Shown piece after piece: positions 1 through 64,000 of a DNA stretch of 64,000 bases. The stretch spans positions 18,339,424-18,403,423 of the forward strand of contig OX393555.1 of the NCBI GenBank assembly GCA_947650365.1, read 5' to 3'. The stretch comes from Chamaelirium japonicum (Eukaryota > Streptophyta > Magnoliopsida > Liliales > Melanthiaceae). The notes under the pieces were generated by a model. The model was not told the DNA's origin, ran no database searches, and worked only from the letters and a program-made list of their open reading frames with translations. The position numbers were made by a program, and so were the translations under genes. Position 1 is the stretch's first letter. The number at the start of each line of letters is the position of its first letter.

Positions 1-2030
1 GACTTCCTCCTCTATGTTCGTGCCTCTCTCTCCTCCTCGAGTTGTCTCACCCTTTCCTCATGTCTACTCTTGCTGGACTGCTCTTGTGTCTCAGTTTTCT
101 TTCTACTCAAAGGATGTCGGCTTTCCTTCTGTTGAGTTTGCTCTTGGTACTTCGCCTACTGTGCCTGCTCCGTCATCACCTGTTGTGGATCCGTGTTCGC
201 CTCACTACCCTCAACGCTATCTGTTTGACCGTTTTAGCTACGACACTGGGTCACCTGATCGGTTTAGCTTTGCCGCCATCAACAGCTAGTCACCTCAGTT
301 TACAGCTTCTCTTATCGCTGTGCACGCAGATCAATAGTCCCGATCCTACTCTGAGTCAGTTCAGTTTCCTCAGTGGTGTCAGGTCATGGATGAGGAGTTC
401 CAGGCCTTTCAACAAAATCAGACTTGAGATGTTGTCCCACTGCCCTCTAACGTTGAGCATGTCAGTTGTAAGTGGATCTATAAGATCAAATACCGACCTG
501 ATAGATCCATTGAGCGACCAAGGCTCGGGTGGTAGCTCATGCTTTACTCTGGAGTACGACGTTGACTACGAGAAGACCTTTGTCAGTGGCTCAAATGATC
601 ACTATTAGAGCTATTTTGGCGGTCGCAGGCATTCGTCGCTGGCCCTTTTTTCAGATGGATGTAAAGAATGTTAATCTTCATGGTGACCTATTTGAGAATG
701 TTTACATGGATCCTCCTCCCGGTCTCCACGTTCCTCCTCAGCACGTGTGTCGTCTTCGTCGGGCCATTTATGGGCTCAAGCAGGCTTCTCGTGCTTGGTT
801 TGAGTGGTTCCGCTTTGCTGTCAAGGAGCTTGGTTACTTAGAGTGCAGTAAGGACCATTATCTGTTTGTGCGGTCGTCCCTGTAAGGCCGAGCGATCTTA
901 CTATTGTACGTGGACGACATGATCATCACTGAGGATGACTCTACTGCGATTGCTAGTCTTCAGCAGCACCTGAGGAGCCAATTTCAGATGAAGGACTTGG
1001 GTACTTTTCACTACTTTCTCAGTCTTGAGGTTACATACAGTACAGATGACATTTTGCTCTCTCAGTAGAAGTACCTTTCAGATATCCTTAGCCATGCTGC
1101 CCTCTCAGATACCCGCACAGTAGACACCCCACTTGAGCTTCACTCGAACCTATGCCCTATGGTCCTACCGATGGAATCCCTCTTTCAGATCCCATTCGGT
1201 ACAGGCAGATTGTGGGACAGCTCGTCTACCTCTGCATCACTCGGCCCGACATTGCACATGCTGTCAGTATTGTTAGTCAGTTTGTTGCAACTCCACGCTC
1301 AGTTCACTAAGATGCTCTTCTTCGAATTCTCTGGTACCTCAGAGGGACAGTTACTCGCTCCTTGTTTCTGTTGTCGTCTTCCTCTCTCAATCTTCGAGCC
1401 TACTCAGATATAGACTGGGCTGGAGATTCGACTACACGACGCGCCACCACTGGTTACTGTTTGTTTCTTAGCAATTCTCTAATATCTTGACATAGCAAGA
1501 AGCAAAAAGTGGTATATCTTTTCAGCACTGAAGCTGAGTACAGGGTCATGGCCTTCACAACCAAGGAGATAGTCCACATTTGGTGTCTCCTCAGGGATCT
1601 CGGTTTTGCTTTCTCCGGGCCTACTCCACTTCACTGTGATAACCGGAGTGCTATTCAGATTGCTAGCAATCCAGTTTTCATGAGAGGACAAAGCACATCG
1701 AGATTGATTGTCACTTTGTTCGACAGAAGTATGAAGCCAAGACGATCTCACTCCCTTTCGTTTCCTCAGCAGAGCAGATAGTTGACTTCTTCACGAAGTC
1801 ACACCCTACACCACACTTTCAGTTTTTGATTGAGAAACTCTTGGTGCATGATCTACCTTGAGTTTAAGGGGGGGTGTTAAGATGTATATATGTATATACC
1901 TATACTTAGTGTATAGAGGACTCACATGTATTGACTTATTCGCCTAATGAAAGATTCATTCCATTCTCTTGCCAAACCCTAGTTGTCTCTCTCTCTCTTC
2001 CTCCCTCTATCCTTTCTAGGGTTTGTCACA
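1..2030 (+). mobile_element. Copia element E, 3' part only
   Basis: Fossil Ty1/Copia retrotransposon whose 5' half lies before the window start. Visible parts are the reverse transcriptase (about 600-1100, with the IYGLKQASRAW motif near 770-810 and a YVDDM catalytic box near 905-920) and the RNase H region (about 1440-1790, with STEAEYR near 1525). These are followed by a purine-rich tract (about 1866-1874) and a short 3' LTR. The coding part is broken in many places, so the copy is old and inactive. With no second LTR its age cannot be measured. It lies on the 3' side of the minus-strand host gene at 4845-6110 and may sit in that gene's last intron or beyond its end. Confidence 0.85.
1875..2030 (+). 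repeat. Short 3' LTR of Copia element E
   Basis: The segment begins TGTTAAGATG directly after a G-rich polypurine tract and ends GTCACA. About 156 bp is short for a plant LTR. The right end is a judgement, because no second LTR or target duplication is available for comparison. Confidence 0.5.
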
Positions 2031-2530
2031 AAGGGAATCATCAGTACCCATTAAAAAACAGTCGAAATTTGCGCATGAAGAGGGTTGTATCAATCAAGAA
2101 TCAATAAGGTCATCCATAACAAACAAAAAGATACATATTACAGTAATTGGTGTTAATCTGCACATTATTTCCTAGTCATTTTATTGAATCTTACACATGC
2201 TTGATTTCTTATGTTATCTGTGGTGGCCATCTCCCTTATGGGAGGTAATCACAAATTTGTATGTGGTGGCTCTGCATTTTATGGTTTTGTACCACTACCG
2301 AAGGTAACTACCACCATCAAAGGTAACACCACCGCGGACGTTTTTAACAGTAGATCATGCTCCAAAGGACACACACTCTCTCTCTCTCAGAAAATGCAAC
2401 AGCAGTAGGAGTAGCTGGGTCCTCTTCCCTTCTTTTCTTTGCTGTCCTATCTTCTCACAACTTCTCTTTTCTTCCTGTATTTTTCTACTATCATTTTCAA
2501 AGCCTATTTTCTTTCTCTATTCAATCTTCT
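2031..2530. other. Non-coding stretch, no gene recognised
   Basis: AT-rich sequence with a CT-rich patch around 2380-2470. I searched both strands for the missing 3' exon of the neighbouring host gene and found no convincing match. Open frames here are short and low in complexity. Confidence 0.4.
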
Positions 2531-3190
2531 AATTTTAAATTAGGCTGTCAGCTCCTAACCGTCCATTTAAAAGGATCTGACCGTCCGATCAAAATTTTTG
2601 TTTAATTTATATTTTCGGTCCAATATCCCGATCTAGAGAGAGAGAGCAGAGCCCCCTCCGGCGCTGCACTCAGCCCCCACCGCAGACCGCCCGCCCCCTC
2701 TCTCTTGCTCTCTCTCACTCGCACTGAAGCCCGACCACCGGCGCCGGTCACGCCCGCCGGAAAGGGGCGCTGCACTCAGCCCATCTCCTTCCCCTCCGCC
2801 AGTCCCGATCGCACTCCGGCCGGCCACCCCAAACAGTGAATCACCGGAGATGGGGATGGAGATGGGCTCTGCCGGCCACCCCAAACAGTGAATCGCCGGA
2901 GATAGGGATGGAGATGGGGCTGAGTGCAGCACCGGAGTGAATCGCACTCGCCCCTTTCCGGCGGGCGTGACCGGCGCCGGTGTCGGGCTTCACTGCTGAG
3001 TGCACCGCCGGAGATGGGGATGGAGATCGGCTGAGTGCACCGCCGGAGATAGGGATGGAGATCGGCTCTGCTCTCTCTCTCTCTCTCGATCGGGATATCG
3101 GACCGAAAATAAAAATTAAACAAAAATTTTGATCGGACGGCCAGATCCTTTTAAATGGACGGCTGGGAGCTGACAACCTAATTTAAAATT
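2531..3190. mobile_element. Foldback element with ~118-bp terminal inverted repeats
   Basis: The left arm (about 2531-2650) and right arm (about 3072-3190) are near-perfect reverse complements. Both contain AAAAGGATCTG, CAAAAATTTTTG-type and GACCGAAAAT-type words. The interior is GC-rich and is itself partly palindromic: the CCCGCCGGAAAGGGGCG block near 2755-2770 recurs inverted near 2950-2970. It also holds tandem copies of a CGGAGATGGGGATGGAGAT motif. No transposase frame is present, so it is non-autonomous. The arms resemble those of Mutator-like or other foldback MITEs. No clear target duplication was identified. Confidence 0.7.
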
Positions 3191-3211
3191 AGGCTGTCAG
3201 CTCATACCCCG

Positions 3212-3212
<1 letters not shown>

Positions 3213-3282
<70 letters not shown>
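3213..3282. repeat. (TC)n-(TA)n microsatellite
   Basis: A run of TC dinucleotides passes directly into a TA run that ends at the left border of the palindromic element at 3283. Confidence 0.9.
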
Positions 3283-4844
<1,562 letters not shown>

Positions 4845-4984
4845 CTGTTAATATAAATAAAGCCCCCGATTAAACCAGTGCAAAGGAATCCGACGACTAC
4901 AACAGCATCTGGGTTGATAGGAGCTGAGCTCTTCCACCAACCAGTGCTCAATATCCAAGTATACATTGAAGAATGGCCATTTTC
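4845..4984 (-). CDS. Exon 3 of the host membrane-protein gene
   Basis: Follows a TTTACAG acceptor at 4991-4985. It encodes ENGHSSMYTW, STGWWK, INPDAVVVVG and a hydrophobic GGFIYIN segment, then stops at a GTGATA donor after two bases of the next codon. The phase-2 end shows that at least one more exon is needed. Confidence 0.85.
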
Positions 4985-6110
4985 CTGTAAATTATCAACA
5001 AGAAGGTCAAGGAAGTAAGAATATGGACCATTTAGAAACTTTTAGCGCATTGAAGAAGATAATAAAAGTTCTTTCTTCTCTTCTCCTCTCCTCTCCCTTC
5101 AGCTGGTGTGGTGTGGGATATTATTGGTGTCGGGGGATGGGTATATATAGCCTCCCCAATGAACAAAAACCAAAAAATTACATGCAAATAATGCCTCCCA
5201 CCCCCCCCCCCCCCCCCCCCCCCCCCCTCCCCCTAAAGCTGTCGAGCAGGGCTGGTATCGGTCAATACCAAGCCGTATCGGTTCGTGCCGAACTGACTCG
5301 GTCTTCCAAGCGCGCATACTTCCCCTCCCAAGTCTGAGCAGCTTCCTTGGCCGCTCTTCGACAACGTAAAACATTTTATATATTGTATTCAGATAATTAT
5401 GATATTCATCTAGAAATCAATTTGAGATTGATATTTGGTAATAAAAAAAAAAACAAAGAAGTCCATTGAGGTTGAAAAAATGGGCATCTTGACTGAAATT
5501 TTAGGTCATTAGCCCATATTGTCTGTGCAATCTATGCAATGTAGCAAAGAAACATCAGTGGTATCCCACCAATCAATCAAGAAGCTACACAGTCCGGAAT
5601 TCCAGAGCTGCAGAAATTCCTCACCTCAAATAAGTGATCCAAGAAAAAATGGGACAGGGATCCTGCGGCCACCAACATCAGACACTGCCATCGGCCCAAG
5701 GGCACCTACAATTAGGCTAAAAACCACATCTTTAGAGAAACCCATTCAACCATATAAGCAAGCATCAAGCGGGGGGCGGGGGGAGGCACGCTCACCCCAG
5801 AGACGGTGTCGAGGAGGCCCCGGCGGAGGAGGACGCCGGAGAGGCCGGCGTAGAGGAGGGAGAGCGGCGGGCCGAGCAGCAGGGCGTAGTAGAAGGGGTG
5901 GTGGACGAGGGCCATGGCGAGCGATCCGAGGCGGCCGCCTAGGCCGGTGGCGGAGCCGAGCCACTCGGCGAAGGAGCCGAGGTCGGGGCCGAGGAAGGCG
6001 TTGGCGGCGTAGAACAGGCAGTGCTGGGGGCTGAACCGGCCGCGGGTCAGCCGCATCAGGCCCACCCCCGTGCCCAGCGCGTACATGGTGTGCGGGCCCG
6101 GGCCCGGCAT
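4845..6110 (-). CDS. Conserved plant membrane protein, 5' three exons (gene runs off the left)
   Basis: Host gene. Exon 1 is 6110-5796 (105 codons from ATG, start MPGPGPHTMY), exon 2 is 5705-5625 (27 codons) and exon 3 is 4984-4845 (46 codons plus 2 bases). All introns obey GT-AG: GTGAGC after exon 1, GTGAGG after exon 2, GTGATA after exon 3. Introns 1 and 2 are phase 0. From memory, the protein matches an uncharacterised plant family carrying conserved blocks GPDLGSFAEW, HHPFYY, SHFFLDHLFE and NGHSSMYTWILSTGWWK. Hydrophobic segments lie at about residues 70-95, 113-131 and 160-178. The conserved His/Asp motifs suggest a membrane-bound metal-dependent hydrolase of the YdjM kind, which is only an inference. 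The usual C-terminal part (one or more further segments) is not in the window. Exon 1 is very GC-rich and later exons are not. The gene shows no coding damage in the visible part. Confidence 0.85.
5201..5227. repeat. Poly-C run in intron 2
   Basis: 27 uninterrupted C residues on the plus strand, within intron 2 of the host gene (4985-5624). Confidence 0.9.
5625..5705 (-). CDS. Exon 2 of the host membrane-protein gene
   Basis: The 81-bp exon follows a TTGTAG acceptor at 5711-5706 and encodes VPLGRWQ, a hydrophobic stretch, then SHFFLDHLFE. The donor is GTGAGG. It is too short to show up in a simple open-frame search and was found from the expected family sequence. Confidence 0.85.
5796..6110 (-). 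CDS. Exon 1 of the host membrane-protein gene
   Basis: The start ATG is complement of 6108-6110, just downstream of a GA-rich leader. The exon ends with codons for DTVSG, and the donor GTGAGC lies at 5795-5790. Reading on past the donor gives a low-complexity proline stretch, which supports the splice. Confidence 0.85.
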
Positions 6111-6180
6111 CTCTCTCTCTCTCTCCCTCCGCTTCTTTCGCGGCGCTCAATCGAGTGAGCTTTGTTATGTTGGTTTTGAG
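6111..6180 (-). promoter_or_regulatory. GA-rich 5' leader of the host gene
   Basis: On the minus strand a GAGAGA run sits immediately before the ATG, a common feature of plant 5' UTRs. No clear TATA box was placed. The MITE at 6233-6481 lies only about 120 bp upstream of the start codon, so it may lie in the promoter. Confidence 0.4.
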
Positions 6181-6232
6181 CTGAATCGACGAGCTTGAGC
6201 CTGCTGCACCCCTAAAAAACAAAAAAGAAAGA

Positions 6233-6481
6233 GGGTTATTTTGACTTTGCCGCCCCAAACTTTGCATTGAATTAGATTTTACCCCCTATTTTCATTAATT
6301 AGACTTTACCCCCAAAACTAACTGTTCCATCAGCTTCACCCCCCAAAACTTTATTTCTTTTCCGTCAGCTCACCATCGACGGAAAAGTTAGTTTTGGGGG
6401 TAAATTCTAATTAATTAATGAAAGGATGGGGGGTAAAGTCTAATTCAATGCAAAATTTGGGGGGCAAAGTCAAAATAACCC
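6233..6481. mobile_element. Palindromic MITE (GGGTTATTTTGACTTTG ends)
   Basis: The ends GGGTTATTTTGACTTTGCC and GGCAAAGTCAAAATAACCC are exact inverses. Inner arms continue with GCATTGAATTAGA-type and TAATTAGACTTTACCCCC-type words in both orientations. Non-coding. It is located just upstream of the host gene start. Confidence 0.8.
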
Positions 6482-6488
6482 AAAAAAA

Positions 6489-6722
6489 GGGTAAATAACA
6501 CTTTGCCCCCCTGAAGTTTAGCTTAAAAACACTTGACCCCTCTATAGTTTAAAAACTACAATTTGCCCCCTACAATTCAGTTTTGATCATATAAAAATGT
6601 CAAATTAGGAAATTAAGTAGTTAACATTTCAAACTTTAGGGAGCGATTTGGAACAAAATAAACTACCGGGGGGGTTAAGTGTTTTTAAACTAAACGTCAG
6701 GGAGGGAAGTGTAATTTATCCC
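6489..6722. mobile_element. Palindromic MITE (GGGTAAATAACACTT ends)
   Basis: The left end GGGTAAATAACACTTTGCC and right end AAGTGTAATTTATCCC are imperfect inverses. Inner words such as AAAAACACTT and AAGTGTTTTT also pair. A related diverged fragment lies at about 7945-8050. Confidence 0.7.
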
Positions 6723-7043
6723 TAAAAAAAAAGAATAATGATTCGAGTCGCACATTCTATAGACTCCAAGCAAGCCACTTGACGTGGCAGTCCAAACCAA
6801 TTAATTTGATGATCGTTTATCCTTTGTTGGTTTTACCTTTATTTTTTAAAAGGATTAAAAAATGAGCTGATTATTCTTTTTGAGGGTTGTGTTTTTTATT
6901 TTAAAAACATTCATAACGTTTTGTATACCATTGAAATTATGAAAAATTTATGTTTATGGAATCTACTAATCGATCTATACAAAACTAGACCCAATGTGAC
7001 TATAGAATTCTGGAAAAAAAAAACTTGGATACAAGTGGCTTAT
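6723..7043. other. Intergenic, nothing recognised
   Basis: AT-rich DNA without a plausible coding frame or clear repeat. Confidence 0.4.
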
Positions 7044-7481
7044 AATTAAGTGACATTTCACTGAATTAATAACATTTACTAATAGTTACAAATAAACGAA
7101 CACCATCACATTCAAAACCAAATTGTCACCTAAACTGACTAAATATCACTTTTCAAAACCAAATGTCATGTAAATTGACTAGTGTATGCCCGTGCCTGTT
7201 GGCACTGCAGCGGGTCGCCTTCGGTGGCAACACACCTGTCAGCACTGCAGCGAGCCGCCTTCAGCATTAAGACACCCCTCGGCACTGCAGCGGGGTCGTG
7301 AAAAGGGACTTGATATGGGCGACGGGATTTAGAGGGAAATGAGAGAGGGGTGACTGCAAGGGGGGGGGGGGGGCAATCTGGACGGCTGTGATAGGGTGTG
7401 CAAGAGAGAGTGGAGCGGCTCCGACCCGGATTTCGCGCGAGAGAGTGAAATGTTTTAGTCTAGTTGATAAAAGGATAGTGT

Positions 7482-7936
7482 TAGGGGTGGCAATGTGTCG
7501 TGTGGTGCCGGGTTCGTGTCGTGTCCAAAACCCCTAGACCCGGATCCGACCCGTTTAACTAATCGTGTCTAGATCCTAAACCCGTACCGACCCACTAATA
7601 AACGGGTAGACCCGCGGTAAGACCCGTTTACCACCCGGGACTATTCAGTTGACCCGATCCGACCCAATCCAAATTGACCCGAAAGACCCGCTGGTATTAT
7701 ATATTATAGTATCAGATTGCGGGTAGACCCCACCCGACCCGACCCGACATGACCCGTTGAATACTAAATGGGTCTTCCCGGGTCTACCGTGTCCAGACCC
7801 TAAACCCAGACCTGACCCGTTTATTAAACGGGTCTATCGTGTCGACCCGTTTACGACCCAAACCTGTTTAGCCCTGACCCAGACCCGCTAACTTCGTGTC
7901 GGGTCTGCCGTGTCGGGTCCGAAATTGCCAGCCCTA
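7482..7936. mobile_element. hAT-like non-autonomous element
   Basis: The termini TAGGGGTGGCAAT and ATTGCCAGCCCTA are near-inverse and of hAT type. Flanking 8-bp sequences GATAGTGT and GGTAGTGT differ at one base, as expected for an aged 8-bp target duplication. The interior is rich in repeated GACCCG and GGGTC words and does not code. Confidence 0.75.
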
Positions 7937-8193
7937 GGTAGTGTGCTAACATTTCAAACTTCAGGGAGAGATTTGAAACAAGTAAATTATAGGGGGGTTA
8001 AGTGTTTTTGAGATAAACTTCAGGAGGATAAAGTTTAATTTATCCTGTAATAACAAAAGGGGGTTAAGTGATTTGGGCTAAATTTTATAGGGGTAAAATG
8101 TAATTTTTTTCCACCACCATTAAAACCCACGGACCACTATTCTTTTTTCCCTTCTTCCCGTTTCTCTCTCCCCCCCCCCTCTCTCTCTCTCTT

Positions 8194-9290
8194 GGTTCTG
8201 TGGAGTGCAAGAGAAGGAGCAGAAGAGAGAAAGAGAGGAGAGATAAAGTCAGATGGAGTTGTATCAGGAGCTCCGCCTGATCGCCGTCATCTTCATCCTC
8301 CTCGGCGGTCGACGGCGACGATAGCGAAGACCTCGAATGGGCCCCGGCGGAATCAATGGTGAGCAGCGGCTTCGACAGATGGAGGGACTGTAAGCTTTGG
8401 ACCCGATCTGACCCCAGTCCTCCCGCCTTGCCCCGACCCCGATTCCGAGGGCCCCGACGGCGACGACGCTTCCACCCCTCTTCCCCTTGGCGTCTCTCTC
8501 TCTCCCCCCCTCTCTCTCTAAAGTTCTGTGGAGTGCAAGAGAAGGAGTAGAAGAGAGAAAGAGAGGAGAATAAAGTGAGATGGAGTTGTATCAGGAGCTC
8601 CGTCTGACCGCTGTCATCTCCATCCTCCTCGACGGACGACGACGAAGATCTCGATCGGGCCCTGGCGGAATTAACGGTGAGCAGAGGCTTCTACGGATAG
8701 ACGACGGTGAGCTCTGGTCCCGATCCGACCCCGGTCCTCCCGCCTTGCCCCGATCTGACCCCGGCTCCGATGGCCCCGACGATGCCTTCACCGGCTCTGA
8801 CGACGACGATGCTTCCACCGACTCCAAAGACGACCTCGATCGGGCCTCGACGAAATCGACGGTGGGATCGGGGCAACGGTAGGAGCGGGGAAGAGAGAGA
8901 GAGAGAGAGAGAGAGATCGGGAGAGAGATACGGAGATAGGGGGAAGAGAGAGGGACGGAGAGAGATCTGGAAAGAGATAGCAGCGGCTTCGACGGATGAA
9001 TGGATGGTGAGCTCTGGTCCTGTTCCGACCCCGGTCCTCCCGCCTTGCCCCGATCCGACCCCGACGACTCCTCCACCGGCTCCGACGACGACGACGCTTC
9101 CACCGACTCCAAAGACGACCTCGATCGGGCCTCAGCAGAATCGAGGGTGGGATCGGGGCAGCGGTAGGAGCGGGGGAAGAGAGAGAGAGATACAGAGAGA
9201 GATCGGGAGAGAGAGAGAGATAGGGGGAAGAGAGAGAGGGACGGAGAGAGATTCTGAAAGGGAGAGAGATCGACGGTTTTGATCAACTTT
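8194..9290. repeat. GC-rich tandem array, about 300-bp units
   Basis: A block starting GTTCTGTGGAGTGCAAGAG at 8195 recurs at about 8522. A second part starting GAGCTCTGGTCC near 8709 recurs near 9009. The copies are separated by GA-rich stretches. Open frames on both strands are serine/arginine-rich and low in complexity, so I do not call a gene. Confidence 0.65.
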
Positions 9291-9547
9291 CTTTTTGTCT
9301 AGTCAGCATTTGATGCCATTTTGTCTAGTCAGCACGAAACCGTTGTGCCATATTATATAGATAGTTGTAAAATTAAGACACTTTTATTGACTTTTTGTGT
9401 CCGATAAAATGTCTCTTAATTTTGCAACTGTTAGTTTTACGTGACATTTGCTTTTATAAGTAATAATTAGTCAGTTTACGTGAAACCAAGATTTTAAAAT
9501 TGACATTTTTAAGTTTTTTTATAACAATCAATAAATGTCACTTAATT

Positions 9548-9984
9548 CGATCACAATGCACTCCATTTATGCCTTTTGCACCATTTACATTATTATTATT
9601 GTTTTTGAATAATTGGTAAAAAAAGATAGTACAGATCTTCTCCAATCAGTGGGCCCGACACGCATCATAGCCACACGATGGGAGAGGACTTGAAAGTGAA
9701 TGACTGCATGCGGTTGTGATGCGCACCGGGCCCACCGACTAGGGCCAAAGGAGTTCTAAGCTGAAAAAAAAATCATGAAGTTTGCCGCATGCTTAGAGTT
9801 TCTATGCTTTGACGCAGTATGCCCACCCACAATCCTAACATATCTGCCGTCTCGTGATTCCCCCACACATGAGCTTGAACTCCACATTGTCTTCACACAA
9901 ACGAGACTTGTCTAGATTTAGTGGAAAGAGCCCCCTCCTTTCATTCATTGTCTCTCACTCTTCTCACCCTTCTGTGTGTGTGTG
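9548..9984. other. Intergenic host DNA left of the nest
   Basis: No coding frame recognised. It ends in a short (TG)n run in which the outermost LTR landed. The matching right flank resumes at 57797. Confidence 0.45.
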
Positions 9985-10503
9985 TGTAACAACCCAAAAT
10001 TATGAGTATTTTATTTAATGATTTATATTAGTAAACTACGTACCCTTCTAATCATATGCTTGTATTCATCGGTTTTTATCGAAAGTTTTGATTTTTGTAA
10101 ATCTAATGGACAAGCATCGTAATCGTATGTTTTAGTTTTCTAAGTTTTATTTTCGGAGATCTAAGTTGAGCTACTCACACGTGTTGTAGCAAGATTTGGT
10201 TTGTTAGGTATTGTGATTTCTGTTGAAGGGTGTTTTGATCTTTTTCTGTAAACTGTAGTTTTATCTATTTCTATAATATATTAAAATTATTGTTATTGCG
10301 TGTGTCTCGTCGTAAGCTTTCCAACGAGTATTTTTGCAAATTTTTCTGATAAAAGAATAAAAAGTTATGAAAGCTCCTCCGTGAAAGACGAAAAAGCCTA
10401 GTTTTGCCAAATAGGGATATATAGTCTGTAACTCTGTACTGTGTGACTTCTTCTCCTTTACCCGGTGTGTTGGTTGGGTTCCTCGCCTCTTCATTAGGGG
10501 AAT

Positions 10504-11287
10504 TGTGTGTACCTCGATGACCCAACCGGAGGGTGGCCGTCAACCTTGTTGTGGGTCGGCTGTATATTTCGTCACGAGCCGATCATGCCCTTCGCGCCCC
10601 AGGGAGGCAAGCAACCCACGAAAGAACCGGAGCCAACAATCTCATCGCGGGTCGGTTGTGCACGAAGAAGAGAAGGGGGGACTGCCCCTCCTCTTCGATG
10701 GAGGTCGGCCACGCATGAAGAAGCGACCTGAGAGCACCGAATTTTCCACAAAGGATTGACCCAAAAATCACGCCCCCAGATCATGTGACGGTTAAGCCCG
10801 AGATTCCCGGTTGACCAATAAGGCAAGAAACGACCCGGACCGTAATTACTAGGAGCCAGCTGCATGACACGTCACCCCCACGCAGACAGTTGAGCACATT
10901 GCGGGAGCACATCACCAACGCTGTCCCGCACGGAGCACTCCAATTGTCAACCCCGGACACTATAAAAGGGGACCTACCCCTAGGAGAAACGGACCGAATT
11001 CTGGAGGAGGTGCTGCCTAATTCTTCTCGGATTTTTCGGAGCTAGAGTGAAAGTGAGATTATAGAGGTCGGTATCTTGGGAGACCGATCCTCTCAGGGTG
11101 TAACTGGGTCAGGGTGAGAGATTGTAACCAGTTTACCATATTAGTGCATTCTCGCCCCGCCCCGTGGTTTTTTCCCCTTCGACATTGAGAAGAAGTTTTT
11201 CCATGTAAACCCGGTCCTCTTCGTTCTTTGGTTTGTTAGATTGTGCATTCCAAGTGAACCGCCTGATCCAAGAAAGAACCCCCCATA
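10504..11287 (+). repeat. 5' LTR of Tat element A
   Basis: Begins TGTGTGTACC and ends just before the ATCTTGGTGCCGTC primer-site region. A TATA box (TATAAAAG, 10961-10968) marks the promoter. Its U3 holds a single copy of the about 58-bp unit that is expanded in the 3' LTR. Confidence 0.8.
10961..10968 (+). promoter_or_regulatory. LTR TATA box, element A
   Basis: TATAAAAG in the motif CACTATAAAAGGGGACC, shared word for word with element B's LTRs. Confidence 0.7.
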
Positions 11288-11291
11288 ATCT

Positions 11292-11308
11292 TGGTGCCGT
11301 CTGTGGCA
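11292..11308 (+). other. Primer binding site of element A
   Basis: TGGTGCCGTCTGTGGCA follows the 5' LTR. It is one of the TGGCGCC-type sites (tRNA-Asp-like) and is diverged from the form in element B. Confidence 0.6.
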
Positions 11309-14300
11309 TCGTTTTCGAGACTTCCTACCAGAGCTCTTGACTGTCGACCCGTGGGTGTCAACCAGTCTGAGTCTACCTACAACCTACCCGAGCCTACTGA
11401 CCGATCAACCCATGGGTGTCGACTGACTAGTAAACTTAGAAGTCATCACTACTACCGCAAAGTTAAGAAATAATGGCCGATGGACTGTATCATACTCGCT
11501 TGACTTCACAGCTCCCATCCAATGCTGCTCCACTTGGAGATGCTAATGATGTCGGACATCCAGTAAACCACCAACGAACTCGGAGCGCACCGTCCCACTG
11601 ATGAATCCTGTACTGGGGGTCGGGGAGTCCAGCCAAGCTCCGGTAGTAACCATGGCTCCTTTGGCAGGAGGCCTATCTGAGGCTTTTCTGGCTACCATGA
11701 TGATGACCCAACAAAATTTCATCGCCCAGCTCTAAACGATGCAACGTAACTACGAGGAGTTGTACGACTTCATGTGAGCCACACAGGTTGGTGGCCCATT
11801 CAACCAGGGCATACTGGCCCAAGTTGGACAAAGCCTTCCTGCGCAAGTTTCCCAACTAGGGCAAGTGCAGCCGCCACCGAATCCTCAGATAGAGGTCAGA
11901 GCAAATCACTTGGTGCAGGTCCAAAGCGCGAATCCTGACGGGCGAAACTCAAGTAGCCCGGAACCTGTTGAAAGAAACAAGCAAGCCCCGATAGCGTTAG
12001 CACGCTCAGATATATAGTCCCGGCTCGGGGCACACCCCCGACAGCCGCCCGTATCCAAGTACCACTCGAAGACGGATTCAGTGCAACCTCGCCGCCCAAA
12101 GCGAGAAGATGAACATCGTTATCAACTGAGCGATAGTCACCACACCCGTGTGACACCGGCTAGTCTGCAGCCAGATCATATTGCTAACCAAAGGAGCGTC
12201 CATGATCGCATCAGGGTACATGCTTCGGAGCGACTTGGATATCAGGAAGGAATCCAACGAGATCGACCGAAAGCCCGAGCTCTCGATCGACTAGATGAGG
12301 TCACCATCCGAGGATCCGCACGGTCACCACTCATCGAAAAGCTCCTCAGGGAGACATTCCCACACGGGTGGAATCCTCCACACCTCCTCAAGTTTGATAG
12401 ATCGAAGGACCCGGTAGAGCACGTGCTTGCTTTCTGAGATGCCCTGGTCTCCCACAAAGATAATCATATCCTCTGCTGGACCTTCGCCAATAGCTTGTCG
12501 GGAACCACCCTCGAATGGTTCCACAAGCTGAGACCCTCATCCATCTCTTCTTTCTCTGAACTGAGCACACGGTTCATCGATCAAAATCGTTGCAACCATC
12601 GGGAGCTGAAGACTTTGAAGTCACTCTTCGAGATGAGTATGACCTAGGAGGAGACATTGAGACAGTTCTACCACAGGTTCAGGGTTGAATACCTGAGCTT
12701 AGCAGGTACTGACGGGTATGATCGCATGGTGATCACGGCCTGTAAGAACGCTATTCAGCCCAACCAGCTCATCCACGCTTCGCTCATCAAGCGTACTCCA
12801 GAGATGATTAACGAACTATCATGACGAGTTGAGAAGTACATCAAGATCAAAGATGTAGACCATAAGAGGAAGGCCATGGAAACCAGAGTTCCACACCAGA
12901 GCTATGCCAAGCCAACAGCGGTGAAAATGTCAACAAGCAGCAAGAGGAGGCGACACGGCATGACACGAAGAGGCAAAGACAAGACAGACCGGCAAGGCTG
13001 TAATGGAATAGGGAGTTCACAGTACTGAATGCCTCTATCGACCAAATCTTAGAGGCCATCAAGAGTGAACCTTATTTTAAGTGGGCGCCACCGCTAGAAC
13101 CCGGAGAAAGGGGAGCCTGAGATGCATCAAGGTATTGTGAATACCACCAAGGCCAAGGCCACACTACTGTGCAGTGTCGGGCACTTAAGCATCCCATTTG
13201 GGAAGGAGCCGTGCCTGTCCGCCAGAAGCCCCGGTCACTAGCCCTAGAGAAAGCAGCTGTTGTCAACGCGGAAGTAGAAAAGTTACTACGAACAGGCATC
13301 ATCCGAGAGGCCTAATATCTGAAGTGGATTGCCAGCGTGGTCGCCTTCCCCAAGAAGTCCGGAGCCATATAGGTCTGCATTGATTTCACGAACCTCAACC
13401 AGGCGTGCCCGAAGGACAGCTACCCGCTACCTCTGATTGATACCTTGGTGGATTCAACGGCTGGGCATGAGAAACTCTCATTCATGAATAGGTACTCGGG
13501 ATATCACCAAATCCCTATATATCCATAGGATCAGGAGCATACGACCTTCGTCACCGGCCGAGGACTTTACTGCTACAAGATGATGCCTTTCGGGTTGAAG
13601 AATGCGGGAGCAACTTACCAAAGGTTGGTAAATAAAATATTCATCGATCAAATTGGAAGGAACGTGGAGGTCTACATCGATGACTTGCTTGTGAAGAGCC
13701 AGGCAGAGGAGATGCATATGCAAGACCTGGAGGAAACCTTCACAGCTCTGCAAAGATATAACATGAAATTAATCCCGGCCAAGTGCACCTTTGGTGTGAC
13801 ATCGGAAAAATTTCTAGGCTATCTTGTCACTTGACGGGGGATCGAGGCCAACCCGGAGCAGATTCGAGCTTTGGCGAAGATGCCATCGCCTAAGTCGTGG
13901 AAGAAAGTGCAGAAGCTAACCAGCCGGATCAACGCCCTTAACCAATTCATATCCAAGTCCTCAGACCGGTGTCGGCCCCTGTTCGAAAGGCTAGGCAAGC
14001 TGGCGCCCTTCGATTGGGACCAGCGCTGTGAGGAAGATTTTCAAGAGCTAAAGTCGTACCTCGACTAATCCCTAATCCTGACAGCCCCAGAGACTGGTGC
14101 AATGCTGGGGGTGTATCTTTCAGTATCCGAAGGAGCAATTAGCACAATACTGATATGCAAGTGAGACGTAGTATAGAGACATGTCTACTACGCCAGCCGC
14201 ATCATGACTTCGACCGAGACTAGATATGTGTGGATTAAACAAGTTGCCCTAGCATTGGTGTATATATCTAGGAGACTTCTCCCGTACTTCGTCACCCATC

Positions 14301-16451
14301 CTATTGAGGTTATCCCCAAACACCCCCTGAAGGAAGTACTCGACAACTCCACTCAGGCAGGTCATCTGAGTAAATGGGCTGCTGAACTTCAAGAATTTGG
14401 CCCTAAATACGTGCCTCGAAAAGCAATCAAAGGCCAAGCACTCGTTGACTTCCTCAGCGACTTCCCAGCGGAAGACACTACACCGGTGCCAGGAGTCTTA
14501 GAAGACTTGTCGGTCGCTATCGGCCGACCCATGGGAGTCAGTGCGGTAGCAGGATAAGGGGAAGATAACGAAGAAGGATGGAGGTTGTTCGTGGACGGCT
14601 CGTCATGCGCAACCAGGAGTGGTGTGGGGGTAGTCTTGATTACTTTTGACCATACAAAACTTAAAACAGTCAGTGCGACTACTTTTCCCGGCGATGAACA
14701 ACGAATCCGAATCTGAGGCAATATTGACAGGGCTGGAGATGGCAGAAACACTGGGGGTGACCAACTTACAGGTCTACGGCAACTCCCAACTCGTGATCAA
14801 TTAGATCATCGATAGATATGAAGCCCGCGATGCTAGAATGATGTTCTACTTGAAGCAAGTGCAGGAATTAATGGCCTAGTTCGAGAGCATAGACTTTCAT
14901 CAATTCTCCAGAGTGGAGAACAAGCGAGCGGACGCCCTTGCTAATCTAGCATTAGTCCTTGGAGGAGATGAAGAAAAGAGGGTCATCATTGAGGTACAAG
15001 TTGAGCCCAGAACAGTCGACCACACAGGAGATAGCCGCCTTGTCGAGAAGATACAAACCATTATAACAGTCTACGTTATCGCAGCTGGTGCTGATTAGAT
15101 AGTCAATATGAAGAAATACCTACTTGACGGGATACTACCGGAAGACACCGAGGAATCAAGAAGAATCAGGGCGCATGCACCGAGATATACCCTTATCGAA
15201 GATGAATTGTACAAGCGCTCGTTCGGCGGACCTTACCTCAAATGCCTCATAGGAGAGCAAGCAGCAGAAATTATGAGGGAAGTACATGAAGGAGGATGTG
15301 GGAATCACTCTGGGAGAAGATCCCTCGTTCGGAAAATAAAGCTGCAGGGCTACTATTGGCCCACTATGGAAATATATGCGAAAAGGTACATAAAGATATG
15401 TTTCCAATGCCAGAAGCATGCTCCCTCCATACACCAACTAGCTGAGGAGCTCCACCCAATATCTAGCCCTTGGTCCTGCCAACAATGGGGGTTGGATATT
15501 TTGGGTCCGTTCCCAATGTCGCCCAACCGAAGGAAGTTCCTCCTCGTTGCCATCGACTACTTTACCAAGTGGGTGGAGGCCATCTCCCTGCTGAAAATCG
15601 GAAAGGTTCAAGTCGAAAAGTTTTTGTAGAGTAGCATCATTTGTCAATTCGGCTTGCCGCGGGCCTTTGTCACAGACAATGGGCGTCAGTTCAATGTAGA
15701 GTCTATTAAGAAGTTTTATGCTAACAACAACATCAAGTTGTTCTTCTCAACACCCTGGTACCCCCAGAGTAACGGGAAAGCAGAGTCAACGAATCGAGCT
15801 ATTCTAGAAATTCTGAAGAAAAAATTAGAGCAGAAGAAGGGTCTGTTGGAGGATGCCCTGCAAGGAGTTCTATGGCCCTACTGCACGACACCGAAGCAAC
15901 CGACGGGCGAATCCCTGTTTAGTCTCACCTACGGCTCCGAAGCAGTCTTGCCCACGAAAACACTAGTGCTGACATTACGGACAGCTATAGGTACCGACCC
16001 AGAGGTGAATGGTGAACTCCTGCTTGATAACCTAGACCTACTAGAGGAAAAGAGGGAAAGGGCGAGAGCTCATTTAACCAACTATCATCAAGCCATTAAA
16101 AGGGCGTATGACTGCAAAGTTAGAAGGCGAGTCTTCAAACAAGGCGATCTGGTTATGCGGAAGGTCTTCGAGAATACTAAAGATCCAGGAAGTGGTAAGT
16201 TGGGAGATACCTGGGAAGGACCATACATCGTTGATAGCGTGGGGAAGAATGGAGCCTATCGTTTGTGGACCCAAGATGGCGACGTACTGGCGAAGCCATG
16301 GAATGCAACCAACTTACGCAAGTTCTACCAAGGTAGCTGAGTGGGAGGGATGCATGTAATCATTTTGTAGCTCAAATTCCATTCAATAAAGATGTGTTTC
16401 CTCCTTACTTTTTTGTATGTGTGATGGTAGTAGTCGACTAGCACAATAAAA

Positions 16452-17010
16452 CCAAGTGGAACGTAACACTTCAAGTGAGTTTTACCGCTTGGCGGGCCGG
16501 TCAACAAGTCCCTTCACAGGGCATGATCGGCTGGTAAACTCCTTGGAAGATCAGTCGATCGACAGACCTGTTAGGGTACGATCGGTCAACAAATAAAAGC
16601 CAAGTGGTACATAACACTCCAAACGAGTTCTACCACTTGGCCGATTGATCAACAGGTCCCTTCGTAGGACACGATCTGCCGGTGAATGCCTTGGAAGATC
16701 AGTCGACAGACCCTGTTAGGGTACGATCAGTCAACCAATAAAAATAAGTGGTACATAACACTCCAAGTGAGTTCTACCACTTGGCTGACCGGTCAATAGG
16801 TCTCTTCGTAGGGCACGATTGGTCGGTGAACGCTTTGGAAGATTGGTCGACAAACCCTGCTAGGGTACGATCAATCAACCGACAAAAACCAGATGGAACA
16901 AAACACTCCAAGCGAGCTCTACCACAGGGCCAACCGGTCGATAGGTCCTTTGGCAGGGTACGACCGGCTGATCTACAATCAATGCGAGGAGATGATAAAA
17001 ATAAGTCAAG
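16452..17010 (+). repeat. Tandem array after pol in element A, four ~146-bp units
   Basis: Units start near 16452, 16600, 16744 and 16889. Each opens with a form of CCAAGTGGTA and has a form of TACCACTTGG about 22 bases later, giving a possible hairpin. Unit 2 pairs perfectly and the others have decayed. It is homologous to the array at 34764-35343 in element B. Confidence 0.8.
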
Positions 17011-17139
17011 TGCAAACAGAAGCTAGAACAGAGAGATAGATAATCACGACTAATTTTATTACAACGAAGATGATAGTTCATGGCATTACAAAAATAGCTC
17101 AACATGGGAAGATCAAGTACGTCAGTCCCCCAGGGGACT

Positions 17140-18165
17140 ATTCCCTTTTCTCTTCAGCAGTTGACCTCGCAGTTTGTCGACCTTCGTCCTCCACCCGGTG
17201 GCCTGAGTGTCAAGAGTTGCCTGAGCTTCTTTGTTACGTGCTTCAAGCTGCTGCGTGAGTGCAGCCTTGTGTCGCTCAGCCTATTGCTCCGTAGAAAGCT
17301 GATGGGAAGAATTCAACGTGGCGACGTCAGCCTCGTAAGCCATTTTAGCTTCTACCACCTCCCTACGGAGCCTCCGGACGATGGCGCCCTGATCAACGAA
17401 ACGAAGGTTTGCCTCCACGAGCTCCGTCCTTGCATCTTGAAGTACAGACTCCAGTTCAAGACGATCCACGGTGTGCTCCGCCTTATCAGACTCTAGTTGG
17501 CTTTTGAGTTTGGCCACCTCCTCGGAATAAAGCTTTTGTACCTCATATAGAATATCTCGGGTCAAGACCAGCTCCTGCTGAGCAATCCTGAGAGAATGCT
17601 CAACTTCCATGACTCGCTGCGCACTGCCCGGAGAAAGCTGATCGGCTAGTCAACAGAGGCGATTGCCCATCTACAGACAATCTATCCCAAGCTGCAGCAC
17701 CAAAGAATAGAAGTAATGGGCATCATAGAGATAATGGATTGAATCATGGCAAAGGACAAACCACGAGTTTGAGAGAGGGTCACCTCTTGGGTGCCAGTCG
17801 ACATGTCTTCCCAGCCCAAACATCCAGCAGTTGTATCCCTCCTCTCTTTTCTGGTAGAGTCAGCTAAGACTTCTTCTTCCATCTCTGGATGGGTCGAAGC
17901 CTCAGCAGGAGCACCATAGGGAATGTGACTAGCAGACCATGCAGCGCCGATCGAGATAGAAGGAGAGGGTGAAGGAAGACGAGCTCGCAAGCCCATGTGA
18001 CTTTCCGACGTGGCAGGTGCTAGAACTGCATCCCTTCTCGGCATGGCATCCTGGGCCTTACGAGCCTTCACAGTCGGAATGTGGGTGGAAGTGTGAACCC
18101 GGGAGTCGGCAGAGTCAGAAGATATGAACCGACCTTTCCGCCCATAGGAAGGGGAAGGTGAATGA
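17140..18165 (-). pseudogene. Antisense accessory gene of element A, C-terminal part
   Basis: Runs opposite to gag-pol in the long 3' internal region. The part near 17281-17610 encodes a strongly charged Glu/Ala/Leu-rich coiled coil. The part near 17682-18165 encodes a Ser/Pro-rich low-complexity stretch with similarity (SPSPSYGRKG versus SLSPSLGRGE) to the same region in element B. It is cut by Copia C and continues at 52650. A comparable reverse-strand gene (gene 23) is known from the maize Tat element Grande. Broken in several places. Confidence 0.65.
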
Positions 18166-19391
18166 TGTACTTTTTATAAAATCTTGCTTACATCTAATTT
18201 TTACAAAATTTATCAGTTTTAGTTTTATATAAAAAAAAGTAAAAAAAAAATTATATTATTGCATCAACTTTTGCTGTAGTGGGACAGCTCGGCATATACG
18301 TCTCGGCGTATGCGTGTCCAGTCTGTAGTCCCCTACCAAAACTACAGCGTTCGTATAGAAATCTATAAGAATTCGTATTTGCATGTTTTTATTTTCTTTT
18401 TATGTATTAGTATTTTCTGTAGCCTTTTTATCGTGTTGTCTTATCAATTCCAAAAAAAAAAGTTTTACTTTTATTTTAAGTTTTATAGTCTAATTTTATC
18501 ATACTCGAATAGGACTATAAGGCATTTGGCAATAAAGGTAGAATGTCCAAGGATTAGCTAGAAAAAGTATGTCTAATATGGTTTTGACCCTTAGTAACTT
18601 TTTAGAGATTATCAAAACAAACTAGACTCAACTTTTCACTTCACATCTGGCTTACACTTCTAGGGTCTAGATTCAAAGCTTTCATATCACCTAATAGTCA
18701 CTTGGAGTCTTGATGAACCATGCGGATCTGGTTTACTTGGTTTGAGAAAATTGACCAGTGAATTCTAAGGTATAGCGGAAATGGCTACCTATTAGCATCG
18801 TCTATGACCTAATTATGTAAAAGGCCTAACTTGTATGCCCTAGTATTGGTGAAACCTGATGTATAGGGTTATGAGAATGATCCTATGTATGCAGAATGAA
18901 TCGAATATAAAGGTAACATGAGGATGGCTACCTAACTTATGAGAGCGTTGCTAGCGTGTCATGGGCATAGAGTGCAGCTGACATGGTATAAGTTAGGAAG
19001 CGATATATAATTAGATTCAAAAAAAAAATGAGACCGAAAAAAAAAAGAACAAGAGAAATAAAATAGTGTGAAAGCCGTCGTTATAAATAACGTGGGAAAA
19101 CTGGAATATCACATATAAAGCCCGTAGGGTATTACGGTGAATATTCACAACTCTCACTAGCCTGTCTAGATTAGCTGGTTTTGACTCAGGTTCTAAGGTC
19201 GACTTTGACCATTCTAGGAGACTATTAGAATTATATAAATGTAGAAAACCAAACCCCCAGTTGTGTTTAGCCCAGACAACACCGTGCACTCGAGCATAGT
19301 TGACATTGATCTTTTTCTAACGGAAAACTAATAGTTAGGAAGGGATATATAATTGGATTAAAAAAAAAAGACCAAAACATAAGAAGAGGAT
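18166..19391. other. Unassigned 1.2-kb segment between element A and Copia C
   Basis: AT-rich, matching neither element A nor Copia C as far as I can see. A 34-bp word (GTTAGGAAGCGATATATAAT plus A-rich tail) near 18988 recurs nearly unchanged near 19334. That could be a retroposon target duplication or a local repeat. No coding frame recognised. Confidence 0.45.
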
Positions 19392-20542
19392 TGTTGGGTG
19401 TGTGTTTGAAAACCACACATAAATAATAGGGGTTTATTCCTATATCGGTAAGGGGAGAAATCCCCTACCAACTTAAAAGAGATTGCCCACTTCCGCCTAC
19501 TAGTCATCACACTAGAGGAGGGGCTCCACTAGGTCACACACCCGTGCACGTGCGTACCGTGCCGCACCGGACTAGACCGGGCGAGGCCGGCTTGGGCTTG
19601 GGCGGCGCATGTGTGTGCGCCTGCGGACCCGGACACGATAGCACCTCCGAAATGGGCTGGTCCGTACCTGCTTTATTTTTATTTTTGCTTTTTAGCCCTC
19701 CTTCTTATTTACTATTTTCCATTTGGGACACTAGCCGTTACATGAGAAGCTTTGGATGCTAGCCGTTACGAGCAAGCTCTCTGCGAGCTATATAACGTGC
19801 AGGTTTAATGGGCTTAATCACAGCCCATGAACTGCTTCCCTCTTTCAGCCTCCTATTAATAACCCAAGGCCTATATAAGGCCCGATGCAGCCATGGGATG
19901 GGTACAATCTGAATATTGAAAATACTCTCTGCTTCTCCCTCTTTCGTTCTCTCGAGTTCGTGCTGTGGTGCTTCCCCCTTGCTCTGAGACGACTCCATCT
20001 CTCGAATCAAAGTTGTGTTGCAGTGCTGCCTCCCTGTTTGAGAAGTTTTGCATCGAGTCGCTGGATTCCTGAAAGTTCACGAGGTTCGCAAAAGCCTTGT
20101 TGAAGTTGTACTGACGAGAAGGAGGTTGCCTGACCGGGGTCGTCGTATCTCCGAGAACCATTGCCATGAGACCCGTAAGAGGGGGGGGGGGGGGGGGCAA
20201 TAAGTTTCTTGGGACAACACCTAGCGTGCTTCGACAATCAGGCTAGAGTTTCTAACTCTAATTTCTTGCTATTAGTAGATCTATTGAAAACGATTTGTAT
20301 CTAATTCTAAATACTAAATAATTAGAAATAATTTAGATAATTTATTTATCTCTTTTAGAAAAGTTCGGCAAGGTGAATGACGGTTCCATAGAACCCGCTC
20401 TGCCTTAGCAAATAATTTCTAAAAAATATTTATGACGTGCCCTTGTTTGCAAATATTATAGTTGCTAAACAACAAATCTTTTAATCTTAAGAATTTGATT
20501 AAGTTCTAAGTTTGCTAGTATAGAACGGTTATATTTCCAACA
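19392..20542 (+). repeat. 5' LTR of Copia C
   Basis: Begins TGTTGGGTGTGTGTTTG and ends TTTCCAACA. TATA box TATATAAG at 19872-19879. It is 35 bp longer near its 3' end than the other LTR. Confidence 0.8.
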
Positions 20543-23500
20543 ATCCAAGAAACTTATTTAATATTTAATCGTTCATCATATTCAAAAGGACTATTTATTA
20601 TTCTCTATTGTGTAATCCACTTTGTTAAGTTTGTTATCATAGAATAAATAGCTTGATCATTAGTCGTTAAAAGTTACGCGATAGTTATTAGTTATAAAAT
20701 TATTTTCTGTAAAAGTTAATTAGAAGCATAGATTATAGAAAAAACTAAAAGTCGTCTATTAAACTTTTCACTGCCTACGGTGTCTGGAAAGGCTTGATGA
20801 ACCGGCATTAAATTGCCCAAGGTAGCTTGGTATTTGAGCGAGCCTAGTGCTCCACCTCCTACCTGGAGCCCATCTAGCCGTTAGGATTTGGAAATTTTAT
20901 TTGGACTTCTAAAAGTCAAATCTATATAGTGTGCTTTAAAATTGACAAAACTTATTTTTCAATCCTCAGATTTCAAATCCTCACTTTGATTTGAGATGGC
21001 ATCACCAAACCGTGAAACCCTTAGTGCCAAACCCGAGAAGTTTGACGGGTCTAACTTCAAGAGGTGGCAAAACCAGATGTGTTTCTAGCTAACCATACTT
21101 GGATTATTATCAGCCATAGATAAAACTGCACCAGGAGTATCTAGTTGGTTTAGTCAAACTTGTCGTACTCGAGCCTCCACTTCCCAACCTGATCCCGAAC
21201 CAACGTCTGGTATTCCCACTAGGACCCCAGAAGAAATCAACTACCATGGCCTTTATAGGATCCTAGGGGCTTTATCTGATAGACTATATGATATCTACTA
21301 TATCATTCAAAACCCTAAAGACCTATGGGATACCCTAGAGCATAAGTATGGTCTAGATGATGCTGGAGTAAAACACTTCAAAGTGTCAGACTTCAATAGC
21401 TTCAAAATGGTTGACTCCAAACCCATGATAGATCAGATTCATGAGTTTGAGAACCTAGTCTAACACTTGAAAACTAATGGTTCCACCCTTGATGAAACCT
21501 TTCAAATAGCCTGTCTCATAGACAAACGTCTTGCTTCTTGGTCTGAGTTTTCCAAATACCTAAGTCATACCCAAGGTGACCAAACCCTGATTCAAGTTCT
21601 AAACTCTATTAGAATTGAGGAGCAACATAGGCTCAGGAAAAAGGGATCCTCTGAATCCAAACCCAAGGTCAACAATATAGAGGGTCAAACATCTAAACCT
21701 TTCCAGAAGCCTAAGCATAAGTTCCAAAAGAAACACTTCCACCCTAAGCCTAAGCCATACACCAAGAAGCCCTACCTTGCAACCATAACCCAAACCACCC
21801 CAAGGACCAAAAGAAGGAAGGAGTGCGTTACTGCTATGTCTGCGATCGGACTAACCACATGGCCAACCAATGCTTCTACAAGAAGACAGCACAACCTCCA
21901 AATCCAAAAAGGAATGGTCCAACACCACCCGGCTCCTAAGTCAACATGGTGACTTGTAGAGCTAGCTCTTCTGGGACCGCTTTCAGGTCTGTTCTCTTCA
22001 CCCCTGAAGTTAACATGACCTTTTAAGTATTTGATTGGTGGATTGACACAGGAGCTAACATTCACGTTTGTTCTGATCAATCTTTGCTTTCTACCTATCA
22101 GGTCTTAGGTGGAGGAGCTGTAAGCATGGGGAATAATGCTGAGGCTCGTGTACTAGGGATAGGACGGATCGATCTAAAGCTGACATCAGAGAAGACCCTA
22201 ACCTTGCGCGGAGTCCACCATGTTCCGGAGATTAGAAGAAATCTTATTAATGGGTCTTTGTTAGTACACCATGGGTACAAACTTGTATTCGAGTCCAATA
22301 AAGTTGTAATAACTAAGGAAACAAAATTTATTAGAAAATGATTTCTCTATGATGGTTTATTTAAATTGAATGTCTCTAACCCTTCTTCTACTATTTTGAA
22401 TATTGAGTCTTCGGCCACTTGGCATCAAAGACTAGGTCATGTGAACTATAACTCAATTAAGAAACTCACGACTTTAAATATCATTCCTAAATCCGATACT
22501 AAGAATCTCGACAAGTGCGAGATATGCGTAGAAGCCAAACAACCTAGGAAACCCTTCAAATTCGTCGATCGAGACTCCAAAATACTTGAACTAATTCATA
22601 GTGATGTATGTGATTCTGGAAGAACCTCGAGAGGTAGCAATAGATATTTTGTATCGTTTATAGATGATGCTTCAAAATATTGCCACCTATATCTCATTAA
22701 GACTAAGGATGAAGTACTCAGTAAATTTAAGATTTACAGAGTTCAAGTTGAGAATCAATTAGATGAAAACATTAAGATCCTTAGGTTAGACCGAGAAGGG
22801 AAGTATACCTCAAATGAATTAAGTGAGTACTGTGAAGACTATGGAATACTCTATGAGGTTACAGCTCCTTACACTCCCCAATCCAATGGTGTAGCTGAGA
22901 GGAAAAATATGACCCTAATGAACATGGTCAATTCCATGTTAATATGATCTGGAGCGCCAGAGAACTTGTGGGGGAAAGCCCTAATGACTGCCTGTTTTAT
23001 CCTTAACCGTATTTTCTTCAAACACAATGACTTGACCCTATACGAAATATGAAAACATAGAAAACCCAACTTAGAATTTCTTAAAGTGTGAGGGTGCCTA
23101 GCTAAGGTAAAAATCCCCGATGATAAAAGAAAGAAGATAGGACCTAAGACTGTAGATGCTATCTTTATCAGCTATGCTTCAGACAGTAATGCTAATCGAT
23201 TTTTAGTATTTAATTCTGAAATAAGCGAAATAGCTAATAACACCATAATCAAAGCTAGAGATGCCTCATACTTTGAAAATATCTTCCTTTATAAAACTAG
23301 GATCAATACTAATAACTAGGTCTTCAGTTCTAATCAGGTAACCTTTTTGGAAGCTGAAGACCAGATTGAACCGGTAACCCAAACCGAACCTAGGAGAAGT
23401 AAACATGCTCGTGTAGAAAAATTCTTTGATGACTTCTATGCATTTCTGGTAGAGGACTCTTCCTCCACCTATACAGATGCAATGAAGTCTATAGACTCAC

Positions 23501-23554
23501 CTTTTTGGAAGGAAGCTGTGTGTACTCGCTCGGTCGGCCGGACATCAGGCAAAG

Positions 23555-24115
23555 GGGGGCTCGGTCGGTATGTCATCAGAGAGGAGCAGCAACCCCCCCT
23601 CTCCTCTTGGGTTTGGTCGGCCGGTCACCAAAGGAGGGGGGACAACAGAGGCCCCCCCCTCTTTTGGGTTCGGTCGGCCAGTCACCAAAGGAGGGGGGAC
23701 AACAGCCCCCCCCCCTCTTTTGGGTTCGGTCGGTCGGTCACTAAAGGAGGGGGGACAACAGCCCCCCCCCTTTCTCCTGGGTTCGGTCGGCATGTAACCA
23801 AAGGGGGGAGGCAGCACCCCCCCCCCCTTTTGGGGTTCGATCGGCCGGTCACCAAAGGAGGGGGGACAACAGCCGCCCCTCCCCATCTCCTGGGTTCGGT
23901 CGGCATGTACCCAAAGGGGGGAGGCAGTACACCCCCCCCCTTTGGGCTTCGGTCGGCATGTAACCAAAGGGGGGAGGCAGCACACCCCCCCCTATTTTGG
24001 GCTTCGGTCGGCATGTAACCAAAGGGGGGAGGTAGCACACCCCCCCCCCTTTGGGCTTCGGTCGGCATGTAACCAAAGGGGGAGGCAGCACAACAGCCCC
24101 CCCCTCTCTACCTCG
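23555..24115 (+). repeat. U3 minisatellite of the 5' LTR, ten ~55-bp units
   Basis: Units share GGTCGGC, CCAAAGG(A)GGGGGG, a short spacer, then CCCCCC(T)CTTTTGG or CCCCCCTTTGG. The G-rich and C-rich halves can pair as a hairpin within each unit. The 3' LTR has nine units, so the array has changed length since insertion. Confidence 0.85.
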
Positions 24116-24298
24116 CACGACCGGTCAACAAAAAGCGGAAGATATCGGAGGCCACGCGGTGCTGACAATGCCCCGCGATTTCCGACCCAGAGTGACCAGG
24201 TGTCAACCGCGCGCCACGTCACCGCGGCGGTTGAGCTCATTGCGGGGACACATTACCCACCCGATTTTTGCGGAGCGTCGTAACCGTCACCCCGCCAC

Positions 24299-24306
24299 TA
24301 TAAAAG
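24299..24306 (+). promoter_or_regulatory. LTR TATA box, element B 5' LTR
   Basis: TATAAAAG, followed by GGGGACCTACCCCT as in element A. It lies about 180 bp downstream of the U3 array. Confidence 0.7.
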
Positions 24307-24773
24307 GGGACCTACCCCTACAGCGAAAAGGAGGAAGAATTCTGGAGGAGACGCTGTCCGTTTCGTCCCGGAATTTATGGAGCTGCAGAGATCGGTCGGT
24401 CTGCACCCAGAGGCTGTCTGCGGAGGTCGGTCGGTCAGCACCTAGAGGCTGTCTGCGGAGGTCGGTCGGTCGGCAGCCAGACACTGTTTGCAGCGACCTG
24501 TAGACAGACGCTGTCTGCAGTGGTCGGTAGTCTGAGTGAAATTGCAGAGGTCGGTAGTTTGGGAGACCGGTCCTCAGGGTATGTAATTGGGGTTAAGGTG
24601 AGAGATTGTAACCGAAAGAATAGTCTTCGTGCATTCTCGCCCCACCCGTGGTTTTTTCCCCTTCGTCGTTGAGAAGGGGTTTTCCACGTAATTCCCGGTC
24701 TGTTTTTATTTGGCTTGTTGGATTATGCTCGCCACTCGAACCGCCCGGTTCGACTAAAAACCCCCCACAATCT

Positions 24774-24790
24774 TGGCGCCGTCTGTGGGA
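24774..24790 (+). other. Primer binding site of element B
   Basis: TGGCGCCGTCTGTGGGA, four bases after the 5' LTR. A TGGCGCC start is typical of plant Gypsy elements primed by tRNA-Asp-like molecules. Confidence 0.75.
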
Positions 24791-24897
24791 CAGTCTTCGA
24801 GACTTCCTACTAATAGCTTTCGACTGTAGACCCGTGGGTGTCGACCAGTCTGAGGCTACCTGCAACCAGCAGTCCATGACCACACGGTTGAAGAACG

Positions 24898-26382
24898 ATG
24901 GCCGGTGGACCGTATCGTACCCGCTCGACGTCGCAGCTCCCGTCCGAAGCCGCACCACTCGGAGATGCTAGTGACGTCGGGCGTCTTGTTCAACCATCAG
25001 CGGACACAGAGCGCGCAGTCCCGCTGGTGAGTCCCATACTGGGGGTCGGGGACTCCAGTCAAGCTCCGATAGCAACCCTGGCTCCACTAACCGGGGGTCT
25101 GTCGAAAGCTTTTCTGGCCACAATGATGATGACCCAGCAAGCTCTCACCACCCAACTCCAAACGATGCAGCGCAACTACGAGGAGTTGCTTGACTTCGTG
25201 CGGGCCGCATCGACGGGTGGTCTACTCAACCAGGGCATGTTGGCCCAAGCGGGACAGAGCCTCCTCACTCAAGCTGCCCCACCAGTGCAAATACAGTCGC
25301 AACCAGTGCCTCAGGTGGAGGTCAGGGTTAATCGCTCGGTGGAGGTCCAAAGTGTGAATCCCGACGGGCGAGACTCGAGTAGCCCGGAGCCTGCGGAAAG
25401 AAACAAACACGCCCGAGCTGCGTCGGCACGCTCGGATGTCCGGTCCCGGCTCGGGGCACACCCCCGACAGCCGCCTGCCTCCAAGCATCACTCAAAGACG
25501 GACTCGGCACAAGTGCATCGCCCGAAGCGAGACGGAGAACTTCATCGTCAATCGAGTGATAGTCATCACACTCGGATGACGCCAGCCAGTCGGCAGCCAG
25601 CTCATACTACTGACCGGAGGAGCGTACACGAACGCATTCGGGTACATGCGTCGGAGCGACTCGGGGAGCGAGAGGAGATCCAGCGAGACCGATCGGGGGT
25701 CCGAGCTCCCGACCGGTTGGAGAAAGTCGCCATCCGAGGAGCCGCACGATCGCCGCTTGTCGAGAAGCTACTCCGGGAGCCATTCCCTTGAGGATGGAAT
25801 CCTCCACGCCTTCCCAAGTTTGACGGATCGAAAGACCCGGTGGAGCATGTACTGGCTTTCCGAGATGCTCTGGTCCCGCATGAGGATGATCATATCCTCT
25901 GCCGGACCTTCGCCAACAGCTTGTCGGGAACGCCCCTCGAATGGTTCCACAAGCTCAGGCCCTCGTCCATCTCCTCCTTCTCGGAGCTGAGCACGTGGTT
26001 CATCGACCAGTACCGATGCAATCATCGGGAGCTGAAGACTCTGGAGTCACTCTTCGGGATGAGTATGACCCAGAAGGAGATGCTCCGACAATTCTACCAT
26101 AGGTTCAGGTCCGAGTACCTGAGCTTGGCAGACGCAGACGGGCAGGATCGCATGGTGATCGCGGCCTTCAAGAACGCCATTCAGCCTGCCTCGTCAATGC
26201 GTCGCTCATCAAGCGAATCCCGGAGATGATCGACGAGCTGTCGCAGCGCGTTGAGAAGTACATCAAGATCAAAGACGCGGACCGCAAGAGGAACGCGATG
26301 GAAACCAGGGCCCCGCACCAGAGCTACGCCAAGCCAGCTGCCGTGAAGAACGTCAACAAGTAGCAGGGGGATGCGATACGGC
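24898..26382 (+). pseudogene. gag region of Tat element B, first part
   Basis: Opens with a frame starting MAGGPYRTRS. It is rich in Gln, Arg and Ser up to about 25790, followed by the conserved retrotransposon gag core near 25800-26230. The zinc-knuckle part lies beyond the 3.35-kb insert, near 29960-30010 (YCEYHQGQGH). Several breaks. Confidence 0.75.
26328..26382 (+). repeat. 55-bp direct repeat, left copy
   Basis: Identical except for one base to 29735-29789. The two copies bracket the 3.35-kb insert, and both are native element-B gag sequence. Confidence 0.9.
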
Positions 26383-29300
26383 TGTTGAGCGGCCAATTTG
26401 TGCTAATTATCCCATTATTCTCAAGCATATATCGTCAGTTTGCTACGTAAAACTTTCATAATACACGTAAACTGCATTAGTTTCTTTGCACCACGATATA
26501 GTAGACTTTCATACTAACCCAACGGTATATTGGTTCGCTCTCATACATATCATGCATGAAAGTTATACTGCCTGATAACCTAAATTATTCTTTTATCGAT
26601 AATCGTGTATTGGAATCTTATGGACTTCATTTCATGTGTGTCTTGCAGGAAATTGATCCGGTACTCGACGTAGTCAGCTCAAGGGTATCAAGACTAAGCA
26701 GTGGATAATCTCGCGGCAATCCAATGGAGGATGTACAGCTCGTTGGAGGCCTATTCTGAAGAAACGATAAAGAAAATGATACTTGCGATAATTCGGTCGA
26801 GAGGAGACTTCAACAAGCCGTTGCAGCGCATGACTCGAACTAGAAGGTGACTACATGAATGCAAATGAGCGATGAGGGTTTTGATGATGAGTTCAAATGA
26901 TGGTGACCAAAGCCGGCCTGTCGTTCTCTTCCTATCTTTCTTTCTCTTTCTTTTCGTTTCCTTTTCATCTTCTATTTCCGTCTTTAATTTAGTTGTTTTC
27001 ACTCTGCGCGCACCTTATTCCAACTACAAAGCCCATCGTAGCAGTGCATCACCTAGGTCCCTTAGCATATCGCACACGAATCCCTCTCGGACCCAACCTA
27101 CCCGGCCAGCACCACTTGATCCGCACCTCACCCCATCGAGATCCATCAGAGCTCCGGAACCCATCGTCCCTTCTATTCCATCCCAGCTCTCCTTTGCATC
27201 GCATGACACCCAAGTCCCCACTTGTGCACCCGATCACGACCACCCGATCCTCCATCTCTATATCTCCCTCTCTAAACAACTCAATTGCACCCAGACGGAC
27301 CTCAACTGATCGCAGCCGGTCCATTCCCTAACCGACCCGATCGCGAGCTCGAGATCCCATCCCCTAGTTTTATTCCGATCCAAACCTCATCGCAGCCGCC
27401 CATTGCACTCAACCCAGCTCCGGACTCCTCTCCCTCCAACCCGATCACAGCCGTCCCGGACCCTTTAAAACCCCTAGGGCTGTGCAAAAACCGACCCGAA
27501 CCGCATAACCGAACCGAAACCGACCAAAATTTAACCGAAATAACCGAACCGAACATCAAACCGAACCGAAAACAAACCGAACCGACAAAACCGATTAAAT
27601 CGGTTTCGGTTTCGGTTCCCGGGTATGAAACACCGAACCGAAACCGAAAAAACCGACCCGACTTCTTAAATCATAAACACAACGGCCATAATACTTTTGT
27701 TTCCAGTAAGTGCAAGTACGAAGTAATTATGTTAGATCTACAATGCTTCAAAAGAGTGAACGTCGGTTGATTTTGTTTTGAACTTTCATTTTGGCACTAT
27801 GTAAGAATATAATCATCCACTTATTTGTGATGAACTGACGATTAAGATTCAAGAGCCAAGGGTTCTAGCATAACTCATATTAACCGAAACCGAACCGAAA
27901 CTGAACCGAAAACCGATCACACCGAACCGACAAAAACCGACCATTTCGGTTTCGGTTTCGGTTTTGATTTTTCGAAAACCGAAAAAAAATAAAACCGACA
28001 AAACCGACACCGAAACCGACCGACAAAACCGATGCTCACCCCTAAAAACCCCTTGCATGCAGGACCAGCTGTAACCAGAACCCATCATCCGGTATTCTCT
28101 CCAAAATCCGGTAGTCTCTCTCTTTCCTTACTCTCTCCTCTCTCTTACCCGATCGAGACCCAAGTCACCCAACAGCCCAGCCGAAATTCTCTCATTCTCT
28201 CTCACCGGGATTCTCTCTCTTCTACACCGATCTTCTCTCTCTCTCTCTCTAGAACCCCATGCGAACGAGAACCCAGCAGTCAGCTCTCTCCCGTTCCCTA
28301 CGTCCTCTCCTCTCTTTCCTTAACCGCCCCCCCACCGAATCTCTATTTCTCTCTTTTCCGTTTCTTTCTCTTCTTTTTCTTTCTAAAACCGGACCTCCCA
28401 GCTGTAGCCCGAGCATCTCTCTCCTCCTTGTATTCCTCTCTAATTACCTCTCTTTCCTTATCTCTCTAACCGTCCAAATATCAGCCCCTACCCGATCGGC
28501 CTGAGATATGCACGATCCCACACCGAACGTATCTCTCTCTCCTCCCGTTTTTCTTTCTCTTTCCTTGATTCTCTCTCTCTAAAACCCAAAACCGGATCAC
28601 ACCGAACTTGCAGCCCTCTCTCCCGTTCTCTACGTTCTCTCTCTTTCCTTATTCTCTCCTCTCTCCTCCTGGTTTTTCTCTCTCTAAAACCAGCCGAACT
28701 TCTCTCTATCCTATATAGAGGGGGGCAAGGACGAACCAAGGGAGGTTGCCATCTACAACCCGCATCCCTCACCACCTTAAACCTTCCACCATCTTCCATC
28801 TTCATCACCACCGAAGCTTAGGACGACCAAGCCGGCGGCCATTACACTACTGTACCATCATCATCTTCACGTACCATTTCCGAGCCACGTCCACCGCTCT
28901 TGAAGCCGTCGCCGTCATCGTCGGGTTCGTCATCTTCAAAGAAGCATCCGCCATCAACGCTCACATGGCCATGCGAGGCTAACCACCCTATTCTAAGACC
29001 TAGATGAAGCCCTGTAGTCAGATCTAAACTCTGTTTTTATGTGTTATTTCCATATTTCCGTTCGTTCAATGAAATAATGTGATCTTATTTATCTCATGAA
29101 AGCTTGATAGGAATTGCATGCAATAAGTCTGATTTATGCTCCGTTATTATTAGGGTTTTACAGAGGTCGATTTCATAGTTTTATTCCTCGTTATTACGGA
29201 AAGTTTTACGGGAAATTATTACATAGTCTTGGCTTTTGTTATCACTACGAATTTTACAGAGGATTACTTTATCTTATTCCTATGAAGCGAGAAAGATCGC

Positions 29301-29734
29301 TACATTAGTTCACTCTAATTGTGCTTCTTATTGAATACCTTCCGCGGGGATAGATTGACTTCGAATCTCCGTGACAATCCTGGAAATCATATAAAAGTAT
29401 AGTTTACATCGCTACTTGTGCGGATTCTAGGGCTTAGAATATCACATCTATATCTGACCTTCCACACTGCATCACATTACCTTAATTAGTTAATCTGCAT
29501 GCTTTAATCTTGATTAGTTTACTTTTTCACAATCTCATAAAACCAAATCAACAACATTGCTCATTAAGTAACTTAGGTAGATAGATTAATAACCTTAGAT
29601 TAGATAGTTCCCTCATTAGCAATCCCTATGGGATCGACCTCGTAATACGTACCGCTCCTACAAAGCGATTCGTGCACTTGCGAGTTATAATTTAGATCAA
29701 ATTAACCCCTCAATTTAGGATTAGTTTAGATCTT
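26383..29734 (+). mobile_element. 3.35-kb insert in gag of element B, LTR-like
   Basis: Begins TGTTGAGCGG. It contains a long pyrimidine-rich section (28110-28700), a TATATAGAGG box near 28711-28720, and a right end with GTGCACTTGCGAGT and CCCTATGGGATCGACCTCGT. Those words are typical of 3' ends of long LTRs in Athila/Tat-type elements. No gag or pol is present, so it may be a solo long LTR or part of a large non-coding element. Its flanks are duplicated over 55 bp, far more than the 5 bp an integrase leaves. Confidence 0.55.
27475..28044. mobile_element. hAT-like non-autonomous element with perfect 8-bp TSD
   Basis: The ends TAGGGCTGTGC and GCTCACCCCTA are hAT-like. An exact AAAACCCC duplication lies at 27467-27474 and 28045-28052. 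The interior is dominated by ACCGAAACCG and its reverse CGGTTTCGGT in opposite halves, making a long imperfect palindrome. No transposase. Confidence 0.9.
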
Positions 29735-29789
29735 GCCAAGCCAGCTGCCGTAAAGAACGTCAACAAGTAGCAGGGGGATGCGATACGGC
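29735..29789 (+). repeat. 55-bp direct repeat, right copy
   Basis: Right partner of 26328-26382, after which element B's gag sequence resumes without loss. Confidence 0.9.
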
Positions 29790-32700
29790 ACGAGGCGAAG
29801 CGGCAAAGGCAAGACAGGCCAGCGAGGCCGCAGTGGAACAGAGAGTTCACAGTACTGAACGCCCCCATAGATCAGATTCTGGAAGCTATCAAGGGCGAAC
29901 CATACTTCAAGTGGGCGCAATCGCTTGAACCCGAAGAGAGGGGAGCCAGAGATGCATCAAGGTACTGCGAGTACCACCAGGGCCAAGGTCACACTACCCT
30001 GCAGTGTCGGGCTCTCAAACATCATATCGAGGATCTCATTGAGGCCGGCCATATTGGCTGCTTCATTGACCTCCCTCAACGTAAGGAGACTAAGGCTGTA
30101 GGGGAAGTCCAGCGAGGGGCGACGACACAACGCTTACCGGGTCCTCCGCCAGAAAGGCACCAGCTCCGAGAGGTAGATGCAGTCTACAGGTACCATGGCC
30201 CGGTACCATCATCAAATGCCGTCGACCGACAGGTGAGACGAATTGAACAAGCAAGGCAAGTCCGCCATGTGGTACTCGACCCTGTCATCCGTTCCGAGCC
30301 AAGAGTGGAAGCTGCAGTACAGTTTTCGGCGGCTGATCTGGTCGGAATAGAGAGGCCTCACAACCATCCCCTGGTCATACGGCTCCAGATAGCCAATTGC
30401 CTAGTGAAGAGAATTCTGGTCGACGCCGGAAGTTTGGTAGACGTGCTCTTCCTCAGCGCCTTCGACGCCATACAGCTAGATCGCGGACAGATGACCGAGT
30501 CATCGTCGACGGTAACGGGCTTCACGGGGGAGGCTGCAAGGGTGGTTGGTGAGATCACCCTTCCGATCACCACAGGGCATCTCACTAATCTTACCCGGTT
30601 CATTGTGATCGAAGCTCACTCGGCGTACAATATCATCCTTGGAAGGCCGGATGCGGTCCCCTCGTCGGCCCACCAGGTAGTGAAGTTTTCGACCGACAAG
30701 GGCGTGATGAGCATTCGAGGTGACCAGTCCTCGGCAACCAAGTGCGAGCTCAGTGCCATCCATCTGAAGGCGACATGCCAAATCGAGGGAGGAGAATCAG
30801 GTGAAGGCGGCACTGAGTTGGGCATCCTCAACTTCTGGACTGCGAAGCAGAGTCAAGAAGCACCAATGCTCCAGCACCACGCCCTATCAAGAGCAGGAGC
30901 GCGAGGAGGCCAAGCATCTAAGAAGACCGACCTGTCAGTTGAACTTAAAGAACTGACAGTGTCGAGGGACCTGCTGAAGACCAACCTGTCAGCTGAACAT
31001 AAAGAGCTGACAGTGTCGGGGGACTTGCTGAAGACCGACATGACAGCTGAACGTAAAGAGCTGACAGTGTCGGGGGACCTACAGAAGACCGACCATTCAG
31101 TTGAACGTAAAGAACTGAATGCGTCGAGGAGCTTGAAGAAGGCCGGTCAGTTAGCTGAACTTAAAGAGCTAACTGGTCCGAGCGACCCGATGGAGACTGA
31201 CCTACCAGCTGAAGGTAAAGAGCTGAGCAGGATGACGCACCCTCAGAAGACCGACCGACCGGTTGAATCTAAAGAACCGGACGAGTTGGAGAGCCCGAAC
31301 GCGGAGTGGGAGGAGTCGCCTGCCGTCGAGCCAATTCTGCCCGTGGACTTAGGAGAAGCGGGTCATCCGAGGATAACTTTTCTCGGGTCGCGGCTGCCGA
31401 AGCATCATGCCGAAGCTATGACGACATTTGTCAAGGCAAACCTGGACGTGTTCGCATGGTCAGTCGAAGATATACCAGGTATCCACCCCGATGTAGCCTG
31501 TCATTACCTCAACATTCGAGAAGGAGCTGCACCTGTACGCCAGAAGCCCCGGTCGCTAGCACCGGAAAAAGCAGCAACTGTCAACACGGAGGTAGAGAAG
31601 CTGCTACGAGCGGGCATCATCAGAGAGGCTCGGTACCCGAAGTGGATCGCTAACGTGGTCGCCGTCCCCAAGAAGTCCGGAGCCATTCGGGTCTGCATCG
31701 ATTTCACAAATCTCAACCAGGCATGCCCAAAGGATAGCTACCCGCTACCGCGCATCGATACCCTGGTGGATTCCACGGCGGGGCACGAGAGGCTCTCGTT
31801 CATGGACGGGTACTCGGGCTATTACCAGATCCCCATGAATCCGGAGGACCAAGAGCACACGACCTTCGTCACGGGTCGAGGGCTCTACTGCTACAAGATG
31901 ATGCCATTCGGATTGAAGAACGCGGGGGTGACGTACCAAAGGCTGGTGAACAAGATGTTCGTCGACCAAATCGGAAGGAACGTGGAGGTCTACGTCGACG
32001 ACTTACTTGTGAAGAGTCAGGCTGAGGATACGCATATGCAAGACCTGGAGGAAACCTTCGCAACCTTGCGGAGGTACAACATAAAGTTGAACCCGGCCAA
32101 GTGCGCCTTCGGCGTGACGTCGGGAAAATTCCTGGGATACTTGGTCACCCGACGGGGGATCGAAGCCAACCCGGAGCAGATCCGTGCCTTGGAGGAGATG
32201 CTATCGCCAAAGTCACGAAAGGAAGTCCAGAAGCTGACCGGACGGATCAACGCCATTAATCGCTTCATTTCCAAGTCCTCAGACCGGTGTCGGCCCCTGT
32301 TCGAGAGGCTGAGTAAGCTTGCACCTTTTGACTTGGACCAACACTGTGAAGAAGCATTTCAGGAGCTGAAGACGTATCTTGGACGACCCCCTATCTTGAC
32401 AGCCCCCCAGCTAGGTGCAACGCTGGGGGTGTATCTTTCGGTGTCAGAGGCAGCAATCAACGCTGTACTGATATGCGAATGTGAAGGAGCGGAGAGGCCT
32501 GTCTACTACGTCAGCCGCATCATGACGTCAGCTGAAACTCGGTACGCGCGGATTGAACAAGTAGCCCTGGCATTAGTGTACGTCTCAAAGAGGCTTCGCC
32601 CGTACTTCGTCGCTCACCCCATCGAGGTCATCACTGAGCACCCCCTGAAGGAAGTACTGGATAACTCTACTCGGGTAGGTCGGCTGAGCAAGTGGGCTGC

Positions 32701-32896
32701 AGAGCTGCAAGAGTTTGGTCCTCGTTACGTGCCTCGGAAAGCAGTCAAGGGCCAAGCACTTGCGGACTTCCTCAGTGATTTCCCGGTGAAAGACACTGCA
32801 CCGGTGCCGGAGACGTTAGAAGACCTGTCGGTAGCTGCCGGTCGACCCGTGGGAGTCGGTGCGGTAGCAGGACAGGAAGGCGAAGGAAAAGGCTAG
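29790..32896 (+). pseudogene. Element B gag end, protease, reverse transcriptase, RNase H
   Basis: The longest open stretch of the window lies here. Recognisable parts are the zinc knuckle (about 29960-30010), the aspartic protease core (VDAGS near 30420, an Ala where most families have Ser or Thr), a repeat-rich linker (30932-31309), the reverse transcriptase (PFGLKNAG and YVDDLLVKS near 31905-32020) and RNase H (about 32400-32770). It is the best preserved part of the element, but it belongs to a broken copy. Confidence 0.85.
30932..31309 (+). repeat. 54-bp in-frame array of seven hairpin units in pol
   Basis: Left arms start at 30932, 30986, 31040, 31094, 31148, 31202 and 31256, an exact 54-bp (18-codon) period. 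Each unit has a 9-nt left arm, a 10-nt loop of consensus GAANNTAAAG, and a 9-nt right arm. Pairing by unit is 9, 9, 7, 9, 9, 5 and 8 of 9. Arm sequences differ among units: CTGTCAGTT, CTGTCAGCT, ATGACAGCT, CATTCAGTT, CAGTTAGCT, CTACCAGCT and CGACCGGTT. The right arms change to match. The protein repeat has a conserved E-x-K-E core. It sits between protease and reverse transcriptase. Element A lacks this region. Confidence 0.9.
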
Positions 32897-33330
32897 AGAT
32901 TGTTCGTGGATGGCTCGTCGTGCGCAGTCGGGAGTGGTGTGGGGGTAGTCCTAGTAACCCCCGACCACACGAAGCTCAAAAAATCAGTGCGGCTACTTTT
33001 CCCGACGACGAACAACGAAGCGGAGTACGAGGCGATGCTGACAGGACTGGAGATGGCGACATCACTGGGGGTGACCAGCCTACAGGTCTACGGTGACTCC
33101 CAACTGGTAATCAATCAGATTATCGGTAGGTACGAAGCCCGCGACGCAAGGATGCAAGCTTACCTAAGCTAGCCCGGGAGTTGATCGCCAAGTTCGAAGA
33201 CATAAGCTTCCACCAGTTCCCCAGAGCGGAAAACAAGCAGGCGGATGCCCTTGCTAATCTAGCATCGGTACTCGGAGAAGACAGAGAGAAGCGAGTCTTC
33301 ATTGTGGTGCAAGCTGACCCATGAACAGTC
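32897..33330 (+). pseudogene. Archaeal-type second RNase H of element B
   Basis: Begins FVDGSS, with NNEAEYEA near 33015 and YGDSQLVI near 33095. This is the D-E-D layout of archaeal-like RNase H. A second RNase H after the retroviral-type one is the hallmark of the Tat lineage. Element A has the homologous part at about 14575-15090. Confidence 0.85.
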
Positions 33331-33584
33331 GGCCCCGCAGAAGATAGTTGCCTGACGAGGAGGACACAAGCCATTGAGGCGGCCCATACTATTGCGGTCG
33401 GAGCGGATTGGATAGGCAACATGAAGAAGTACCTACTTGATGGGATATTATCGGAGGACGTCGATGAGGCCTGAAGAACCAAGGCGCACGCTCCAAGATA
33501 CACCCTCATCGACGACGAGCTGTACAAGCGTTCGTTTGGCGGACCGTACCTCAAGTTCCTCACGAAGGAACAAGCGGCAGAAAT

Positions 33585-34650
33585 CATGAAGGAGGTACAT
33601 GAAGGGGGGTGCGGGAACCATTCCGGAGGAAGAGCCCTGGCGCGGAAGATAAAGCTGCAGGGCTACTACTGGCCCACCATGGAAGCAGATGCGGGGGGAT
33701 ATATGAAAAGGTGCTTGCAATGTCAAAAGCATGCTCCCTCCATACATCAACAAGCAGAAGAGCTACACCCAGTATCCAGCCCTTGGCCCTTCCAACAGTG
33801 GGGGTTGGATATTTATGCCCCTTCCCGACGTCGCCCAACCGGAGGAAGTTCCTCCTCGTCGCCACCGACTACTTCACCAAGTGGGTGGAGGCAATCCCGT
33901 TGCTGAAGATCGGGGAAGTTCAAGTGGGAAAGTTCCTATGGAGCAGCATCATCTGTCGATTCGGACTACCGCGGGCTTTTGTTGCAGACAACGGGCGATA
34001 ATTCGATGCGGAGTCAATCAGGAAGTTCTGCGCCAGCAACAACATCAAGCTGTTCTTCTCTACACCGCGGTACCCTCAGAGCAACGAGCAAGCAGAGTCG
34101 ACGAACCGCGCCATTCTGGACATACTGAAGAAAAAACTGGAGCAGAAGAAGGGTTTGTGGGAAGAAGCTTTACCCGGAGTTCTATGGGCCTACCGGACGA
34201 CGCCGAAGCAACCGACGAGAGAGTCCCCGTTCAGCCTTACCTATGGCTCCGAAGCAGTCCTGCCAACTGAAACCTTGGTCCCAACACAGCGATCAGTCGT
34301 AGCTGCCGACCTAGAGCGGAACGACGAACTCCTGCTGGATGGCCTAGACCTGCTGGAAGAGAAGAGGGAAAGAGCGAGAGCGCGCCTAGCCAATTATCAT
34401 CAGGCCATCAAAAGGGCGTATGACCGCAAAGTTAGAAGGCGGGTATTCAAACAAGGAGACTTGGTCATGCGGAAAGTCTTTGACAATACCAAGGAGCTGG
34501 GAAGTGGCAAGCTGGGAGCTACCTGGGAAGGACCATACATCATCGATGGTATGGGAAAGAATGGAGCCTACCTCCTGAAGACTCAAGACGGCGATGCACT
34601 AGCAAGGCCATTTAATGCCACCAATCTGCACAAGTTCTACCAGGGTAGCT
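33585..34650 (+). pseudogene. Integrase of element B
   Basis: The zinc-binding part (HEGGCGNHSG, then CLQCQKHAP near 33715-33735) is followed by the catalytic core (GLPRAFVADNG near 33965) and a C-terminal tail ending near NLHKFYQGS at about 34645. A few breaks. Confidence 0.8.
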
Positions 34651-34763
34651 AAATGGGAGATGCTTGTAATCGTTCTGTAGTTCTGAATCTATTCAATAAA
34701 GATGCATTTGCTCAGCGTTCTCGTTCACGTGTGAGAATAAAGGGTTAACCGAGGCAACCTAAA

Positions 34764-35343
34764 CCAAGTGGTATATAACACTCCGAGCGAGTTCTACCAC
34801 TTGGCCGATCGGTCGACAGGACCCTGTGAAGGGCGAGACCGGCCGGTGAACACCTGGGAAGATCGACCAACAGGCCCCGCCGGGGTACGACCGGTTGACC
34901 AACCTAAACCAAGTGGTACATAACACTCCGAGCGAGTTCTACCACTTGGCCGACCGGTCGATAGGACCCTGTGAAGGGCGAGACCGGCCGGTGAACACCT
35001 GGGAAGATCGGTCGACAGGCCCCGTCGGGGTACGACCGATTGACCAACCTAAACCAAGTGATACATAACACTCCGAGCGAGTCCTACCACTTGGCCGATC
35101 GGTCGACAGGACCCTGTGAAGGGCGAGACCGGCCGGTGAACACCTAGGAAGATCGGTCGACAGGCCCCACCGGGGTATGACCAGTTAACCAACCTAAACC
35201 AAGTGGTATATAACACTCCGAGCGAGTCCTACCACTTGGCCGACCGGTCGACAGGACCCTGTGAAGGGCGAGACCGGCCGGTGAACACTTGGAAAAATCG
35301 ATCAACAGAACCCGCGGGGGAACGACCGATTGACCAACGCAAG
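34764..35343 (+). repeat. Four exact 145-bp units after pol in element B
   Basis: Units begin at 34764, 34909, 35054 and 35199. Each begins CCAAGTGGTA (CCAAGTGATA in unit 3) and has TACCACTTGG 21 bases after the first arm, a 10-bp stem. Further pairing words (GACCGGCCGG, GGCCCCGCCGGGG) follow in each unit. It lies in the 3' untranslated part and is homologous to 16452-17010 in element A. Confidence 0.9.
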
Positions 35344-35392
35344 CAAGGCAGGGTATATCACCCACTGCTAATATAAAGGCCAGATTTTGGTC

Positions 35393-35548
35393 GCGCGTCG
35401 TCGACGTGTAGTCACGCGCGTCAACGTGTAGTTACGCGCGTCGACGTATAGTTACGCATGTCGTCGACGTGCAGTTACGCGCGTCGGCGTGTAGTTACGC
35501 ATGTCGTCGGCGTGTAGTTATGCGCGTCGTCGACGTGCAGTCAAAATA
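35393..35548 (+). repeat. Array of seven 20-23-bp units
   Basis: Units alternate GCGCGTCGTCGACGTGTAGT and GCATGTCGTCGGCGTGTAG forms, several centred on the palindrome GTCGAC. It separates the 145-bp array from the antisense gene's 3' end. Confidence 0.8.
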
Positions 35549-35694
35549 TGAGAACCAGATTTCAGCGACACAACGTCGATGTGTACTTAAGATACAGAAT
35601 CGATGAGAAAGAAGGCAATCATGGCATTCAGATGAAACATTAAGAGGTTCCAATACAAACGAGAGTTGCTTTATTACATCAAAACATCAAGAGG

Positions 35695-37280
35695 TCAGGC
35701 GTCTCCCCCAGCTTTCCACTGTCCCGACGGGAGCTTGCTGTGCAGCTTCGCGACCTTCTTACGCCATGCTGCCGCCTGTTCCGCAAGAAGCGACTTGCAC
35801 TCCGCGGTGTAGTCAGCATGCTGCCGATCAAGCGCAGCCTTATGCACTGCTTCGGCCTGGTCAAGGGAGGCCTTCAATGCGGCGATTTCGGCCTCATGAG
35901 CGGCTTGGGCGGCCTCGGCATCTACGCGCTGCCTTCTGATCGAAGCCGCCTGCGACCTGAACTTTTCCCACCACAGCCCGTTATTTTCCACCCGAGCGGA
36001 ATCCAATGCTTCTTGAAGCTCGAAGGGGTCAGAAGCGTTCTCCTACGTGACTTCGAGCTGAGCCTGGACTGCGGTAAGCTCTTTGGCGTGAACCCGTTGA
36101 GCTTCCGCCAGCTGAGCGTGTAGCTCTCTCGACTCCTGCCGAGCAGCCCGAAGGGAGGCCTTAAGCCGTGTCATCCTATGAGCACCCCCCTCGACAATTC
36201 GACAGGCCACCTGACAAAGGAGGAAACGATATTACCACAGAGTTAAGGGGAAAAGTTACTACTACAATCAACTCGTTAACGACTCAGACTTACCTCATGA
36301 AAGTCGTCGAGCTGACGCTCCCAGCCAGGACTACCCACACCAGTATCATCTTCCTCCCCTTGACGAGCAGAGAGCCTGGGGGAGCGGCGGTGAGACGTAG
36401 ATTCAGTAGCCCCGAGGGAAGAACGAGGAGGTAGCCCGGCGACGCCCCCAGAAGCAGAGGAGGAAGGCGAAGGCATGAAGTCTCGTGCCTCCTCGCGATC
36501 GAGCATTCTAGCGGCAGGGGCAGTAGGTGGTGTAACGGTAGGGGCAGCAGGTGGTGCAACAGTAGGTGCAGCAGGAGAACCGCGGGGTGAAGCTCGCCCA
36601 CGCGACCCAGCCGAGCCAGACGGCATGGCTCGCTCGCCTCGCCCGAGGGAGGGAGAGAGACTATAACCGGAAGACATCTCCGATATATTCTGCTATCTCC
36701 ACATACTGCCTACCCGTCGACGGCACGTCCTCTGACCAGTCTTCGGGGAGGGAGTAAAGGTCGTCGACAGCAGTACGTCGCATGGAGCGAGCGGGAGGAG
36801 CGCGTCCAGCATCATCGTCGCTGGAAGGCTCGTTCAGCAAAACTCGCCTCCTTGACTTCCCCGTCGGCGCAGCTACGTTGCGCGCAGCCGGTTGGCTGCA
36901 TTCGCCTACAGCTGTAGTCGACCTTGCGCGCCGCCTGAAGATCACGCAGAGTTTAGATGTAGCGGTGTTTGGGTTGAAGCGTCTGACGGAGCTGATGTAC
37001 CTGTCAGGGAGCTCAGAAGAGTAAGTAGATGGCTCTTCTTCCCTACCGGACGCAGCAGGCTGTTTGCCTTTCTTTGGAGTGGAGCTGTAGGACCTGACGA
37101 CCGGTAGCTTCGGAAATAGCTACCGCCAGTCGTCGTCATTGTTCGTTACCCGCTTAATGAGTTCGTCAAGCTCCTCCTCAACAGCCTCAGGGCACTGAAG
37201 CTGCCTAGAGGGGTAGTAGTCCTCGATGGTCACGACGAGTTGGGAGACGTGACCGGGGATGTTGAAGCGACCCCTCCAGG
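35695..37280 (-). pseudogene. Antisense accessory gene of element B, C-terminal part
   Basis: Reverse-strand coding region in the 3' internal part. From the Copia D insertion leftwards it encodes a basic/serine-rich segment (near 36661-36945), a Pro/Ala-rich low-complexity segment (near 36276-36677) and an Ala/Glu/Gln-rich coiled coil (near 35695-36006). Element A has the same order of parts. Its N-terminal part is at 47329-48050, on the far side of Copia D. Broken in several places. Confidence 0.7.
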
Positions 37281-39607
37281 TGTTAGAATTGGTGAGGTCT
37301 ACAGCTCGTAAAACCTATAGTTTAGCTATGTATGGTTGATAGTATAGGAATGCATATTGGTACGTACCTTAGTACGTGTTCTGATTACAGAACAGAGAGT
37401 CATGGCTATATGGTAATCCACTTGAGTGGGAGACTCAAGGGACTGGTCCCATGTAACCTAAATACGTTCGCAGCTCTGATAAGGGTTGGTCGCCCTATCA
37501 GGATAAGCTATTGGGATGACAGAGCGTGGGTTTCTCCACCACGGTCATTACCAGGCACAGTGTCTGTAGCCGAACGGAACCAACACGGTGCACAGATCGG
37601 TGAGCAGACACCGGTGCACTAAACTATATTTCTGCTTAGGGTAAAATGGTTCTAAACCCTGAGGAACCATGTCTGGTGGACTAACCAGTTTGTGGTGCTT
37701 TGGCGCACCAATGTGTGAGGATCCAGATATAGTGATCCAAAACCACGGTGTACTGGGTTACCCGGCTGGCGTTGCATTAGCATGTCACTCCTGCAGGCTA
37801 TCCACACCCCTAACGGGAGGTGCGTTCCTTGGTCTGACCTATGTCGTATTAAACCCTGGCCAGGTGGTCATCAGTTGGACTGGTGACAGATCTGGTTGCT
37901 CGAAAGAGTAATCGGAGATACGATGTATGTGGTCAACCTGGAAGGAACCGAGTCATATGAGCACTCGAGTCTGACGGTATTCTCCACCGCTCGAGTTGCA
38001 TTATGGCACCAAGTGGAGGGACAACGGGTTTACCATACTAAGCGGAGAGCAGGGGTATGAGGGAGAACATAGTAAGTCCGGGGGAATTGGAGTACAGCCT
38101 GCGTCGCACTCTGGGTGGCTACGCAGGTTAACTCGGACTCAGAGGATCGATGGTACACTCGGGTAGTGTGTCGATCGAGTTTGAGTTGGAAGCCATGAAC
38201 CCTGGTCCCTGAAGGTTCCACCTTATCGATATTATGTACGGTTCTTATACCATCTCATCGAAACAAAGAACACAGTTAGAGGAAGCGAGAAGTCCAAGCC
38301 TATGCTCCGTGAGTGCTTCGCACTAGTGCACGGTAGATGCGTTGCTACGTGTGTGCACTAAAGGAAAACCCTAGGTTAGTGCAGAGACGCATGTAGCAAT
38401 TCTTTGTCATAAGTGAACTTTGTCATATGGGTGCAATGCACCGGGACATGTTGCAAGTTGACTAGTTGACTTCACTAGGGGTACCCTACGGGAACATCAG
38501 AGAATAGTAAAATCACTGGTGCACTTCACTTATGTGTGCCTTGCAAAGTCTCGTACACGAGGAACGGCCAACTATTGACATAAGGGCGTTTTGGTCATAC
38601 CATGCGTCACTATGTACTAAGGGGGCCGGCCCTAAGTGTTGAGAGACTGGTCAAGGCTGGCCCTATTGGTTTCAGGAGGTTGTTGCCTTCGATGAAAGGG
38701 CCGGTCATGAGGCGCAGAAAACGGGCTGGTTTTGACCGTTTTCGAAAACAAAGATAAGATAGAGATAAAAGAAGAGATATATAGGGAGAGGTTTGAATCA
38801 GTCAATCCTATCCGCTAGGCTTATCCATAAGGATAAGGCCGACCCTATATAAGGCATAGGGAGAGAGGGGGGGACAAAATTATGGAGCCAAGCAAGCCCT
38901 AGGGCAGGCCCATGCATGGGGAAACCCTAGCCGCCCCCCTCTCCTCTCTTCGCATCTCCTCTCTCGTCTCTTTCTCCCTCGCTTGCGCCATTAAATAGCG
39001 ACTCGTCTTCCTCGCGTGGTGTTTCGTAGAAGGAGAAGGCTCGTCGTATGGAGGCACTCAGAGATCCATCGACGAGGTGCCGTGCATCGTGTGAGATCGG
39101 GTGAACTAGAAGGCGTCTCCCGCAACCTTTTGCTGTCCAGAATCTGTACAGAAAATCAATGTTGTTTCTGTGATTCCGGGAGCTACGGAAGTCCAAACGA
39201 TATGCATTTTGTTGCAAAAGTTGCGTCTCGAAGTTGGCTACCTGCAGTCCAAATTTCATCCCAATCGGAGTTCGGAGCATAAAGTTATGGCCGTCGCACC
39301 GAAGCTATGTCAAGCAGATCCGAGCCCGTCTCCATCGACAAAGAAGAAATTTGTCACGGTGAAAGAATCCGCACACAGGTATGATCTCTAACAAGTAGAT
39401 CTAACATAATTAGAACATGCATGCATGCTAGATTGTTCTTTCGCGTTAGATTGTCGTTAGGGGTTCGCGTAGATGCCATGCTAGATTCATACACGCATAT
39501 GTAGATCGTTTCGATGAAAATTTTGATATGTAACGCACACCGCTCACGGTCCTCGGACCTTCACTTTGCTTCCGCTGCGGGCCTCTACCATGGATTTGTT
39601 TCCAACA
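37281..39607 (+). repeat. 5' LTR of Copia D
   Basis: TGTTAGAATTGG to TTTCCAACA, 2327 bp, unusually long for Copia. TATA box TATATAAG at 38846-38853. Confidence 0.9.
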
Positions 39608-42600
39608 ATTGGTATCAGAGCTGCGCAAGTGGTGTACGTTTCATGTTTTTTTATGAAACCATCATGTGCGCGCATGAATAGTATGTGCCGCCATCGGGGT
39701 TCTACGAGTAGATCATGCATAGTATATTTTGTATGTTCTATGAATTATTCTTGCAGGGCGCTGCTTCTAAAATTTATTCTGGATATGTGATTGCTTGCTA
39801 CCGGGGGTCGGACCCCGTGTTAGCAAATATGTCTGGATGTTTTGTCTTCTGTGTGTGGATAGATTTTAGAGCTATAGTCGGGCAAGTGGTGGAAGTTGAC
39901 CACCCTTGATTCCCAGGCTTTTTGCTAGGTTTGTTTTCCTTTTCGTTCTAGGAAATTGTGTACGAGCGAGCACTTGCTTGAAGCGTACTAGAGCTTTTTC
40001 GGTTACAGATTGAAGAGGAGGACTTGCCGTAGAGATCCACCACCGGAAGGACGAGCGGAACCTTGGAGGACGATGGCGATCTGACGAAGCGTACACGATG
40101 ACGGCAAAGGGCAAAAGCGTTAGGAGATCGTATACAGAGGCTTGCACCGGATCGAGGAGCCTTGCGAAGGAGACAGAGAGCTTGCGCTGTGCCAGTCAGG
40201 TTCAGGGGTCGGACCCTGAACTTGATTCAGTTGTGTGCTTGTTTCTTTCAGTAGTTCTTTATATTTCTGTAGAGAACCCCGATGCGATAATTTAATTATC
40301 TATGTTAGAGGGATGCCCTTTCCCCTCGGGTCCTACCGATCTTATTAGGATAGGATTCCACTAGTGACACCTATTATTTAATTGACCCTTGATGATAGCA
40401 TGAATTCCTCAAATTTGGTTATGCCCCCATTAGGTCAATACCCGATTAGTCGGGTGTGCCTATTTGGCAAGCATCGAAACCTAGAATGAGTTGGAATTCT
40501 ACTATGACATCATTCGTCAAATTTATAAGCAAGACGCCATGGTAGTGGAAGACCTTTCCTGTCAGTCTGACCTTAGGCTAGGCTCCAGGGCATTAGCGTA
40601 ATAGCCAAGTTTGCAAAGCATCAATGTTCTTGGGATATGTAATGTGACCCTTGAGTGGAGAAATCCACTCGAGGCAGGGACTATGATATTCCGAGATCGA
40701 TTAATGCTTCGCAAAAGGCTTGAAATGCTAGTGGGAGCACGGTATGACCAGGGTCTAGTGTATAGGTTGTCGTGACCTTAGTGTACACTCATACTTGCAT
40801 TAAATAACCCTCAATTATAATAAGGGATGTGTAAGAGGACTCGTCGAGATCCTCTGGCCTCCACAACCAACTACTTTGTGTTTGGGTGGAAGGGCGTAGC
40901 TCGACACCCCCTAGGGTGAGGGTTATGTTTTTCCATGCCAGATAACTTAGCGGTCTCCTTCAGGATATGGCGGTTACGGGGCCAGGAGAGAAGGGCTTTT
41001 TATCCCACCCTAGTGGGGGCCGCATGAACTCCCGTGCCGTAATTGCTTAGTCTTGTGGGTAAGCATCCGAAGTGGATGTGAGGCATCTGTTGCTTGCACA
41101 ATGAGGATCACGTGGCACTGGCCAAAAGATAACCATGGTCCATCAAAGCCCTTAGTTGGCAGATTTGGACTGGGTCAAGGAAAGGCCCGTGTAAGCGGAT
41201 TGACGCTGCATGATGCCCCCTAGGGCAGGTGTAGTCGATTTCGAGATCTTACATACATGGTTAATTAATCCATAAATGTGTCTTCGCTGTGAGGGTAGCG
41301 TTGGCATTTGGATATAATTAGCTTATTTTCAAAATCCATAAAATAAGTTATTTTGTATTCGTTTTCATTCAACCATATAGTTCCCCTATCTGTTATCCCA
41401 TAAGAGAACCAGTTATCGGGTCTCTAACTACGTAGAGCGGAAGCGCTATCTTTAGCTTATGCATAGGGTAGTAAAAACATACATTGGCATGTAATCTAAG
41501 TATCCCTGTATTAGACCTAATGGGTCCAGATATCACTAGGGCACTAACTAGGGCATATGAAGACTGGCGAGAGTCTAAGGAGATGTGCAAGTGCTATATT
41601 ATAGCAGACTTGCGGACAACTCTTTAGAAGCGAGTCAGAGATATGCCGGGTCTTCTCTAATTAAGTCTTACTTGCATTAGATGTCTGAAAGGCGAAGTCA
41701 GTCGACTCATCGCTTTTCCACTAAGATACTTGTCGGTACCGAGATGTCTGAGGGTATGCTTGTTCGGGAACACATCTTTGAGTTCCAGATCGAACTAGAT
41801 TCCAAAGACATAGTACCAGATGACGAGGTGGTGGAAGACGTCTGTCTTGCATCCTTGTCTGGAACCTTCGAAGGCGTTATCAGAGACTTTAGCTTTAACA
41901 AGTTAGAGATAATAAACGCAGAACTTCTAAGGAGATTTCTAAGAGACAAAGGATGGGATCAAGATTAAAGGCAAAGCCTTTAGTGCTTAACCTAGGCCTT
42001 CTTTAGAAGAACCTAAGGAAGTAACTTATCAGAGATCGAAAACTATTATAGTGCAGAAACTGGTGTGGACTCCTAAGTCTGGTAACGCTAAAGACGGAAG
42101 TGTTTCTGTTTTGGCAAGAATAGGGGGTATTTGAAGATTGAGTATGGCCGCAGGATGTTAGGAGTAAAGTCGCTATCTAGTAGCAGCTCTTATGCTTCTT
42201 GGAATGTAGACTTCGGGTCTACAAAGATTCAAGAAAAGCAGAAGGCTACTTTATAGTGACGTAATCCTAACATAGGTACTAATGCCATAAGCCGCTGCGG
42301 AAGCTGTTAGGTATGATTGTCTTAGCTTTCCGAAATACGGATTTTGTTTTTTAGAGATATAGTTCTGTTTCCTTCTTGGTAAATGAAGTTTTTAGTTTTA
42401 GACAGCACCGTGAGTGTGTATCTTAAACTGAAAAGATAGCTTCATTACTAGAGGAATAGATCAGAATAATCTCTTTGTATTTAATCCTAATTCGGAAATA
42501 GATTTCATGACAGCTGTAGCGTCTAATTGAAATTCATCTAAATCCTTCGGAGAAGCTATCCCATTTTTGACCCCTCTGATTTAGATATTCTGTCTTAAAT

Positions 42601-43386
42601 AAATTCAAAGGTAACAGAAGGCCGAGTTTCTGTTCACAGAATCATCGGAGATCCTTCTAACCTATGAGTATAATCTGGAAGGCAGAATAACTAAAAGGGC
42701 CACGAAGGTATGTGAGTTAGTTAGTTTTGACATCTATGGTTCCAAGAGCGTCCAGACGATAGGAGTCTCTTCGATTTAATCGAGGGAACGAGAACCTATC
42801 GGACGAGTTCCATAGGATCCTGAGGGAGCATGGGATTATCTCCCAGTTAATTGCTCCAAGGATGACACGTCAGGATAAAGTCTCCGAGAGGAAGGAATCG
42901 GACTCTGTTTGACATGGTCCGTAGTATGATGAACATCGCCAAGTGTACTACCCACCTTTGGTGGGGTTGTACCTTAAAACAATAGCTTATATATGAAACT
43001 ATCTCTCATTTACCTCAGTGCCTCAGACCTATAGAGAGCTATGGTTTAAGCGAAAGCTGACACTATAGTGTCTCGAGATATAGGGCTATCCTGCACTTGT
43101 GCAAAAGGACAAGAGGGATGAGATGGAGGTGTAGTTCCAGGTATATCTATTTGTAGGTTACCCTTAGAAGGCATAAGGTGGATTGTTTTATGATCTTGAG
43201 GTTAGGAAGGTAATCATTTCTACGAATACCATCTACCTAGACCAGGATTATATTATAGACCATAAGTTTATCAGTAAGGTAGTTCTGGGTGAACTACTGG
43301 GTACTGGTAGAGAGTGCGCATCTGAAAATGTAGTGGGAGTAGATGATACAGAAACTAGTATACCAGGTACTGTAGAAACGATTCAC

Positions 43387-43650
43387 TTTGTACCACCACC
43401 ACCTCATCGTTGTGGGAGCATCCGAGCTCCTGAAAGATACTATGGAGAAACTTCGATAGTTAATCTAGAGTTTCAGGAGGATGATCCCTAGAGCTACGAA
43501 GAAGTAGTGGGAGCTTCCTTTGTACCACCACCACCTCATCGTTGTGGGACCATCAGAGCTCCTGAAAGATACTATGGAGAAACTTCGATAGTTAATCCAG
43601 AGTTTCAGGAGGATGATCCCTAGAGCTACAAAAAAGTAGTGGGAGCTTCC
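43387..43650 (+). repeat. 132-bp tandem duplication inside Copia D
   Basis: Units 43387-43518 and 43519-43650 differ at only a few bases. Each runs from TTTGTACCACCACCACC to GTGGGAGCTTCC. The length is a multiple of three. Confidence 0.9.
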
Positions 43651-45001
43651 GACAGCTCTGACTGACAAAAGACCATGGAGGCAAATTTGCATCAATGTCC
43701 CTTGGAACAGTCTTGACACTTATAGCATTATCACCCTTCAGGGTGTAGAAGGTGTATAAGAAGAGCACCCAATTAAGACTTAAGTAGCTAGATTAGTTAC
43801 CAAAGGAGAAGGGATTGACTATGTCAAAACCATCTCACTAGTAGCTATGCCTAAGTCTATTTCGGATCCTCTTAATCCATCACTGCCCATTATAGTTGGG
43901 AGATCTGGTTGATGGATGTCAAGACAGTTATTCCCTAACGGGAATTTGGAAAGGACATATGGATGATGTAGCCCCAAGATTTGTGTCAGTAGGTTAGGAA
44001 GATTTGGAATGCAAGTTGCAACGATCCATTTATGGACTGATGCAAGCATTCAGGTTGGAATATCTATTTTGATCAAGGGAATCCGCTAACACGGATTTGA
44101 TCAGAATGAGGATAAACCAAGTTGGTACAAGAAAAGTGAAATAGCTACAAGGGTGTATTTAGTATTTTACGTTAACGATATTCTACTGATTGAAAATGAC
44201 GTAAGAATATTGTTTACGGTAAAGGTTTATAGTCATCACAATTCGATGTGAAAGACCCTGGTGAGGCGAGTTATGTTCTGGGAATCAAGGTAACTCGAGA
44301 TTACCAGAGCAAGATTCTCTTGCTGTCACAGGCTACGCATGAAGATAAGATTCTAGCCAGATTCAGTTTACGAGGCTAGATATCTATTGCGCAGCAGGAA
44401 TGATGGGTCGGTTTTAGTCGAACCCGGGTCCAGATCTCTGGACCGATGTGAAGGATATACTCAGGAATCCTCATTAAGTAAGGATTATGAGTTAGCTTGC
44501 ACTTCACAAGTCCTGATATCGATTGGACGCACAAGGTCTGACTTTGGTGTCAGATGTGTGTTCCAGAGAATCGATTTCAGGGATTATTTTTATCTTGGGA
44601 TTAGAAGAGGTAGTTGGTAGAGTGTGAAGCAAGAGTGAATCACAGACTCTACCACAGAGGCTTAGCACATTGTTGCGTGCAAGGTAGAATATCAGGTGGT
44701 AAGGCTTAGGAAGTTGTTAGAGAACTTGGGACGCATACCAGAGGCTCAGTTATTTGTTGTTACAACAGAAGAGCGGTAAGCAAGGTCCAAGGAGACTAGG
44801 CACTGGCGTGAGGGGAAACCCATCAAGTACAAACTCCACTTGATCTGACAGTTATAGGAGGAAATGCAAGTAGCGGTACTGAGGTGGAATCTACAGACAA
44901 TGTTGCCAATTCCTTTAGGGAATTCCTGCAAAGGCTTTTGGGCAGCATATAGAAGCTACAGAGCTCAACACCGTTATTCCTTGTTAGACCTAGTGGGAGA
45001 T

Positions 45002-47323
45002 TGTTAGAATTGGTGAGGTCTACAGCTCGTAAAACCTATAGTTTGGCTATGTATGGTTGATAGTATAGGAATGCATATTGGTACGTACCTTAGTACGTGT
45101 TCTGATTACAGAACAGAGAGCCATGGCTACATGGTAATCCACTTGAGTGGGAGACTCAAGGGACTGGTCCTATGTAACCTAAATACGTTCGCAGCTCTGA
45201 TAAGGGTTGGTCGCCCTATTAGGATAAGCTATTGGGATGACAGAGCGTGGGTTTCTCCACCACGGTCATTACCAGGCACAGTGTCTGTAGCCGAACGGAA
45301 CCAACACGGTGCATAGATCAGTGAGCAGACACCGGTGCACTAAACTGTGTTTCTGCTTAGGGAAAACGGTCCTAAACCCTAAGGAACCATGTCTGGTGGA
45401 CTAACCAGTTTGTGGTGCTTTGGCGCACCAATGTGTGAGGATCCGGATACAGTGATCCAAAACCACGGTGTACTGGGTTAACCGGCTGGCGTTGCATTAG
45501 CATGTCACTCCTGCAGGCTATCCACACCCCTAACGGGAGGTGCGTTCCTTGGTCTGACCAACATCGTATTAAACCCTGGCCAGGTGGTCATCAGTTGGAC
45601 TGGTGACAGATCCGGTTGCTCGAAAGAGTAATTAGAGATACGATGTATGTAGTCAACCTGGAAGGAACCGAGTCATATGAGCACTCGAGTCTGACGGTAT
45701 TCTCCACCGCTCGAGTTGCATCATGGCACCAAGTGGAGGGACAGCGGGTTTACCATACTTAGCGGAGAGCAGGGGTATGAGGGAGAACATAGTAAGTCCG
45801 GGGGAATTGGAGTGCAGCCTACGTTGCACTCTGGGTGGCTACGCAGGTTAACTCGGACTCAGAGGATCGATGGTACATTCGGGTAGTGTGTCGATCGAGT
45901 TTGAGTTGGAAGCCATGAACCCTGGTCCCTGAAGGTTCCACCTTATCGACATTATGTACGGTTCTTATACCATCTCATTGAAACACAGAACGCAGTTAGA
46001 GGAAGCGAGAAGTCCAAGCCTATGCTCCGTGAGTGCTTCGCACTAGTGCACGGTAGATGCGTAGCTACGTGTGTGTACTAAGGGAAAACCCTAGGTTAGT
46101 GCAGAGACGCATGTAGCAATTCCTTGTCATAAGTGAACTTTGCCACATGGGTGCAATGCACCGGGACATGTTGCGAGTTGACTTCACTAGGGGTACCCTA
46201 CGGGAACCTCAGAGAATAGTGAAATCACTGGTGCATTTCACTTATGTGTGACTTGCAAAGTCTCGTACACGAGGAACGACCAACTATTGACATAAGGGCG
46301 TTTTGGTCATACCATGCGTCACTATGTACTAAGGGGGCCGGCCCTAAGTGTTGAGAGACTGGTCAAGGCTGGCCCTATTGGTTTCAGGAGGTTGTTGCCT
46401 CCGATGAAAGGGCCGGTCATGAGGCGCAGAAAACGGGCTGGTTTTGACCGTTTTCGAAAACAAGAAAAAGATAGAGATAAAAGAAGAGATATATAGGGAG
46501 AGGTTTGAATCAGTCAATCCTATCTGCTAGGATTATCCATAAGGATAAGGCCGACCCTATATAAGGCATAGGGAGAGAGGGGGGGGGGATGAAATTATGG
46601 AGCCAAGCAAGCCCTAGGGCCGGCCCATGCATGGGGAAACCCTAGCCGCCCCCCTCTCCTCTCTTTGCATCTCCTCTCTCGTCTCTCTCTTCCTCGCTTG
46701 CGCCATTGGATAGTGACTCGTCTTCCTCGCGTGGTGTTTCGTAGAAGAAGAAGGCTCGTCGTATGGAGGCACTCAGAGATCCATCGACGAGGTGCCGTGC
46801 ATCGTGTGAGATCGGGTGAACTAGAAGGCGTCTCCCGCAACCTTTTGCTGTCCAGAATCTGTACAAAAAATCAACGTTGTTTCTGTGATTCCGGGAGCTA
46901 CGGAAGTCCAAATGATGTGCATTTTGTTGCAAAAGTTGCGTCTTGAAGTTGGCTACCTGCAGTCCCAAATTTTATCCCAATCGGAGTTTGGAGCATAAAG
47001 TTATGACCATCGCACCGAAGCTATGTCAAGCAGATCCGAGCCCGTCTCCATCGACAAAGAAGAAATTTGTCGCGGTGAAAGAATCCGCACACAGGTATGA
47101 TCTCTAACAAGTAGATCTAACATAATTAGAACATGCGTGCATGCTAGATTGTTCTTTCGCGTTAGATTGTCGTTAGGGGTTCGCGTAGATGCCATGCTAG
47201 ATTCATACACGCATATGTAGATCGTTTCGATGAAAATTTTGGTATGTAACGCACACCGCTCACGGTCCTCGGACCTTCACTTTGCTTCCGCTGCGGGCCT
47301 CTACCATGGATTTATTTCCAACA
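45002..47323 (+). repeat. 3' LTR of Copia D
   Basis: 2322 bp, about 98% identical to the 5' LTR in the parts compared. TATA box TATATAAG at 46558-46565. Confidence 0.9.
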
Positions 47324-47328
47324 CCAGG

Positions 47329-48050
47329 GTCCCCTGACCACGATGGGGCACTCTTTCCAACTCCTCACCGAGTCAGATAAACCCCCAATGAGAGGGTGAC
47401 TGCCTGCGCGCGCCTGCAGGCTGAAGTAGGAGAAGACACTGTCAGGCATTGTCTTGTAATCTTTGATGAAGTACTTTTTCAGAAGGTACGCTACGCAGAG
47501 CTGCTGCCCCGCCAACACTTCTAGTGCCTCCATACAGCAGAGGATCCTCCAGCCGTTGCCAGCTATCTGGCCTGGAGACACGTTCATACGTTCCAGTAGG
47601 CGACCAGAGAAGCTTGCCAGGGGAAGCCGCAGGCCGCAACAAAGCTGGCCGAGCATGACGACAGTATGGTCGTCGTCTGACGGGTCCAAAGGACCGGTAG
47701 CAAAGGAGAGCGAAATCATATCTGGAATACCGTACGCTACCCGGACCTCCTCCATCAGAGGGAACTTGTTTGTCATTGAGAACCAGGTGAAAGACATCTT
47801 CGACACGCAGGTCCTCGACATATATCCAAGCGAACCGACACGCAGGCCCTCGAGGTGTATCCAAGCGAACCGACACGCAGGTCCTCGGCGTGTATCCAAG
47901 CGAACCAACACGCAGGCCCTCAGCGTGTATCCAAGCGAACCAACTTGCAGGTCCTCGGTGTGTAGTCAAGCGAAACTTCTCCCAAATGAACCTTCAGCCA
48001 CAGAGGAGGAATTTGAAGCAGAGGAAAGAAATGAACCATCTGGGTCCTAT
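47329..48050 (-). pseudogene. Antisense accessory gene of element B, N-terminal part
   Basis: Reverse-strand frame with a block PGQIAGNGWRIL and flanking Leu-rich helices near 47440-47640. It resembles the plant domain annotated as putative gypsy-type transposon (Pfam Transposase_28). Element A has LGQVAGNEWRIL at the matching place (near 53490). The 5' end overlaps a 35-bp tandem array. A TATA box lies just upstream (48055-48048, minus). Its role is unknown. The maize Tat element Grande has a nuclear protein gene in the same position and orientation. Confidence 0.7.
47804..47978 (-). repeat. Five 35-bp units at the 5' end of the antisense gene
   Basis: CACGCAG starts at 47804, 47839, 47874 and 47909, with CTTGCAG at 47944, so the period is exactly 35 bp. 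Because 35 is not a multiple of three, each pass through the repeat is read in a new frame. Confidence 0.9.
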
Positions 48051-48055
48051 TTATA
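48048..48055 (-). promoter_or_regulatory. TATA box of the antisense gene in element B
   Basis: On the minus strand TATAAATA within GTCTATAAATAGGACC, followed by a leader into the antisense frame. This suggests a promoter separate from the LTR, as reported for Grande. Confidence 0.55.
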
Positions 48056-48331
48056 GACAAAGTTGGAGCTGGATGGGTTCGAATTTCGAGGAGGCGAGGT
48101 GGCAGCTCCTGGTGACGCCATGTGGCGAAAATCAGAAAAAACCCAGACATCTGTTTTTGAGTTGCAACAGCCCCGAACTAAGGCGGGCACGCAAACCGAG
48201 GCATGCACACAAACCGGTGCGGGCGCGCAAGGCGATTCTAGTGCGCAAGTCGAGGATGACACGTAGAATGAGGCTGCATGCAAATCGAGGCGAAGTGATC
48301 CTGACCGGACGGGACCGAAGACCGCCCGGTC

Positions 48332-48343
48332 AGGAGGGGGTAT
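48332..48343 (+). other. Polypurine tract of element B
   Basis: AGGAGGGGGTAT directly before the 3' LTR. Element A has AAGAGGGGGTAT at 54134-54145. Confidence 0.8.
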
Positions 48344-49544
48344 TGTGTGTACCCGCCCGGTCGGTCGGACATCAGGCAAAGGGGGGCTCGGTCGGTATGT
48401 CATCAGAGAGGAGCAGCAACCCCCCCTCTCCTCTTGGGTTCGGTCGGCCGGTCACCAAAGGAGGGGGGACAACAGAGGCCCCCCCCTCTTTTGGGTTCGG
48501 TCGGCCGGTCACCAAAGGAGGGGGGACAACAAACCCCCCCCTCTTCTGGGTTCGGTCGGCATGTAACCAAAGGGGGGAGGCAGCACCCCCCCCCTTTTGG
48601 GGTTCGATCGGCCGGTCACCAAAGGAGGGGGGACAACAGCCCCCCCCCCCCCATCTCTTGGGTTCAGTCGGCATGTACCTAAAGGGGGAAGGCAGCACAC
48701 CCCCCCCCTTTGGGCTTCGGTCGATATGTAACCAAAGGGGGGAGGCAGCACACCCCCCCCCCCTTTTTTGGGCTTCGGTCGGCATGTAACCAAAGGGGGG
48801 AGGCAGCACCCCCCCCCCTTTGGGCTTCGGTCGGCATGTAACCAAAGGGGGAGGCAGCACAACAGCCCCCCCCCCCCCCTCTCTACCTTGCACGGTCGGT
48901 CAACAAAAAACGGAAGATATCGGAGGCCACGCGGTGCTGACAACGCCCCGCGATTTCCGACCCAGAGTGACCAGGTGTCAACCGTGCGCCACGTCACCGT
49001 GGCGGTTGAGCTCATTGCGGGGACACGTCACCCACCCGATTTTCGCGGAGCATCGTAACCGTCACCCCGCCACTATAAAAGGGGACCTACCCCTACAGCG
49101 AAAAGGAGGAAGAATTCTGGAGGAGACGCTGCCCGTTTCGTCCCGGAATTTACGGAGCTGCGGAGATCGGTCGGTTTGCACCCAGAGGCTATCTGCGGAG
49201 GTCGGTCGGTCAGCACCCAGAGGCTGTCTGCGGAGGTCGGTCGGTCGGCAGCCAGACACTGTTTGCAGCGACCTGCAGACAGACGCTGTCTGCAGCGGTC
49301 GGTAGTCTGAGTGAAATTGCAGAGGTCGGTAGTTTGGGAGACCGGTCCTCAGGGTATGTAATTAGGGTTAAGGTGAGAGATTGTAACCGAAAGAATAGTC
49401 TTAGTGCATTCTCGCCCCACCCGTGGTTTTTTCCCCTTCGTCGTTGAGAAGGGATTTTCCACGTAATTCCCGGTCTGTTTTTATTTGGCTTATTGGATTG
49501 TGCTCGCCACCCGAACCACCCGGTTCGACTAAAAACCCCCCACA
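48344..49544 (+). repeat. 3' LTR of Tat element B
   Basis: TGTGTGTACCCG to CCCCCCACA, with nine U3 units (about 48382-48890) and a TATA box at 49074-49081. Copia C resumes right after it at the repeated GAAGC. Confidence 0.9.
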
Positions 49545-49549
49545 GAAGC

Positions 49550-50990
49550 TATAGATAACGAGATCCAATCCATAATTCTAAACCATACCTGGGAACTCAT
49601 CAATTAACCTCTTGGTTGCAAAACCATAGGATATAAATGGGTGTTTAAGAAGAAATTTAGACCCGACTGAACCATAGATAAATTTAAGGCATGACTTGTA
49701 GCCAAGGGCTTTACCCAAAAACCTAGGGTAGACTACTTTGATGTCTACTCACTTGTCGCTAGGATAGCTACGATTAGGATCCTCATCGCCTTAGCTTCAA
49801 TCTATAAGCAAGTTATACATCAAATGGATGTTAAGACTGCTTTCTTAAATGACGACTTTAATAAGAAAATCTACATGGACCAACCCGAGGGATTTACTAC
49901 ACCTGGACAAGAGGAAAAGGTGTGTAAGTTAATTCGATCTCTCTATGGACTTAAACAAGCCCCAAAACAATAGCACATGAAATTTGATGAAGGTATCTTA
50001 TCCTATAGATTTGATATTAATACAACGGATGAATGTGTATACCATAAAGTAGATGGTAACAATGTTGTCATCTTATATTTGTATGTTGACGATATCCTAA
50101 TATTCGGTTCAAACATACAAATCATAAATGACATCAAATATTTCTTATCCTAAAACTTCGACATGAAAGATCTAAGACAAGCCGATGTTATTCTAAACAC
50201 CAAGATCATTAGGAAAGACGATGGACTAGTACTATCCCAATCCCACTATGTCGAGAAAATTCTTAGAAAATTCTACGACTTCGATTGCCAATCGGTATCC
50301 ACACTATATGATCCAAACACCCATCTGACAAAGACCAAATTATAAGATCGCTAAATTTTTTTAGCAAACTATACTCAACCCGATATCACTTATGCGGTAA
50401 ATAGACTTAGTCGTTATACGTTTAACCTGAATGAGTCCCATTGGAATGCGTTAGAAAGAGTCTTTAGATACCTTAAGGAAACCATATCATATGGTCTCCA
50501 TTATATTGGATATCCAGCTGTATTAGAGGGATACTCCGATGCCAACTGGATTAGTGACTCGATAGATATTAAGTCCACAACCGGGTTTGTATTCCTACAA
50601 GGAGGTGAAGCTATATCTTGGAAATCCACCAAATAGACCGTTATAGCTAGGAGTACCATGAAATCGAAAATGATAGCACTAGATACTATTAGCATAGAAG
50701 CAGAATGGCTTCGAGATCTCCTATATGAGATCCCATTGATAGAAAAGCCTTTACTGGCTATATCTATCCATTATGATTATCGATCAGCAATTGATAAATA
50801 CAATCAAGAGAATACTGATATAAAAATAAATCGACATTTGAAAGTGAGACATAGATATCTCAGATATAAGATGAAAAATAAAATAATTGCCCTAGACTTT
50901 GTTAGATTCAAAAAAAATTTGGCGGATCATCTAACTAAGGGCCTTTCTAGGATAATATTCTTAGAATCGTCAAGGGGGATGGGATTAAGC
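49550..50990 (+). pseudogene. Reverse transcriptase and RNase H of Copia C, right side
   Basis: The continuation of Copia C after element B. It shows the reverse-transcriptase start (GYKWVFKKK near 49630), a YVDDIL box near 50080, and RNase H to about 50990 with a final DHLTKGL motif. Many breaks. Confidence 0.8.
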
Positions 50991-50999
50991 CCATAAGAA

Positions 51000-51550
51000 A
51001 AATCACCGCAATATGAACCCAATCTCACGGAGATTCAATGGGTAGAAACAAACTGTAGTAGTGATTGAAAATGAGGAGCACTGAATAATGCTCCCATCCC
51101 TATGGCGTCAATGCTTATTAAAAGTAAGGGGTAGGATTAGTTTAAAACTCTTAATAAGTCCAAGACCCATGAGGCGGGGTGTCGCCTTGCTCACACCCTT
51201 ATTAGGACTTACCTATATGTATGTAGTTGTGAGGCCGCAACTCTGGGACCAGGGCTGCTCCCTAGAAACATACAAGAAAAGATATCTGCGCAAGGCCATT
51301 AATAGCTTAACCCACTTAGAACCATCGAAAATTGTACTATGTGTACTACTTGTAGAAACTCGATAAATGAGACTGATTTATGGCATAGTCCATCAAGTCC
51401 TCACGGATGAATACAACTGTACTAAGTGGAGGTTCAAACCAGAAGGTACCTACACCTTCTGCGTAGTATAAGGAATCCAACAAAGTCTTTTTACTTTATA
51501 TTTTAAAATTTTTATTAATTATTTAGTGGTTTTAAACACATGTGGGGGAT
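51000..51550 (+). other. 3' untranslated part of Copia C
   Basis: No coding signal. It ends in the polypurine tract ATGTGGGGGAT before the 3' LTR. Confidence 0.6.
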
Positions 51551-52649
51551 TGTTAGGTGTGTGTTTGAAAACCACACAAAAATAATAGGGGTTTAGTCCC
51601 ATATCGGTAATAGGAGAAATCCCCTACCAACTTAAAAGGGATTGTCCACTTCCCCCCACTAGTCATCACACTAAAGGAGGGGATCCACTAGCTCACACAC
51701 GCACGTGCATGCATACTGTGCCAAGTCGAGCCGGGCAGGGCCGGGCTTGGGCTTGGGCGATGCGTGTGTTTGCGCCCGCAGACCCGAAAATAATAGCTTA
51801 TTCAAAATGGGCTGGTCTGCACCTGCCTTATTTTTATTTTTGCTTTTTAGCCCTCCACCTTATTTACTATTTTCTATTTGGGACACTAGTTGTTACGCAA
51901 GAAGCTTTGCATGCTAGCTGTTACGAGCAAGCTCTCTGTGAGCTGTAATGTGCGGGTTTAATGGGCTTAATCGCAGCTCATGAACTGCTCCCCTCTTTCA
52001 GCCTCCTATTAACAGCCCAAGGCCTATATAAGGCCCAGTGCAGCCATGGGATGGGTACAGTCCGAATATCAAAAATACTCTCTGCCTCTTCCTCTTCCAT
52101 TCTCTCGAGTTCGTGCTACGGTGCTGCCCCCTTGTTCTGAGAAGACTCCATCTCTCAGGTCAAAGTTGTGATGCAGTGCTGTCTCCCTGTTTTGAGAAGT
52201 TTTTCGTCGAGTCGCTGGATTCCTGAAAGTTTACGAGGTTTGCAAAGCCTTCTTGAAGTCGTGACGACGAGAAGGAGGTCGCCTGACCGGGGTCGTCGTA
52301 TCTTCGAGAACCATTGCCACGAGACCTGCACGAGGGGGGCAATAAGTTTCTTGGTATAGCGCCTAGCGTGATTCGACAATCAGGCTAGAGTTTCTAACTC
52401 TAATTCCTTGCTATTAGTAGATCTATTGAAAACGATTTGCATCTAATTCTAAACACTAAATAATTAAAAATAATTTAGGTAGTTTATTTCTCTCGTTTAG
52501 AAAAGTTCGGCAAGGTGAATGACGGTTCCATAGAACCCGCTCTGCCTTGGCAAACAATTTCTAAAAGAAATTTGTGACGTGCCCTTGTTTGCAAATATTA
52601 TATTTGCTAAACAACAAATCTTTTAATCTTAAGAATTTGATTTCCAACA
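51551..52649 (+). repeat. 3' LTR of Copia C
   Basis: TGTTAGGTGTGTGTTTG to TTTCCAACA. TATA box TATATAAG at 52025-52032. Confidence 0.85.
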
Positions 52650-53735
52650 CCCACATCGGGAGGGCTCGGGCTCTGTGAAAGGACTCCCTCATCCCAATCG
52701 TCAGGAAGAGACCGCAACACCTTGAAGGCAGTCTGCCTCGTGACGTGAGCTCCAGGGACATTATCCTCACCGACGGTGCTGGTAGACTCGCTAAGCACAA
52801 CTCGTTACCTCGAATGCCCAGTTGATGCTGCCGCGCCTCCGGGGACAACTGTTCAGCCACCATTGCCTGCAGCCTGGGTAGATCTCGCGCGGTGCTTGAG
52901 GATCACACAAAGCTTAGACGTTGCGATATTGGGATTGTAGTGTCTAACAGAGCTGATGTACTTATCAGGGAGTCCCGTAGAAGAAGCAGATCGCTCATCT
53001 CCTCTACCAGTCGACGCACGTGGGCTGACGAGATCTGCTGGGTGCTTTCCTTTCGTATGAGTTGTCCCAGAATGATGAGCTCTAACTAGTGGGAGTTTTG
53101 GGAATAGCTGCCTCCAGTCGTCATCACCTTTAGTGACCCTTTTGATCAGCGTATCCAAATCCTCCTCAACAGAATCGGGGCACTTGAGTTGCCTAGTGAG
53201 GTAGTAATCCTCTAAGGTATAGGCAAGGTGGGAGATAGTCCCAGGGACCTTGTAACCGCCCCACCACAGTCCCCCGACCACAAGCGGGCACTCCTTCTAA
53301 CCCCTGACGGAGCCAGACAAGACTGCAATAGGAGGGTGGCTACCAATGTGAGCTTGCAGGCTGAAGTAGGAATACACAAAGCAAACGGTTACCTTATAGT
53401 CCTTGATAAAGTATTTCTTGAGAAGATAATCCACATAGATCTGTTGCCCAGTTATCTCCTTTATCGCTTCCACGCAATGAAGTATTCTCCATTCGTTGCC
53501 TGCAACCTGGCCAAGAGACACCCCCATGCGCTACAATAGCCGACCAGAGAAGCTCGCCAACGGGAGCCTTAGGCCACACCTCAACTGCCCTAAAGTAACG
53601 ATCGTGCGATCATCTGAAGGGTCCAAGGGATCAGTTGCGAATGAAAGCGAGATGTTAACAAGAATGCCGAATGTCACCCGAATATCTTCCAGTAGAGGAA
53701 ACTTCTTGGGAACCTAGAACCACTCAAAAGACATT
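52650..53735 (-). pseudogene. Antisense accessory gene of element A, N-terminal part
   Basis: Continues the gene seen at 17140-18165. It contains LGQVAGNEWRIL near 53490 and VEEDLDTLIKRV near 53160, which parallel the antisense gene of element B. Broken in several places. A weak GGTTTAAATTCC near 54065 (minus strand) may be the decayed counterpart of B's TATA box. Confidence 0.65.
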
Positions 53736-54429
53736 ACTGATAGATAAGGGGTAACCTGACACGTCGAGAAATGTAGCCGAACGTAAGCAGCACCAAGAAG
53801 CGCGATCGACCGTAAGCATCAACAAGACGTGTGGCCGTCTATGAGCAGCCACAAGACATGTATCCGATGGAGAGCCGTAACGAAATGCACGTCCCACGTA
53901 GTCCACGGCCGACCGACGTAACGCACGGCCGACCCACATAATGGTCAGTTCGAATCCCAAGAAAGGAGGGAAGCTGGGTGGCAGCATGTAGGGATGACAT
54001 ATAGTGCAAACGGGGAAGAAGCCGGTTTAACATTTAGGACTCCAACAACACTGAAACTGGGAATTTAAACCATCAGGGCACACAAACCAAGACCAAAGGG
54101 TCCTGATAAATCAGAGTAATAAACCGACCAATCAAGAGGGGGTATTGAATGTACCTTGATGACTTGACTGGAGGGTGGCCATCAACCTTGTCGCGGGATA
54201 GCCACATATTTCATCACGAGCCGGCCACGTGCTTCGCGCCCCAGGGAGGCAAGCAACCCACGAAAGAATCGGGGTCGACAATCTCGTCGCGGGTCGGCCA
54301 CCCATGAAGGAGAGACAGGGAAGTGCCCCTCCTTTTCACTAGGGGTCGGTCGCGCACGAGGAAGAGAAGGGGGGACTGCCCCTTCTTTTCGATAAAGGTC
54401 GATCGTATACGAGGAAGAAAGGGGGGGAC

Positions 54430-56386
54430 TGTTGGAATTGGGTTCCGCCAATCAGAGTCGTAGCGGAAGCAAAAAGAAAGAACCGAAGATCATACAGTGT
54501 ATGTTTCATTACAATTCGAGATACAAAACAATCTACATGCAAATCTATGATCTTAGCATATGTGCAGACACCCTAGAGGTATACTACGATCTACGGAAGA
54601 CATGCATGCATCTACTTAGGTGTTTAGATTCATCATACCTTATGGATCTATGATCTGAAGATTACGGAACGATGAAGAACCGCACTTGAATCACAAGGGA
54701 AACTGTCGGATAGCACCTTATCCTTTGCGAATTGAAGAATCCTCGAAATCCCGTCTCTGAGTGCAAGGATTTCGAGCCGACGGAAGAATCCATTGCGAAG
54801 ACGATGGCGAGCCTCGAGATTTTCTCCTCCTCTTTCTCCTTTCTTCCTTCTCCTTCCTTCCTCTTCCTTCTCCCTTCTTCTTCCTCTTTTTTCCTTGGCC
54901 GAAACCACAAAGGAGGGGGACTAGGGGTCGGATTTTTGGAGGGGAGGGAGTAGAACCATTGGGCCGGCCCCTCCCCTCCCTATTTCCTTTATAGGGCCGG
55001 TCTCCCATGGCTCCAAGGAGGCTAGAGCCGGCCCTTAGGTCGATAGGGATAAGGGGGGGGCGGTTTTTAGGGATTCCGGGTGTCTATCGTGAAGCCGGAC
55101 GAAAACGTTCTTCACAAAAAGCGAAAAACTGAAAAAGAGACTGAGTGAGGTGTGCTACTCGGAATCGAGTTCCGTCAGTGCCTATGAGCTCCTGGAATTA
55201 TTCCGCTTATTTTAAGATCCATATTCAATGTGTTCTGAGCCATATTTTAGTATTTACCAAAATACCTCTACGACCCGTAACACACGTGAATTAGGTTCTT
55301 AAGTTTCGGGCTTGCGCTCCACCGCGCTACGTCGTATCCAACGTATCCAACTAGGTCGGGGAACAATTCCTATATGCAACGACAGGGTGGAACCTTCAGG
55401 GTTCGGGATCTCTAGCTGCAACCGGATCCCTGATTAACTGTTCCGGTGACACACCGAAAGTTCCGTTAATCAGCCCTAATCCGATTAACCCGCGTAGCCA
55501 CCCAGAGTGCGACGCGAGTTGAACTCTAGTGATCCTAAACTTATGTTACTCCCTCGTAACCCTGTTCTCTACTATACTCCGATAATCCTTAGTCCCTCCT
55601 ATTACTGGTGCCATGATACGACTCGGGCGGTGGGGAGCACCGTCAGATCCCGATCGATCATCTGACTAGGGTTTGATGACTTGTCATCTATAACACCACA
55701 TACCTTCCGCTGCTATGCCTAGCATCCGGAACATCGTCAGTCATACTGACAACCACCAGGCCTGGGTTAACTGTGTGGACAGATTGACTCATCAAACCGC
55801 ACCCATCCAACACTGGATGTCGGATAACCTGTAGAGATTACATGTCACTCAAGCGCCAGCCGGGTAACCCAACGTACCGTGGTATTGGACTATGGAAGGC
55901 CCGCACACGTTGGCACATCAAAGCACCACACAACTGGTTGGCCCAGTGTACATGGTCCCTCAGGATTAAGGATAGATTATCTATAGTAGTAAGACGGTTT
56001 ATGCACCAGTGTCTGAATCACTGAACTGTGCACCGTCTTGGTTCCTGTTCAACACGATCATTGTGCTTGGTCAGGTGAATGGGAATCCCACGTTCCCGTG
56101 GTGGAGACTTCACCACATTCTTTACCTGCCAACAGCTTATTCTCGGTGAAGCGACCGACATCACCTAAGCTGTGAACTAGTTCTAGGTCTACATAGAACT
56201 GGTCCACTGGGTCTCCCAAGCATGGATCCTCCATGCGCCTCAGTGGCCTACTGTGTTTCCTAGGGTCCTTTTATTATATGAGAATTATCATATACCATAG
56301 TAGTATTCTAATTAAAGCAATAACCAAAGTCATCTTTATTAATGTTAATACAGAAAATCCACGCTAAGGACACACGAGCTACAACA
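54430..56386 (-). mobile_element. Solo LTR of the Copia D family, reverse orientation
   Basis: TGTTGGAATTGG to CTACAACA, with an exact GGGAC duplication at 54425-54429 and 56387-56391. Read on the minus strand it shares blocks with the Copia D LTR, such as GGTGCCATGATACGACTCG and CGTAGCCACCCAGAGTGCGA in plus-strand form, and the GCTTCCGCT word near the 3' end. No internal region, so it is a solo LTR. Confidence 0.85.
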
Positions 56387-56645
56387 GGGACTGCCCCTCC
56401 TTTTTGATGGAGGTTGGCCGCGCACAAGGAAGAGAAGGGAGGACTGCCCCTCTTTTTCAATGGAGGTCGACCGCGCACGAGGAAGAGAAGGGGGACTGCC
56501 CCTCCTTTTTGATAGCGGTCGATCATGCACGAGAAAGAGAAGGGGGGACTGCGCCTCCTTTTCGATGGAGGTCGGCTGCGCACGAAGAAGAGAAGGAGGA
56601 GACTGTCCTTCCTCTTCGATGGAGGTTGACCGCGCATAAAGAAGC
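56387..56645 (+). repeat. U3 minisatellite of element A 3' LTR
   Basis: Five ~52-58-bp units of GAAGAGAAGGGGGGACTGCC plus CTCCTTTTCGATGGAGGTCG. About two more units lie left of the solo LTR (54300-54429). Each unit has G-rich and C-rich halves that can pair. Confidence 0.8.
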
Positions 56646-57796
56646 AGCTCGGGAGCACCGAATTTCCCGCAAAGGGTTGACCCGAAAATCACGCCCCTAG
56701 ATCACGCGATGTTTAATCCCGAGATTCCCGGTTGACCGATCAGGCAGGAAACGACCTGGGCCGTAATTATCGGGAGCCAGTTGCGTGACATGTCACCCCC
56801 GCGCAGACAGTTGAGCACATTGTGCGTCACTAACGCTGTCCCGTACGGAGCACTCCAACTGTCATCCCCGGACACTATAAAAGGGGAACTACCCCTCGGA
56901 GAAATGGACCGAATTTTGGAGGAGGTGCTGCCCAATTCTTTCCAGATTTTTCGGAGCTAGAGTGAAAGTGAGATTACAAAGGTCGGTATCTTGGGAGACC
57001 AGTCCTCTCAGGGTGTAACTAGGTCAGGGTGAGAGATTGTAACCAGTTTACTGTATTAGTGCATTATCGCCTTGCCCCGTGGTTTTTTCCCCTTCGACGT
57101 TGAGAAGGGGTTTTTCCACGTAAACCATGTCCTCTTCGTTCTTTGGTTTGTTAGATTGTGCATTCCAAGTGAACCGCCCGATCCAAGAAAGAACCCCCAA
57201 CAGGAACAATACCAACAGGTCCACAAAATTAAAAATAAAATATATATAATGTGAATTAATTCGGTTTTAACACTGTTCATTATTGTGGAATTAAATCTTG
57301 AATCATCCATTTGTTACATTTGGCTTTGGTTATTGTTTTATCATTATTATTTTGTTAAGTTAAAATATATCTTTTTATAGAATCATTAATACGTTCTTTT
57401 ACAAGCTACTAGCTAGTCTTGTCACCATTTTTGACACCTCCATGGTATTTAAGACACAGGTTCTCTCCGGGAGTATGTTTGGTGACGTTTCGTTGGTCGA
57501 GTGGCTCCGTTGTTATGCGCTCTGAGTAGAGTAGTCTTCTTCTGCAGTTTTGTTTCTCCTTCATGTCTTTTAATTGGACTTGTTTCAGATGCTCTGATGT
57601 CAGGAACTTTATGTTATTTGGTTTAATAAAATGGTTTAGCTTTTTCTTAGTTCACTTCTCTCTATGGTCTTTATAATTATATTATTTTTTTTAAAAAAAT
57701 TATCCTAACACCCTGTGTTTTGGATTATCTTATTAAATTAAGTTGATCCAAAGTACGGAGCATTACATTTTGAGTTGATCCGAAATAGGCGTTACA

Positions 57797-58013
57797 GTGT
57801 ATGTGTGAATATTGCGAAGATGATGAAGTACATCAGGGTGGGAGAAGGGGAAGAATCCAAAGAGGTGATGACAACGCAATCGGAGCCCCTAAAGCTGTGC
57901 TTGGGCTGCCAGACCTCTTTCATCTCTCGTTGTCTCTCTCTCTCTCTCCCTCTCCCCTCTGGAGTGCCAAAACTCAATCATCTCATGGTCCCTGTAGTGG
58001 TAGGAGACAGGTT
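57797..58013. other. Host DNA between the nest and Copia F
   Basis: Continues the left flank ending at 9984. It contains a CT-rich tract near 57930-57955. I do not recognise a gene in it. Confidence 0.4.
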
Positions 58014-58475
58014 TGTAAGCCTATGGGCTTCCAGATGTGGCCCACATGCCCACATGTGAGGTCCACAGTCCATATAAGGCTAAAACCCAATAAGGATGGG
58101 CCTGGGTGATTATTGATTGGGCTTACAATAATTATATATGCTCTGGGCTACTGGGCCTAATTTTAAGATCAATCTCATCCGTTGGATCTGTTGATTTCTC
58201 TGATGGGGAGAAATCATAAAGGGTTATAAATAACGGTACTTGGTCCCCCTCCCGGGTAACGACATCTCTACGTGAGTTTTCTGGATACCCCCTCTGTCCA
58301 CACCAGAGAGAGATCCCTCTTGCCACAGGGAGTGGAAACCAAGTCCGGAGAACACGCATCGGAGATCGTGATTCGCATAAGTTCTTCATCCATGGATTCT
58401 TCCGCTTTTGGTAACGATCCTATACTCTTAGATGTAGGATCTCTCATGGATGATCAGGAGTAAAATCCACTTACA
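58014..58475 (+). repeat. 5' LTR of Copia F
   Basis: The ends TGTAAG and CTTACA are perfect inverses and the primer site follows one base later. A TATA-like TTATAAATAA lies near 58223. The left border is inferred from the inverse ends only. Confidence 0.65.
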
Positions 58476-58476
58476 A

Positions 58477-58489
58477 TTGGTATCAGAGC
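58477..58489 (+). other. Primer binding site of Copia F
   Basis: TTGGTATCAGAGC, complementary to the 3' end of initiator tRNA-Met, the usual Copia primer. Confidence 0.85.
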
Positions 58490-60469
58490 CATGGTTCCGG
58501 CCTAGACGGATTGGTTGAATGGCCGATTCACAACATTCAATTTCTGCAATTGTTTTTATTGAATTTTTTTTCTGTAAAAATTGTTGTCTTCGACCAATTT
58601 CGATCGGATAAAATGGGAAGAATTTTCCCATGGCTTTACATCAAGAAACCCCAAATCCGATTTTCGTTTTTGACGAATTCGGAGGGCTCGCCGAACAACT
58701 CCTCTTCCCCGCGGCCGAGTTGCCATCGCATCCGAGATCCCCAATCTTTTCTTTTCCATTTCTCAAAAAAAAAAATAATAAGAGAAAGGGGAAGAGAGCC
58801 GTCGTCGGGCGATCCCGACGGGCGGTGTTGCGGGCCGAGGTTGGTGATGCTCGCCGGAGGCCTCGCAGTCCGAGGCTCGCGAGTGGGCGGTGCATCCACC
58901 GGCGCGGTTGGGGACCCTCCCGTCGCTCGCCGGCAACCGATCGGGCGACGGTTGGGAAGCGGAGAGGGGCAGTTGCCAGCGGTTGTTGCGATTGGGGCGT
59001 CGGTTACACGGCGATGTCGTGAGGCTTCGCGACCTTTTGCGACCCTTCGTGATTCTGTGCAATCGTGAAGGTGTGTTATTCTATTGGGCTTTCGTATTGG
59101 GCTGTGAGTTGGGTCTGCATTGGATTTCTTTTGATAATCCGACCCAAAACTGAGGCTCACAGATCACTGGTTTGTGAAACACTATCTCATTTTGTATGTG
59201 TTTTGTGGGAACCATTCTGAGGGCCCACTTAACATACAACCAATGCTATGTGATAAAACCCATTAATCCCAATTGAATTATTCTGACCCACCTACCCCAA
59301 GTCATCCGATCTAAATTGTTTCGAATCGAACCAATCCGGGTATGAACCGATTTGGCTTGGACTGAATCGAGTCATACCACTCAATGAACCATCTGTCAAT
59401 TGATTAAATAAGGGCTTTTCTGCAAAATATTTTTTGGGTCGGCCAGGGACCTATATGCAATTTATTCTCTGTGAATGTTTCTGCAATGCTGTGAATGTTT
59501 GTGCTATGCACATTGCTGGACCTATATGCGATCCCGAAGGCTATGGGATTATTCAGTAACAGGTCGTGTGAAGGAAATGCAGAAAGTTCGTTTATGTAAT
59601 TTTATAAATTGCAGGGGCCTGTTTGTGAATAGTGCTTCCAAGTTGTTTTATTCATCAATTTTGGTCTGTATAATTGGACTTTGGACTATCTATTATTTTT
59701 TGATGATGTATGGATGTGTGGTATCCCTGGCCGAGCCCTAAAGCCCTGTTTTATATCAATTGACAGAAAAGACCCTAAAATTTTGGAAATCACTAAATTG
59801 TGCCATTGACGCATCTTGTTAGATGCAACTTTTCTAGATGGTGTTGATTTGTGCCTGCACCAACTGAGTGCTAGCCAAAGCAGCCTCAAGTTGGAGTGAG
59901 TACTTTCTTCACCATATAAAGCTCTTGAGTTGGCACTATTTAGTGTTTACTACTTGTGGTAGTGTTTTAAGTGCAACACTTATAGGTGGTAGTTTCTCGC
60001 TTTTTCGACTATCTGGGTGCAAGCCAAAGCGGCCTCAGGTAGAAGAATTTGAGAGTTTACCACGTAAAGCCCGTGTTCACACAGTCTTGCACCTGAGTAC
60101 TAGTGTGCTCAGTCTGCTCCCAAAGGAGGGCTGAACACAAAAGTAGGCTCAGGATGGAGTAGGATGGAGATTCTGTTGAGACCTATTTTGAAGAGATCTT
60201 GACTGCCCAAAGGTGTCATACTCTTTAAAACTGGAAACTTAAGAATCACCAGTCTTACAGACAGTTGCAAACTGTCAAGTTGAGTGAACCTAGAGCAGTC
60301 ATAGCTCTACTCCCAAAGGAGGGGTTGTGATGTTGCATTTGGTTGCTCACCAAGCCATCTTAGTCTGATGCTCAGACGATGACTTGGGATAGTTAAAGTG
60401 TGGAATCCTGTGATGTAGCTTCTAATTTATTTTTCCTGCTTATTCTGTCTTACAGCTGTTAATCCTACT
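58490..60469 (+). other. Long leader of Copia F
   Basis: About 2 kb between primer site and gag. It begins with a GC-rich part (58640-59040) and continues AT-rich. Imperfect repeats are present: GCCAAAGC(A/G)GCCTCA near 59874 and 60023, and CTCCCAAAGGAGGG near 60117 and 60311. Frames in it are short and I call no gene. Confidence 0.6.
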
Positions 60470-63217
60470 ATGTTACTACCCATGAATAATTCTCTCCCTA
60501 TCCTTAATGGCTCTAACTATGCGGAGTGGAAAGAGAGAATGTTGATACTGTTAGGGTGCATGGACCTAGATCTGGCGTTAAGGGCTGATAAGCCAGCCTC
60601 TCCTACAGAGGGGTCTACCCCAGATCAAAGGGCCTTCTTTGATAAGTGGGAGCGCTCTAATCGGCTCAGTTTGATGCTGATGAAAGCGCATGTCGGAAGA
60701 AACATAAAGGGATCTATCCCCGATTGTGAGACATCCCGCGAATTCATCGAGGTTGTGGAGCAACAGTTTGCTAGCTCCAATAAGGCACTGGCCAGCACCT
60801 TAATGAGTAAGCTCTCTTCCATGAGGTACTCCGGATCAGGCTCCATTCGGGAGCACATAATGGAGATGCGGGATATTGTATCGCAGCTGAATGCTATTGA
60901 GATTACCATCTCGGACTCCTTTCTGGTGCAGTTCATACTGAACTCCCTGCCATCTGAATTCGGACCCTTCAAGATCTCCTACAACACACAGAAGGAAAAA
61001 TGGTCAGTGAATGAACTACTGACCATGTGTGTTTAGGAGGAGAGCAGGTTGAGACAGGAGAGCTCTCCTAGCATCAATATGATCTCTCATAAGGGTCAGA
61101 AGCGCACCAGAGGAGAAAGTAGCAGGCATGTGAATCGTGACTCAGGGAAGAAGAAGACTAAAAGGGCGCCAGCTACTCAGGAAAATCAAGCTGACATTCA
61201 GGGCCCTAGGTGTTTCTTCTGCAAGAAAAGAGGTCACGTGAAGAAGGATTGCCCTCGCTATGCTAAATGGCTCAGGAAGAAAGGTAACTCCTTCGTTTCG
61301 GTATGCTTAGAATTGCATTCAGTTTCTGTTCCATCTGATACTTGGTGGATTGACACTGGTGCCACTGTGCATGTGGCAAATTCCATGCAAGGATACCTGT
61401 CCAGCAGGTTGCCAAGACCGGATGAGCGTAGCGTGATTACTGGGAATGGCGTGCGCTCGAAAGTTCAATCCGTTGGCACTTTTAGGCTTTTTCTAGATTC
61501 TGGCTTTGTACTTGATCTAGAAAATACCTTTTATATTCCTGCATTTTCTAGAAATTTGATTTCTGTATCAAGACTTGACTCATTGAGATTTGCTTTTAGC
61601 TTTATTAATTCCCAGTTCCAGTTGTGCTATCAATCCCAATGTGTTGGTTCAGGTATTCTGATTGATGGGTTGTATAGGATTCTTCTTAATACTTCCCAAA
61701 ATCAATCTTTAGTAACTCTGCATGGAAATGAAGAAACCAGTAGTCACTTGTCCTTATTATGGCATAGGAGATTAGGGCATATCTCCAAGGAGAGGATCCA
61801 AAGGTTAATTAGAGAAGGATTATTGAACATCACCTTTTCTGACTTTGGAATCTGTGTGGACTGCATAAAGGGCAAGCAGACCAAGACCTCCTCTAAAGGT
61901 GCTATAAGAAGTGATGGAACACTAGACTTGGTCCATACTGACATTTGTGGACCGTTCCCGCAGTGCATTACAGGCCAACAGTATTTTATCACATTTACTG
62001 ATGACCATTCAAGATTTGGTTATATCTACTTGCTTAAGGAGAAATCTGAAGCACTCGATGCCTTTAAAGCTTTCAAGGCCGAGGTAGAAAACCAACTTAA
62101 CAAAAGAATTAAGGTGGTCAGATCAGATCGAGGTGGTGAATACTTTGGTAGACAGACCTCAATAGGTCAGGCTCCTGGACCTTTTGCAAAGTTCCTTGAA
62201 CAGTGTGGTATAGTTCCTCAATACACCACTCCTGGTACGCCAAGCCAGAATGGTGTAGCAGAGCGAAGAAACCGCACATTGATTGATATGGTTAGGAGTA
62301 TGATCAATAACTCTACCCTTCCTTTATTTTTGTGGGCTGAAGCCTTAAGGACTGCCACGTATATCTTAAACAGGGTTCCTTCGAAGGCTGTTCCAAAGAC
62401 ACCCTATGAAATATGGACAGGAAGGAAACCAAGTTTAGGACATTTACACACGTGGGGTTGTCAAGCTGAGGCTAGGGTGTACAACCCACATATTAAGAAA
62501 TTAGACCTAAGAACCGTATCCGGTTATTTTATCGGTTATCCGGAAAGGTTCAAAGGGTATAAGTTCTACTGTCCATCTTCTCCTATAAAGATTGTAGAAA
62601 CAAGGACTACAAGGTTCATAGAGGATGACTCAATCAGTGGGAGTGTGCAACCTCGACACATAGTGTTTGAGGAGCATATAGAGCAGGATATTCCTTTACA
62701 AGAAGCTCCTGTACCTGTTCCATATGGGTTTATTCCATTTTCAGTTGGACAGCCTCGTGCTGTGGAAATACAACCCACAATTCAAGAACCACAAAATGAG
62801 GAACAGGAACCACTCCATCAAGATCCTGAACCAGTTGTTATCCCACAGCAAGTACCACCAGTGGGAGTACAACTGGAGATGAGGAGATCCTCTAGACAGA
62901 AAAGACCTGCCATATCGAATGATTATCTTGTCTACCTTCATGAAGATGGCCATTGTGTTGATGATCCCCTCAGTTTTTCTGAAGCCATGAATGATGAGCT
63001 TGAATCTATGGCTAAAAATCAAGTCTGGGACCTTGTCGTATTACCTGAAGGATCGAAGCCCGTTGGCTGTAAATGGGTTTTCAAGACCAAACGGGACTCA
63101 AGAGGTAATATAGAATGGTACAAGGCCCGATTGGTAGCCAAAGGATTCACTCAGAAAGAGGCATTGACTACACTGAGACCTTCTCTCCAGTATCCAGGAA
63201 GGACTCCTTCAGAATAA
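60470..63217 (+). pseudogene. gag, protease and integrase of Copia F
   Basis: The gag part (from MNNSLPILNGSNYAEWKER, about 60480) is of the UBN2/retrotran_gag type. After it come a basic linker, CCHC knuckle, protease, integrase zinc part (HRRLGH) and catalytic core ([28 protein letters not shown]), then the start of reverse transcriptase ([10 protein letters not shown]). Part of a fossil copy with few breaks. Confidence 0.85.
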
Positions 63218-64000
63218 TCATGGCTCTGGTGGCTCAGTTTGACCTTGAGTTACACCAGATGAATGTCAAAACTGCTTTTCTGAATGGGGATTTGTGTGAG
63301 GAGGTTTACATGAAACAACCTGAAGGATTCTCATACAAAGGACAAGAGCATATGGTATGCAGACTGAAGAAATCAATATATGGACTAAAACAATCCTCCC
63401 GACAGTGGTACCTCAAATTCAACGAGGTAATACTGACCTTTGGTTTTAAGGAAAACATTGTTGATCAATGTATTTACCTAAAGGTCAGTGGGAGCAAATT
63501 TATAATTCTAGTCCTATATGTTGATGATATTCTGCTTGCCAGCAATGATCTTGGACTACTGCATGATACGAAAGTTTTCTTATCCCAGAATTTTGATATG
63601 AAAGATATGGGTGAGGCTTCCTATGTCCTTGGCATAGAAATTCGGAGAGACAGACCAAAGGGTATTTTAGGTTTGTCTCAGAAAGCCTACATTGAGAAAA
63701 TTCTGGAAAGATTCAACTTTCATAAAGGCAGATCCGGGACAACTCTTGTACATAAAGGGGATATACTTAGTAAATCCCAAAGCCCAAGAAATCAATTGGA
63801 GCGGGATGGCATGACAGAAATACCTTATGCATCTGTAGTTGGTAGCCTTATGTATGCACAGACGTGCACACGTCCAGACATTGCCTTTGCAGTTGGATTA
63901 CTTGGCAGATTTCAAAGTGATCCAGGCAAAGCGCATTGGGATGCTGCCAAGAAGGTATTCAGATATCTACGAGGGACTATGGATTTCATGCTAACTTATA

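Follow-up and report, generated by a model that had tools for sequence, protein, structure and literature searches.

Covarying tandem stem-loops in the protease–reverse transcriptase linker of a Tat LTR retrotransposon

PARCELs are palindromic tandem repeats that lie in frame within coding sequence and are partly linked to mobile elements. They are microbial, with a 25-residue unit and an HMM of their own, and most are recognized also by DUF285 and TIGR02167 (PMC2996958). Ogre/Retand elements frequently carry tandem arrays 3′ of pol (PMC11963269, PMC7004042), and the group is recognized by an additional RNase H domain (aRH) located between RNase H and integrase (PMC6317226). Template switching is documented as a mechanism that maintains hairpins (PMC8794818, PMC8604942).

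Here we describe an array of seven in-frame 54-bp units, each with a stem-loop, between the protease and reverse transcriptase (RT) regions of a Tat-type LTR retrotransposon. It lies in a 64,000-nucleotide stretch of the Chamaelirium japonicum genome, hereafter the window. The array resembles PARCELs in consisting of tandem coding repeats with dyad symmetry in the DNA. It differs from them in its 18-residue unit, in matching no Pfam or NCBIfam family at threshold and in its location in a plant retrotransposon pol (PMC2996958). Given the unit length and the absence of a family match, the array is not a PARCEL; PARCELs are its nearest known kind together with the Ogre/Retand arrays. The Tat element has an array 3′ of pol too, but whereas Ogre/Retand arrays sit between pol and the 3′ LTR, the 54-bp array lies within the pol reading frame and has covarying arms. 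Nematomorph mitochondria likewise retain inverted repeats within translated genes; those palindromes, however, are long, reaching 284 bp, and strong selection acts on their amino-acid sequence (PMC6649704). A literature survey by titles and abstract openings, a weak negative as subscription journals were thinly covered, returned no protease–RT array of this kind.

The host element

The Tat element is broken up by other insertions and frame changes, and nested LTR elements are present in the window (Table 1). To the right of the LTR tandem array its two LTRs differ at 26 positions in 660 bp, 25 of the 26 being transitions. The stretch 29771–30922 gave no match in a Pfam search, and the protease region was assigned by alignment with relatives. 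RVT_3 was found after RNase H and before integrase (6.1e-11 at 32897–33169; a further stretch at 33130–33321 scores 20.2 bits, below the cutoff of 21.6), as in the Ogre/Retand group, and a tandem array, frequent though not universal in that group, lies between pol and the 3′ LTR. The piece next after the integrase pieces, 34002–34649, has no Pfam match. By the aRH criterion, the gag piece, pol frame, RT, RNase H, aRH and integrase pieces assign the element to the Ogre/Retand group within Tat. Transposase_28 (PF04195), the domain of the Retand antisense ORF, reached 19.9 bits at antisense 47315–47965, under its cutoff of 26.2, and four further antisense pieces gave no match to it.

On either side of a 3.3-kb insertion in gag lies a direct duplication of 55 bp (26328–26382 and 29735–29789, one difference), more than is usual for a target-site duplication. 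The Tat element inserted into sequence (23320–23511) that resembles a Copia-type pol end; a 56-residue piece of that sequence had no Pfam match.

Table 1. Coordinates of the array and its host element, as positions within the window
Feature	Position	Strand	Remarks
Array of seven 54-bp units, a stem-loop in each (unit 6 degraded)	30921..31298	+	
Unit 1 upper stem-loop	30932..30959	+	9/9 paired
Unit 2 upper stem-loop	30986..31013	+	9/9
Unit 3 upper stem-loop	31040..31067	+	7/9 (8/9 in 29/33 other copies)
Unit 4 upper stem-loop	31094..31121	+	9/9; two compensated pairs
Unit 5 upper stem-loop	31148..31175	+	9/9; two compensated pairs
Unit 6 upper stem-loop	31202..31229	+	5/9 (likewise in 31/33 other copies)
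Unit 7 upper stem-loop	31256..31283	+	8/9; three compensated pairs
Tat-type LTR element holding the array	23512..49549	+	LTR pairs; 5-bp repeat GAAGC at either side
5′ LTR	23517..24769	+	LTR pair; contains 57-bp tandem array 23593–24109
3′ LTR	48344..49544	+	LTR pair
gag piece	25792..26229	+	Pfam Retrotrans_gag
Open frame: gag end, protease region, array-bearing linker, RT, RNase H	29771..32896	+	
RT and RNase H	31664..32716	+	Pfam span: RVT_1, RT_RNaseH_2, RT_RNaseH
Second RNase H (aRH), two frames, between RNase H and integrase	32897..33321	+	RVT_3
Integrase pieces, two frames	33475..34001	+	Integrase_H2C2; rve under cutoff
145-bp tandem array 3′ of pol, comparison array	34755..35338	+	weak covariation

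Pairing and coding in the window

The array is real. The 54-bp period and the seven in-frame units of the initial annotation were recovered at the position given in Table 1; not all of its seven inverted repeats are good, however, unit 3 pairing at 7/9 and unit 6 at only 5/9. The four fully paired units do carry four different arm pairs, unit 7 again pairs at 8/9, and the loop is GAANNTAAAG in 7/7 units. The proposed rule that GTT on the left arm goes with GAA on the right, and GCT with GAG, holds in all seven units. Past a one-base bulge the lower stem adds four further pairs. Upper-stem departures from the unit majority comprise 12 two-sided cells, 10 of them Watson–Crick, and 5 one-sided cells; G-U does not occur among the 63 upper-stem pairs, and no route through G-U exists for 3/7 derived pair types. 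Folded singly, 6/7 units reach z ≤ −3.4 (unit 6, −1.4). A search of 30500–31700 against Rfam gave no match at the gathering score and two matches below it.

The true pairing of arms, 56/63, is the maximum over 5,040 reassignments of right arms and is reached by 4 of them, itself included; when reassignment was confined to the two unit types, 4/144 reached it. The compensating changes noted earlier in units 4, 5 and 7 stand, these private changes matching from arm to arm with a product probability of 6e-8 (under random placement, with four units changed on both arms). In a tree simulation of the window, at least 10 compensated cells arose in 0/20,000 runs at tree scales of 0.5 to 1 and with a frequency of 0.00015 at a scale of 1.5. 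For the lower stem, covariation in the window alone was not significant (840/5,040). None of 200 synonymous-codon shuffles was as stable as the real array, a codon-preserving test that covered the window, and the lowest z-scores of the frame fall in the array.

Comparison of the window units gave a median dN of 0.448 and dS of 0.441, no sign of protein constraint. RT of the two window Tat copies, with differences of 0.352 at third, 0.126 at first and 0.091 at second positions, shows ordinary protein constraint. The earlier statement that protein selection does not explain the hairpins agrees with these rates, with the synonymous shuffles and with the covariation of older copies described below. 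The array has 0 stops in its own frame, compared with 12 and 15 in the two remaining forward frames. The best of five single-sequence AlphaFold2 models of the array is one helix spanning residues 6–93, with pLDDT of 81–96 in ten-residue blocks from residue 11 to 90 (means of 58–68 in the other models). Amphipathic character is a PARCEL trait; the moment of the peptide here was reached by 157/1,000 shuffles.

The spacer between protease and RT measures 329 residues here and 203 minus the array. It spans 79–203 residues in 81 relatives, 46 of which have 166, so the array is an addition. These relatives came from the best 120 of 5,413 proteins in a search with the RT region and from 11 proteins matching a 327-residue piece at E up to 1; both anchors were present in 81 of the 131, and the remaining 50 were excluded (21 lacking the RT anchor and 29 the protease anchor). 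The best self-match at any period covers 10/30 positions in relatives as against 24/30 here. Thirty-six BLAST matches overlap the array region, with 21–29% identity in the overlap among those listed (20 matches, together with the top two for each of P0121–P0131). Three E-x-KEL motifs were found in 0/131 proteins, and a protein search with the array region found none at E 0.001 among 2,631 candidates. The viral and genome contigs searched yielded no confirmed relative; a DNA pattern matched once in each of six viral contigs, and a plasmid search returned 3 records at 31–43% identity in the RT part only. Against Pfam at E up to 1 the array peptide matched TamB alone, below cutoff, and it matched nothing in NCBIfam. 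The DUF285 and TIGR02167 models are contained in the Pfam/NCBIfam libraries.

Young and older copies of the family

For young copies, 40 of 769 first-look candidates in the genome were scored and gave 42 matches; 39 pieces were fetched and 33 used, six with array indels being left out. Across these 33 the units are nearly fixed. Each compensated pair in units 4, 5 and 7 is unchanged in 30–33 of the 33 copies, so these pairs predate the spread of the array-bearing family. Among pairs that are Watson–Crick in the window, 41 upper cells changed on one side (19 to G-U, 22 broken). The 19 two-sided changes all fall in column 18/31 (18 in unit 1, one in unit 2); new arm changes in young copies are thus mostly one-sided decay. 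Column 18/31 of unit 1 occurs in two states (18 and 15 copies) with the same loop and no one-sided intermediate, and columns 30921, 30939 and 30952 are fully linked across the 33 copies. One site of unit 3 is paired in 32/33 copies and unpaired in the window; as unit 3 reaches 8/9 in 29/33 other copies, the window copy has a mismatch of its own there. Three of the 39 copies have longer arrays, of 11 (L031), about 10 (L051) and 8 units (L040), in which the extra units are of types 1–3 and units 4–7 occur once each where detected. Whole units close to the 5′ end multiply. A contrast of flank and array in the young copies was set aside, since the copies were chosen by array similarity and the flanks showed alignment artefacts.

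Older sister copies were sought with RT of the window's second Tat copy as query. Of 1,840 candidates 40 were scored, those other than the query copy having 84–89% identity, and 30 loci were fetched, the second Tat copy included. Diverged arrays are present in 12/30 loci, from which 77 units in chains were used. No array was found in the other 18, and 17 of these also have no left linker, so the array cannot be counted as lost by itself there; L062 retains part of the left and part of the right linker and lacks the array that would separate them, and L056 and L075 have the right linker only.

In the 12 array-bearing loci the arms covary. Across the 77 units the upper stem is Watson–Crick at 535/693 cells, compared with 435.9 (sd 10.3, maximum 473) when right arms were shuffled within copies (0/5,000). 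The lower stem gave 225/308 compared with 202.9 (1/5,000). With column 18/31 removed and shuffling confined to unit type and copy, the upper stem still scored 461 versus 407.7 (0/5,000). Disjoint nearest-neighbour contrasts, chosen on non-stem columns, held 30 two-sided upper changes versus 17.2 (2/5,000), under a null that ignores divergence differences between contrasts. Slid controls at +2 and +3 likewise have a mild excess of two-sided changes in general (56/5,000 and 154/5,000); changes that are Watson–Crick in both units of a contrast number 14 versus 1–5 in slid controls.

Adding the seven window units gave 84, with 144 two-sided cells versus 58.2 in shuffles (0/500) and 13–47 in slid controls. 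In these shuffles there was no excess of pairs changed on both sides (11; 147/500) or of further pair types (26; 170/500). A tree-based simulation with independent sites produced 31 two-sided Watson–Crick cells (sd 14, maximum 94) where 119 were observed (0/1,000), and reached the extra pair types in 1/1,000 runs. Unguided RNAalifold recovered 8/13 pairs at −0.81 kcal/mol from the 84 units. Covariation beyond phylogeny and composition, a criterion for a functional RNA stem-loop, is therefore present. The comparison of many copies suggested in the initial annotation bears out its expectation wherever the array is present, the null here being an independent-site simulation, neither R-scape nor codon-preserving. 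The outcomes it had named as contrary were an absent array, independent arms, and covariation that vanishes once ancestry is modelled; only the first was found, at the 18 loci described above.

The sister copies are old, and 6/77 units are fully paired. Their upper stems contain G-U at 52/693 cells. G-U exceeds A-C by 96 to 69 cells in sister units (P 0.04, cells non-independent) and by 44 to 25 in the lower stem (P 0.03), compared with 33 to 35 in young copies. The absence of G-U from the window had been considered as a discriminator between selection and template switching, and was dropped because sister copies show G-U pairs.

The fixed loop letters are kept in 67–77 of the 77 sister units, whereas NN varies. 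In the contrasts, loop third codon positions changed in 4/126 cells as against 33/210 for linker third positions (P 1.5e-4). For linker columns in which A or T is the most frequent letter the figure was 71/462 (P 5e-5), and for the steadier of these A/T columns 32/252 (P 0.001). The loop Lys codon ends in A in 77/77 sister units; elsewhere in the window frame AAG occurs 35 times and AAA 6 times. Sister units were detected by a loop criterion, which biases them toward conserved loops. In 11/12 arrays the left-linker end and the first-unit start agree, with chain steps of 53–57, so few units can have been missed and these arrays look completely covered; in L058 a damaged stretch ahead of the first unit was left out, and its array does not look complete.

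In the second Tat copy a sharp junction lies at 13193–13195, where the equivalent of 30024–31512 (protease and array) is missing. The sequence left of this junction adjoins RT in 0/17 other array-less sister loci; L062 has it farther upstream.

Selection, template switching and other possible causes

The reading that we favour, with a probability of about one half, is that the hairpins were kept by selection on nucleic acid, most likely as RNA and most likely for use as a binding site of Gag type. A 54-bp unit with a bulged 13-bp stem and a 10-nt loop would have multiplied in frame within the variable protease–RT linker. For as long as the lineage remained active, selection would have acted on the nucleic acid to retain the hairpins, the stem via pairing and the loop via sequence. 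Their likeliest form would be RNA within the full-length transcript, and their likeliest use a site, present several times over, for one of the element's own proteins, for example Gag, in packaging or condensation. Judged from sequence, both the arms and the loop seem to have been selected, perhaps at the RNA level. Selection is the cause that we infer, the slight G-U excess of sister units, which young copies do not repeat, points to RNA, and Gag binding is our guess at a putative use. The core of the initial annotation, a row of nucleic-acid hairpins that is kept, gains from the covariation of sister arms against both shuffled and tree-based nulls. Slow change at loop third positions, the constant A of the loop Lys codon, the synonymous shuffles and dN close to dS also speak for selection. 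Against selection we count unit 6, stuck at 5/9 in 31/33 young copies, the few fully paired sister units, the partial recovery by RNAalifold, the two measures without excess over shuffles, the confinement of two-sided changes in young copies to column 18/31, the mild excess in slid controls, the slight G-U margin and the detection of sister units by their loops. That the array is a row of RNA stem-loops in pol, variable in number and near-constant in its GAANNTAAAG loop, serving as a multivalent site for Gag or another protein in packaging or reverse transcription, is a tentative proposal and unlikely as it stands. If true, covarying stem-loops that recur within pol and hardly vary in the loop would offer a concrete candidate for a mark on genomic RNA. 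To our knowledge, the way in which genomic RNA is marked in plant LTR retrotransposons is little understood.

Complementarity could also be mutational and functionless, if a nascent strand folded back at a near-palindrome and copied one arm onto the other. Such template switching, a rival already named in the initial annotation and one that we rate as somewhat unlikely, fits changes of several pairs at once, and the hairpins ascribed to it in PMC8794818 resemble ours in their multi-pair compensatory changes and perfect stems. It agrees with the 10/12 Watson–Crick departures and the lack of G-U in the window, with the 3/7 derived pair types that have no G-U route, and with the frequent strong folding of other arrays (z ≤ −2.4 in 5/9 from the two Tat elements versus 1/5 others, a grouping of our own). 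The mechanism as described there does not predict the slow change at loop third positions, G-U is not missing from sister units, and the 145-bp array covaries little (5/41 pairs, 104/500 shuffles; 7 two-sided cells, 18/500), which is less telling as its units are less diverged. Selection on a folded nucleic acid and template switching both remain as causes and can act together. Were template switching the cause, the array would be a natural case of covariation without function and a warning for covariation-based RNA discovery. Spread of palindromic unit types by duplication and conversion, the arms merely appearing to covary, is the least credible of the readings as a sole cause, and as such it is rejected. 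The GTT/GCT alternation with its three-unit period (TRF period 162), the three linked columns and the extra units of types 1–3 in the longer arrays do speak for it, and the part of the initial annotation's rival that invoked simple spread holds for units near the 5′ end; the rest fails against the shuffles within type and copy (0/5,000) and the tree-based simulation (0/1,000).

Two further readings place the function elsewhere. The peptide may be what matters, the palindrome being a by-product of a helical repeat that links protease to RT; we consider this quite improbable. The one-helix model leaves room for a role of the peptide, E-x-K-E is kept and only the coding frame is free of stops, but dN is about equal to dS among window units, the amphipathic moment shows no excess, folding is lost in synonymous shuffles and the 81 relatives do with shorter spacers. 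Alternatively, the dyad might act as DNA, through a cruciform or the binding of a dimeric protein, a reading that we hold highly improbable. Window upper stems that are Watson–Crick or broken and never G-U would fit it, as would the lack of a clear advantage of G-U over A-C; wide differences among arm sequences are unexpected under sequence-specific dimer binding, and the lower-stem G-U excess of sister units also argues against it.

Other repeats in the window were recorded. The LTR tandem arrays (23593–24109 and 48384–48880) have two unit types, with C-rich and G-rich arms that seem, by eye, to match across unit borders; in the 5′ LTR the stretch 23647–23760 folds with z −4.9. A 20/43-bp array 3′ of pol (35392–35541) has very strong predicted folding (z −5.6). 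The inner nested element contains a 132-bp tandem duplication at 43386–43650, whose first copy has z −3.0, and dinucleotide repeats of TC, TA, AT, CA, AT, TG and GA with inverted self-matches occupy 3215–4300.
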